64,000 nucleotides of DNA from the NCBI GenBank assembly GCA_029379385.1, contig CM055605.1, forward strand, positions 17,519,001 to 17,583,000, read 5' to 3'. This stretch comes from Quillaja saponaria (lineage: Eukaryota; Streptophyta; Magnoliopsida; Fabales; Quillajaceae). Every line of letters begins with the position of its first letter. Position 1 is the stretch's first letter. Below the pieces are notes generated by a model that ran no database searches, was not told where the DNA came from, and worked only from the letters and a program-made list of their open reading frames with translations. Made by a program: the position numbers and the translations under genes. Positions 1 through 64,000 of the stretch are shown here, one piece after another.

Positions 1-1427
1 ATGGATAATTAGTAAGTTAAGTTAGGGAGTATATGAGTCAAAAATTAAAGGATGGATAAAAGCTAAGAAAAATAATGAATAGTGATAAATCATAGGAATT
101 AGGAGGAAATATATATTTGAATAAATGTCTTAGGGAAACTTAGATTTTTTTATAAATATAGAAGTTGATTTACATAAATATCTTTAGAAATAATGAGTTG
201 AAATTCATGGAATTAGTTATGAAATAATTACTTTAAATAATATATGAATTGATGATTTTCAATTTCATAGTGTGTCGTGGATATTCCTACACCACCGTAG
301 GCTAAACGAACTGACGAATCTCGTTCATAAGCTTTGTGAGTAAATTATGTACTTTATCGTTATCAAATTATTGTGTGTAATTATGTGTATGTTTGAATTA
401 ATGAAAAAGTTTTCAGTGACTTAATCGGATGGTCTGTGTTTGACATTGAATGTGGTTGATAAGGGCCAAAAATGTGAAAGTTTTCTGAAAAATGGTTTTC
501 ATTTTTGAAATTAAAGTCCAGGTGCACTTAGGATAATTGAATTTAGTACTTGATATGAGTTGTTCGGACTCTGATAATTATTTCAATAACAATTAGAGTG
601 CTCAGCCCCAGTGGGATAGATTTGTGTACGGAGAATCACTTGTTGTGTAGGCGCGTAGTTGCCCGGTAGGAGAAGATATTATTGTGTGGGGCTGAGTTAC
701 TCGTTGGCCCTTTAAGTGTTTAATTGGTTAAGTAATTGTTGGTTGCTTGTATGATTTTTTTGCTATTTTGAGATTATGAACTAAGTGAACTGTGGTAGTA
801 TAACTAGGATAATCATGTACGTGCATTAATAGATTTAAATTTGAGTTTTAAAGTATGACATATGTGTTGTATGAAGCTGATACCCGTAGGGTACTTAATT
901 TGCTCACTGAGTCATTGTAACTCACTCTATCCTTTGTGGATGTTTTTTTTAGTTTCCAAGAAACCATTGTTAATCACTGTAGAGTTGCTACCTATCGACT
1001 CTACTACGGCAAGGTATATCTCAGGTATCGTATACTTGGAGCGTAAAGGATGAAATTTGCAGTCACGCTAGAGGTATGCATTATCGATATTATATATATT
1101 GGGTTCACCATGAGGATTACATGTTTTTGTTAGTAGCGGAGCTTCTCTGTGTATTTTGGTATTATAATTTACTATTGACTTTGTAAATAGGTTGTGTATA
1201 TAAGTTATGGCTATGTTCTACAGTACGGGGGACCTCTGCCAATATTTTCAATAGTCGGTTATGTTTATTTGTCAATACTGGATTTTATTCTAACTCTACA
1301 ATATTTTGGTAGTCTTAATTATAAAGTGTTTTTAAGTTGTGATGCATATTACTTGAATATTCAAGATTACGGGAGTATGAGCACTCATTCCTCTGGCCAG
1401 TCATACCATATTTTTGGGTTGTGATAA
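1..1427 (+). mobile_element. Degenerate Ty3/gypsy LTR, 3' portion
   Basis: This is non-coding sequence matching the 3' part of the LTR family that recurs six times in the first 25 kb. It carries the family's conserved block (598-713, from CAGCCCCAGTGGGATAGATT to TCGTTGGCCCTTT). It also has the downstream signature with a 'TAGGGTAC..CTCACTGAGT' stretch and the LTR-end motif 'CCTCTGGCCAGTCATACC', which decays near 1427 where the other copies end in GTGTGACA. No internal domain is visible. The left end lies outside the window. The small ORFs here are not gene-like. Confidence 0.6.
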
Positions 1428-1599
1428 AACATTATATATATATATAAAGATAGATATACATACAAGTAATTTAAACTTACTTGATTTTGATCTTGGCTTT
1501 TTCATGTAATTTAATTGATAAATGAAATTAATGTATAAATACAATAAATTAGTACATATATATATAAGAATAATGGTGAGCCATACATCTCCTTTTTCT

Positions 1600-3686
1600 G
1601 ACTTTGACTTTCCTTTTTGGTATTTTATTTTATTCCTATTATATTTCTTTTAATTTTATTCCTTCACGTTTCTTTGGATCACTTCTTCTCTGCCCTTCTC
1701 TGCCTTTTTCTTCTTTTTGTTGCTTTTTACCGCCTTTGAGTTCTTTTGTCCCTTGCTTCCCGGAAAATCTAGGAGGCCCTGTTTTGCTCATTCCTATCTG
1801 GCTGTGCACTCCACTCTTCCAACTTGTGCAAGCAACTGGTTCCTTCATGTGTGTGGCGTTGTTGGTATTTGTAGGAACTGAAAACAAGGAGAGCTAGACT
1901 TAGCAATAAGCGTGGGAACTAGATGGCAGCATCCTTGGTTGTAGTTCTCTTTCCTTTTCCTATTGCCATAGGTTTGTTCATCTCAAAGTATGAAATTTCA
2001 CCTTGTAGTAATAATGGATCTACCTTGATTCACTTTGCTGTTAGTAGCTTCCTTGATGGCCGTGAGATTCAACTTCTCTTTTGACTTGCTAATCTTGTTT
2101 TACTTGGTTGGAAGAGTCTCTTATTTCAGTTGCATATCTTCCTTGTGGCCTTCTTCTAACACCCAAGTACCTACCTCCCCATGTTGTTTCCTGCTCTTAT
2201 ATAGTGGTTATTGTTATCTACCTCTTTTTGGTCTTTGATAATGTGTGTGAGTGTGAGAGTAAAACTTAGGCAGCTGCTAGAACATGGTGTTATGCTCTAT
2301 TTCAACTCGTCTTACAATTCAATTTACTACCACTTTAGTGGCCAAATTCTGGCTGTGGGGGGGACATAAGGAAAGAGCAGCTTTGGTAGCTCTTATTTTT
2401 CTTTTTTCATTTTTTCAGTCGTAAAAACAAGTAGCATTAATAGATCTAAATTCAAGTTGTGGCAGCAATTTAGGTAACTTTTCTTTCTTTTTGGATAGGT
2501 CATGAGGGTTGAATAGCGAGAGGGTTAAGTGATGGTAGCGATTGGCTTCAAGGGAACTATAGGTAGCACTCATTTCTTGCCATGGACTAGATGTGATGCG
2601 TGAATGCACGTGCAAGTGACAAATGGAATCTGTTGAAGGTGAGTAGTTAATTGTTACTTTTAAGGGCTAGATTATCATGTGTAATTATATGTGTATTTAA
2701 ATAAATATGCTAATGCAATATTTTAGTGAGTTATTTGAATCACGCTTGTTTGAAATTGTCTGTGGTTGATAAAGGCTAACAAATTAGAATTTTTCTAAGA
2801 AATAATTTTATTTCATGAATAGTGGTCTAGGTGCACCTAAGATGTTCTGATTTTAAATCCCAAGAAATTCTGATTTTGATAAATATTTTTTTTTTTTTTT
2901 AATTTAGTGCTCAGCTCCAGTGGGATAGATTATGTATGGAGATTAATCTGTTATGTGGGCATGTAAATTCCTGGCAAGAGGTGATATTGTTGTGTGAGGC
3001 TGAGTTACTCGTTGGCCCTTTGGTTATTTTGCATGTTATTATTGCTCTAATTAATTTATGATCCTATGAATCATGTAAATCTACAATTTACATTGTTACG
3101 TGATGTTACTATGTATGTTATACACTTGTATTGAGTGATACTAGCACCATTTAGATATAATTTTTCACTCATGGAGTCCATATAACTCATCCTTTTCTTA
3201 TGGATTTTTTATTTTAGTAACAGGAGTTCGGTACTTGGCATTGCTGAGCTTGTGACTTTCCAATCAAGTACTTCAAGGTATTTCCAGAATCTCAGACTTA
3301 CAGTCAAGGATGAAAATTTGCAATCACATTAAAACTGTGGAGTGTCAAATTTTGTATGATGGAATATTCTAATATTTGTCTTGTTTATGAAGTGGACGGA
3401 GCGGAGCTCCTTATTGTCTTTGTGTTGTTGTTGTGTAAGAACATAAATCTATAGGTTTGTATTTTAAGACATGTTCTATATTGCAATGAACATCTGCTAA
3501 AATTTTTAGTAAGTTGTGATTTGTTTCAGTCAACAAACTTTTACTGTTAACTTTTATTTTATCAATTTTTTGTTTTATTTATTGGATGGTCAAGAGTCAC
3601 GGTTGTTTCCTTGTTTTTGAGTTTGGGGTTACGGAAGTTTGGTTACCATTCTTCTGACTAGTTACGCCTCCGTGAGGGTTTGACGA
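1600..3686 (+). mobile_element. Second degenerate gypsy LTR of the same family
   Basis: The conserved LTR block recurs at 2907-3021. It is followed by the 'TTTTTCACTCATGGAGTCCATA' region (about 3165) and the terminal motif 'TTACGCCTCCGTGAGGG' near 3660-3686, equivalent to the LTR ends at 10798 and 25428. The left boundary is approximate. The pyrimidine-rich stretch at 1600-1760 resembles the 5' half of the other LTRs. No gag or pol sequence lies between this copy and the previous one, so these are solo or truncated LTRs. Confidence 0.55.
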
Positions 3687-3699
3687 TACTATATAGTAC

Positions 3700-6337
3700 C
3701 CTGTGTAAAAAATGGAGTAGCCCAACTCATCAACCACTCAAATTCTTACGCACGACAAATTGGGTGATGTTATTGGAAATTATATTAGCCTCCAATAGCT
3801 TTGCAACACGTATCATCTACAATAAGACAATATAGCTTTCTAAAATCTTAGTTAGGCCTAAATGATAAAATCTTTTTATAAAGGCCCATATAAGATTTTT
3901 ATTTTTTTTTTATAAAGGCCCATGTTTTAACTTTAATAAAGTATATTATGAAAAATGTAACTCTTTTTTCCTATTGAAAACCAAGGCCCTTTTAATAATT
4001 TCAATTTAATTTTTTTTTTATAGTGTAACTCTAATATATATTCATTTTCAAGTTGTAGTGTCAAATAACTGTCAAATTTAAAAATCATAATAAAATCAAT
4101 TTATATTTTTTTCCTCTTTTGTATTCATCAAATTATCATTATATCTCTACCTTATAAAATTATAATTTAAAATTAAAATATATATGTTTATTGTTATAAA
4201 ATCAAAGAAGGTCATTGATATTACTTTTTAAATATATATTTTATGAGACTGTATATATACGATGATCAAAAAATTGTTATAAGAAGTATTGTACTATTCA
4301 AAATTATAAATACATGCTCCTTTGATCATTTAACTCCCTCTTCTTCTTCTTCTTTTTTTAATGTTGAAGAGATTAATAATATTACTCAAAATTATTTAAG
4401 ACAAAAAATAATGGTGCACTTAATTTATGCATGTAAAAGCAGCATGAAAAACAATTTATAATTAATGATGAATTATTAATTGTCACATGTACTAAAAATA
4501 TCATTCAGTAATATTTATTTATTATTACTAAATTGCAGCAATACAAAAAAATTTATCCGTCTCTAATTTATTTTATCTCTAAACTTATACAAATAAGTAT
4601 TAGATACAAATGATGAATTATTTGCTCGCTCTCCCACTAGTCTCACGACTTTCACAGCCATTTACTCTGCACAAATGTACAAGGACTTAGGATATCCAGA
4701 AGGTGTTAAAGCCTCTTCCCAACTCTCCATTGAATATAGAATTTTTCATGTATTTGTCACTTTCACAATCTATATCAAATTCATAACTATTTCTAGTGTG
4801 AGCTTTGGTGATCAGAACTAGATAGATCTAGAAAAGATGATGGATTTTCATTCTTTTGGATAAAAAAAAAAGAAAAAGAAGAATAGATAATTAGCGTTAT
4901 GCAATGCATTTGTCTCATGTTCCTAGATTATTTGAATAATTAACTCAATTTAAAAATTTTGAAAAGAAATATGATCCAAATTAAAAATTAAATTTAAATA
5001 AATTATCAAGTTTGGACCAATTCAGATCGGATTGGTCCAGGTTTCTGAGTTTTATGTACACCAATGCCTAGTGGTAAGATAGCCTTACTTGTTCAAGGAT
5101 TCAAGTCTTGTTGGTAAAGAAAGTTTCTAAGATGCCCACCGTCCATAAAAGTTGAAAAAGCATAATGGTATTCCATTGTGATAAAAAAAATTAATTAATT
5201 AATAATACTTGTCCTTGTTAAAGTGGACCCCTACTTGTCATATCTACTTTTTAAATTTTTAAGTAGCTGCTTTCCACGCATGTGGAGTAAGATGCTTGTC
5301 GTCAAAATGGCACACTTGATTTTGAGCAATCTCCAGTTTTAATTTTATCTTCAAATTTGATTTTTATCTAATTTTTATAAGAATATTCTTATTACCACAG
5401 CTAAAATTTACAGGACTAATGTGATTAGTTTTTCGTTTAGTTAAATATACTTATTTAATCTTTCTCTTCCTTACTTATTTTCTTCATTAATAACTTGATT
5501 GACACTGTTGTTGTGGTCATTTATTACCAATTTTATGTCTTCCTATTTTTTCTAAAGTGAGAGAATGAATTTAAAAAAAAACAAGAATACTTAAATCTTC
5601 TTTGTATAAAATTTTTTTTTTTAAACATGTAGAACTAAGTGAGAGTGTGAAGTGAAAGAAATAGTTGTATAGAGAAAGTACGTAGTACTAAGATAAAGTT
5701 GGGATAAATTATATTTTACACATCCAAAAATATTGAGAGTAAAAATTAAAATCTAAACTTGTCCTCTACTTTTACTAGATTGCTGATATAGGGGTGGAGT
5801 TTAAAGAAAGTAGGGAATATGAGGAAGAATGATAGTACTTAAGAGGATTTTGACATGGAGGTAGAATAGTGGTTGAAATTATTTTTAGTTTTTCTGAATT
5901 ATTATTATTATTTTTTTGTATGCAAAGGTGCTATGCTTTTGATTTAATTTTTCCTTAGCAAGTTCATGCCTTACTTCTCTTCTTATAAAAAATAAGTTTA
6001 CTTAATTTTTGTTTAAATTTTCTTGAAAAGCACTAAAAAAACACATTGATAATTTATCTTGTAAATTTAATACATTAGTTCGTGACAAGATGCATGGCCG
6101 GTTGAATAAGTTAATTCCTCTAGAATAGTTTATTAGTAACATATAAGGGAGAGTGCAAAAGAGAAGTGAGAGAAATTCTTAAAATGTGAACACTCAAAAT
6201 CAATATAGAATTAAATGGGTTCTATCATTAATTAAGAGATATGAGAAATTTTGATTAAAATTATTTAAGGTATAACATAAATAATTACATTTATTAGGTT
6301 GTGACCTTAATTTTTTGACTGTGGCAATAAAGCTTCC
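3700..6337. other. Gene-free AT-rich intergenic stretch
   Basis: No convincing coding region is present. The sequence is AT-rich with poly-A/T runs and short ORFs lacking any recognisable motif. The only structured item seen is the SINE-like segment listed separately at about 5045-5185. Confidence 0.6.
5045..5185 (+). mobile_element. tRNA-derived SINE-like element
   Basis: The segment resembles a plant tRNA-derived SINE. A box A-like 'CCTAGTGGTAAGATAG' is followed about 30 bp later by a box B-like 'GGATTCAAGTCTTG'. A unique 3' part then runs into an A/T-rich tail ('GATAAAAAAAATTAATTAATTAATAA') near 5180-5205. No target-site duplication was confidently identified. Confidence 0.5.
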
Positions 6338-7504
6338 TGTTAGAACCCGATTACCTAGCGTACATTTAAGGATGTTGTATGCAAATTATCATGATTACGT
6401 AAATCATGAATTTTCATAAGATAAGTTAAAATAAGATAGTCATTATATATATATAGGTGATTTAATGCCTATGTAACTTAGGATTTAAAATCTATCACCT
6501 TATTGGTTGATCGAATTTATATTTTGTTTTATGATAGTCACATTAATAGGTGAAATTGGTATATATATAAATAATAAGATAAAGAATAATGATTAATATT
6601 AAAGTGAATTAATACATACCACAAACTAGTAAAGCAAAGTCAAGCCATTAGTTTATAGTATTTTATTAATCTTGTCTTTTATTACTCTTGGTGACCAACT
6701 TAGTGCCTCCTTCTCTTTCACTCTCTTGCCGTGCTCTACCTATTACATTCACTCTATTTTTTAATTTTTTTCATCCTTCCCTTTCTTTTCTCTTCTAGCC
6801 ATGAGCTTGTTAACTTGTAGGCAACAAGTTTAAGTGTTTGGTAAGTCTCTCTTTTACTTCTTATGAACAAAATGAAGTACTATGGAGATTAGGAGCTGAA
6901 ACTGAGTTACTTAGGCATTATTTAGCAATGGATTATTGCTATTGTTTCATTCTTTTTGGGTTCCAATTTTCTTGTTGAATCTTGTCCTATGTTGGCGTGG
7001 ATGTTTGATGAAATTTGGGAAGTAAAAGTAGTTGTTGCTATCCTATTTTGTGTGGTTGGTGGCAAGTCATAAAACCCTATTTTCTTTATTTTGTGGCTAA
7101 CTTCAATGGGAGAAGAGAAGGTATGTGAGATGAGTTAGTTTGGTTTGGGTGGTAGTGTACAGGCAGCAATTGATGGGGTGTAAACCCTTGAACTTTATTT
7201 CCTAGAATTGAGATATGTAACTTGGAAGGTTGTGGTCAAAGGGGAGGATGTCATAGAGGTTGTGTAAGCTTGGCCAAAGGACTAATTAAACATGTATGTA
7301 TATATATAACTATAAATATACACCTTAAAATTTTCACTTTTTTGACTTTGAACTTATTTGTATCATTTTATTTTACATTGTTATTTTTTTTTCTCTTTCT
7401 TCCATTATCCTTCCCCCCTCACTCCTATATTTCTCTTTTACTATCCCTACTGGCCGAGCCTTCTAGAGAATGCCTTATGATCATTTTTCCTTATTCTGCC
7501 ATGA

Positions 7505-7575
7505 CTTCCCTCCTTGTAGCCGACCCTTTGAGCCTCCTTGTAACCGACCCTTTAAGCCTCCTTGTATCAAATTTC
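7505..7575 (+). repeat. Short tandem repeat in LTR (about 25-bp unit)
   Basis: Near-identical units of about 25 bp, 'CTCCTTGTAGCCGACCCTTT', are repeated two to three times with small changes. A shorter version is at 17519-17555 in the paralogous LTR. The antisense ORF at 7491-7712 owes its repetitive peptide to this array and is not a gene. Confidence 0.6.
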
Positions 7576-9715
7576 TTTATTTTCCCTTTGCTTAACTTGG
7601 GCTGCCATGGGAGTTGGTTGGGACTGCAGTAGATGAATTTTGGATCCTTGCCCTGTTGTGATTTCTTCTGCTTCCTCCTTGCTGGCCGTGAAGTGGTTCC
7701 AGTCTTGGGCATTCAAACTTAGTTGGGTGGTGAGTCTTCTTCCTCCTTTCTTCTTGTATTCATGGTCATTTGGATTTGGAGGAGTATGAAAGACAGTCCT
7801 ATTCTAGCTAACAGTATTATTGTGTTTTTTTTCTTTGATTTCCTTAACTTCCTGTTGCCGAGAGTTTTTTCAAGGGAGGGTCTAATTTAATCGCTTTGTT
7901 TTGTTTCTTTAATGTTAAATCCTGCTCCTACTCCTTGAATTTAAGCAAGCATAGGCCACTTGGGTTGTTGAAATAGTATGAGTATAGGCGTTTGCAAGGG
8001 GGGGTTGGTTGTGGCAGTCTTAGCTCAGCTCTTCACTTGCTACCGTGTAAGTGTGTTGTTGGGAGTGTTTAGAGGCTGCCTGAGTGAGGGTGGATAACCA
8101 ATTAAATAGTTAGCTAGGATTGGGTTAATTGATGCCTTGTTTTCAGCCTGTTGTAGCCATATAGGAGGAAAGAATTGGCAGCAACTTGTATTTTGGTATA
8201 GGATGAGGGTTGACCTTGAAGTTTTAATGTTTTGTTAGTCTTATTACTTCAAATTAATGGTATTCATATGAGTTAATATTGTGGATGATGGGTTATATGA
8301 AATTGAATTAAGAATATTAAACAAGAAACAAGAAAAAAGAAAAAAATTGATGGATTAAGGTGAAACAATGGGAGGTTAATGTGAGCTATTTTTTTTTAAC
8401 TCTTCCTAGTTTAAATGAGTGGTAATTTGTACATAATTAAGATAACTTTAAAACTAATGTGGGAAATATTGGTAATATGAAATTAATGTAATATGTTAAT
8501 TAAATTGGGATCTATACATATATAAATATGCATACACATTAACGGAAATAATTTATGCATCCCAAGGTGTTTGATAAAATGTTTACAAGAAAACTAAGTA
8601 GAACTTTGTAAATTGTTTTAAATTTTGAAAAAAATTTCATAGCAAGAGCAAAGGATTGGTGGATTTATTGAGTTAAGGAGTGAATGAAAGAGAGTAATGG
8701 ATGTGATTAAATGAAGGTTAGTTAGGAATAAAGTATTGGAAAATGAGAGTTAAGTGGTTTTGAAGGGGTGTAGGGGGCATATTTCTTGAGTAATAGAAAT
8801 TCGTATTTCTAGTGTCTTAGGGGTAGAATTAAATTAAGAGTTCAAAAGTTAAAATGTAGCTTATGGTCTTGAAATGTTGTCTGCAAAATTTCGTATCTTA
8901 GTTCCAAGTATGTTATGAGTTGGAGCTGTTAGACTCCGATTAGTCCACGCACGATTTTTAGTGCCCTGTTTTCTGTTCATAAAAGGAATTGAGTGGGTTC
9001 AAAACTAATTTTAGGAAAAGTTTCTAAGTAAGAAAGATAAATATACTTTTCGATTAATAAACCAGATAAACAAAATTGGATTTCATTTGTCCTAGAGAAA
9101 ATTATGTTCAATTAACTAAGGTAGGGTTAGAGCTATCAAGATCCTGCATTTTGCAAAATTTGATGCAATTTCAAAGAATAAACTGTATTGATTAGAAATC
9201 TAAGAATTAAAAATGATATACCATTATAAAGCTACATGTGTGTAGTATTTTATAAATTTTACGAAACTGGATTCAGAATTTACTGGAGAAAGATATGTCC
9301 GTTAAAGTGGGCACTAATCCACACCCCAAGTTTGGATAATTTCAATGTTTCTAACTAACTAAGTGCTTTCTAACTTTCTAATGGCTTCTTCTACCCTTGC
9401 ACTATCAAGAAATTTAAAGTATCTCTTCATTATTAACCATATCATATAAAGTTCAATTCATATTAATTAACATGTAATAACTTAATGGAAAACTTTCATA
9501 AAAAAACCTATACAAGTTGAGATATAAACTTAATAATTAAAAGATTATAAGAATAATATTTATAAACTAAGTATTGTTTGGGCATATGAATTTCAGTTCC
9601 GGATTATAAGGTGGACCTGATGAGACGCGTGGACACAAGTGTGAGTGACCAATGGAATCGAATACGGGTGAGTGGTTATTGTTGCCTTTAGGGGCTAAAA
9701 TATTATGTTCAATTG

Positions 9716-9793
9716 TATGTGTATTTAAATAAAAGTGATAGTACAACATTTTAGTTATGTGTATTTAAATAAAAGTGATAGTGTAAGATTTTA
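9716..9793 (+). repeat. Direct tandem duplication of about 40 bp
   Basis: The unit 'TATGTGTATTTAAATAAAAG' and its continuation to ATTTTAG occur twice back to back, with three substitutions. The paralogous LTR at about 20388-20425 has a single copy, so this is a local duplication. Confidence 0.7.
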
Positions 9794-10800
9794 GTAGGTT
9801 AGTTGAATCATTCTTATTTGAAATTGTCTATGGTTGATAAGCGCCAACACATGGAAGTTTTTTTTTTTTTTTTTTTGAGGAATGATTTTTATCTCTGAAA
9901 TTAAGATCTAGGTGCACATACAATATTCTGATTTAAAATTCTGAGAAATTCTGATTCTGATAAACATTTTTTTAAATTAAGAGTTCAACCCCGGTGGAAT
10001 GGATTGTGTACGCAGATCAATTTATTGTACAGGGGCGTAAATGTCCTGTAGGGGGAGATAATGTTGTGCAGGGTTGGGTCACTTATTGGCCCTTTGGTTG
10101 CTTTATTTGATATTATTGTTCTGATTAATTTGTGATCCTATGTTTCATGTAAATTGTGAATTTATGACAATTATAATATATACGTGTAATGTGAATTAAG
10201 GTATAATCAATGTTACATGAGGTTATTATATATGTTATACATTTGTGTTAAGTGATGCTAGTATCCTTTGGGTACGATTTTTCACTCACGAAGTCCATAG
10301 GAATCAACCCTCTATTGTAGATTTTTTTTTTGTAACAAGAGTTTGGTACATGAAGTTGCCAAGCTTGTGAGTTACGGATTGAGTACGGCAAGGTAATTCT
10401 ATGATCTCAAACTTAAAGGATGAAAGTTTACAGTCACACTAGAACTGTGGGGGTGTCTAATTTTGAATGATGTAAACGTCTAGTTATTTGTCTTGTTTAT
10501 AATGTGGATGAAGTGAATTTCCTTGTTATCTTTATGTTATTGTTGTGCGAAATTATGAGCATATGTATTTGTATTTTGCTGCATGTTCCGTATTGCATAG
10601 AACCTTTACCAAAATTTTCAGTAATTTGTTAATTATTACAGGAAGTAAACTTTTATAGTGAACTTCGGTTTTATAAAAGCTACTTTTATTCTTTAGTTGG
10701 GTCATAAGTCAGATTTGTTACTTTGTTTCAAAGTCAGGGTTACGGTCGATTGGTTATCAAATCCTCCGGCCAATCATAACTCTGTGAGGGGTGTGACAAG

Positions 10801-10813
10801 TTGGTATAAGAGC
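10801..10813 (+). other. LTR-retrotransposon primer-binding site (initiator tRNA-Met type)
   Basis: TTGGTATAAGAGC starts two bases after the LTR end (TGTGACA/AG). It matches the common plant PBS complementary to initiator tRNA-Met (TGGTATCAGAGC) with one mismatch. It fixes 6338-10798 as a 5'-type LTR on the plus strand. Confidence 0.7.
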
Positions 10814-11934
10814 TTAGGTTTAGAGGTTTGTGGCTGCAAATACTGGACGTTGTTGCTTTGTTTACATACGTTACCTGGGGCGTATGTGGGCTTTGTGATT
10901 ACATTCTAATTCATCCTAAATCTTGAAGTTGTGATCCTCTAACGTGCTAGTCTTGACCTTATATGATAGGTAGGCCTTAAATTCAATTATATTTCCTTAG
11001 ACTCGATAACGTGTGGTTGTCATGTAATGAGTCATGTAGGATAATGAAATATCAGCTTGAATCAGGAATTAACTAGTTCTTAAGTGTCATTAACAAGAAA
11101 GTTAGATAATAGAATATACGAGTGATTTAACTTATATCTTAGTTTAGTAATAGTAGCCTCCGTAAGAGGCAAACTTTTTAGTTTAGTTTAACAAACTAAC
11201 CAGCTGTTTATGAGATTAATATATTTAAGACTTTTGTAATGATAATAGAGAGCAAAGGAGAAAAGATACCTATTTGAGATAGGCTATGAACTTTCAAGGA
11301 ACCCATCTTAAACCTATGTACTATCATAGGAGAACGAACCGTGGAAATGTACATACATATGTAGTCCGTTTACTTCTTTTCCAGAGATACGAAAGGTTTC
11401 CTTTTCCAATGTTAAGTTTGCAAACCAATCTCGATATTGAATATTGGTGCCTAGAATCAATACACTCAATGACTAAAAGAATAAAGAATAAAGTCTAAAT
11501 CATCTTAAGTTTGTGTGTGGTTATGAATTATTGAAGAAACCCACTTCAAACCTATTTATTTTATGATTAAATGGATCGTGGAAATACATATACATGTATA
11601 GCCCATCTATTTTCTCTCAAGTCTTAGTCTTAAAAAGCATGAGAAGTTTCCTTTTTAATGTCATGCTTGCAAACTAATTTTAATATTAAACATCAAATCT
11701 TAGAAATAATACACCTTTCAATTAAAAGAAAAGAATGATTCTTTTTTATTGTGTAATGATTAACAGTAGTTAAATTTTTTCTTTCTCTAACATTTGTAAT
11801 TTATTTGATCAATTGTAAAGACTCAAGACTCTTTTTACACTTGGAATATTATTAAGCTTAGACTAAGAAAGAATAACGTTCTGAAAACTATTCTCCATAA
11901 CCAATGAGGTATCACAAGATTTTAGCGACACTTT
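10814..11934. other. Decayed retrotransposon interior with tandem duplication
   Basis: This follows the PBS where a gag leader would be expected, but no open gag frame survives. A segment of about 215 bp (11278-11490) recurs in diverged form at 11527-11745; both copies contain 'AACCTAT...CGTGGAAAT'. ORFs of about 70 codons here lack recognisable motifs. Confidence 0.45.
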
Positions 11935-12790
11935 TTGAAAACTTCCTTCACAAGTCTCATTAATAGAGTCAAAGGAGTTGCATATGAGAGAAATTCTCAA
12001 TACACCTCCTGTAATAACCAATCAAATCTAGAAATCTTTGAACTTCAGAAATATTGGTTGGTCGGGGCCAATTCTGAACTACTTTTATCCTTTTTAAGAT
12101 CCATACGAATTAAATTTAAACTTAGAGAATTTAGCGTAAAGCTTATTTTCCCTAAGTGTTTGCAATATAATACAAAGATGCTGCTCGTGTTCCTACTTAC
12201 TTCAAGAGTATACCAGTATGTAGTTAATGAAATCGACGATGAACTGATCCAAGAAAGGTTTAAACATCGGATTCATCAAGTCTATGAATGTTGTAGGAGT
12301 ATTGGTAAGTCCAAAAGATACAAAACAGTCTTCAGAATGTCTTTCTTCTTAATTCAAAGTTAGGATATTTTGAACGAAGGTCAATCTCGGAAAATCACTG
12401 AGCTCCCTATAACAGATTAAATAAATCATCAATCCTGGAAAGAGGATACTTAGTTTTAACTGTGACCTTATTTAATTGCTGATAATGGATACACAGTCTA
12501 AACGAGCTTTTTTTATTTAATTTTTTATTTATAAACAAAATAGAAGCACCTAAGGAGATGAATTGGGACGATTGAATCCCTTATCTAGTAAATCTTGAGA
12601 TTGCACTTTAAGCTCCCTTAGCTCGCTAGGAGCCATCCTATAAAGGGATATAGAAATTGGTTGAGTACTAGGTAATAAATCAATGCTACAGGTAATAAGT
12701 CAATGCTACATTCAATCTCTTGATTGGGAGGAAGCCAGGAAGCTCTTCAGGAAATACGATCGAAAGGAGGACACTTTAACTGAGTATCCC
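11920..12790 (-). pseudogene. Degenerate Ty3/gypsy reverse transcriptase
   Basis: Reading the minus strand from about 12790 downwards gives successive gypsy pol motifs broken by stops and frameshifts. These are 'FPEELPGLPP'-like (about 12730), '[18 protein letters not shown]' (about 12660-12610), '[13 protein letters not shown]' (about 12590), '[19 protein letters not shown]' (about 12480-12420) and 'EVQRFLDLIGYYRRCIENFS' (about 12035-11970). The order matches the protease-RT linker, then RT, then RNase H of chromovirus-type gypsy elements. It is antisense to the LTRs on either side, so it is a separate inserted or inverted element. The plus-strand ORF at 11935-12363 is its antisense shadow. 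Confidence 0.85.
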
Positions 12791-13936
12791 TGACAAAGGC
12801 TAAACAGGTTTGATGTTCCTTCCTAATAATCCGAGAGAATAAGGAAAAATGAGTAATATTTGTGGTGTTTTGCAAACATTTAAAAGATATAATGAAAAGC
12901 TGTATTAAATTCTTTAAGTATAAAATTTTGATATAATGAGTTTAAAGCTTGAAATCTATTGGGGTTGAGTGAGTATGTTTTAATCTTTAATAAAAAGTTA
13001 AATTTAAAATTTGAGTAGAATAATTTTTGGGTATGAGGCTTTTTGTTGGGTTCTAATATTCCTATTTAATTCATTTCATAACAATTACATCAATTTTGAT
13101 AACACCCATTACAATACTTATTATTCAAAGAGGAAAATTCATCCACTAATATCGGTTAATTAATTACAGAGTGTTATAATATGGTATGACAACATTGGAA
13201 AGTTGAGACAGCGTGAAATTTTAATTAGTAAGACAAGTGAGCATCAATATGTATATTGAGTGGTGGTGATACATAATATAAGTATAAAAGACATTAAGTC
13301 AATAAATAGTGTAAATTATAGTAAATATGTATATAAAATTTTATATGTATAATCAGTATAGATATCAATCACAAACTTAACTAATTATTATAATATGAGA
13401 TTGAATAATGAAATTTGAATAATACGATGTAATTCTCGATTATAAAATTAAGAGAAAGTATAAATAAAATAAATAAATAAATATTACACCTGTATGAATA
13501 TAGAAGGTATATTCACAAGTAATTTAAAATTTATTTAGATCCTGATTGTGTATCAAGTAAATTTTGGTGATAAATGAAGCTTTATCTCTCCGAGGGGAAT
13601 AACAAAATTTTCAAATATATAATTGGTATTTTCTTGTCTCTTTCAAAATTGAAAGGATAGAGATGGAAAATTAAATCAAATGCTAATTTGATTTTATTAT
13701 CAGATAAATTACATTGCTAATACTAATCAAACGCTAGTCCATGAATGACCAGTTATTATATGTACTGGTATAGGTTCTATTTATTGTCTATAGGGTCACC
13801 TAAAAGATTGACTAGATTCATTGAGTTGTTCTAAAAGATATACACGGTCAATCGTTAATAGAATCCATGGTCGGTTTCCCTAAATTACTGGTTTAGGTGA
13901 AAATTTTTAATTATATTTGTAAGTTAAATATGTAGT

Positions 13937-16306
13937 TGTTATAACCTGATTGTTATAAACTGATAAATTGGTATATTTACGTACATAATTAATGTGGTTC
14001 GGTGAATTAATATTTGCCTATATATATATACAAAGACTTATTATATACCACAAGTTTAAAGGGAAAAAAAATCTCAGCCATGGGTTATATTATTATAAGT
14101 TATTATTGTTGTCTTTTCTTGACTGGAAACCATATGCATCTCCTTCTTGCTGCTGTGAGATGACTACTAGGAGGCTGAGAGGATAAAGGCGCCATGAAAC
14201 TCATCTTTTGTGCTAACGTTATGCAGGTTGTGAACGAGTTGTCTTGCTTCTCCTCTCTACTAGTTCATGGAATTGGAGAAAAGGAAGATTTAGCTAGTTA
14301 GGAAGTTTATTCTTTCTGTACAGTTGGAATTACACTTGTAACCGAGCTGAGTAGGTTGATTTCAGTCACTGCTTTGTGCCTATTGGTGGGTTGCCATGAG
14401 AAAGGGGAAGTTGGAAGGGAACCGAAGTCAGCTGGCATAAGGGGCGGTCACCAACAGTGGTGTGGTCCAATTTTATTTTATTTTCCAGTTACTTGTGGTT
14501 GCAATTATAGAAGGTAGTAATTCTATTTTGATTGTGGTGGCTAGTTGCCCTTGTAGTAGTTATAGAGGGGTATGAATTTGTTGATTGATTAGAGATTTAG
14601 GTTCATTTTAAGCGATATTAGGGGGATAAGTACATGAGATGGGTAAAGAAATTTAAGAGTGGGAGTTAAGAATTAAGGTGCTGTCCCTTGTTTTGGGACA
14701 GCAAGCTAATTGCCTATCTCTTTTGTGTCATTGGTGAAGTATGAGAGGAAAAGGGGAGTGGTAGTTTTATGGCATGGTCACGGCAAGGATAAGGCAAGTG
14801 GTGGACCAAAAGTGATAATTTGGGGGTGAATTGTTTTAATTAGAGGAATTAGGAAACTTGATTAAACTAAAGTGATGTTTGTTAGATTAGTTAAGGCAAA
14901 TAATACAAGGAATTAAAATTGGAAATCAAGAAATTTTAACATTGAACCTAAATACAAAAAAATATATATATATATAACATTGAACAATTAACATATGTAT
15001 ATATACACACAAATAACTTATTTTTAGGAAGTTGACAAAATAATTAGTTGAAGTAAAATTTTAACATATACATGGAGATTAATTCTAAAATATATAAAAG
15101 GTAATGTTAAGTTATGAAAGTTAAATTAATGAATATATCAAATTAATCAACATTGCTTTAAGAAATAAGTTAGACATAATTACATACGATAAAGAAATCA
15201 TCGAATTAATTTTAAAGTGATTATTAGTAACCTATCAATTTATGATTTTTAGCTTTGGAGCAAGTCGAAGATATTCCGACACTGTCACAGAATAGACGGA
15301 CTAACGAGTCACATCCATGTGCCAGTGAGTGGATTATGTGCTTTATGGTTATCAAATTTGTGTGCTTTATGATATGCGTTTAATATTGATTGTGATTGAT
15401 AAAGGCCAACAACATGAAATTTTCTAAGAATTGATTTTCATTTTTCAAATTTATAGTTCAGGTACACCTCGGATATTTGAACTTGATATCTGACATGATT
15501 TATTCTGATATTGATAATTATTTTAAACAAATGGAGTGCTTAGCTCCAGTAAGGAGAGATAATGTTGTGTGGGGCTGAGTTACTCGTTGGCCCTTTGTTT
15601 ATTAAATTGTTTGTTAATTATTGGGTTTTGGCATGGTTTGATTAATACGTTGAAATTTCGTGATTTAAATGAATTGTGGTTGTGTAATAATTTTAGTTTC
15701 GTACATAAACAAGTAATTCAAATATTAAGTTTAAAATAGGATTTATTTGATGTGTGATGCTAGTAACCTTAGGGTACATGACTTTCTCACTGAGTTCCCA
15801 TGACTCACCATTTCCTTTGTGGTTATTTTTTTTAGTTTGCAAGAAACCGCAATTGATCGCTATATAGTTGCTACCTGCCGACTCTACTATGGCAAGGCAT
15901 ATTTCGAAAATCACACAATTGGAGCATAAAGGACAGTACTTGTAGTCACCTAGAGTATCATGCATGGTCATTGTCTATATTGTATTTATTATGGTGTGGT
16001 CCTGTTGTGTTAGAAGCACAACTCCTCTGTATATTCTGATATCAAAATTTACTATTGACTTGAATCCAGGTCATTTGTTATATTATGGGTATGTTCCACC
16101 GTATGGAGAAACTCTGCCAATATTTTCCGTGATCGTTCTATATTTAACTATCGGTACTAAATTTTTATTTTAACTCTATAATATTTTGATAGTATTGACT
16201 ACAATGTAATTTTAAATTATGATGCACACTACTTGTACATTCAGGGTTACGGAGGTATGGACACCCATTTCTCTTGCCAGTTATACCTTCCTTTGGGAGT
16301 GTGACA
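13937..16306 (+). mobile_element. Gypsy LTR copy within retrotransposon interior
   Basis: The segment starts with TGTTATAACCTG and ends in GGGAGTGTGACA, the family's LTR terminus. It contains a shortened conserved block (15537-15597, missing the middle) and the 'TTAGGGTACATGACTTTCTCACTGAG' region (about 15768). No 5-bp target duplication matches across these ends, so the left boundary is provisional. Small ORFs in it (15693-15971 minus, 15964-16173 plus) are not gene-like. Confidence 0.5.
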
Positions 16307-17041
16307 ATACTAATTAATAATCAACTTGCAATAATTAAGCAAGGTTTAAAACTATAAATAAATTAGTATTGCATATCGGTAATAGTAGTAGCAAAAGTTT
16401 GTATCACGAAATTTTATGTCAAGTATATCAATATTATGTAGATGATTTTATTATAATAGGTAACAGATAAATCCTGGATATTTCAAGTCCTTTAATCAAA
16501 TTTAACCTTTAGAACATGCATATATTCTTTAAAGGAAATACGAAAATTAAGAAGTTTGTAGATACCATGTAATTATCTGAACTAGTTCATCAATCTGAAT
16601 TTTAAATAAGGAATATAATATGATTTTAAACGTAGATAGTGGGTTGAAAAATATAATTATTAGACTAGCACAGTGGAAGTGGGTTGGAGTGTCGTGATAA
16701 AAAAAGTAACTTTAGTATTTCTGAGAGATTAATTTTGTCTTTAAGAAAATCTGATTAAAACTTCTTGAAATTTAAGTTACATTGAAAGGTTTCATGTGTT
16801 ATAAATTTAAAAACTAAAAGATGTATAAGAATCTAATATACAGGAAGTATTCAGTGATGAGTATAACTAAACAAGTTCATAAATTTTGATTATTCCTTTG
16901 GTGAAAACCAAGAAACGAGAAACCAAGTGAGGAATCGAAGCTGCATCAAGACAACAATATTTACATCTGATTTATGTAAACAATTTATCCACATCGCCTT
17001 TTTATTGAAATTCAGGACGAATTTCATTTAAGGGGGGAGAT
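16307..17041 (+). pseudogene. 3' end of a plus-strand gypsy polyprotein and polypurine tract
   Basis: The last 180 bp resemble the degenerate carboxy-terminal end of gypsy pol ('GENQETRNQVRNRSCIKT', weakly like the IRNREVPLVKVxWRN tail). They are followed by the hallmark 'TTCAGGACGAATTTCATTT' and the purine tract AAGGGGGGAGA (about 17030-17040), directly before an LTR start. The rest of the interval is AT-rich with no readable domain. Confidence 0.65.
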
Positions 17042-18679
17042 TGTGACATCCGAAATATGTGTTTAGATGTAATGGTTAAATTTACGTTATAAAATAAGCA
17101 ACTTAATTTATAGTTAAATATGTTATAATTCAATATTTTTGTGTAACTTTAGTATACGTAATTGTTGTCGTAAAGTAAATAATAGTGTGACCAAATAAAT
17201 TCAAATGAATGAATAATTAATGTATAGGTATATATATGTATACTGTAAGATTAATCACTATTACAAATAAATTAAATAAATAGATAATGTAATTAAACAT
17301 GTGTATATATATATATATATATATAACTAGAAATATACACCTCATAAATTTAACTTTTTGAATTTGAACCTATTTGTATCATTTTATTTTATATTGTTTT
17401 TTTTTTCTCTTCCATTATCCTTCCCCCCTCATGCCTCTATTTCTCTTTTTTTATCCCCGCTGACTGAGCCTTCTAGAGAAGGCCTTATGATCATTTTTCC
17501 TTATTCTACCATGACTTCCCTCCTTGTAGCTGACCCTTTGAGCCCCCTTGTTTCAATTTTTTTTTATTTTCCCCTTGTTTAACTTGGGTTGCCATGGGAG
17601 TTGCTTGGGATAGCAGTTGATGAGTTTTGGATCCTTGCCCTGTCGTGATTTCTTCTGCTTCCTCCTTGTTGGCCATAAAGTGGTTCCAGTCTTAGGCGTT
17701 TAAACTCAGTTGGATGGCGAGACTTCTTCCTCCTTTCTTCTTGTATTCATGGCCATTTGGATTTAGGGGAGCATGAAAGACAATCCTATTCTAGCTAATA
17801 GTACTATTGTGTTTTCTTTCTTTGATTTCCTTAACTTCCTGTTGCTGAGAGTTGTGTCAAGGGAAGGACTGATTTAATTGCTTTGTTTCGTTTCTTTAAT
17901 GTTAAATCTTCCTCCTACTCCTTGAATTTCAACAAGCGTAAGCTTCTTGGGTTGTTGAAATAGTATGAGTCTAGGCATTTGGCAAGGGGGATTAGTTGTG
18001 GTAGTCTTAGCTCAACTCTTTACCTGCTGTCGTGTAAGTGTGTTGTTGGGAGTGTTTAGAGGCTGCCTGAGTAGGGGTGGATAACCAATTAAAGAGTTAG
18101 CTGGGATTGGTTTAATTAATGCCTTGTTTTCAGCATGTTGTAGTTGTATGGGAAGAAAAGATTAGCAGTAACTTGTATTTTGGTAAAGAATGAGGGCTGA
18201 CCTTGAAGTTTTAATGTTTTGTTAGTCTAATTACTTCAAATTAATGGTATTCATATGAGTTAATGTTGTGGATGAAGGGTTATATGAAATTGAATTAAGA
18301 ATCTTAAACAAGAAACAAGAAACAAGAAACAAGAAAAAAATTGATGGATTAAGGTTAAACAATGGGAGGTTAATGTGAGTTATTTTTTTTAACTCTTCCT
18401 AATTTAAATGAGTGGTAGTTTGTAAATGATTAAAATAACTTTAAAACTATGTGAGAATTATTGGTAATGTGAATTTAATGTAGTATGTTAATTAAATTAT
18501 GATCTATACATATATAGATATACATACACATTAAGGGAAATAATTTATGCATCCAAAGTGTTTGATAAAATGTTTACAAGAAAACTAAGTAGAACTTTGT
18601 AATTAAAACTTGGTAAATTTAAGTCTTGATGGCTAATTGTTTTAAAATTTTGAATAAAAGTTCATAGCAAGAGCAAAGG

Positions 18680-19980
18680 GTTGGTGGATGTATTGAGTTA
18701 AGGAGTGAATGAAAGTGAGTAGTGGATGTGATTAAAGGAGGGTTAGTTGGGAATAAAGTGTTGGAAAATAAGATATAAGTGGTTTTGAAGGGGTGCAGGA
18801 GGCAGATTTCGTTAGGAACAAAAATTCGGTATTTCGAATGTCTTCGGAATGGAATTAAATTAAGAGTTCAAATGCTAAAATGTAGCTTATGGTCTTCAAA
18901 TGTTATCTGCAAAATTTCGTAGATTGGTTCCAAGTATGTTCCAAGCAGGATTTTTAGTGCCCTGTTTTCGGTTCATAAAAGGAATTGAGTGGGTCCAAGT
19001 CTAATTTTAGGAAAATTTTCTAAGTAATAAAGATAAATATAATTGTCTATTAATAAACTAGATAAATGGAATTGGATTTCGTTTGTCCTGGAGAAAGTTA
19101 TGTTCAATTAACTAAGGTATGGTCAAAGTTATCAAAATCCTGCGTTTTACAGAATTTGATGCATCAAAGAATAAATTGTATTGATTAGAAATCTAAAAAT
19201 TACAAATAATATACCATTATAAAGTTACATGTGTCTAGTATTTTATAAATTTTACGAAACTGGATTCAGAATTTATTTGAGAAAGATATGACCGTTAAAT
19301 TCTTGATTAATTCTAAATCACTTACAGTCTTGAATTTCATTGGATTAGGAGTAATGTTAGTGAATTGTTGAAGTGAGGAATATGAATTGGAGCTTAAAAG
19401 TGGTGGAAAATGAGAGTGAAGTGGGTTTTGAAGGGGGTGCAGGGGCAGATTAGTAGACGAAAGAAATCCTAGGTTTCAAGTACCTTTGGAGCTGAATTAA
19501 AATAAATGTTCAAAAGAGAAAGTGTAGCTTAGAATCTTGAGATGTCATCTACAAAATTTCGTTGCTTGGTTCCAAGTATGTCGTGAGTTAGAGTTATTAG
19601 ACTCCGGTTAGATCATGCAAGATTTCAGTGCCCTGTTTTTGGTTCATGTAAGGAATTGAGTGGGTTCAAAACTAATTTTAGGAAAAAAATTTAAATAAGA
19701 AAAATATATACACTTATCTATTAATAAACTGAATAAACGGATTGGGATTTCTTTTTTACTAGAGAAAATTATGCTCAATTAACTAAGGTAAGGTCAATAT
19801 TGTCAAAATCCTGTTTTTTGTAGAATTTGATGCAAATTCAAAGAATAAACTGTATTGATATACAAATCTAAAAATTACAAATGATATACCATTATAAAGC
19901 TACATGTGTCTAGTAGTTTATAAATTTTACGAAACTAGATTCAGAATTTACTAGAGAAAGATATGACCATTAAAGTGGAC
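18680..19980 (+). repeat. Tandem duplication inside the LTR (unit about 620-650 bp)
   Basis: Two diverged successive copies share 'TTTTGAAGGGG..TGCAGG', 'AAAATTTCGT', 'AGTGCCCTGTTTT', 'GGAATTGAGTGGGT' and 'TTTACGAAACT.GATTCAGAA' in the same order. The LTR at 6338-10798 has one copy (about 8660-9300). Confidence 0.7.
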
Positions 19981-20857
19981 ACTAGTCCAAACCCTAAGTT
20001 TGGATAGTTTCAATATCTTTAGCTCACTAAGTGATTTCTATCTTTTCTATTGGTTTCTTCTACCCTATGCATTATCAAGACATTTAAAATGTCTCTTCAT
20101 TATTAACCCTATCATATAAAGTCCAATTCATGTTAATTGACATGTAATAACTTAATGGAAAGTTTTCATAAAGAAACCTATACAAGTTTAGATATAAGCT
20201 TAATAATTAAAAGATTATAATAATAACGTTTATGAACTAAGTATTGTTTGGGCATATGAATTTCAGTTCTAGATTCTAAGGTGGACTTGATGAGATGAGT
20301 GGAAGCAAGTGTGAGTGACGAATGAAATTGGTTACGAGTGCATGGTTAATTGTAGCCTTTAAAGGCTAAATTATTATGTTCAGTTGTATGTGTATTTAAA
20401 TAAAAGTGATAGTGCAAGATTTTAGTGAGTTAGTTGAATCATTCTTGTTTGAAATTGTCTGTGATTGATAAGGGCCAACACATGGAAGTTTTTTTTTTTT
20501 TTTTTTTTAAAGAAATGATTTTTATCTCTGAAATTAAGATCCAGGTACACCTAGAATATTCTGATTTAAAGTCATGAGAAATTCGGATTTTGATAAAAAA
20601 AATTTTAAATTGAGTGCTCAGCCTAGGTAGGATGGATTGTGTACGGAGATCACTTAGTTGTGCGGGCGCATGAATGCCTGAAAGGAGGTGATAATGTTGT
20701 GCGGGGTTGGGTCACTTGTTGGTCCTTTGGTTGTTTTGGTTGATATTATTGCTCTGATTAATTTGTGATTCGATGTTTCATGTAAATTGTGAATTTATGA
20801 CAATTATAAAATATACGTGTAATGTTAATTAAGGTATGATCAATGTTACATGAGGTT

Positions 20858-23800
20858 TGTTAGAACCCTCAAAACCTGATTTCATAAAAATTGAGTAGTA
20901 GATATAATGTGTAAATTCCATGTCATAACCCAATATTGCAAAATCAAGTTCTAGACAAAATATGTAAATTCTAGTTATATAAAAAATAAAGAAAAAATTA
21001 ATTAATAAATAATAATATAATGGAATAGGTTATAATCTAATGACTTAGTATACGTTTTAAAATTTTTGTGTATAATTTATTGTTGTAAAGTAAATAAAAC
21101 TTTGACCAAGTAAATTAAATTGAGTAAATGATTAATACATGCATATATCAAGAATTTATTTTTTTTACCACAAGTTCTGGTTGACCTGAAACAAGATTTT
21201 ATTTTATACAAATTGTATTGATGAGGAAAACTAAGATATAAAGACAATAAGTTAGAAAATAATCATAATGAATATACATGTATATAAAATTAGGAATAAA
21301 TGACCACCACATATTCTAAAACTTGGACCTTTTCTTTTACTTGATTTCCTGTTATATTAATTCTTTCCTTTTTGCTTTATTGTGCACCAATTTCCTCCTT
21401 GTACACCAACTCTGCCTTTAGTTTTGTATTTCCTCTTCTTTCTCTTTTCCTTCTTGAACCTTCCTTGTGCCTTACTAGCCAAGCTTTCTAGAGCTTTCAT
21501 CCCCTTTGTTTCCTTGACCTGCCATTGAGGAGAGCCTTCCTCAATCTCTAGCTCTTCTGCTCAATCTCATTGTCAGCTTTTCACAAATTGGCCTCACTTT
21601 TCTTCAAAAAGTTTGTCTCTTTCCGTGCCCTGTTATTGTTCCTCTTTCTGTTTTTCTTGTTGGTGGCTCTGAGATCCTCCATTTTTAGCTTCTAAGTTCA
21701 AGTAATTGGAAGTTATCTTCTTTTTTTTTCCCTCTTGTAGTCTGTAAGAGATGATGTAAGGGAGTTAGGGAGCTGAATTTCAGTCCAATTTAAGGCAGCT
21801 AGCTAATAGCCTAATATAAGTAGTTAAAAATATTTTCTGCTCTTCATTGTTAATGTCTCACAAACTTGCTTATTTGATCCAAGAGAAGCCATCTATATTA
21901 TTATTACAGTACTACCATAGAACTACTTGATAGTTTTAACTTAGATTATTAGGCGACAAAGAGCTGCAATAATTTGTTTATGGCAATGAGTATGCTTGGT
22001 GTATTAGAAGCCCTTGCTATGGGTTAGTGTCTGGAAGTTGCTGTCGACACCTTAACAAAATTATATATAACAGTTTTTGGATACTACACAATGTTCAAAT
22101 GTATCTCAATTAGGGTTCATGCATGTTAGATATAACCAAAAAGAATAGTGCCCAACATCTATTCATTGATCTAAAACATTTGATGAAAATTTCTAATTTG
22201 AAACTTCATAGTGCTGATGCAAGGAACAAAAGCAAATACAACTAACCAAGCTAGGTCACATTGTTTAAGATAGAATACTACTTAAGAGTAAAATAATAAT
22301 TATTTTTCTAAAAGGAATGGAAAAGGCAATAGATAAACATTAGATCCATGCTTCTCCAAACAATCGTTAACAATGAAAAAGAAAAAATAAAATAAAATTC
22401 TAGACACTACAATCATGGCCACGTTGACATCTTAGTAAGTGCAAAGGAAAAGATTTAAAATGTAAGAAATTATGGGGAAAGGAAGCTTATTTCTCGAACA
22501 AACCATTTCTTCATACTTAACTTGCTATCCACTAGGCATAAATGAAGCCTAAAAGATACGTCATACAACAGGAAGGCGTTATTTACCAAAGCAAGCTCTC
22601 TTTGTCTAGTGATTTGTTACTATTTGCATCATAAGTTGCGTAAGTTGAATATTTTAGCACAAGAACCATAGAAAAAGAAAAAAAATAAAACAAGACTAAG
22701 ATTGATCAATTTCAATCAATTAGACTATTGGATTACATATATAATGAGATATTTTCCTTAAAAATAATTAGTAAGAAAAATTAAAAACAACAATTTCAGC
22801 CACTTGTAAGATAACATTCTGCAAGGAATCATACCGAAGGGCTAAGCTAACTTTTGAATAAGCTCCCTTTCTCCCAAATCCACCTTTTAAACTCTCCATG
22901 GTATATTTTTTCAGTACGTATCATGAAAGATAGGACTATCTAGGTCCGAGACCAATTGAAGACAAAAGAAAGAGCGAATCATCTAAAGAGTTTGGACATG
23001 TAAAACACATAAATGCATATAGCCTTATAAGTGGAGATACCAAGATTGAGGTAGGTAGAAGTGAAAGAATTTAACATAACCACAAAAGGTTTGTGGAAAG
23101 GCCAAAAAAAAGGAATAAACTTTAAATAATTAACTGTACTAATATACATATCCAAATAATACATATGATACCTCTCTAAAAAGATATAGTTGTCTATTAA
23201 TAAATCAAACAAACCAAATTGGATTTCCTTTTTTCTAGAGAAAGTTATGTTCAATTAACTAAGGTAAGATTAGTCTTACCAAAATTCTGTTTTGCAGAAT
23301 TTGATACAACTTCAAACAATAAACTGTATTGATATATAAATCTAAAAATTACAAATGACATACCATTATAAAGTTACATGTGTCTAGTAGTTAATAAATT
23401 TTACGAAACTGGATTTGAAATTTTCTATAGGAAGATATGACCGTTAGAGTGAATATTGGTCTAAACCCCAAGTTTTGACATTTTTGATATTTCTAACTCA
23501 CTAGTGTTTTCTATTTTTTTTTTAATTGTTTTCTTCTACCCTATGCATTTTCAAGACATTTGAATGTCTCTTCATTATCAACCTTACCCCATAAAGTACA
23601 ATTCATACTACTTAACATGTAATGGCTTAATAGAAAACCTTCATAAAGAAACCTATGTAAGTTGATATATAAGCTTAGTAATTAAAAGATTGTAACAATA
23701 ATATTTATGAACGAAGTATTATTTGGGAATATAAATTTCAGTTTCGGATCCTAATGTGGACTTGATGAGACATGTGAATGCAAGTGTAAGTGACAAATGA

Positions 23801-24842
23801 AATCGGTTAAGGTGAGTGGTTTATTTTGGCCTTTAGGGGCTAGAAATTGTATGTGTTTTTAAATAAATGTGCAAATGCAATGTTTTAGTGAGTTATTTGA
23901 ATCATGCTTGTTTGAAATTGTTTGTTGTTGATAAGGGCCAACAATTTGAAATTTTCTAAGAAATAATTTTTATTTCCTAAACTAAGATCCAGGTGCACCT
24001 AGGATATTCTGATTATGATAAACGTTTTTTTTTATTATTATTTTATTTTAAATTGAGTGCTTAGCCTTAATAGGATGGATTATGTACGGAGATTAATCTG
24101 TTGTATAGGCGCGTAAATGTCCAGTAGGAGGTGATACTATTATGTGGGGCTGGGTTACTAGTTTGGCCCTTTGATTGCTTTGTATGCTCTGTTTACTTTG
24201 TTTGAAATTATGAGCTTGAGATATTTGAATTGATTTATATATGTTGTAAATTATATGAATCGTGGCTTGATGAAAATTACACTTGCATGGTTGTATTTTT
24301 GAATTACAACATGAATAATGATATTTAAGATTAAAGGATGATATATGTGCTTTGAGTGATGCTAGTACCCTTTGGGTATGATTTTTCACTCACGGAGTCC
24401 ATAAGACTCGTTTTTCTTGTGGAATTTTTATAAAATAGGAGTTCAGTATATGGCGTCACCCAGTTCGTGATTTGTCGACAGAGTACGACAATGTATTTTT
24501 CAGGAACTCAGACTTAAGGTTAAGGATGAAAGTTTGCAATTACACTAGAACTGTGGGGTGCTAAATTTTGTATGATATAGTAGTTTAGTATTTGTCTTTG
24601 TGATGTTGTATGAAATTAGGAATACATGTGTTTACATTTTGGGGCATGTTCCATAAATTTTCAGTAAATTATTATTTGTTTCAGAAAATAAACTATTACA
24701 GTGAGCTTCTGTTTTAAAGAAATTTATTTTTATTCTTTAGTTAGATCAAGAGTTGTGTTTGTTATTTTGTTTTGAATTTAGGGTTATGGAGGTTTGGTTA
24801 TCCAATCCCCCAGCTAGTCACACCTTCGTGAGGGGTGTGACA
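20858..24842 (+). mobile_element. Nested solo LTR, 3985 bp, with 5-bp TSD
   Basis: The ends are TGTTAGAACC (20858) and GTGTGACA (24842). The 5-bp AGGTT flanks both sides (20853-20857 and 24843-24847). The host LTR resumes across the junction exactly where its paralogue at about 10220 is uninterrupted. There is no PBS, PPT or pol inside, so the copy is a solo LTR. It belongs to the same family as its host: the conserved block is at 24055-24172 and the 'TGTCTAGTAGTTAATAAATT' region near 23385. Confidence 0.88.
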
Positions 24843-27109
24843 AGGTTATTACATATGTTATATGTATGTGTTGAGTGATACTAGTTCTCCTTGGGTACGA
24901 TTTTCTACTCACTAAGTCCATAAGACTCACTCATCTCTTGTGGATTTTTTTTTTAATAACAAAAGTTTGATAAATGGTGTCACCGAGCTTGCGACTTGTC
25001 AATTGAGTACGGCAAGGTAATTCCAAGATCTCAGACTTAAAGTTAAAGGATGAAAGTTTGCAATCACACTAGAACTATTGGGGTATCTAATTTTGAATGA
25101 TGTAAGCGTCTAGTTATTTGTCTTGTTTATAATGTGGATAGAGCGGAGTTCCTTGTTATCTTTATATTATTGTTGTGTGAAATCATGAGGATATGTATTT
25201 GTATTTTGTGGCATGTTCTGTATTGCAGGGAACTTCTGCCAAAATTTTCAGTAATTTGTTAATTATTACAGGAAGTAAATTTTTACAGTGAACTTCAATT
25301 TTAGAAAAGCTACTTTTATTCTTTAGTTGGGTCATGAGTCAGGTTTGTTAGTTTGTTTCAAAGTCAGGGTTACAGTGGATTGGTTATCCAATCCTCCTGC
25401 CAGTCATGTCTCTGTGAAGGGTGTGACATTTTCTTTGAGATGTTTTGATTGTATATATGTTGAAATATAATAAGTGTTATAGATATATACATTTAAATTT
25501 GAAAATTATATCTACCAAAAAAAATATTATTAAAATTTATTTCAATTTTCCTTGCTTCTTGTTTAAATTTTTTAATTTCTAACCTCAACTTTTAAGATTC
25601 TAAATATTTAAAATACTTTTTCATAAATTTTAAAAATTAAATTTCTATTTCTAAATAATAATTTAAGATAAAAATTTAAACTAAAAAATTGTTATAAAAA
25701 CTAACCAAACAGCGAATATAAACTTAATTATTTAGATTTCGATATTTTCGGTTATTTCAACTTGCAATTATTACAATATATGCAGGTGCGGACAAAACTA
25801 CTTTTTTTTTTTTTCTACATCATTCCACTAGATCCAATTTGTTTTATTATTATTATTATTTTTTTTGCATGTCAATCATGATAAATAAAAGAGCTGATAG
25901 TTGGGTCAAAAATTTGGCATGATTACATGGGTTTCGGTTAGTTGATTGTATTTTTTTTTTTTTCCATCTCTCAATTTCTTTGCATTTTCTTAAAAGACCA
26001 CTTATTTCAAAGTCTTTTTTTAAAAATTATTTGGTCTTCACTTTTTATTCAAGAGATTTATTTGTTAAATTTCAAAAATCAAACAAATAAATAATATTTT
26101 AGAACACTTGTTCAAAAACTACTTTATGAATTAAAGAAATATATGGGTCTGTTTGGTTAAGCTGTGCATAAAATATGTAAAAATACTTTTCAGGTAGAGT
26201 TATTTAAAAAGTGTTGTATAAAAAGCTAGAAAAAAAAATTTGTTTGAATAAGTTAACAAAAAAGTGTTATGAGATATAAAAAAGTTGTTTGATTTTATTT
26301 TGTCAAAAATATATTGAGTTTTAAAATTACTAAAAAGACTATTTTGATAAATATTATGGTTATATTTTTATAAATAAAATAATTATCAAAATTCATTTGA
26401 GCTTACCTAAGTTTTTTTTTTTTTTTGGGAAAAAAAAACTTCTTTTTATAACTTTAGCTTTTTAGTAGCTTTTAAAACTCTAAAAACTCAAAAATATTTT
26501 TCCGTAAAGCTTAAAAATAAAACATCTATTATCAAACAACTTTTCAAGTAAATCTGTTTTAAAAAATGCTCTTTTTTAACCAATCAAATTATGTTCTTTA
26601 ATGTATTTCATTTTATTACTAAAAGCTGCCAGCCGATCAAACAGTAATCAAATTAGCAATAAGCTTTATGGCCTGATAAAAGGCATTTAATGAGTCCATT
26701 CTTAATTGGTTTAAATATTTCAACAATCTAAAACCCTTATTTCTGTTTAAAAAATATACATATTAAATTTATAAATCATTTGCAATTTAAGCCGTGTGTA
26801 AAAACACTGTAAGCAAAACACTTTTCAAGTAAATCAATTTAGGAAATGCTGTATAAATCTGAAAAAAAACATTTGGATGAATTAACATAAAAATGTCATT
26901 AGATATAAAAAATTGTTTGATTCCATAAAAGATATATTGAGCATTGAAATTACTAAGGGTATGTTTTGAAATACTTTTACAGCAAATTGTTTCAAAAATA
27001 TTTTTATATAAATACTTTGATATCTCAATTAATAAAAAATATATATATGTTTTATCTTATTTTTAAATAATGATATCATACTTTTTTTATTGTTGATTTG
27101 AGATGTTTT

Positions 27110-29912
27110 GATTGTATATATGTTAAAATATGACAAATGTAAGAGGTATATATTCGTTTAAATTAAAAAATCATTAAAATTCATTTCAAATTTCCTTGTT
27201 TTTTAATTTTTTAAAAAAATTAATTTTTAACCTCATTCAACTACTTTTCGTAAATTTTAAAATTAAAATTTCTATTACTAAATAATAATTTAAGGTAAAA
27301 AATTGTCATAAAATCTAACCAAACAAGAATATAAGCTCAATTATTTATATTTGTCGGCAATTCTCAATTATTGCAATATATATGTAGGTGGGGGACAAAA
27401 AAAAAGTACTTTCTTTATGCATCATTCCACTAGACCCAATTTGTTTTCTTTTCTTTTTTCCATGGTAGACAAAGGATAGTGATAGTTGGGTCAAACACGT
27501 GAGTTGGGGTTTGGGTGTGTTGATTGTTCTTTTTTTCTCAATCTCAATTTCTTTGCATTTTCTACTAAGACTCCTTATTTCAAAGTCTTTCTTAAAAATT
27601 CTTTAGTCTTTAATATTTTTTTTTTAAAAGTAACTTTTTTCTTGAATTTCATAATCAAACACATGTATGTAGGTGGGTTAGTAACTAGGGTTAAGTTGAG
27701 TTAATTTAAAATTTAACTGGACTGATGACATGACTTAATTTATTTCATGACATGAATTAATTAATTTATTCCAAGAATTCAATGACAAAGTGATTCTATG
27801 TAAGGTTTTCCCCATAAAAACTAATCAAGCATGGAATATAAGCTCAATTATGTAGATTTTGTCAATTATTTGTGCGTATTATTTTCTCAATTATTATATA
27901 GGTGAGGAAAAAATTGTTTTTATTTATTTTTCATCATTCCACTAGACCCAATTTCTTTCCTTTATTTATTTTTTATTTTTTTTATTTTGCACGTAAATCA
28001 TTACACAACCTCATAAACCAAGAAAGGAACACAATGTAGTCCTAGCAACAACTTCGTTTAAGGGAGCTTGAACACTAAAATAAACTACTTAATTAAATAG
28101 ATAGATAGGTTTTTACAATGACGCTTTTACAGATATTCAAAAAAATTCTTGAATAAATCAAAACATCTCATTAATAGTATTAATAATAATAATTACATAA
28201 ACTTCAAATAATCGTGTGTACAAGACTTGGTATTGAAAAGTCTCACAGGAGATAAGGCATTTGTGGTAGAGAAAATAATGACAAGATTTCAAGTCCATGA
28301 GGGCCATGATTGTACTCAAAAGTCAATTTTAAATAGCAAAATATAAACTTAGATTGGATCAATGCTTCGATCATCTTGCACTACTCAAGCTCAGCACTTG
28401 AAGAAATTGTTGATTGGTGGATTTTGATCTCTTTTTGTGATTCATCCATCGCATCTGATATTGTTGGTGGAAGCATCATCAATGACAAAGGAGGTGACAA
28501 CTATAGTAGAGACGTCAATATCTTTTTTGGCTAATTTAATAGTGTTGATGTAGAGGTTTTCCAAGGAGAAAAAGATGAAAGGTAAAGTAGTCCCAACGGG
28601 TGTGCCAGAAATTTATAAACAACAGATCCATGCCTAAAAATAACAGACAAGAAAGTGTATACAAAAATAACAATTTTATTAAATTTGTAAAAATATGGTA
28701 TAATCTCTGAATTAATATTCTTTACAAAAAAAAAAAAAAAAAAAAAAAATTCTATAATTCTATCTCCTTGAAAACTTTGCTTGATCCAATGGCTATGTAG
28801 CTTGATTCCAGATGAATTGATAACCTAGAAAGATCTTGTGATCTTTGTTGTTTGAGAGAAAAAACTAAAGGAGTTTCAAGAAATTTTGTGCCTTGAGTTT
28901 TCTACCTCTTTTTTAAAACCAAAGTGAGACCTTTGATAGGAAAAGTAGTGGTAAACAAATTTTGGTTTATTGGAGATGATTGAGGTAATTGAAATTCATT
29001 GATTGATTGATAAATATAATCAATTTGTGAGTGATTGAATATGATTGAATTAATTTGAGAATATTAAATGTTGAATGGGTTCAATTTTATCTAATCAACA
29101 TGTAATTATCCACTTAATCATAATTTATCTTCCATCAATAAAGTAATAACAACTTGTCTGCAATTAACATCCAATTATTCAAGTACTTTGTAGGATAATC
29201 TTTTAGTAATTGTTAGTAAAACTGTAAATGAACACCAAAACTAGGAAATTATACGGATGAAAGAAGATTGGATGAATGCTTTTCCAACTTAGACAACAAA
29301 GCTTCAAAACTCCTTTTTTATGTGTACATTGGTCTACATACCTTCAAATGATTCTTATCTTCTCTATCAACATAGCATGGTTGAAAACACTTAATTACTA
29401 TACATCTAGATGAAACTAAGAGAAAGAGTAGAAAAAAAAAAAAAACATATTATCATTTTTTTCTAAATTTCTGAAAACATGAAAATTTTGTTTGGTATTT
29501 ATATATCCTAAAATGTGTTTTGTGACTTTTCATTGAAAAAATATATATAATCTTAATAGTCTTATTTTTAGGAAAAATTCATAATTTAAATCAAAAAACA
29601 TGATTTTTTTTATTTTTTTATTTTTTTGTTTTAAAATCATTTTTTCAGACCAAAAGTCATAATATTTTATTTAAACCATAAGACATGACTTTTTATTTTA
29701 TACTAAACAAATGAAATCCAAACTTATTTTCTTTTCTTTTTTGATGTATATTACGATTTGTCAATTTGTCAATGGGGCTAGCTAGAGCTAATTGTCTCTT
29801 AAATTCTAAAACCCGGACTTTAAGTCACCACAAAAGACTTAAACATTAAAATATGGGAGGAAATAACGTGTAAAGTAGTGGAGAAATTATGACAATAATT
29901 CAAGTCCTTTTT
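27110..29912 (+). repeat. Segmental duplication of the receptor-kinase upstream region, copy A
   Basis: The segment is collinear with about 32430-34107 (copy B, just upstream of the intact kinase). Shared landmarks include 'AGATAGATAGGTTTTTACAATGAC' (about 28098 / 33258), 'ATGACAAGATTTCAAGTCCATGAG' (about 28278 / 33440) and 'AATAACGTGTAAAGTA' (about 29862 / 34063). Copy A has an extra segment of about 920 bp (28350-29270) bounded by repeats of GATTGGAT.AATGCTT. It ends in repeats instead of a kinase gene. Confidence 0.7.
29269..29400 (+). pseudogene. 5' relic of an LRR receptor kinase (signal-peptide exon)
   Basis: The sequence aligns with the first 140 bp of the intact kinase (34207-34350), including 'GGTCTACATACCTTCAA', 'TGATTCTTATCTTCTCTATC' and 'TAGCATGGTTGA'. 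It diverges right after the position encoding the end of the signal peptide and contains stops. No LRR sequence follows. It is one of two such headless relics in the upstream duplications. Confidence 0.7.
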
Positions 29913-32900
29913 AAGATTTTAAATATTCAAAACTACTTTTTCATAAATTTTAAAATTAATATTAGTATTACTAAATAATAATTTAAGGTAAAAAATTAAA
30001 CTAAAAAGTTGTTATAAAAACTGATCAATTATTTAGATGTTGTCGGTTATTTCAATTCTCAATTATTACAATATATATGTCTAGTGGGAGACAAAAATGA
30101 CTTTTTCTTTTCCTTTGGTATGATCATACCAACACTAATACACCGGATCCCATTAGAAAAATACTTTTTTTATGCATTATTCCACTAGACCCAATTTGTT
30201 TTCTTTTCTTTTTTTATTTTGTACATTGATCATGGTAGACAAAGGAGACTGATAGTTGGGTCAAAAATGTGGGTTTGGGTTAGTCGATTGTATTTTTTTT
30301 TTTTTTCTCATTCTCAATTTCTTTGCATTTTCTACAAAAAAAACTCCTTATGTCAAAGTCTTTTCTTAAAATTTATTTAGTCTTTACTTTTTCTTCAAGC
30401 GATTTATTTCTTAAATTTCATAATCAAACAAATAAATAAGTATTTTAGAACACAAGCACTTTATGAATTAAAGACATATATGGGTTTGTCTAGTTTAGCT
30501 ATGTGTAAAAATGTTGTGTGTAAAAAAAACTTTCAAGTAGAACTGTTTAAAAAGTGTTGTATAAAAAGTTGAAAAGTATTTGAATGAGTTAACGTAAGTG
30601 AGATATAAAAAGGTTGTTTGATTTTATCTTATTCAAAAAAGCTATTGAGTCTTAAAATTACTAAATAGACTATTTTGATAAATATTAGGGTTATATTTGT
30701 CTAAATAAAATAATATTCAAAATTTATTTGAGCTTCCCTAGTTTTTTATTTTTTTTAAAAAAACTTTTTTGTATAATTTTAGCTTTTAGTAGCTTTTAAA
30801 ACTCTAAAAGCCCAAAAATATTTTCCCATAAAGCTTAAAAATAAAACCTCTTTTACCAAACAACTTTGTAAAAAAAAAAAAAACTTAAACCCAAGGGCGT
30901 TATACTATTGACAGTTAATGGACACAACTTACAAAATAAATGTTAGTGGACAATATTGAAAAACAAGTAATAGTTACAGGAATAAATTTATCAATTGCTA
31001 ATTAGTATTTTTTTTTTTTTTTTTTTTAATCCAAATCACATTTTTATGTTAGGTTGAATAAGTTTTATTATTATTATTTCTCCCCTTATACAACATGGTA
31101 GCTCACCCCATTCAACGTACACATTCCTCCCATGCTTTTTTAATCCCAATCTTAATATTCCAATTATATCTCTCAAATTCGAAGCACTATTTCCCATCTT
31201 GAGACTGATTATGTATATTATGAAGTGGATTGTCTTCAATTATTAATGCTGCTCTCGAACCTCAGCATGGTTTTGGAAATTGTAAGATGGATAAGTAAAT
31301 ATCATTTTCTAGATTGGTGGTGTCTAAATATAATTTTTTTTAATTTTTTTTTAAAAAAATCATTATTGTGGTGTATAAAAAATATATACATATTAAATTT
31401 ATAAATCATTTATATTTTAAACTGTGTGTAAAAATATTGTACGTAAAAACACTTTTCAAGTAAATCTACTTAAGAAATGTTATACTCAATACTACTTTTC
31501 CATAAATTTTAAAAATTAAAATTTATATTACTAGATAATAATTTAAGGTAAAAAATTGTTATAAAAACTAACCAAATAGGAAATATAAATTCAATTATTT
31601 TGATTTTTTCGGTTATTTCAATTCTCAATTACTACAATATATATATATGTGCAAGTAGGGGGACAGATTTTTTTTATTTTTTTTTTCTATGCATCATTCC
31701 ATTCCAATAGACCCAATTTGTTTTCTTTTCTTTTTTTCTATTTTGGACGTTAATCACGGTAGACAAATGTGACTGATAATAGGGTCAAAAACGTGAGTTT
31801 GCGTTTGGGTTTGGGGTTTGGGTTTGTTGGTTTTATTTTTATTTTTATTTTTTTCAATCTCAACTTCTTTGCATTTTCTACAAAGACTCCTTATTTCAAA
31901 GTCTTTTCTTAAAGCTTCTTTGGTCTTTACTTTTTTTTCAAGTGACTTATTTCTTGAATTTCATAATCAAACAAATGTCTAATAGGTGGGTTAGCAACTA
32001 GAACTAAGTTGAGTTAATTTAATATTTGATTGGACTGATGACATGGCTTAATATATTACGTGACGTAAATTAATTAATTTACTCCAAGAGTTCAATGTCA
32101 AGGTGACTCTATAATTTAAGCTGTGTGTAAAAATATTACGTAAGCAAAACACTTTTCAAATAAATCTGCTTAAGAAATGCTATATAAATATGAAAAAAAA
32201 TGTTTGAATGAGTTAACGTAAAAGCATCATTAATTATAAAAAATTGTTTGATTGTATAAAAGATATATTGAGCATTGAAATTACTAGGGGTATGTTTTGA
32301 AATACTTTTACAACAAATTGTTTCAAAAATATTTTTATATAAATACTTTTGATATCTAAATTAATAATAAAATATAAAATATAAAATATTTTTTATCTTA
32401 TTTTTAAATAATGATATCTTACCTTCTTTTTTTTGTTAATTTGAGATATTTTGATTATATATATGTTGAAATATGACAAATGTTATAGATATATTCATTT
32501 AAATTAAAAAATCATTCTAATTTTCCTTGCTTTTTTTTAAAATAAATAAATTATTTTCTAACCTCGCCTTTTAAGATTTTAAATATTCAAAACTATTTTT
32601 CCATAAATTTTAAAAATTAAAATTTCTATTACAAAATAATACTTTAAGGTACAAAATTGTTATAAAAACTAATCAAATAGGAAAGGTAAGCTCAATTATT
32701 TATATTTGTCTGCAATTCTCAATTATTACAATATATATGTAGGTGGGTGACAAAAAAAAGTACTTTCTTTATGCATCATTCCACTACACCCAATTTGTTT
32801 TCTTTTCTTTTTTTCATGGCAGACAAAGGTGACCGATAATTGGATCAAAAACGTGGGTTTGGGTTTGTTGGTTATATATATTTTTTTCTCAATCTCAATT

Positions 32901-33508
32901 TCTTTGCATTTTCTACTAAGACACCTTATTTCAAAGTCTTCTCTTAAAAATTCTTTGGTCTTTACTTTTTTTTCAAGTTACTTATTTCCTGAATTTCATA
33001 ATCAAACAAATGTCTGTAGGTGGGTTAGTAATTAGAGCTAAGTTGGGTTAAATTAATATTTAACTGGACTGATGACATGGCTTAATTTATCAGGTGACGT
33101 AAATTAATTTATTTACTCCAAGAGTTCAATGGCAAGGTGACTCTATGTAAGATTTTTCCCATAAAAACAAATCAAGCACGGAATATGAACTCAATTATGT
33201 AGATTTTGTCAGTTATTTGTATGTATTATTTACTCAATTATAAAAATATATACATTAAATAGATAGATAGGTTTTTACAATGACACTTTTAAAAATTCTC
33301 AAAAAAATTCTTACATAATTCAAAACATCTCATTAATAATATTAATAATGACAACTACATAAACTTCCAATTATCTTGGGTAGAAGACTTGCCTATTGAA
33401 AAGTATCACCGGATATAACACATTTATGGTAGAGAAAATAATGACAAGATTTCAAGTCCATGAGCACCATGATTGTACTGAAAACTCAAACTCAAAATAT
33501 AAACACAG

Positions 33509-33640
33509 ATTGGATAAATGCTTTTCCAACTTAGACAACGAAGCTTCAGAATTCCTTTTTATGTTTACATTGGTCTACATACCTTCAAATGATTATTATC
33601 TTCTCTACCAACTTAGTATGATTGCAAACACTTAATTACT
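33509..33640 (+). pseudogene. Second 5' relic of an LRR receptor kinase
   Basis: This is the copy-B equivalent of 29269-29400 and lies 0.6 kb upstream of the intact gene. It aligns with 34207-34350 ('TTGGTCTACATACCTTCAA', then 'TTATCTTCTCTACCAACTTAG') and then stops resembling the kinase. The ORF at 33396-33635 runs over it but is not a functional gene. Confidence 0.7.
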
Positions 33641-34185
33641 ACTTATATAGATGAAACTAAGAGAAAGAGTAGCAAAAAAAAAACATATTATCATTTTTTT
33701 TAAATTTCTTAAAACATGAAAATTTTGTTTGGTATTTATATATCTTAAAATGTGTTTTGTGACTTTTCATAAATATATATATAATCTTAATAGTCATATA
33801 TTTAGGAAAAAGTCTTAATATAAATCAAAAAACATTATTTTTGGTTTTAAAATCATGTTTTTAGACCAAAAGTCAAAATATTTTATTTAAACCGTAAAAC
33901 ACGACTTTCTGTATTAAACTAAACAGATTTTCCTTTTCGATGTATACTACTATTTGTCAATCTGCCAATGAGAGTAGTTAGAGCTAATTTGTCTCTTACA
34001 TTATAAAACCCGGATTTTAACTCACCACAAAAAACTTAAAACATTAAAATATGGGAAGAAATAACGTGTAAAGTAATGGAGAAATAATGACAATAATTCA
34101 AGTCCATGGTTGTACTCTAAACCAAATAGTGAAATTAAAAACATTTTTTTTTTCTACTTTAAACATCAAAATATAACAGATTTTT

Positions 34186-34200
34186 TTGTTATATATATTT
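34186..34200 (+). promoter_or_regulatory. Possible TATA box close to the kinase start
   Basis: GTTATATATATTTTG lies only about 20 bp before the first ATG (34211). If used as a TATA box, transcription would begin near 34215-34225, past that ATG. The Met at 34253 would then be the first translated one. No upstream alternative stands out in this AT-rich sequence, so the call is weak. Confidence 0.25.
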
Positions 34201-34210
34201 TGCTTATTGG

Positions 34211-37200
34211 ATGAATGTTTCCCCAACTTCCTGGCCTAGTTCTCCCTACACAATGAAGTTACATAACTCCCTTTTCTGTGCCCGTTGGTCTACATACCTT
34301 CAACTTCAAGTGATTCTTATCTTCTCTATCAACTTAGCATGGTTGATGCATCCTGTCTACACTTCCATAGCCCCTACAAATGAAACAGACCATCTTGCAC
34401 TACTCAAATTCAAAGAATCAATACACACTGATCCACATAGAATCTTAACCTCATGGAATCACTCTAATCACTTCTGCAACTGGGTTGGAATCACATGTGG
34501 AGTTCGCCATCAAAGAGTCATTTCCATACATCTCCAAGGCTATGAATTGGGTGGTTCAATATCACCTTACATTGGCAACTTGAGCTTTCTTATAAACTTC
34601 ACCCTCCAAAACAACAGCTTCTATGGCCAGATTCCTCGTGAAGTTGGCCGTTTGTTTCGGCTGCAAAAACTTGTGCTTGCAAATAACACGTTGAGAGGGG
34701 AAATTCCTGTCAATTTAACCAAGTGTTCTAAACTTAAGATCGTTAGTGTCGCCGGGAATAAACTGACTGGGGAGATTCCCAAGGAAATTGGTTTCTTGAA
34801 AAATCTTGAAGTGATTCACTTTATGATAAACAATTTGACAGGTGGCATCCCACATTCTTTAGGAAATCTATCATCACTCAGAGTTTTTGCTGCTAGTGAT
34901 AACAATATGGTAGGATCGATTCCAGATGCAATAGGACGTCTGAAAAGGTTATCAACTTTGTTCATTGCGGACAATAAGTTTTCTGGTAAGCTTCCTTCTT
35001 CGCTGTACAATCTGTCATCTCTCATCACCTTGTCATTAGCGGATAACAAATTTGAAGGAGTTCTTCCATACCACATAGACAACAATTTCCAAAATCTCCA
35101 ACAATTCGGCATTTTTGCAAACGAATTCTATGGGACAATCCCAGCTTCATTGTCTAATCTTTCTAAGCTTCTAGTTTTTGACATAGGTGGTAATAAATTT
35201 AGGGGACAAGTTTCTATTAATTTAGGAAATCTACAAGATCTCCAGTGGCTGGGATTAGGACATAACAATTTCGGAAATAATTTGGCTCATGACTTGGATT
35301 TCTTGACATCTTTAGCTAACTGCAGCAAACTTGAAAGACTTAATTTCGCTTCGAATAATTTTGGAGGAGTTTTACCAAACTCAATAGCTAATCTGTCAAG
35401 CCAACTCATTGAGTTAAACATTGGTTCAAACCATATATCTGGAAGCATACCAGAAGGAATTGGAAATTTGATAAGCTTATATTTGCTAGGTATGGAGGAT
35501 AACCTTTTGACAGGAATTATTCCAACCTCTTTGGGGAGAATTCCCTTGCAGTATCTTTCTTTGAGTCAAAACGGCCTGTCTGGACACCTTCCATCCTTCA
35601 TAGGCAATCTTACTAGATTGAACACGCTTTTATTATACCAAAACAAATTAGAGGGAAGCATTCCATCAAGTATTGGAAATTGTCAAAATTTGCAGATACT
35701 AGACATTGCACAAAATAATCTTAGTGGACCTATTCCAAAGCAGATAATTGGTCTTTCTTCCATACTCCTCTTGCTTAATTTATCAGAAAACTCTTTCACC
35801 GGCAGCTTACCTATGGAAGTAGGCAAGCTAGATAATATTAATTTTCTGGATCTTTCTGAAGACAATCTATCTGGTGAAATTCCTGCAACCATTGGAGATT
35901 GCTCAAAACTAGAGTACCTTTACCTACAAGGGAATTTTTTCCAAGGAAACATCCCTTCATCCTTGGCCTTTTTGAAAGGTTTACAATATTTAGATCTTTC
36001 ACGAAACAATTTGTCTGGAGAAATCCCAAAAGATCTGGCAAAATCACATTCTTCAGTATTATATTTGAACCTTTCTTTCAATAATCTAGTAGGAGAGGTA
36101 CCAGTTGAAGGAGTTTTCAAAAATGCAAGTGCTATTTCAGTGACTGGAAATAGTTTACTTTGTGGTGGTCTAGACGAACTTTCATTACCAGCTTGTCCTG
36201 TCGGACATAAAAAAAAAGAAAATCACCATGTGTTTAAATTAATAATTACAATTGTTTCAGTGGCTCTATTTCTTCTTCTTTTGTTATACCTCCTTGCTAT
36301 GTTTTGGATGAGAAGATCAAAGAGGAAGTCATCTTCTACTCAACCAACAATTGAGCAGGTTCCAAAGGTTTCATACAGAATGCTCCATCAAGCAACTGAC
36401 GGTTTTTCTCCCAATAACTTAGTAGGATCTGGTAGTTTTGGCTCTGTATACAAAGGATTTCTTGCTCAAGAAGAAAGAGAAGTTGCTGTGAAGGTACTAC
36501 ATCTCCAAAAGAAAGGGGCATCCAAGAGTTTCATTGCTGAATGCAATGCTTTAAGAAACATCAGGCACCGCAATTTAGTTAAGATCTTAACCTGTTGCTC
36601 AAGTGCAGATTACAATGGCAATGATTTCAAGGCCCTAGTTTTTAATTTCATGGGAAATGGAAGCTTAGAGCAGTGGCTTTATCCTGGAATTGAAGGTGAA
36701 AATGAATCACGGAGATTACACCTTCTTGAAAGACTGAATATTGCAATAGATGTCGCATCTGCATTACATTATCTTCATGAGCAATGTGAGCAGCCAATTG
36801 TTCACTGTGACTTGAAGCCAAGCAATGTCCTTCTTGATAATGACATGATTGCGCAAGTGACTGATTTTGGTTTAGCAAAGATTATCTTTGTCACTAGTGA
36901 GATTTCCCAAAACCAAAGTAGCACACAAGGAATAAAAGGATCAATTGGCTATGCTGCACCAGGTGACACTTTTTATACAACTAGTTGGTATTGTAATTCA
37001 GGACCATTCATATTACTTGGATAGAAACATGCATATTTATGACCTCTTAACATTTCGATATATAATTGCAGAGTATGGAATGGGAGGTCAGGTCTCAACA
37101 AAGGGAGATGTTTATAGCTTTGGAATTCTCTTGTTAGAAATGTTCATTGGAAGAAGACCCACTGAAGACATGTTTAAAGATGGTTTAAATCTTCACAAGT

Positions 37201-37505
37201 ATGCCATGTTAGCTTTGCCAGAAAATCTTTCTCAGATTTTGGACCCAACTCTACTCCAACCAGAAGCAAGAGAAATTCAAAGCCAAATTAATGATGTTGA
37301 GACAGAAATAGAAACAAATTTGACGCAAATTCAAATGAACAGTGAGGTTCAGAAATGCATACTTTCAGTTTTCAACATTGCACTTTCATGTTCATCGGAA
37401 TCACCAAGTGAAAGAATGAAAATCGGGGATGTAACCAAAGAACTGAATCTGGTCAAGAATTCTTTTCTTGGGACCAGAAACCAAGGGGGCAGACCACGGA
37501 CATAA
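34211..37505 (+). CDS. LRR receptor-like serine/threonine kinase, subfamily XII (XA21/EFR/FLS2-like)
   Basis: Two exons (34211-36962 and 37072-37505, GT-AG intron of 109 bp) give 1061 aa. From the N-terminus there is a hydrophobic signal segment (about residues 29-48), an LRRNT cap ending in the paired-Cys 'FCNWVGITC', and roughly twenty plant-type LRRs (NxLxGxIP) up to about residue 630. These are followed by a transmembrane helix (about 677-700) and a kinase domain. The kinase shows the glycine loop GSGSFGSV (about 739), Lys761 in VAVKV, HCD (865-867) in 'HCDLKPSN', DFG (885-887) and APE (916-918). The catalytic Arg is replaced by Cys, so it is a non-RD kinase, as is usual for pattern-recognition receptors of this subfamily. 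The intron splits the APE glutamate codon, a position I recall as typical of the family. It should act at the plasma membrane in immune perception; the ligand is unknown. A second Met at 34253 starts a more typical signal peptide and may be the true start. Confidence 0.93.
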
Positions 37506-38660
37506 CAATCTCAGGTACTAGTGCATTTTAGCATGATAGAGAAAAGAAAAATATAAACAAATAAAGAATTGATCATATTAGAGTTCATGCATGAGATATA
37601 TACATTGATCTAAAAATAATGTCCAAGTCAATCAAATTTATCACCTAGTTTAGACCGTAAGTATGCTGCATTAGGGACTTACATATATATATATACTTAA
37701 TACACATACATATTATATATACTATTACCTACAAATATTATGTACATATCCTTGATTATTTACACTACCAATTAGAAGTTTTATTTATGTTTTTAGAAAC
37801 ACGGAGTTCATATCAGATTATTAGTGTTTTCTCGTACAGTTTGACCAATTTTTAAGGTTATTCTATTTTCTTCTTTTTATTCTTTACCTTTTTTTCAGCA
37901 GGTTAGCCTACTTGAACTGATATTATTAATGGAGGGCACATAGGAAGGGAAAAAAAAAAAAAAAAAAAAACTCTACATTCTATATAATTCGCTGGAGAAG
38001 TAGATCTTTGAATTTCAATAAAAATTTGACAATTTTGTTTATGTTATACTGTTATCTCTGTACAAGAAAAAATTGTTGAATAACTTCTGGATCAAAGTTC
38101 TGTTTTCTACTTTTGATCATGGTTGTAGAAAAGTATATTGTAGAAAAATTTGACAATTTTGTTTATGTTATACGTAAGCTACGAGCTTATGCTAAACATA
38201 AGACAACAAGTGAATAGATTACAGGATATTTAGCTTTAGCTACTGGAGCTACATAAATCAAAATTGTAAGAGTCAAGCAAGTGAAGATCGTTGCAAGAAA
38301 TATTTAGCAGAACAACTGATTTCAATTAAAAAAGAAAACAAAAATGTTGATAGCTAATTTAACAACTGCTAAATCTTTTCATTTTAATTACTAATTATAA
38401 CATCAAATTTGAATGTGTTTTCTTATGTCTTGACTTGTTTCTTCTTTTTGTTGATTTTGATATAACTTGTTAACAAGCACACAAGCTCTTTCAGCAGCAT
38501 CAGTTGATCACCTGGACATAATTCTTTCATAAGGTCTAACAAGGCTACTTTCTTCTTCATAGAGAGTAATTTCCAATATATAAAGATTGTTAATAGGGAC
38601 GGATCGTAGTTAATATACGTGTATGTGTTTGCCAAACCCCAGCATAATCAAGTGATATAT
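37506..38660. other. Intergenic sequence downstream of the receptor kinase
   Basis: This is AT-rich sequence, including a poly-A run near 37950, with no recognisable gene. It presumably contains the kinase 3'UTR. A duplicated phrase 'TTTGACAATTTTGTTTATGT' occurs at about 38026 and 38148. The minus-strand ORF at 38423-38635 is not recognised. Confidence 0.5.
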
Positions 38661-38669
38661 ATACTTTCA

Positions 38670-38849
38670 GCATTGGCTTCCCTGAAAGCTTTGTAGGTTT
38701 TAGATCTTTCGCAAAACAACTTGTCTGGCATGATTCTTGAAAATCTTCAGAAACTTCCTTTTGCATTATGTTTGAAATTCTCATTCAATAAGCTTGGGTG
38801 AAAGGTACCAACAAGAGGAGATTTTAGAAACAGGAGTGCTATATCAGCG
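38670..38849 (+). pseudogene. Truncated LRR receptor-kinase relic
   Basis: The segment aligns without large gaps to 35958-36140 of the intact kinase, the last LRRs and the start of the juxta-LRR segment. Shared stretches include 'TTTAGATCTTTCGCAAAACA' (ACGAAACA in the intact gene), 'TTTGAAATTCTCATTCAATA' and 'GGAGTGCTATATCAG'. An in-frame TAG and indels interrupt it, and nothing of the kinase domain follows. It shows that at least one further tandem copy once existed downstream. Confidence 0.85.
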
Positions 38850-39320
38850 TAGACACTAAATTTTTGTTAGTATATTTTAGTCTTTATTTTGACTAGTCAA
38901 TATCAAAGTAAAATAAAGAAATTGTTTAATAAAAATTTTAGTTTGTTAATTAATTATAATTGAGTGGCTAATTAAAATTAATTATTCAATTACAAATTAA
39001 GATTTGTGGCCTCATGCTTGATCCCTATTTTCTTGTCTACTGAGGTTGCTAATGGTTTGGTGAAAGTTTGTACTACTTTTAGCGCCAGATTTTGCCTTTT
39101 TATGTATTGATCTCTGCAATAGTGATAGACAAATTTGATTAAGAGAGACTTTAATATATGTTAACATCTCTTATTTGTTAATTTTATAAATTGCATATAT
39201 CATTAGGTAATTTACTCAAACTGACAAAGTTGAAATTATACTTGAAGCCTTGGTAATTTACTCAATACTGATAAATAAGAAATATTAAGCATGCAAATAG
39301 TTCTCTTCTAATCAGAGTTG
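38850..39320. other. Intergenic sequence, nothing recognised
   Basis: AT-rich non-coding sequence between the LRR relic and the hairpin element. No gene, RNA or repeat could be supported. Confidence 0.4.
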
Positions 39321-39323
39321 TCT

Positions 39324-39477
39324 CACTACACCAAAATGCTGTTACGAGCCATTGGCTGTTACGAAAATTTACTGGTTTCAACTATTAAACCCACAACATA
39401 CACCAAAATGCTAATGTTGTGGGTTTAATAGTTGAAACCAGTAAATTTTCGTAACAGCCAATGGCTCGTAAAAGCAT
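39324..39477. mobile_element. Perfect snap-back hairpin, CACTA-like MITE
   Basis: The arms 39342-39399 and 39414-39471 are exact reverse complements over 58 bp, separated by a 14-nt loop. Allowing one mismatch, pairing extends to 39336-39477. The left edge reads CACTACACCAAAATG, which is like plant CACTA terminal repeats, and ACACCAAAATGCT recurs in the loop. It lies about 260 bp beyond the AKR2 stop codon and may be in that gene's 3' flank or UTR. The perfect pairing implies a very recent origin. Confidence 0.75.
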
Positions 39478-39736
39478 GTAACTGCCGCCAAATCTGCACC
39501 TAGATTAGAGGCAGCGGACAGATTCAATTTTGAGGGTTATGATCGTCTCTTAAATATATTGAACCTCAATTAAAAAGCAACAAAATATGCGGAGATAGTG
39601 ACAGCGGGAATGGAAAAATTGTGATGCAACAAAACATGTAAAAGATACAGAGATAACCACTTTGGCAAATTGGTTAACACACTTAAAACTCTGCTACAAG
39701 CCAAAAGTGAAGCACACGTTTAACCATGCATTCAAA

Positions 39737-42700
39737 TCACAGGAAGGCATCCTTTTCAAGTAGCTTCAAGACCTCATGTTGGTTGTTTAGCTTGGCAACT
39801 TCTATAGGAGTCTTTCCATCCATGTTCTGAAGAGTACTGCAAACAAAATGAAAATCGAAACAAGAGAACCAAAGAAAGTACAGTTAAAAGCCGGAAAAAA
39901 AAAAAAACAAAGAGATAAAACATTACGCCAATGAAGTTTCAGTTTAATGGCAATCTTTGTTCTCCTTTTTAAGTACAATAGTGAAAAATGACAAAAGGTC
40001 CTAAATCCACTTAGAGCATTTTGGTACATTTCTTAATCATAAGAGTTAGAAGGTATTAAAGAAAGGGTTGCAGATAGGCTGTTGACTTACACTGCAGCAC
40101 CATTTTTAAGGAGAAGGGCCACACACTCCTTCCTTCCATAACCAGCTGCGTAGTGAAGGGCGGTGTTCTTATTCTTATCTAAAGCATCCACTTCTGCTCC
40201 AGCCTCGAGGAGGACTTGAGCACATTTCACCTGAAATGAAATCAAGTGGGTAAAGAAATGATAATAATCATATCAGTCATTAAAGCTTTAAAACTCTGCT
40301 ACAATTATATATTCCACCCAAAAATGTAGTGTCCAAGCCAGGTTTAAAGATTTCCAGTCCTGGCCATGTCATGTAAGTGTCCGGTATTGAAATATAACAT
40401 CCTTTTCATTTGCCAAAACCTACGGATGCATGTTTGACACTGTCATTTCACATGCATGTTCAAATTAAGGCTATTAGAATATACAACTTTTCCATATAAC
40501 AGGTATTGAGATCATCCTGTGCGTTTGACAAGACAAGAAGATATGATTTACAACGGGAAAGAAGCATATAAGTAAAGCTTGACAAGACAAAAAAGGATAG
40601 TATACCTCCCCATATCCACAGGCAAAATGCAATGCTGTCCTCCCCTCAGAATCTTCTTCGTCTTTGTTGGCACCAGAGGCTAGTGCGTTTTTCAAACCCT
40701 AATTAATAGAGCAAGGAACTCTAATTATTACATATCCTATAAATGAAGTAACGCCGTATTTCATATAGTTGCTACATCAGAATTTATTATTTTAAACAGA
40801 CATAACCAGCATCAGAATTTTACTAAGGAAATTTCACAAACAATTTTACTTTTCTATTCATTCCAGCTGTAGCAAAGTTTTATACTTGCCCCTACATTGA
40901 CGACATCAATTTGAAAGTAAAGTTTGTCTAGAATATTCTAAGAGGTTCAAAAGACTCGTGGCAATAATCTCTCATTTTTTTAATTAAAAGTTTCCTTTTG
41001 GTTCCCATTTTCTTATTAGTTAAAAGTAACTGTCAAGTGTAGGAATAACTACAGTTTCCTAGTTCTTGCGACAAGTTTTCCTCCTGGTGATTGAGTGCAG
41101 GACCGTGTGAGTGTCTGTGTGCGTGGAAGCGTGCTTTGCTCATAGATGATGATTGACATCATTTAACAGCCTCGAGTTTCTTTTCTTCTTACTTTTTCCA
41201 CAGTCATTTTCTTTTCCATTTCCTAACATGTTTCTATTTGCCCTGTTGAAAATACTGGATGCAAGAATATCACAAGCTTAAATCCCACCACATAAGCATC
41301 AGCTTCAAGGAACAAGATCACGTACCATCTCATGAGGGTAATATGTCTAGGATTTATGAGACAGATATGATGGATGCCAAAATTACATTATGTTGATAGA
41401 AATTAATAAGGGATTAATAAATTTGTGTGGTTTCACACCTTCACTTGTTTCATGGGCATAAGAAAGCTCACCAATTCCCATTACTAATTTGGTACTCTTT
41501 ACAACATAATAATGAATATGTACATAATCTCTCTAATAGCTTAAGCAATTAGAGGATGTGGTGGCAAATACCTGAAATATACACTAGAGTACCAAGCAAT
41601 TTTTTGACACAGGTAAATATCTTGCAAACTTCCTCTAATTGTTTTCTTTTTCTCGATTATTAATAATTTTAGTTAAAAAAAAAGAAGGTATTATCTATGT
41701 ATACACTAACACACCCCACTAAAGGTAAATTAAAATTCAAAGAGATCCAATGGAGTAAAAAAACAGTGAATAGACATCCATTGGAACCACCACATGTAAA
41801 AAAGTCCTTTACAGTTTTTCCACAGGCCTCCTTATTCTTGAAGATACGGCTGTAGCCAAATCACCCACATCAAATCAAGAAGAGCAGTTGGGGTTTTGAC
41901 ATGGATTTTAGGTTGGCTCAAAGGTAAATTTTCCAACCGTTGAGATTTGGTGTGACGTTATTTACCATTTTATGTTTTGGGTGAAGACGTGCTTACCAGT
42001 ATGTAAGGAAGGATAAAACATATGACCAAATTGTTTCACTTTCCTTGTGCTGCTCATCATATTCACTTGATTTTGAAGATATTTGTACATTTTAGTCTTA
42101 CATGACACAGTTGGAAAGGTAAAAAGGATAATCAATTTCATCTGTCGGACTAGTTGGTGCTTGATTTGGACAACTATACTTATAAATAAGGAGTTGCCTC
42201 AACTAAGAGAGACAAGCTCTGCTATGCTTATTTTACTTTAAAATGTTTTTGGGGGAAAAGGATTACTCCTGGATCTATATTTACACTTGAGGAATGGGCC
42301 AAGAGTTTATATACAATGAGATATGAGGAAAAGTAGATGGTAGATGATCCTTACAGTTTTACTTGGAAGTGTACGACTCCGCTCGATAGCGTTGATACTT
42401 ATTATTGGATGTTCTAAATTCTAAGCTGGCCACCGGTACATATACGATGATATGCATAGAGCTAAAGAACAACTAGCCAAATGCTTCCTTGATATGAACT
42501 AGTGCAACACTTTTCATAATTATAAGTAAACATGATGCGGGACCCAATGATATTTTAATCAAAATGCAACAATTCAAAGGCAACAAATATTATTATCTCT
42601 AAAACTTCTTATCAATGTAACACCGGGGTCATTATATAGACTCCCATTAAAAACCCTAATGGCGTAAAGGTAAATCTAGAGCCCTAATAAAAATGAAACA

Positions 42701-44378
42701 AATAACTCCTAATAATATTAAAATACTACTAATTTATCTCTATTTAAAATGAAATTCAAATACAGTTAAAGAATAAATCTTAAATCCTATTATTGCAGTC
42801 TCCATCAAAACTAGTGTACAACACATTCCTCACTGAGTCCTAATTAAGTGATCATTCTTATTCTGAAAAATAGGTTTCAAAACTTGATGTAGCAGTTTAA
42901 GGAATAGAATGAATTATTGTAATTTAATTAAAGGAGAAAATTGCCAATCCAAAAGCTGTTGACCTAGAGAGCAGATGAGTTCATGTGATGATTCTAGAGA
43001 AGTTTTCACTACTTTAACTCGTTAAAACAAACTGTTCTCTTTTAACAGAAAGAAGAGTTTTCAACCTTGTCCTCCTAAGAGAAAACAAAAAAGTATGAAG
43101 CATAATACTACACTGAGAGAAGAGCACATGAATCGCATCGCATGCCAGAGAAAGAGCGAAGCAAAATGCAAATGGAGTTAAAGACTTTAGGAAAATAGGA
43201 CTCTTTTATTTTCAATCCGTTTTAGTAGTAAGGGTATTTTGTAGTTATTGAGATTTTCAGCAGCCATAAGCGCTTTGGATTGTGCAATGCAATTCTTTAT
43301 TCCCAGGGAATCCTAATTGTGATGCCTAGGTTATCTCATTATACTATTTTCTTAATTCAGAAAACCCAAAAGTTGCTGTTACTGATCTGGTAATGTTCAT
43401 ATCCTGTGAAATCTCTGATTTTGGTCTCCTTTTTCCTTTCTTTTGCTTCCCAAAACAGACCCAATCTGTTATACCCTAGATCAACCTTTTTTTATATAGA
43501 AAAAAGAAAATTTACCCTACATCAACCTTCAAACCACCAACTTCCCTATCTCTTTCCCACCAAAAAACCCTAACCCTAGGCCCAAAACCCAAAATATTTT
43601 TTCTACCATCAGAAATCACAGCAAACAAAGAGCCCTAGTTATCAAGCCTTTGAACCCTCCTGCACACAGTCAACATGAAAGTATTTTTAAAAAGCACTAG
43701 CTGCTAAACACTGAAGGGATTTCAGAAGAACAACTTTGTTCCTGAGAACATTAATAAATAAGCATCCTAAAAAATTCTCAAATTGCATTCCAACCATACA
43801 CCAAATCACTACAAAAGAAAAAGTGCAACACCGGATACCTTGAGCACCACTGTTCCCATCAAAACCCCTAAAATGAATCATCAACAAGTCATTGCAAAGT
43901 GCCAGGACAAACCAAATGTTCACCAATAACAGCGCTAAGTCTACACCAAACATCTCCATAAAAGGAATGTTCTTTTAAAATGAGTCACACCATAGCATTA
44001 TGCCCTCAAGGCATATACAAGGAAAAACATAGTCAGGCATGTGAGCACTGAAGGAACTAAACCCGCAACATTCCCTGTACTTTCGTTATAATTATTGAAA
44101 CACTAAGGGAAGAAATGGGTAAGCTACAACTAAATCCTGAAGTCCAACTCCTAACTGTTTTCACTGTTTCACCCTTGATGCTTGATGTAATCGGCAAATA
44201 ATTGGTATCACTATCTAATTTTCTCATAATTACGTGTTAACTCAGCATGGAATATAGGCATACATGTTCCAAATCAATACATTGATGGATTTTAATGATG
44301 TTACAATCTTGAATTACAAATAATTCATGAAGCTCAGAGGTCTCTCACTTTCTTGACAACTTTTTCTCTTCTGTTTCT

Positions 44379-44414
<36 letters not shown>

Positions 44415-46550
44415 CTCAATGGTTCTTTTGAATTACTTTTGAAACATCTCTGACTGAAGACACAAAACATAAGCAAATATGAGCACCCAAAGGAGCCAGC
44501 ACAATATAAAGCAAATATTGATGCAGCCTTACCTCTACATCACCAACACTAGCAGTGTGATGAACGATTGACTCATCGTCATTTCCCAGATCATCTGTCT
44601 CATCTGCTCCAGAAGTGTCAGCAGAAGTGGCTGCATCTCCTGAAACTGCAAGGCCCATTGCTTCTCCCAACTTCTGCAAAACATCCTTATCATTCCAGTA
44701 CCTGCAACAAAATAATTTCTATCTTCAGAAAGATGGTTCAAAATAAGCATAAAACATAGCAGTACGACCAATGGATTTTTTAGTATCTAAACCTCATCAT
44801 AGCAGTAGGACCACCGGTCTCTATCTCTTCTAAAATATGCTTCAATGACGGATCTTCCTTAATGCGAGCCATTCTCTCCTCAAGCTGGTCTTTGTTTGAT
44901 GGATTTGTAAAGCTCTCAAGCATGGAAGACATAGATGGATCCTGAGAATATAGATTTTACATTATGTCAACTAAAAGGAAAAACATATAAGATTAGAAAG
45001 AATACTATAGCAAATTTCATATATTACCTGCATTAATGCATTACCCAGGCGTTCAGCCATGGTCATAAACTGAGAATTCTGCATAACCTGTTGCATTGTG
45101 TGTAAATATTGTTGATTATCAAAGTTAGGGATACCTTCTTCCACTGTGGCACCTTGAAAAGTCTTCTGGAGCTGTTCTGCCATCTGATTGAATGAAGGAT
45201 CTTGTGCTATCTGTTCAGCCAATTCCTTAATGCTTGGATCCTATACACACAAAAACAGGTTATGAGTAAGCAATTAAGCAATTTTCTAAGCTACTCTAAA
45301 TTAGTTATATCCTGCGCCCTGCCCAGGTGATCGTGTGAAGGCAAGGCGGTTTTTATTTTTAGTAAGTTAAAAACCTGCTTTTTACAAGTAATCAGGTGTT
45401 GTAATGCAACTCTTTTCTTGATAATAATATTGTAACTGAGTAAATATTTAATGATTATTTCTTCATCGAATAAAAAATTTAACTAACTAATGCTATTTCC
45501 TTCCATTGTGTATAATTAAAGTATTAAACTAACTAATTTTAATCCCTTTTGTTAATCTCTATGTTTAGTTTTATTATTTGTTCCTTAACTCGACTAATAT
45601 ATACTTATTATTCCAATATTGTTGCTTTTATTTATTATTACTAACTTGTTTGTATGTTCAATTATTATGTAGTCATTATAAATGGTGGCCGAGGAGGGTG
45701 CAGGATTAAATAATAATAGAAAGGACCTGGGTTGAAAGTATAACTATCTCCAAGATCCTAAGGACACAAATATTGTTATGTGCGTGTTTTGTTTAAAGGT
45801 GTTAAAGGGTGACATACATAGAGCAAAATAACATCAAACTGGTTACATCAAAGAATGTAAACAAATGGCTGAAATGGCTGAAATGTCCTGAACCAAGTAA
45901 GGAAGGAGCTAAAGCACTATATATCGGAGAATAAAAGTACATAAGAAAATTATGATAAAATGCCTGACTTTGATGATTTAGATCATGAGGTTGTTGAAAT
46001 TGACGAGGAGGAAAGAGGAGGATCGTGTTGCTAGTAATGTTAGAAAGAGAGGTGCATACAGTAACAAATATGAAATTGGTGGAAGTGGAAGCGGTCACTC
46101 AAATTTAATGTCAAAGAAAAAGCGCATAAAAGGTCGAATGGATTCTTTTGTGTATTTGAAGCCAGAGAAAGTACTTCAACAACAAAAACGAGAAAAGATG
46201 AAGCAAGGAAAAATGAACGATTTTGACTAGAGAAAAGAGTAATGACATGAAGCAGGGATTCCTTTCAATGTTGCTCACTTGAATTCTTTTACGTTGATGG
46301 TTAAAGCAATTGGTTAATATGGTCCAAACCAGTATTGTTGAAAGCACGCCTTAAGCATGCCTAGATGCTAGAAGCAAGAAAGGCGCACCTAAAGTGCCTT
46401 GCTTGGTCTAGGCGAGGTACTGATAGGTGAGGCATATGCCTAGCTTGCCTAGCTTGCCTAGGTGCTCGCTTTAGGTGAGGTGCTAGACGGCTGAGGCACT
46501 GTCTAGGCAGTTCCAACTATTTTTTTTTTAGGGCTTTGTTTGTTTGGATC

Positions 46551-46599
<49 letters not shown>

Positions 46600-49500
46600 G
46601 ATGTACAATTTACAAAAGGCATACAAACCTTAAGTCATTCTACTTATAAAAACCACGAGACCTTATTTTTTTTATTTTTTTTTTTTAAAAGAAAAAGAAA
46701 AAGAAAAATATCTAGGATTTAAAAAGATCTAACACAAGAGCTAGTTAAGAACATTCATGGGTTCAAGTTCTACTACTAGGAACCATGCACATGAGCATGA
46801 GAAGTTATTATAAGAAGATGATGAAGGTTACAATTCTAATGATGATGATTGAGGTGATGTTAGTTCAACAAGTATTGATGAGGATGAGACAATGAGTAAC
46901 TCATGAGTAAGACAAAAAACTATTTTTTGAAAGACGTTTGCATCTAAATTTTTTGTTTACTTTCTTGTTTGAACTTGACTTGGAGTTTGAAATGCCTCGT
47001 GTTATTTCATACGCTTTCAATGCTTTAAATCTTTAATACAATGTTTTTTGGGATATATATATATATATTAAATTTAATCCCACATTCCCCCTACCATTAT
47101 ATCTTCTCTTAAGAATATTTTAATTTTTTTTTATTTTTTTTACTTAAGTTTGCCTGCGCTTTATGCCTAGTGCCTAGGCAATAAAAGCCCTTATCACCTA
47201 AATGCACCAAGTGCTTTTTAAGAACATTAGTCCAAACATGAAACCTCCTAATTATCACAAATTAAGAATTTCCCTATTCAAAAAAAAAAGGTGGAGAATA
47301 CTACTGATTTGTTGAATAATCATAACGATGCTTAAGCGAAGTATGGTTATTCTATTATGTCAGAGACAAAAGAAATAGGAGTTTGACGAACTTCTTGGTT
47401 AATTGCCCTAATGGAATAATGTTTGTGTAATCAATTAATGCTTTGTGAAAACAAAAGCGACAATAGGATGAAATCTAAAACTAAAAACAAAAAATAACAA
47501 AGATAGAGAACACAAGATATATCAAGTTTCATCTCAATCTAGTCTACATCCTCAATGAAAGTGATTGAAATTCACTATTCTCTTCAAAAACATACTGAAA
47601 CCCTAGAGCTAACTATCTTTATATATAGGCTACAAAAAAAACAAACCCTATCAGCCCATTCCTCCAGTTCGTGAACTAAAACTTACTTTTCGAGTCATAA
47701 TAATACAACGGATTGCAATGCGAAACTTTAGCCCAACCGAATAAACAAGACTAAAACACAACATGCTGCAGTCAATTCATGAAAAACAGAGAGAAGACAT
47801 GAGTTGCTTGATGAATTTGTAGATCATGTAGGAAAGGGTAATATTATCCTAATTGATAAGTGACAATGGACCTAATTGTGTACTAGAAGGCGAGGGTTTT
47901 CTTTTTTTCTTTTTCTATTTTTTGTACAAAATTAGTTTTAAGTTTAATTTTCTTGCTTATTTATTTTTCATATTATGATTAGATATTGGATAACTTTCAA
48001 ATTGTTGATTATTTTTTATTTTTTATTTTCTAATGATAGATAAGTTGTTAGAAGCAAAGAGATCACATTTATATTGAACACCATGTGTTGCTAAATTATC
48101 TGAATCTTATGTTAGAGGATATTAGGGAAGATTCATAGAGTTTCAAAAACTTTGGAGAGGGCATTATTATTGACAAATTTTATCTACAATCATAAAGTAG
48201 TTTTGAAAATGACGAGGGATTCACACAAAAAAAAAAAAAAGTTGGTGAGGGCTAACAATACCAAATTTTGCACTTCTTATTCGACTTTGAAAAGCATCCA
48301 CTAGCAATGGCAAAACTAGAAAACCTTATTTATTTCCAATGAATGGAAGGAAAGTAAGTGAATGAAGGAGGCAAAAGGAAAGAGAATGAAATAAAGATTG
48401 TTGGTATGTCTTCTTTTTGGAATGATGTTTACTATATCGAGAGATATTTAAAATGATTGATGATAGATGGGAAGTGTCAACTTCATCGACTTTACATGCA
48501 GCTAGTCACTTTTTGAATCTAGAGTACTATTATTCAAACCCAAATTTAGAGTTTAATGCTGAAGCTATAAATGGATTGTATGCTTGCATAATGAGATTGG
48601 TGGAGATTATTTAGAAGTTCAGCTCCTAATCCTTAACAATTAGCAATTAAGATTTTGAGCTTGACTTATAGTGCTCACAGTTGTGAACGCAACTGGAGAG
48701 TGTTTGAACAAATTTATACTAAAAGGAGGAATAAACTGGAACAACAACGACTTAATGATTTCGTGTATGAGCAAGTATAACCAGAAGCTTAAGGAAAGAA
48801 TTGACCGACGTGATGTCATTGATGATATTGATGCCAATAATGAATGGTTAGTTGGAAAAATAGGGAAACCTTGATATTAATGCAAAAGATGAATCAGTTT
48901 TTAATGATGGTGATGATGGCTTGACATGGGGTCTTGTTGCAAGTGCATCTGGCATTGAAGGAGGATAAAGTACAAGGGAGACAAACTAGTATATTAAGGT
49001 CTTAGGCATCAACGTCTTAGCAGATATTTGAGGAGGTAGAAGCTAATTCAGAGGAAACTGAACAAGACAATGTGGATGATTATCAATCTGTAGAAGTTAG
49101 AATGGATGAGGAGTCCAATGATAAATTTGAGGATAATGATACTTAAGTTTATTGGATTTTCAGCATTTATAGTTGTTTATATGTTTTTTTTAATCTCTTT
49201 TATGAGATTTTTAACTTGAAAATGTTGCTTTGATGCTTTCACTTTAAATATGATTTGAAACTATGCTTTTGGTTTTGAAATTTAACTAGGCTCGTTTTAA
49301 TATGTTAGAATGATGTGTATTTCTTTAATTTAAAATTATTAAATATTTATAACGTTGAGTCGAATTATTAATTCAAATATTGTTCTTTTTATTTATTTAA
49401 AGTTTATATAATCACTTGCTTAATTATTCTAATTCAATATTTTATAGTTTAGTATTCATGCTAGAATATCTAATAGAGGTGCCTCTCGCCTCGGGCTATT

Positions 49501-51977
49501 TTGGAATCTATCGCCTTAGGGCCTTTCTCCTGTGACAACATTGCTCTAAATAAATAAAATAAGGAACATTTCTTGTAAAATCACCTAAGTTTTTCTAAAA
49601 TTACATTTGATATTTTTGGCCTCCATTCAGTCCCTCTCTCTAACTCTCTATTCACAAGCACACATGCATGTACAATCATCCACTTGGTGGGTCAAGAACT
49701 CTCATCACCTATCCAAACACTAATGCTATCCTTGGGAGGGAAAATCAGCCATAAATGAAATTGAGATGACAAAAAGAAGCTATGGCAGTAAGGGAGAAGA
49801 AACTCTACTAATGAAGGAAACCTAGCCACCATTACTTTCTCTCTCACCTGCCAACCTGCCTAACTTGTCAGTGGTGGGAGAGGGGGTCATTGGTGCTGGG
49901 TTTGGCAGTAAGTCATTGATCGTCAAATAGGAGGTCTTTCTCCTCGGTTTTCTTCATTTTCAAATACATATCCCTCTCTCTCCTCCATGTGCCACGGCTG
50001 AGGTCGGAGCAAATCAATGTCTCCTCTCCGACCTATTCCACAGAAGGTTGAGTTCTGATGGTGGTCCAGCCAAGCAGCCACTGAACCCTAGCTGATAGGG
50101 CTAGTCCACAACGCTGCCACTAGAAGCCATCAATGGTGAAAGTCCCTAGCAACCTTCCGATATGAAATTCCGAGTTAGCGCGAACGGAGCCTATAGAGTT
50201 AGAAAATTCGCAACAACTGGCCACATAGATTTAGAGTCTCCAAATTCTTTGTGATAACTTATTTGGCAACTGAGAAAGTATGGTTCACATAATAATGTCA
50301 ACTAATAAGGCGAGACAGGCTCCTTTGCAATTTTACGGTTGAGTTCTCTCATCATCTAGGCAAAGTCAGTTGTATTCCATTTAGTTGCATTGAGATCAAA
50401 TAAACTGATGCGGTGCAACACAGCCAACTGCACAATGTATTTGATATGTTTTCATTTATGGCCAGTTGATGCTTGATATCATGCCCCTTACAATATTTTC
50501 TTCCTTACACTCACATGCAAAGGCACTCAGTCAGTCTCACTAACAGACGTCTATTTATAAAAAGAAGGAAAGAATAAGCTTCCAATTACAAATTAGGTAG
50601 AATCAACCAGAATATCCAGCAGCAGAGAGACCTTATCCGACAAAATAATTAATAAAAGACTGTAACATTTGCATTTCTCTTTCAAACTTTGTCTTCTTTT
50701 TGTTTATAGAACTTGGAGAAACAGTGAACTTAACTTCTTGAGCTGAAACACTCACTAATTTGAGACCAAAAGAATACACAAAAATATGAGGATCCTGATT
50801 ATCCATCTCTCCTCTTAAAGGATCTAAAGGCATGACTATCTATGGAGGATCATGCTTATCCATCTCACACACAAAGGCACTCACTCAGTCTCACTAACAG
50901 ATGTCTATTTATAAAAAGAAGAAGCTTCCAATTACAAATCAGGTAGAACCAACAAGAATATCAAGACAAACATGAAGCAGACATAACATAAATCCCAAGG
51001 GAAAGAAAGAAAGAAAATAGCATACATTGAGTAGGCCAGTCATGGCTGAGAAGTCAAAAGGATGGGAAGGAAGGCCAGTTGCCGGTGCAGTGGAATCTCT
51101 TTTTTGTTCCGTCTTCTGCTCCCCAGATGATGTTTCAGATTTGGAAATTTTGTTTCCTGTAGAACCAGCTTTGTCATCTAAAAAAGAATTTGACACGGTC
51201 AAATTAGTATCGTTTCAACTTTCATATTTATTTCTGTGGAAGGGAACAGAGAACTTGGATTCTCAAATGCTGTTAACAGAATTTACAATAAAATTATGTA
51301 AACAAACTAAAATTAAAGAATGCACCACTACAGCAGCACCTCCAATAAAATGGAGGTCATTAAAAGAGAGCAGCAGTTGACGTAAATTTTTTACCTATCT
51401 AATTAGTATAAATAACTTTATGAACTGGTATGCCACAGAACACATTAAAAAGGAAGCCAACACAAAAAAAAAAATAAATAAATAAATAAGGGTTTTTGAA
51501 CTCATGACCACACCCTCCATCCTGGCTCTTAGAGAGGGAGATGCCTACATTTACCGACAGAGCTAATGAGTAAGCTAAAACATTAAAAATTAAACTCAAC
51601 AGATATTCTAATAGGGAGGATAATAAAAACAACGGGAAGAATACAGTGTATCAGCATTTATATCTACTAATATAAGACATGTTACAAATGAATACATATG
51701 CATCAGTTGAAGAAAGGTAACAGTTGGAAGATATGGGTCAGAGGCACATGTTAATCGTATTATCTGCTAAACAATTAGTCCAGGAAGCTCAATACAGTGG
51801 TTTAGTTGTTTATTCCAGAAGCCTTTTATTTGTCATTGTTTATTTTTTCTTTAAGATCGATGAAACACAGAATGGATATCTAATAGGGACAATCAATGAG
51901 ACAGAACCAAATAAATAAATAAATAAATAAATAAATAACATACCAGCCGGAAAGTCTTTCTCCGAATTTGAAGCCAT
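39737..51977 (-). CDS. AKR2: AKR2-type ankyrin repeat chaperone for chloroplast outer-envelope proteins
   Basis: Eight exons on the minus strand, all with GT-AG introns and consistent phases, give 349 aa: 51977-51944, 51177-51026, 45240-45028, 44941-44793, 44701-44533, 40698-40606, 40230-40091, 39836-39737. The order is a polar PEST-like N-terminus starting [11 protein letters not shown], then STI1-like helical repeats (about 50-185, '[11 protein letters not shown]', '[19 protein letters not shown]', 'YWNDKDVL'). Next come an acidic linker (about 200-225) and ankyrin repeats (about 226-345, '[12 protein letters not shown]', '[11 protein letters not shown]', ending LLEKDAFL). Known AKR2 proteins bind nascent tail- or signal-anchored chloroplast outer-envelope proteins in the cytosol, with ankyrin repeats docking on chloroplast lipids. 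Length and motifs fit an intact gene. Introns 2 (5.8 kb) and 5 (3.8 kb) are swollen by transposons. Its promoter and first two exons are copied in inverted orientation at 54450-57036. Confidence 0.95.
40699..44532 (-). other. AKR2 intron 5 (3.8 kb)
   Basis: A large intron without recognisable coding sequence. It holds scattered repeat-like sequence and, near its 5' end, a poly-T run of about 38 bases (about 44377-44414). Phrases such as 'AACACCGGGGTCATTATATA' (about 42619) look like transposon debris, but no family could be assigned. The ORF at 43687-43959 is not convincing. Confidence 0.6.
46330..47229 (+). mobile_element. Non-autonomous hAT element, about 900 bp, with 8-bp TSD
   Basis: An exact 8-bp direct repeat GTCCAAAC flanks it (46322-46329 and 47230-47237), the hAT target-duplication length. 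The ends are imperfect inverted repeats: CAGTATTGTTGAAAGCAC on the left against TAATGTTCTTAAAAAGCAC read from the right. Subterminal parts are rich in CCTAGGCG/TGCCTAGG-like motifs. It contains an AT dinucleotide run and a short acidic frame resembling a transposase tail (about 46815-46905), but no transposase. It sits inside the older hAT pseudogene. Confidence 0.75.
46554..46596. repeat. (AT)n microsatellite
   Basis: About 21 uninterrupted AT dinucleotides within the non-autonomous hAT element. Confidence 0.95.
49150..50510. other. AKR2 intron 2, remaining sequence
   Basis: This holds the 3' flank of the hAT pseudogene, including a GC-richer end 'GTGCCTCTCGCCTCGGGC' near 49480 that resembles hAT subterminal motifs. 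More GC-rich, probably transposon-derived sequence follows (49600-50400) that I could not assign. Confidence 0.4.
50519..50990 (+). repeat. Direct repeat pair flanking a conserved block
   Basis: Two direct copies of about 110 bp (50519-50635 and 50872-50990) share 'CTCAGTCTCACTAACAGA.G', 'TCTATTTATAAAAAGAAG' and 'AAGCTTCCAATTACAAAT'. They enclose the block 50646-50840. The inner copy is also what matches the end of the plus-strand arm near 56920-57036, so the duplication arose in AKR2 intron 2. Confidence 0.75.
50646..50840 (-). repeat. Dispersed block of about 200 bp, copy 1
   Basis: The block matches 57246-57447 in the same absolute orientation. Both keep a minus-strand open frame of 60 or more codons starting MPL(D/E)P and containing GE.DNQD. 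I do not recognise the family. It could be a fragment of a transposon or an inserted host exon. Confidence 0.6.
51473..51585 (-). mobile_element. tRNA-derived SINE in AKR2 intron 1
   Basis: On the minus strand a box A-like 'TTAGCTCTGTCGGTAAATG' is followed by 'GGAGGGTGTGGTCATGAG' and a box B-like 'GAGTTCAAAAACCC', then an A/T-rich tail with AAAT repeats. This is the layout of plant tRNA-derived SINEs. The same element is present at the equivalent place in the inverted copy. Confidence 0.7.
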
Positions 51978-52179
51978 GAGAAACTGTTAAAACGAACATA
52001 AAGTCATATGAATCCTCGTAAATGGAACTTACGAAGATCCAAGAAAAGCAAACTTGAATCTCGTAGGAGAAATCGAAAAAGTCCATTACAGAGACATGAA
52101 TCAAGTCGAAAACTCAGAAAATTAAACGAGAAAATAATAGGGAAACTGGGAGGAAGACAAATAAATTAGAAGAGATTTG

Positions 52180-52340
52180 AGGTCAAACCTGGTCCAATTT
52201 GGTGGATTAAAGGAAAGATAGGAGCCCTCGCGGAGATTTAAAACCACCCCTTCGTGAACGATAGACAGTATCAATATAAAGAACAACAAAGAAGGTGCAG
52301 ACTTTACTTCAGTGACCCATTTAAACCTCATCCTCATAAA
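52180..52340 (-). promoter_or_regulatory. AKR2 upstream region conserved between the two arms
   Basis: This interval, about 200-360 bp before the AKR2 start codon, is one of the best-kept parts of the inverted repeat. Its partner is 55595-55740. It includes 'TTCACGAAGGGGTGGTTTT' and 'ATCTCCGCGAGGG' (read on the minus strand). Both genes therefore start from related promoter and leader sequence. No TATA box could be assigned with confidence. Confidence 0.5.
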
Positions 52341-52377
52341 TAAATAAATGGCTGTTACTATTATCAAATGACCCTTT

Positions 52378-52427
52378 TTCTTTTTCTTTTTTCTTTTTTT
52401 CTTTTTTTCTTTTTCTTTTTCTTTTTC
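52378..52427. repeat. Pyrimidine microsatellite (TTTTTC)n
   Basis: A run of imperfect CTTTTT units upstream of AKR2 that is not preserved in the partner arm. Confidence 0.9.
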
Positions 52428-53804
52428 AAAATTACATGTACCATTCCTGAAGTATTAATATTTTGACAATTTCACCCTATAAAGCATTTTCATAGTCAAT
52501 TTCATCCTATATCTTTAAAATTTGCAATATTTTTCTCAACCTAACACCAATAAAATTTATATGAGAAACATTGTTGTGACATAAAATAAATTTATTGTTT
52601 ACTATAAGTGTTATCTGAGTTGGTAAAAATAAACCAAACTCAATCTCCCCTCTCTTTCTTTCCTCTCTCTTTTATGTGTCTGTCACCCTACCACTTACCA
52701 ATAATGAGCCCAAACATAAAAGAATTTACTTCTGAACATAGAATCCAAACCGAGTCTCACTTACACTCGTCCTCTAATTCCAACACCAGGCCCACCAAAC
52801 TCCATCACTAAAAATCATACAGCAACACCTTATAAAATTACAAACTAAATTTCTACAATGTTGAAATCCAATATGAAAATACCATACTTTTTATTAAAAT
52901 ACAAAAGAAATAACTAATTCAGAGAGATCCAAATCACTGGCGACTAAATAACCAAGGAAAAAAAAAAATGAAGTGAGACTAATGTATCATCTACTATTAT
53001 TTACAGAAAGCAATCCATTCGTGATAAATTTTTTATTTGCATTCACTAATTTTCTGATGGTATAATTTAAATAAAAAGGATGGACAATAATTGTTTTCCT
53101 GTTGTTCTTGTTTAAAATTTCAAGAAGTCATTTATCCAATTTTTATTTTTATTTTTTATTAGATATTAGAGTTAGTCAAAGTGAGTTTTCAATGACCATT
53201 TGTCGCCATTATAAGGAAATTTTTAGTTATTATTATTATTTATGTTTTCTTTTTTTTTGTATGTGGTAAATAGTGTCTTGACAATGTTAACTAAAAGGAG
53301 AATTGGTTAAAACGGATGTGCCAAGAACCTAATGATTTTAGGTTCCATCGACTGATATGTTATTATTTTCTCCTTATGAGCTATTTGTTTCGGGCAATAA
53401 AATATTTTACTCAGGAAAATATAGTTTGTAGTACATTTACGCGAATGTTTGTAAGTTGAAATTTTCACCAAGATAAAATATTTTCTATAGACATTTTGGC
53501 ATTTTTTTGCCTACGTTTTCTATACATTTATGCCAATGTTTGTAATACGGGAATATTATACCCTCTGTGTTAGGTGCCTATATTTTATTCTCACACAGAT
53601 GAAAAAAAAAAAAAAAAGCTACCATAATGCTACAGTACCAAATAAGCATATTGAAAACCAGATAGTCTTCTTCTTCCCCTCCTCCCTTCTTCACCTTCTA
53701 GCAATAACTGGATGTTGAATTATAAATTTCCAACAAACATATTCATGTGCCTTTGGATGGTATTTAGTTGTTAGTTATGTTTGTTTTTTCTTTTCTTTAT
53801 TAAT

Positions 53805-53880
53805 CTGATCGATGGTGGGATTTGAACGTGAGAACATCAAGTTCACATCACATCTCTCTTAACCAATTCTCCTTAGTTAA
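53805..53880 (-). mobile_element. tRNA-derived SINE fragment
   Basis: The minus strand reads 'TAAGGAGAATTGGTTAAGAG' and then 'ACGTTCAAATCCCACCATCG', a box B-like motif. The plus-strand segment 53288-53350 ('AAAGGAGAATTGGTTAAAAC') is a related fragment in the other orientation. Confidence 0.5.
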
Positions 53881-53934
53881 TATTTCAAGAGACAAGACTT
53901 TATCTACTCCATACCAAAAAAAAAAAAGTCAAAT

Positions 53935-54430
53935 GCATTTTACCCTCATGAACTATGAAATTAGGCACATAACCTCTTTATCTAAGTAATAATTAGAAAA
54001 TAGTCCCTAATTATCCATTATATCTAACAATTAATGTAAAATAGACTAAACTATCATTGTTATAAGTATTTTAATATATTTTTCATTTTTTTCTATCAAA
54101 TTGGACATTTTATATTGATTTTATTTAAGTATAATTTATTATATGTTGATAAATCAATCAATATATTCTATATCGGACCGGTATAAATAGTTCAATTGTT
54201 AGAACAAGAAAAACAGAGAGAAAGATAAAAGATGTTAGATAAGTTATAACAATGATAATTTAGTCATTTTGAGTTAATTCATTAGATTTAATAATAATTT
54301 AGATTATTGGATGTTATTTGTCAATTATAACTTAAATAAAGAGTTATGTGTTTAATTTGATAGTTTATGAGACTGTTACAAAATAAATGATAGTTCATGG
54401 GATAAAGTGTAATTAACCTAAAAAAATTCG
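53935..54430. mobile_element. Foldback (inverted-repeat) element
   Basis: The left half 53935-54085 is the imperfect reverse complement of 54195-54420. Paired stretches include 'TCATGAACTAT' with ATAGTTCATG, 'CACATAAC.TCTTTAT.TAAGT.ATAAT' and 'CTAAA.TATCATTGTTATAA'. It is AT-rich without coding capacity and looks like a MITE-type foldback inserted in the spacer. Confidence 0.65.
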
Positions 54431-54449
54431 TTGTAATGATAGATTACGA

Positions 54450-57036
54450 CATCTAGTCACTGAAGACTCGTTTTGATCAACTCTAATATCTAATAAAAAT
54501 AAAATAAAAGTTGGATAAATGACCTCATAAATCTTTGATCAAGAAAACAATTATTGTTCATCATTTTTATTTAAACTACACCATCAAAAATCAGTGAATG
54601 CAAGTAAAAACACATATTACGAATAGATTGCCTCCTGTAAATAATAGTACCCCAAAGTCAAGCACCACTGCGTGTCTTTAACGAAGTTCTGTGAGCCATA
54701 GAAAGAAAAAATTTCAGTAAGTTATCTCAGTCAGGACTCAACAGTATTTGAGTAGGTCAGCTCCTTGATTGTAACAAATTTTTTTTTTTTTTTTTGAGGC
54801 GAGAGCAGTTTAGAAAACAGAGAAAGGTAAAGCATAACATCATAATTCAAGGGAGAGAGACATAAGGAGGGAGAGGAAAGAGGGAAAGGGGAGGATGAGT
54901 TTGATTTATTTTTTCCAACTAAGATAACACATATAGCAAACAATAAATTTATTTTAAGCCACAATAACATTTTTCATCTAAATTTTATTGGTGTTCGGTT
55001 GACAAAAATATTATAAACTTTAAAGATATGGAATAAAATTGACCAAACAATTATTTACAGGATGAGATTGACAAAATATTAATACATAAGGAACAATATA
55101 GTTAATTGTGAAAAAGATAAACAAAAGAAAAGAAAGATGTAGTAAAATGGTCATTATCAGTTTGATAATGGGAACAACTAAAGCGGTTCGGTTTTGAAGA
55201 TTTTTATAGTTAATAATGATTTTGATTTATATTCAATTTCGATTATCTTGCTATTATTGTAATAGATTCGAACTAATAAGTTTCATTCGAATTGAATTAT
55301 GTTTAGTTTTTTATTGAACTAAATTTTAAATAAAAAAAATTGACATGTACCTACAAAATAAGTCCCAACCTAAAATAAATAAATCACCTTAAAAAATATA
55401 TATTAAGTATATATATATATATTGGCTTGGTTTTGATTAAAAAAAGAGAATATTTAATAAGGGAAATGAATAATTCAGTTACTAAAAAAAGGAAAAGAAA
55501 AAAAGGTTTGTTTTCAATTTAATTTATTAAAAATGTGTTGGGTTTTGATTCGATTTTCGATTATAAACGACCATTTATTTATTTTTTATAAATTGGGTCA
55601 CTGAAGTGGAGCCTTCATGTTTGCTGTTCTTTATATTATTGATACTGTCGTTCACGAAGGGGTGGTTTTGAATCTCCGCGAGGGGCTTCTTTGTTTCCTT
55701 TAATCCACCAAATAGTACCAGGTTCGACCTGGAATCTCTTCTAATTTATTTTTTTTCCTCCCAATTTCCATATTATTTTCTCGTTTAATTTTCTGAGTTT
55801 TCGACTTTGATTCATGTATCTGTAATGGAATGGACTTGTTCGATGTCTCCTACGAGGATTCAAGTTTGCTTTTCTTGGATCTTCGTAAGTTCCATTTGCG
55901 AGAATTCATATGACTTTATGTTCGTTTTAACAGTTTCTCATGGCTTCAAATTCGGAGAAAGACTTTCCGGCTGGTATGTTTTATTTATTTGGTTCTGCCT
56001 CATTGATTGTCCCTATTAGATATCCATCTCTGTGTTTCATCTGATGCTTCATCGATCTTAAAGAAAAAATAAGCAATGTCAAATAAAAGGCTTCTGGAAT
56101 AAACAACTAAACCACTGTATTGAGCTTCCTGGACTAAGTGTTAAGCAGATAATACGATTAACATGTGCCTCCGACCCATATCTATCAACTGTTACCTTTC
56201 TTCGACTGATGCATATGTATTCATTTGTAACATGTCTTATATTATTAGATATAAATGCTGATACACTGTATTCTTCGTGTTGTTAGTATTATCCTCCCAA
56301 TTAGAATATCTGTTGTGTTTAATTTTAATGGTGTAGCTTATCATTAGCTCAGTCTGTAAATTTAATACAGATAAAGCACCTCCTCCCTCTCTAAGAGCCA
56401 GGATGGAGGGTGTGATCATGAGTTCAGAAACCCATTTTTATTTTGTGTTGTCTTCCTTTTTAATGTGTCAACGTCTGTTACATACCCGTTCATAAAGTTA
56501 TTTATACTAATTAGATAGATAAATATTTTAGGTCAACTGCTGCTCTCTTTTAATGAAGTCCATTTTATTGGAGGTGCTGCTATAGTGGTGCATTCTTTAA
56601 TTGTAGTTTGTTTACATAATTTTATTGTAAATTCCCTTAGCTGCATTTGAGAATCAAAGTTCTCTGTTCCCCTCCACAGCAATATGTAGAACTGCAAGAA
56701 AGTTGAAACGATACTAATTTCATTGCATGTCAAATTCTTTCTTAGATGACAAATCTGGTTCTACGCAAAACAAAATTTCCATAACTGAAACACCATCTGG
56801 GGAGCAGAAGTCGGAACTACAAAGAGATTCCACTGCACCAGCAACTGGCCTTTCTGCCCATCCTTTTGACTTCTCAGGCATGACTGGCCTACTCAATGTA
56901 TGTTATTTTCTTTCTTTCCCTTGATATTTATGTCTTATCTGCTTCATGTTTGTATGGATATTCTGGTTGGTTCTTCCTAATTTCTAATTGGAAGCTTCTT
57001 CTTTTTATAAATAGACATCTGTTAGTGAGGGGAGTG
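54450..57036. repeat. Right arm of the large inverted repeat (captured AKR2 5' region)
   Basis: This is the inverted copy of 50890-53215. Similarity ends near 57036 within what was AKR2 intron 2, where copia-derived sequence begins. It carries the promoter, exon 1, SINE-containing intron 1 and exon 2 that now form the 5' end of the downstream RHIP1-like gene. Confidence 0.9.
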
Positions 57037-60000
57037 TTGAGAGTTTTAATTCTTGAATTGTATTTGTCCTAGCTTTGGCATATTTATGCTCTAGTTTGAG
57101 GGGGAGTGTTGGAGTATATTTAGCATTAAGTTATGTTGGGTGTTAAGTCTCACATAGTTTAGATAAGCAAGTCTTATGTGAGTGCTCTATTATAAATATA
57201 TAGCTTTGGTGTAGTCTTGGGATCTTCCAAACTACTACTCTTTCTTTATAATTAATAGAAGAATGCAACATTTGCATTTCTGTTCCAAACTTTCCCTTGG
57301 TTTTGTTCATACAATTGGAAGAGACAGTAACAATAAACCTTAACTTCTTGATCTAAAGGACTCGTTAAGTTCAAACCTAAAGACTCCAAAAAAGTTAGAG
57401 AATCTTGATTATCAGTCTCTCCTTCCCAAGGTTCTAAAGGCATGACTATCTCTGGAGGTTGGGAAAAGATGCCTCAGCTAGAGCAAACAATGACATCTTG
57501 AATAGTGTTATGAGTTATGACAATTAAAAGTGGAATTTGAGCGAAGTTAATTAATTAACAAGTCTCCTTACTCTGTATCGAAGTTGCTTTCTAATTCTTC
57601 ACAAATAATTAATAAACCCCTACTTACGTAGCAACAAACGAATCATTTGAATCAGAGGAAAATAAAGCAACCTTGACAAAATCAAAGTGTGCAGTACCCA
57701 GAGCACTATGTAATTTGAAAAGAAAAAAGAAAACCTTGGAACTGAAACAACTTTGAAATCAACTATATCTGTTGTTTGACTCGTTTTATATAATCTCCAG
57801 TTTTGTTCAGAATATCTTTACCCGAAAGATAATTTGCAAATGGTTGATTTATCTGCATTTCATTTTTTTTGTAATTGGCTGGTTTGGATTTTGTATTTGC
57901 TCGGACACTTGAATGTATAAAAATATTTTCAGCATGGTAGTGTGATATAGTACTATGCTTCTTCTTATGGTTAATAATTGTGCATATCTTATCTTGTCGA
58001 AGAGTGGCATGCAAACACCTTCAAAGTTGGATGTGATTATTTTGTCCCATTTATGTATCCGTAATCGTTATTGATGAATTTTGAGAAATTCTACCTTATT
58101 TGGAAGCTTGTTTCCAATTCTAATTTTTTTTTTTCATTAATTTTATCCATTGGCATGACAATTTGACCTAGTAAAGGGTTGAAGTGTCATTTTCTACCAA
58201 GCCGTCTACTTGTACAAATTCGGTATTTTCCATTTTTTTTTTCTTTCTTCTGTCCGGATGCAAACCAAGAACTTCTTAATTATTTACATTAATATTTGCA
58301 TGTGTTAAAGAGTTATGGGTGGAATTCATTGTCTTAAGCCACTGGAGAGTTGATATATAACACTTTATCAATTCGTAGAGAGTTAGTTGGGAAAGTAGGC
58401 CACTTCTACAAATTGTCAGGCAGGCAGCAAGAACAACAGACTGTGTTGTTTTCCCAACGGAAGTCATGTGACTAGAGTTTAAGATGACTGGAAGTAAAAA
58501 GTTTCTCTTTGATATTCTATATATGGACCGTGGTGCAGTTGTGAAGGTAGGTTGCTTGTTAAAATCGTCAAGCAGACAGGAACTATCCATTGTTCATTGT
58601 AAATATGCTCTCCCCAAAGGAAGTCATGCAAAAAAGCTGTTCAAATAATGAAAATATTCTATTTTTTAATCAATAATTTGTATAGAAGCTGTGGTTCTTA
58701 CAAGTGATGCTATTCGAGAAAAGGATTGAAGCAATATAGTACCAGAAGGAAAAACTATTTAAAAAAAAATATTTATATGATTTTTATTTCTTTTGGTTCA
58801 ACTCATTTTAAATAATCTTATGATTTATTATAAGAATATCTTTAACCCATAAGATAATTTGCAAAAAACTATTTAAAAAAAAATATTTATATGATTTTTA
58901 TTTCTTTTGGTTCAACTCATTTTAAATAATCTTATGATTTTATTATAAGAATATCTTTAACCCATAAGATAATTTGCAAATGGTTGATTGGGTTGGCATT
59001 TCCTTGATTTTGTAAATGGCTGGTGTGAATTTTGTATATGTTTGGACACCTGAACGTATAAATATTTCCAGTAATGTGGTATTGAAGTATGCTTCTTTTT
59101 ATTTTAAAAATTGTGGATATCCTGTCTTGTGCAAGAGTGGCATGCAGGCACATTCTAAGTCAGATCTGATTATTTTGCAGGGTATTTTGCCTCAAGCAAT
59201 ATCCCATTACAGAACATATGAAGATGCTTTCTTTAATAAAGTTAAAGGTGATTTATGATGATTTGGTATCAATCATTAAACATGCCATGCTCACGTATTC
59301 CGTATGTGTGATATCTTCAGCAAGTGCCTTACAATTAACCATGGCCAATGATGTGCGAGTTGTTTTAATTTGGGATTAACTTTTGTTTGTTTTTTGATCT
59401 ACTTATGATGTTACCTCCTTTTACAGATGAGTTGATAAGTGCGAGGGAACATCCAGCTGAAACTATAGGGATCACTATTACTGCAGGCCTTCTATTTATG
59501 CGAGGTGTGGTTTTGATCTTATGCATGTTCCAGGTTTTTGTTCTTTTTAATATAAGCTTCATGGTTTCTGCACAGCTGTAGAAAAGGAGAATGATATTTT
59601 CTACACTTTGGAGTATTGGTGTCGTTGAGTTAGGTAGAATCAACATTACAGCTGTTGTGATAAGTAGAATCTACACGCACTTACAAACATTGAGTTCTTG
59701 CTATGTGTTGCAGTTTAATTGAATATCATTCTTGATCTGTTCATTTTTGGTCCCTTATATTATTTTCTTTCGAAATGTTCTGTTGAATGTTAATTCATCT
59801 AAACATGATTTATTTGCTTCTTGGACCAGTTAGATTTTGCCTTGTATAATGAAGCTAAAATATTTTAGGATTTTGTGTTTTCTGCAGGACCAAGAAGATT
59901 TTTGTTTCGTCATACATTGGGTCGACTGCGGAGTGAGGAGGTATTTCTCTGTCAAACAACCTAGAGGTTTCATTATCCTATACAGTTAGTTATACATTGT

Positions 60001-62226
60001 TCCTTATTATTTATGATGTATAACTTAATCTTCTAACATAGTTATCTAAATCACATTGACAAGCCGCTCGAACCAGTTCAACTTCATTTTTTGTGCAAAA
60101 CATTTGTGTTAGCCATGCAGTGCATAAGACTTAAGAATACTATGATGAAATACCTCATATTTCTTGTTCTCAAAGTCTTGAAACAATGTACTGTTAAATG
60201 AAGAATTCATACCACCTCTATTATGTTGGCTTTCATTTGAATGTAATGTTGTAGGATGACAATGCCATTGTTTTGTCACAAACACAGAAATGCATACCAA
60301 TTTGATGTTGTTTTTGTTGTTGCTTTTTTGCATGTGCACCTAGATGCACATGCATGAGATCTATAGTTGAAGATTTTAGTTCTTTCTGCTTTTTTCTTTT
60401 TCTTTTTTCACTTAAGGTAGCTTAAATTGAAGATCTTAGCATCATTCACTTATGACATATCACTGATATCAAATGCTGTGACATAAATCCAGTACTTAAA
60501 CAACTAATGAGTCATTCTAAGAAGCAAAACAATGATAGTAGAAAGAAATTATTTATTAATTTTTCCTAGTTTTAAATTGGTTTCCACACCCGTTGGAAAA
60601 ATAAATACATAAAGAAGACACGTAAAAATGGTGTCCGAGTTTGAAGCCTATGGAAATGCTATAAACTATTGAAGTCATTTTGGATTATGATCAGTAATCT
60701 GATATATATCTTATGTGGTTTAAAAATATTCCAAACTTTGTCACTAAAGTTTATGATTCCAGATTTGGTGGTAAAATCCATTCATGAAACAAGATTGTCT
60801 ACAAGGGTATCTTTTTTGGGATAAAATTGTTTTTCATGATTCTTTTTGTGCTTTGTTCCGGGAGCGTCTCAAGGTGTTTCTTAAGTTGATGTGCAACAAG
60901 ATTGAAGAGCCCTATTGTATTAAGCTCACTCATTTTTCCATTTTTATTTCTGTTTGGTACTTCTTGTCTTCTTTTTCCCTATTAAGAAAAAAAAAAAAAA
61001 AAAAAAAAAGAAAAGAAAAGAAGAGAAAAAAAAAAGACAACTAGTAGCATGCATATGTTGGCTGTGTAAAAGTAGGAAGCCTTGAACCAGAGATCACATC
61101 TTATTTTCTTTTTTAAACGTTGTCTATTTTTTTGTCTCACCTTTTCAATCAATAACTATGATTCTATAGTTCCTCTTACTCTTTGTTTTGGTTAGGTGAT
61201 TTGTCATTATGGTATTTTCTCATACATAATAGTGTTTTCAGTTTAAGATTTGTCTGTCTTTTTAATACTTATTAGTCATACTATTTTAATAATCAAAACT
61301 TAGAAATTGAGTAACGTTTTTTAAAGTTATTAAAAAAGTCTAACCTTTCAACACCTTGGTTCTTTCTGTTAACATTGGTTTACTTTTATATAAAATGTTG
61401 TTTCCTGACATCTCTAATGGATTTTCCTTCTTCGCATTTTTTTTTTCTGGAATCTTTCTGAAGGCCCAGTATGCCAGAGCTGAGAAAAATGTGAAGGAGT
61501 TGAACCTATCAGTTGATTTAATGAAGAAGGAGAGTCAAAAATTGCTAGGAAGAGCCTCTTTTGCAGAGAAGGACATGAATTACGGGCATAACGAACTGAA
61601 GTATGAGTATTACGGTTAAGTAGTGGTAGTATAGAATTTTTATACTGCATGCTGAATATTTATATTAATGTACATAGGAATACTGGAACTCAAATTCAAC
61701 GTCTTGCAAAATCAGTTTACAAGGCTGAAACTCAAGTTGCAGGTATGCATATCTCTCATATATTGTCTCATCCTCTTCCTCTCTCCATTTTCTATTTTGG
61801 TTATTTTGTATTTGCCTGAGGGACACAGCACACAGGAGAATTCTTAGGGCATTTTTCTTTTCCTTGGCTGCTATTTGTGTTGTTATAATTTGTTTTATTA
61901 AGTCTATCAAATTCTTGATTTGAGGCTACGATGGTGGTGAGAATAAATAGCAAATATAACATTTGATGGACATTGCACATTCTGTAGATTTGATGGATAG
62001 GCTGCGGGATACACCAGGTCGGGAGGCTTTGACACTTCGAGCAGAAGTAAGTCTAATTTTCTCTTGTTATTTCTTGAACCATACTAGATTTTTGGTAAAA
62101 TAATTAGTTAAATGTTGTTATCTGCCTCACGGTTAGGCTGCTTCTATGGCATCGGCTTTGAAGCGACAGAGGGCTTTGCTGAATAAACGGATACTGAAGA
62201 TTTCTGAGTTGGGAGTATCTGTGTAA
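55940..62226 (+). CDS. Predicted chimeric gene: AKR2 N-terminus fused to RHIP1-like protein
   Basis: Nine exons with GT-AG junctions and matching phases give 244 aa: 55940-55973, 56746-56897, 59181-59247, 59427-59504, 59888-59940, 61464-61600, 61678-61742, 61988-62046, 62137-62226. Residues 1-62 come from a copy of AKR2 exons 1-2 ([11 protein letters not shown] ... [11 protein letters not shown]). Residues 63-244 are a RHIP1-type body: '[20 protein letters not shown]', a hydrophobic patch '[20 protein letters not shown]', helical '[18 protein letters not shown]', '[20 protein letters not shown]', and a C-terminus ending [13 protein letters not shown]1 of Arabidopsis is reported to interact with RGS1 and hexokinase 1 in glucose signalling. 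The expected RHIP1 first exon was not found. No stops or frameshifts are present. Alternatively, translation could begin at the in-frame ATG at 59016, read through to exon 3. Expression is unknown. Confidence 0.8.
56330..56440 (+). mobile_element. SINE copy in intron 1 of the chimeric gene
   Basis: This is the counterpart of the SINE at 51473-51585. It has the box A-like 'TTAGCTCAGTCTGTAAAT', 'GGATGGAGGGTGTGATCATG' and the box B-like 'GAGTTCAGAAACCC'. Because it sits at the same intron position, the insertion predates the inverted duplication. Confidence 0.7.
57037..57245 (+). mobile_element. Truncated copia-like 3' end at the duplication breakpoint
   Basis: A polypurine tract TTTGAGGGGGAG is followed directly by TGTTGGAGTATA (57107), the usual start of a copia LTR. 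The sequence continues 'AAGTCTCACATAGTTTAGAT' and 'TATTATAAATATATAG'. Only the 3' end survives. It abuts the point where the AKR2-derived arm stops. Confidence 0.65.
57246..57447 (-). repeat. Dispersed block of about 200 bp, copy 2
   Basis: Copy of the block at 50646-50840 in the same absolute orientation, so antisense to the host gene here but sense there. The minus-strand frame ([14 protein letters not shown]...) stays open over about 60 codons. Its family was not recognised. Confidence 0.6.
57834..59175 (+). repeat. Duplicated segments within intron 2 of the chimeric gene
   Basis: The segment 57834-58045 recurs at 58976-59172 in direct orientation ('TTGCAAATGGTTGATT', 'GGACAC.TGAA.GTATAAA', 'AAGAGTGGCATGCA'). 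A unit of about 113 bp is tandemly repeated, almost identical, at 58752-58864 and 58865-58979. A weaker pair is at 58330-58460 and 58545-58640. The duplications run up to the acceptor of exon 3. Confidence 0.75.
60985..61036. repeat. Poly-A / A-rich tract
   Basis: A run of about 24 A followed by AAAAG units in intron 5 of the chimeric gene. The associated ORF (60784-61044) may be a decayed retroposon 3' end but shows no assignable domain. Confidence 0.7.
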
Positions 62227-63510
62227 CCACTAGTCAAAAATCCCCAGGCCACCAGTTGACGCGCTTTTTTCACTCTCCAGTTGACAGGGTGCTGTATTGT
62301 TTTCCTTTTTTACTTTTTGGTTTTAAGTGTAGGCAGAAAATTGCAGTTTCCATCTTTCTTGAGCTTATTGATATAAAATTATATTTTTTGTCTATCGTTC
62401 GCTTCAAAATTACTTTTTTTTTTTATATTTACTAAGTCGTATTCGTGAACTCGTAATTTTAAAATCTGAGACAATATAATCTTATTTTGTATTTCGTTTA
62501 ACCGATAATAGTTGTGGATTAATAAATTCTATGTGGGCAAAAGGATGCTAACATGTCAGCTCGTACACTAGTAAGACACATTGACTTGGATGTTATTCTT
62601 TTAATTTTTAGAAAAATAAAAAGCAATAATGTAAACTATATAATTACAAAGAAAATTTGCAAATATTATTTTATTTCTTAGTCAAAGTGCTATGTTAGCA
62701 ATGAGAATGGACTTGGTGAGATTTGTGAGGGAGATTTGGTTCATGAAAAGAGCGACCACTTTGGTTGACGACTGTTCTTTCAGTCTGACTACGCCATAAG
62801 GTGTCCTAACGATTGTGGAGGTGGAGGAATCTGTTTGTGCTTTAGTGGGAGGAGGCTGTCGTTTCATTGGTTGGGGTGTTTATAATTTGTGGTGTTCTAT
62901 TTTGTTTTGTGTTTTTTTTTTTTGCCTCAAAATAAAAGAGAGATTGAATTATAATTTTGTTGCTTATAATTTGATTTAAAATTTATTTTAGTTCATGTTT
63001 TTTAATTTATTACAAATTGGGTCTTTTTAAATACAAAATTACTTCAATTAAGTTTTTAGTATTATTTTCAGTCCAACTTGAATGGTTAATTGACAAATAA
63101 AAAAATAAACATGACTTTTTTTTTTTTGTAGATTGGGAGTGCTCGAACTTGACATAACAGGTGAGGGAACAAGTACCAATTATTTGAGTTAAGTTCTAGG
63201 TGGCACGTGTTTTTTTTTTTAAATAAATTAAATATGCAAATAAAAAAAGTCATGTGGAATATCAAACTTTTATTTTTTATTTTTAATTTAGAAAAATGGA
63301 AAAACTAAGTATAAAATTAACTAAAACATAATAATTTTAAATACCTGAAAAAAAAAACAAAATAATAATATGAGGATGGACAACTTGATTCTGAGCTGCT
63401 TATAAATCCTCCTAGGTATTGTCTTCCCATCTGTGTGAGATCAGTGGATCAACAGTAAGCTGATTAAGTAACTCTTCTATTAGAGGAATTGGAAATTTAT
63501 ATACTTATTA
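62227..63510. other. Intergenic region downstream of the chimeric gene
   Basis: This presumably contains the 3'UTR of the chimeric gene, then AT-rich sequence without a recognisable gene. The minus-strand ORF 62682-62867 has no motif I recognise. A short direct repeat 'AACAGTAAGCTGATTAAG' occurs at about 63451 and 63511. Confidence 0.5.
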
Positions 63511-63514
63511 AACA

Positions 63515-63765
63515 GTAAGCTGATTAAGCTTCATGTAATCAATGCAAAATCTCCGGCAATCATCCTTCTTCTTGACCAAAACTACAGGTGAAGCAAATGA
63601 GCTATTGTTGGCTCTGATTTCCCGTTATCCAACATTTTCTTAACCATCTTTTCAATCTCGTCTTCTTGAATAGGACCATATCTATATGACCTTTGATTAA
63701 TAGTTGAACTACTGTCCCTAAGGATAATAGCATGACCAAAGGGTTTTATTGGAGGTAACGCTTAT
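63515..63765 (-). pseudogene. Degenerate Ty3/gypsy reverse transcriptase fragment
   Basis: The minus strand reads 'PPIKPFGHAIILRDSSSTIN', 'QRSYRYGPIQEDEIEKMVKK' and 'MLDNG'. After a frame disruption it continues 'SFASPVVLVKKKDDCRRFCI' and 'DYMKLNQLTV'. These are the N-terminal RT motifs of gypsy elements in the right order. The conserved proline-to-RPSxSPxSS stretch is damaged, so it is dead. The rest of the element may extend beyond the window to the right. Confidence 0.85.
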
Positions 63766-64000
63766 AAAAAATGTCACTGAATTCACATAACACAAGCTCT
63801 ACTTCAGTGGATTGTACCTCAGTGCTGCATACTTTCAGAGGAAACCATTTGGTTTCTCATCTGTTAAAACCTCCAAAGAGAGGAGGGAGGTTTGGCAGAC
63901 CCCTACACGTTTATTAAATATAAGATAGTAAGGAGAGGCATAAACTTTACCCTTGAAATACAAAGAGTTAATATCGAATGTCAGACTTATGGTCTATATA

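Follow-up and report, generated by a model that had tools for sequence, protein, structure and literature searches.

Chimeric genes that arise through partial duplication are a known type of event. The cited part of the work on Oryza records 310 fusion genes in four species, more than 44% of them expressed, with a main structural pattern in which a parental gene is first duplicated and then fused (PMC9199173), and the cited part of a study of Drosophila yakuba describes tandem duplications, in a population sample, that shuffle regulatory elements and create chimeric structures (PMC5460883). The Quillaja saponaria locus described here would likewise be a plant gene fusion yielding a new gene, although it involves genes other than those of Oryza and its hybrid is predicted from the DNA. 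It shares with the D. yakuba chimeras the reshuffling of regulatory DNA into a chimeric structure, whereas its duplication is inverted, 8% diverged and in a plant.

AKR2 is a chloroplast outer-envelope targeting factor and RHIP1 is a partner of RGS1 and HXK1. AKR2 has been described as binding chloroplasts via its C-terminal domain (PMC4010795). For Arabidopsis, the relevant part of Huang et al. (PMC4602111) names only one protein other than RHIP1 (At4g26410) with an RHIP1 domain, At2g45060, and 60.8% identity is given between VvRHIP1 and AtRHIP1 in the section cited from PMC10112684. In the window, the whole stretch of 64,000 nucleotides that was analysed, an AKR2 gene stands head-to-head with a copy of its own 5′ half, which lies upstream of a RHIP1-like gene body (Table 1). 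We consider it rather probable, judging from the sequence, that the copied promoter drives an in-frame AKR2/RHIP1-family hybrid born of this inverted duplication.

Table 1. Coordinates of the AKR2 donor, the duplication arms and the putative chimeric gene.
Feature	Position	Strand	Basis or remark
Intact donor AKR2, 349 aa	39737..51977	-	Exon model; type by PDB and Pfam matches
AKR2 exons	51977-51944, 51177-51026, 45240-45028, 44941-44793, 44701-44533, 40698-40606, 40230-40091, 39836-39737	-	
Arm A, AKR2 5′ half and upstream DNA	50890..53320	-	BLAST pieces
Arm B, the copy, with inserts	53849..57029	+	BLAST and alignment; outer breakpoint 57029 matches 50890
Copied AKR2 proximal promoter (putative)/5′UTR, 279 bp	55661..55939	+	271 aligned bases, 93.4% identical to minus-strand region upstream of AKR2 exon 1
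Exon 1, AKR2 exon 1 copy with start codon	55940..55973	+	34/34 identical to 51977-51944
Exon 2, copied from AKR2 exon 2, phase 0 at its end	56746..56897	+	152 nt, 14 substitutions, no gap
Fusion intron, 2283 bp	56898..59180	+	AKR2 intron 2 remnant to 57029, then other pieces
Transposon-like remnant in fusion intron	about 57027-57311		By eye
Exon 3, first of RHIP1-like body, phase 0	59181..59247	+	Top-ranked acceptor
Exon 4, moderately hydrophobic stretch	59427..59504	+	Model; hydropathy
Exon 5, basic stretch after hydrophobic one	59888..59940	+	Model
Exon 6, putatively helical/coiled-coil-like	61464..61600	+	Model; weak sub-cut-off Laminin_I match
Exon 7	61678..61742	+	Model
Exon 8	61988..62046	+	Model
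Exon 9 with stop codon	62137..62226	+	Model

The AKR2 donor and its inverted copy

The type of the donor was checked independently. Its product combines an STI1-type region (STI1-HOP_DP, PF17830, at residues 155-199) with C-terminal ankyrin repeats matched by Pfam ankyrin models, and among its 48 PDB matches 5eid_A (query 214-349) and 4tum_A (query 221-349), both carrying the name 'Ankyrin repeat domain-containing protein 2', rank 4 and 5; the remaining three of the top five are ankyrins and a DARPin-type design. The best Pfam stretches listed for AKR2 all lie at residue 155 or later, with none in residues 1-62.

The main BLAST block pairs 55556-57029 with 52368-50890 in inverted orientation (E reported as 0.0), which is far beyond chance, and with the intact donor still in place it bears out the earlier proposal that the upstream exons of the chimera are an AKR2 5′ copy made by inverted duplication. 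The arms span 2.4-3.2 kb and are separated by a 528 bp spacer; the innermost piece, 53246-53320 with 53927-53849, is short, 75% identical and absent from a second alignment. Two haplotypes joined head to head during assembly might also place such arms in one spot, but this is hardly credible here: apart from exon 1, the two arms show differences of ~7-25% depending on the segment, far above haplotype expectation, the inserts of the two arms are different, and AKR2 exon 3 onward continues from arm A only. A copia-like label at the breakpoint was based on polypurine/TG motifs recognized by eye. Pfam gave no match bearing on transposon identity for the translations of 57252-57473 and 50633-50839, and in AKR2 intron 2 a hAT dimerisation match (E 0.18) and a HetE-N match (E 0.027) both fell below cut-off.

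Arm identity reaches 98% over a 124-bp block around the 5′UTR and exon 1. Together with the length of the arms, this could make the inverted repeat mainly a source of small RNAs, with read-through transcripts folding into a hairpin that regulates AKR2; young MIRNA genes were reportedly made, in one study, by inverted duplication of their targets. We regard this as very improbable, since the sense transcript of the copy has AKR2 sense and alone gives no duplex, a hairpin transcript must traverse the spacer, and in the window no Rfam family reaches its gathering score. A search of the window for tRNA genes also found none.

Structure of the putative chimeric gene

The chimeric structure is well supported at the DNA level. 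Its 5′ part (55661-57029, plus strand) is a duplicate of AKR2 sequence, and the donor gene can still be identified nearby. Its 3′ part comes from a different gene, with one open frame and usable splice sites; to regard this 3′ part as a gene in its own right is to rely on the open seven-exon model and the presumed family resemblance discussed below. The nine-exon model on the plus strand has a CDS of 735 nt including the stop and encodes 244 residues, a 62-residue AKR2 N-terminal tail followed by the 182-residue RHIP1-like body. An earlier note on this DNA had described an identical 34-bp exon 1, an exon 2 of unchanged 152-bp length without frameshift or stop, seven RHIP1-like exons downstream on the same strand, and junctions that keep GT-AG and phase throughout. 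All of this was reproduced, with 0 differences in exon 1, 14 differences and no indel in exon 2, the seven exons at 59181-62226, and GT-AG at 8/8 introns. The exon boundaries of the body were placed by hand and fitted to GT-AG and frame, so these two properties of the body hold partly by construction. The claim that the fusion is in frame without repair also stands, exon 2 ending and exon 3 beginning in phase 0 with usable splice sites, although taken alone this match is a 1-in-3 coincidence. The exon 2 donor scores 7.0, its AKR2 twin being among the training donors.

Within the body the other two frames contain 15 and 14 stops, and when non-coding pieces of matching lengths were joined at random, 0/5000 of the resulting sequences were open, a null that ignores the hand-chosen body boundaries. 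Codon usage, trained without the body, gave 10.6 for the body frame against 13.2 for a reverse-complement frame with 8 stops and a null maximum of 12.3, and exon 59181-59247 scored -1.9, below background. The hydropathy maximum of the hybrid lies at residues 95-109 (mean 1.53).

The body is a putative member of the RHIP1 family (UCP022280) and presumably stands closer to the second family type, At2g45060, than to RHIP1 itself. The reading of it in the earlier note as a 5′-truncated RHIP1 copy is tentative. It may belong to the At2g45060 branch, and a partnership with RGS1 and HXK1 is therefore not to be assumed for it. Pfam returned nothing above the curated cut-off for the 244-residue hybrid, the best match being Laminin_I (19.3 versus 34.6 bits, residues 117-225), and a PDB search found no match better than E 0.073. 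Among the 4 Pfam families matched at E up to 1 no ankyrin model appears, so the hybrid lacks the AKR2 C-terminal chloroplast-binding domain. A search for relatives in viral contigs produced 17 pattern matches, 0 of which were confirmed.

Divergence of the copied exons

Between 55840 and 55973 the copy shows 3 mismatches in 133 positions with its AKR2 counterpart. Intron 1 is 91.8% identical (60/731 sites differ), and exon 2, with 14/152 sites differing, has diverged like this intron (p 0.63). Its changes comprise 12 nonsynonymous and 2 synonymous substitutions (dN 0.090, dS 0.047), and purifying selection on exon 2 was sought and not found, dN/dS being 1.9 and not different from 1 (Fisher p 0.52). 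Freedom from both indels and stops would be expected by chance in ~7% of cases (0.116 x 0.613), and that no frameshift is present says little about function. Identity between the arms drops from 92% close to the gene to 75-85% at greater distance, intron 1 exceeding both the distal block (81.1%, p 4e-6) and the centre block (85.1%, p 0.007). Given this gradient and the intron-like divergence of exon 2, gene conversion from AKR2 could have held or restored the open frame, which would weaken the argument from missing frameshifts.

The same observations suit a body that is a dead or dying RHIP1-family copy, truncated by the rearrangement, in front of which the AKR2 piece lies by accident, its frame open from youth or from conversion resetting exons 1 and 2. 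The neutral look of exon 2, the identity gradient expected from conversion near the gene and body codon usage that is not clearly coding all favour such a history. Seven body exons free of stops and frameshifts, next to heavily interrupted alternative frames, speak against it, and we judge it distinctly unlikely.

The fusion intron and the search for a native first exon

The acceptor at 59181 ranks first of the 131 AGs in 56960-59260, with a score of 12.5 against 7.4 for the next, and exon 3 thus looks made to accept an upstream exon. A first exon and promoter of the body's own, short or untranslated within 57030-59180 or further off, would leave the AKR2 copy untranscribed or merely adjacent; we judge this to be unlikely, though of some weight, as a gene's own 5′ exon may be short or untranslated. 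The scan of 57030-59180 for ATG-to-phase-0-donor exons of at least 60 nt yielded six candidates, all scoring at most 0.2 and all rejected, compared with a best of 3.9 on the opposite strand (n=7) and -3.4 in intron 59941-61463 (n=8). AKR2-copy exons 1 and 2, which were close kin of training exons, together scored 18.5, and the contrast with the best native candidate tells against a native exon. No coding-like segment above cut-off appeared on either strand of 57030-59180 in a scan that missed 5/9 exons of the model. Because short exons escape that scan and the background of the native-exon scan included 57040-59180, part of the scanned region itself, a native exon may have been missed, and short or untranslated ones are compatible with the results.

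Exon 3 can also be extended upstream in frame by 55 codons (59016-59180) beginning with an ATG, a point in favour of a native start. As the main start, read-in from 59016 was rejected: it scores -10.6, and its frame is not kept in a 78% duplicate, at 57764-58044, of the surrounding stretch (58899-59177, ending just before the acceptor); there it lacks an ATG and runs into a stop after about 22 codons. The strength of the acceptor likewise favours splicing over read-in.

Discussion

We favour an origin in which an inverted duplication of the AKR2 5′ half, comprising upstream DNA, promoter, exons 1 and 2 and the start of intron 2, would have set a copy in head-to-head orientation to AKR2, immediately ahead of a RHIP1-family gene body, which by inference lost its native first exon. 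The copied promoter, if active, would produce a transcript in which splicing across 2.28 kb links the exon 2 donor with the first remaining exon of the body, and the AKR2 start and RHIP1-like body would probably together make one new hybrid protein. The body would retain its own hydrophobic/basic and helical region, and AKR2 would supply the control of expression, a start codon and a tail that changes quickly, rather than AKR2 function; we infer the joined transcript, the hybrid protein and its expression pattern alike. The hybrid resembles AKR2 in residues 1-62, the start codon and the promoter, all of which AKR2 donated, and differs from it in having no ankyrin match. It is like the RHIP1 family in the presumed resemblance of its body and unlike it in that a native N-terminus was not found and an AKR2 tail stands in its place.

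A bolder reading, to which we give little credence at present, is that the only functional copy in the lineage of a RHIP1-family protein of the sugar-signalling type no longer has its native promoter and N-terminus and depends instead on the duplicated AKR2 promoter and tail, its expression tied to chloroplast outer-envelope biogenesis, with conversion between the arms keeping the promoters alike while the tail changes fast.

Donor, duplicate, breakpoint and acceptor gene all lie within 22.5 kb, so that each step of the proposed birth, from promoter capture through phase-0 intron fusion to possible later conversion, can be read in one DNA stretch. If the hybrid were the sole family copy left, it would represent an unusual replacement of promoter and N-terminus in a conserved gene, and so more than an extra gene.

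Results

The hybrid model joins copies of exons 1 and 2 of a complete minus-strand AKR2 gene to a body of seven RHIP1-like exons. Its introns are GT-AG in 8/8 cases, and the earlier claim of GT-AG at every junction with a frame of 735 nt (244 aa) was reproduced, the body exon boundaries having been placed by hand to satisfy GT-AG and frame. One frame of the body has no stop, against 15 and 14 in its two other frames, and an open frame arose in 0/5000 random concatenations, a null that ignores the hand-chosen boundaries; both results speak for a working gene. Codon usage of the body frame, with AKR2 and a neighbouring receptor kinase as training set, scores 10.6 (null mean -21.0, null maximum 12.3), and one reverse-complement frame of the body, with 8 stops inside, scores higher at 13.2.

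Principal features of the locus
Feature	Position	Strand	Remarks
Chimeric gene model, nine exons	55940-62226	+	joined frame 735 nt, 244 aa
AKR2, complete, eight exons	51977 down to 39737	-	349 aa
Arm A of head-to-head inverted duplication	50890-53320		BLAST pieces
Arm B of head-to-head inverted duplication (AKR2 copy)	53849-57029		BLAST pieces

With a threshold of E 1e-30, the AKR2 product matches 48 PDB sequences. Ranks 1-3 go to ankyrins and a DARPin-type design; 5eid and 4tum (‘Ankyrin repeat domain-containing protein 2’) rank 4 and 5, each in a single continuous match to the query (residues 214-349 and 221-349 respectively); Pfam returns STI1-HOP_DP and ankyrin models. These sequence matches support the typing of the donor gene as AKR2. 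Its intron 2 (45241-51025, about 5.8 kb) contains degenerate transposase-like open frames with a weak hAT dimerisation match (E 0.18, under the cut-off). An LRR receptor kinase gene (34163-37505, + strand; LRR and kinase Pfam models over 34163-37021) runs on into a second open frame, and 438-33241 holds many long dispersed direct-repeat families (43 in the window, 20 of them among the matches listed; identity between copies 60% or more) that resemble units amplified locally.

The two arms are separated by a 528 bp spacer, the innermost arm piece being short and weak (75%, 81 columns) and absent from the separate arm alignment. From the proximal promoter to the breakpoint they share 92.1% identity across 1320 aligned bases (upstream 93.4%, exon 1 100%, intron 1 91.8%, exon 2 90.8%, shared start of intron 2 90.9%), and three farther-upstream blocks share 75.2%, 81.1% and 85.1%. 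Intron 1 differs at 60/731 positions against 54/285 in the 81.1% block (p 4e-6) and 30/202 in the 85.1% block (p 0.007). Since a single duplication without later exchange is expected to diverge evenly in unconstrained DNA, this unevenness suggests either that the stretch close to the gene underwent gene conversion or that the duplication was stepwise. DNA without counterpart in arm A is also present in arm B, including about 400 bp around 55140-55550 and a self-complementary foldback element at 53945-54371 (69%), which we term MITE-like. Identity stops at 57029 (counterpart 50890), directly past which TG follows on runs of purines (57027-57043 and about 57096-57108), a pattern read by eye as a copia-type element 3' end; a 76% direct repeat flanks both arms on the outside (50645-50848 and 57248-57458).

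Exon 2 differs from its AKR2 counterpart by 12 nonsynonymous and 2 synonymous changes (dN 0.090, dS 0.047, Fisher p 0.52) and diverges at the same rate as intron 1 (p 0.63), a pattern neutral or against a working gene. The intron indel rate predicts 2.2 gaps per 186 coding bases, with a probability of 0.116 for none, and 39% of random 14-change sets create a stop in exon 2. Jointly, a neutral copy would be expected to keep its frame in about 7% of cases, more often with conversion from AKR2, so the lack of disruption in exons 1-2 gives no more than mild support for a working gene.

The copied exon-2 donor is in the right phase for the body and scores 7.0, its AKR2 twin being among the training donors. 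Across the 2283 bp fusion intron, acceptor 59181, scored on a weight matrix for which the 14 remaining acceptors of AKR2 and the chimeric model, without 59181 itself, were the training set, reaches 12.5 and ranks first of 131 AGs within 56960-59260 (runner-up 7.4); the exon at 59181 thus looks built for joining to an upstream exon. The fusion intron also contains a stretch duplicated at 78% (57764-58044 and 58899-59177), the second copy ending just ahead of the CAG of acceptor 59181 and the first lacking the acceptor. Two tandem copies of a unit of about 115 bp, 99% identical, lie at 58750-58980.

That upstream exon might instead be a native first exon of the body. An ATG-to-donor scan for one gave six candidates with a best score of 0.2, the controls giving seven on the opposite strand (best 3.9) and eight in another intron (best -3.4), on a background that is partly the scanned region itself; the AKR2-copy exons score 18.5, helped by kinship to the training set. 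No coding-like segment exceeded the cut-off on either strand of 57030-59180, in a scan that overlooked 5/9 model exons; both scans are weak tests. Read-in from the in-frame ATG at 59016, a 55-codon extension of exon 59181, was rejected as the main start: the stretch scores -10.6, and its 78% duplicate has no ATG in the same frame and contains a stop.

Discussion

The label RHIP1 for the body, given in the earlier note and kept here, is putative, and the protein may resemble the At2g45060 type more than RHIP1 itself. Searched with the hybrid protein, neither Pfam nor PDB recognised the RHIP1 family. In Arabidopsis, Huang et al. (PMC4602111) count a single further protein, At2g45060, with the domain of RHIP1 (At4g26410). 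Because RHIP1 of grapevine and Arabidopsis share 60.8% identity (PMC10112684), a true orthologue should be easily recognised by sequence.

Plant fusion genes are common as a class, with 310 across four Oryza species, more than 44% of them expressed (PMC9199173). Duplication-borne chimeras with altered expression are known in Drosophila (PMC5460883). A review of partial and chimeric duplicates (PMC3449122) reports that, of 23 C. elegans pairs at first taken for chimeric, 43% turned out on comparison with an outgroup to be partial duplicates with recruitment. No paper on an AKR2/RHIP1-like fusion was found among the matches listed from the open-licence literature; the present fusion is well preserved, and fusion by duplication is already known as a type.

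The AKR2-derived part of the hybrid comprises 62 residues with no Pfam domain, the best Pfam stretches shown for AKR2 starting at residue 155 (STI1-HOP_DP) or later. As AKR2 binds chloroplasts through its C-terminal ankyrin domain, according to the review PMC4010795, such binding is not expected in the hybrid. By the same review, what AKR2 recognises in its clients is a hydrophobic segment with positive charge after it. In the hybrid, basic residues come after a moderately hydrophobic stretch of the body (residues 95-109, mean hydropathy 1.53), a layout that might resemble this client signal, offered as a thought rather than a finding. In both arms an open frame other than that of AKR2 enters exon 1 from upstream and passes through it (55789-56019 and 51880-52113); it may affect translation of an mRNA whose start lies upstream of this frame. 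The best-preserved part of the copy is the promoter/5'UTR end (3 mismatches in 133 bases, 55840-55973), and the copied promoter and 5'UTR would confer AKR2-like expression on the hybrid.
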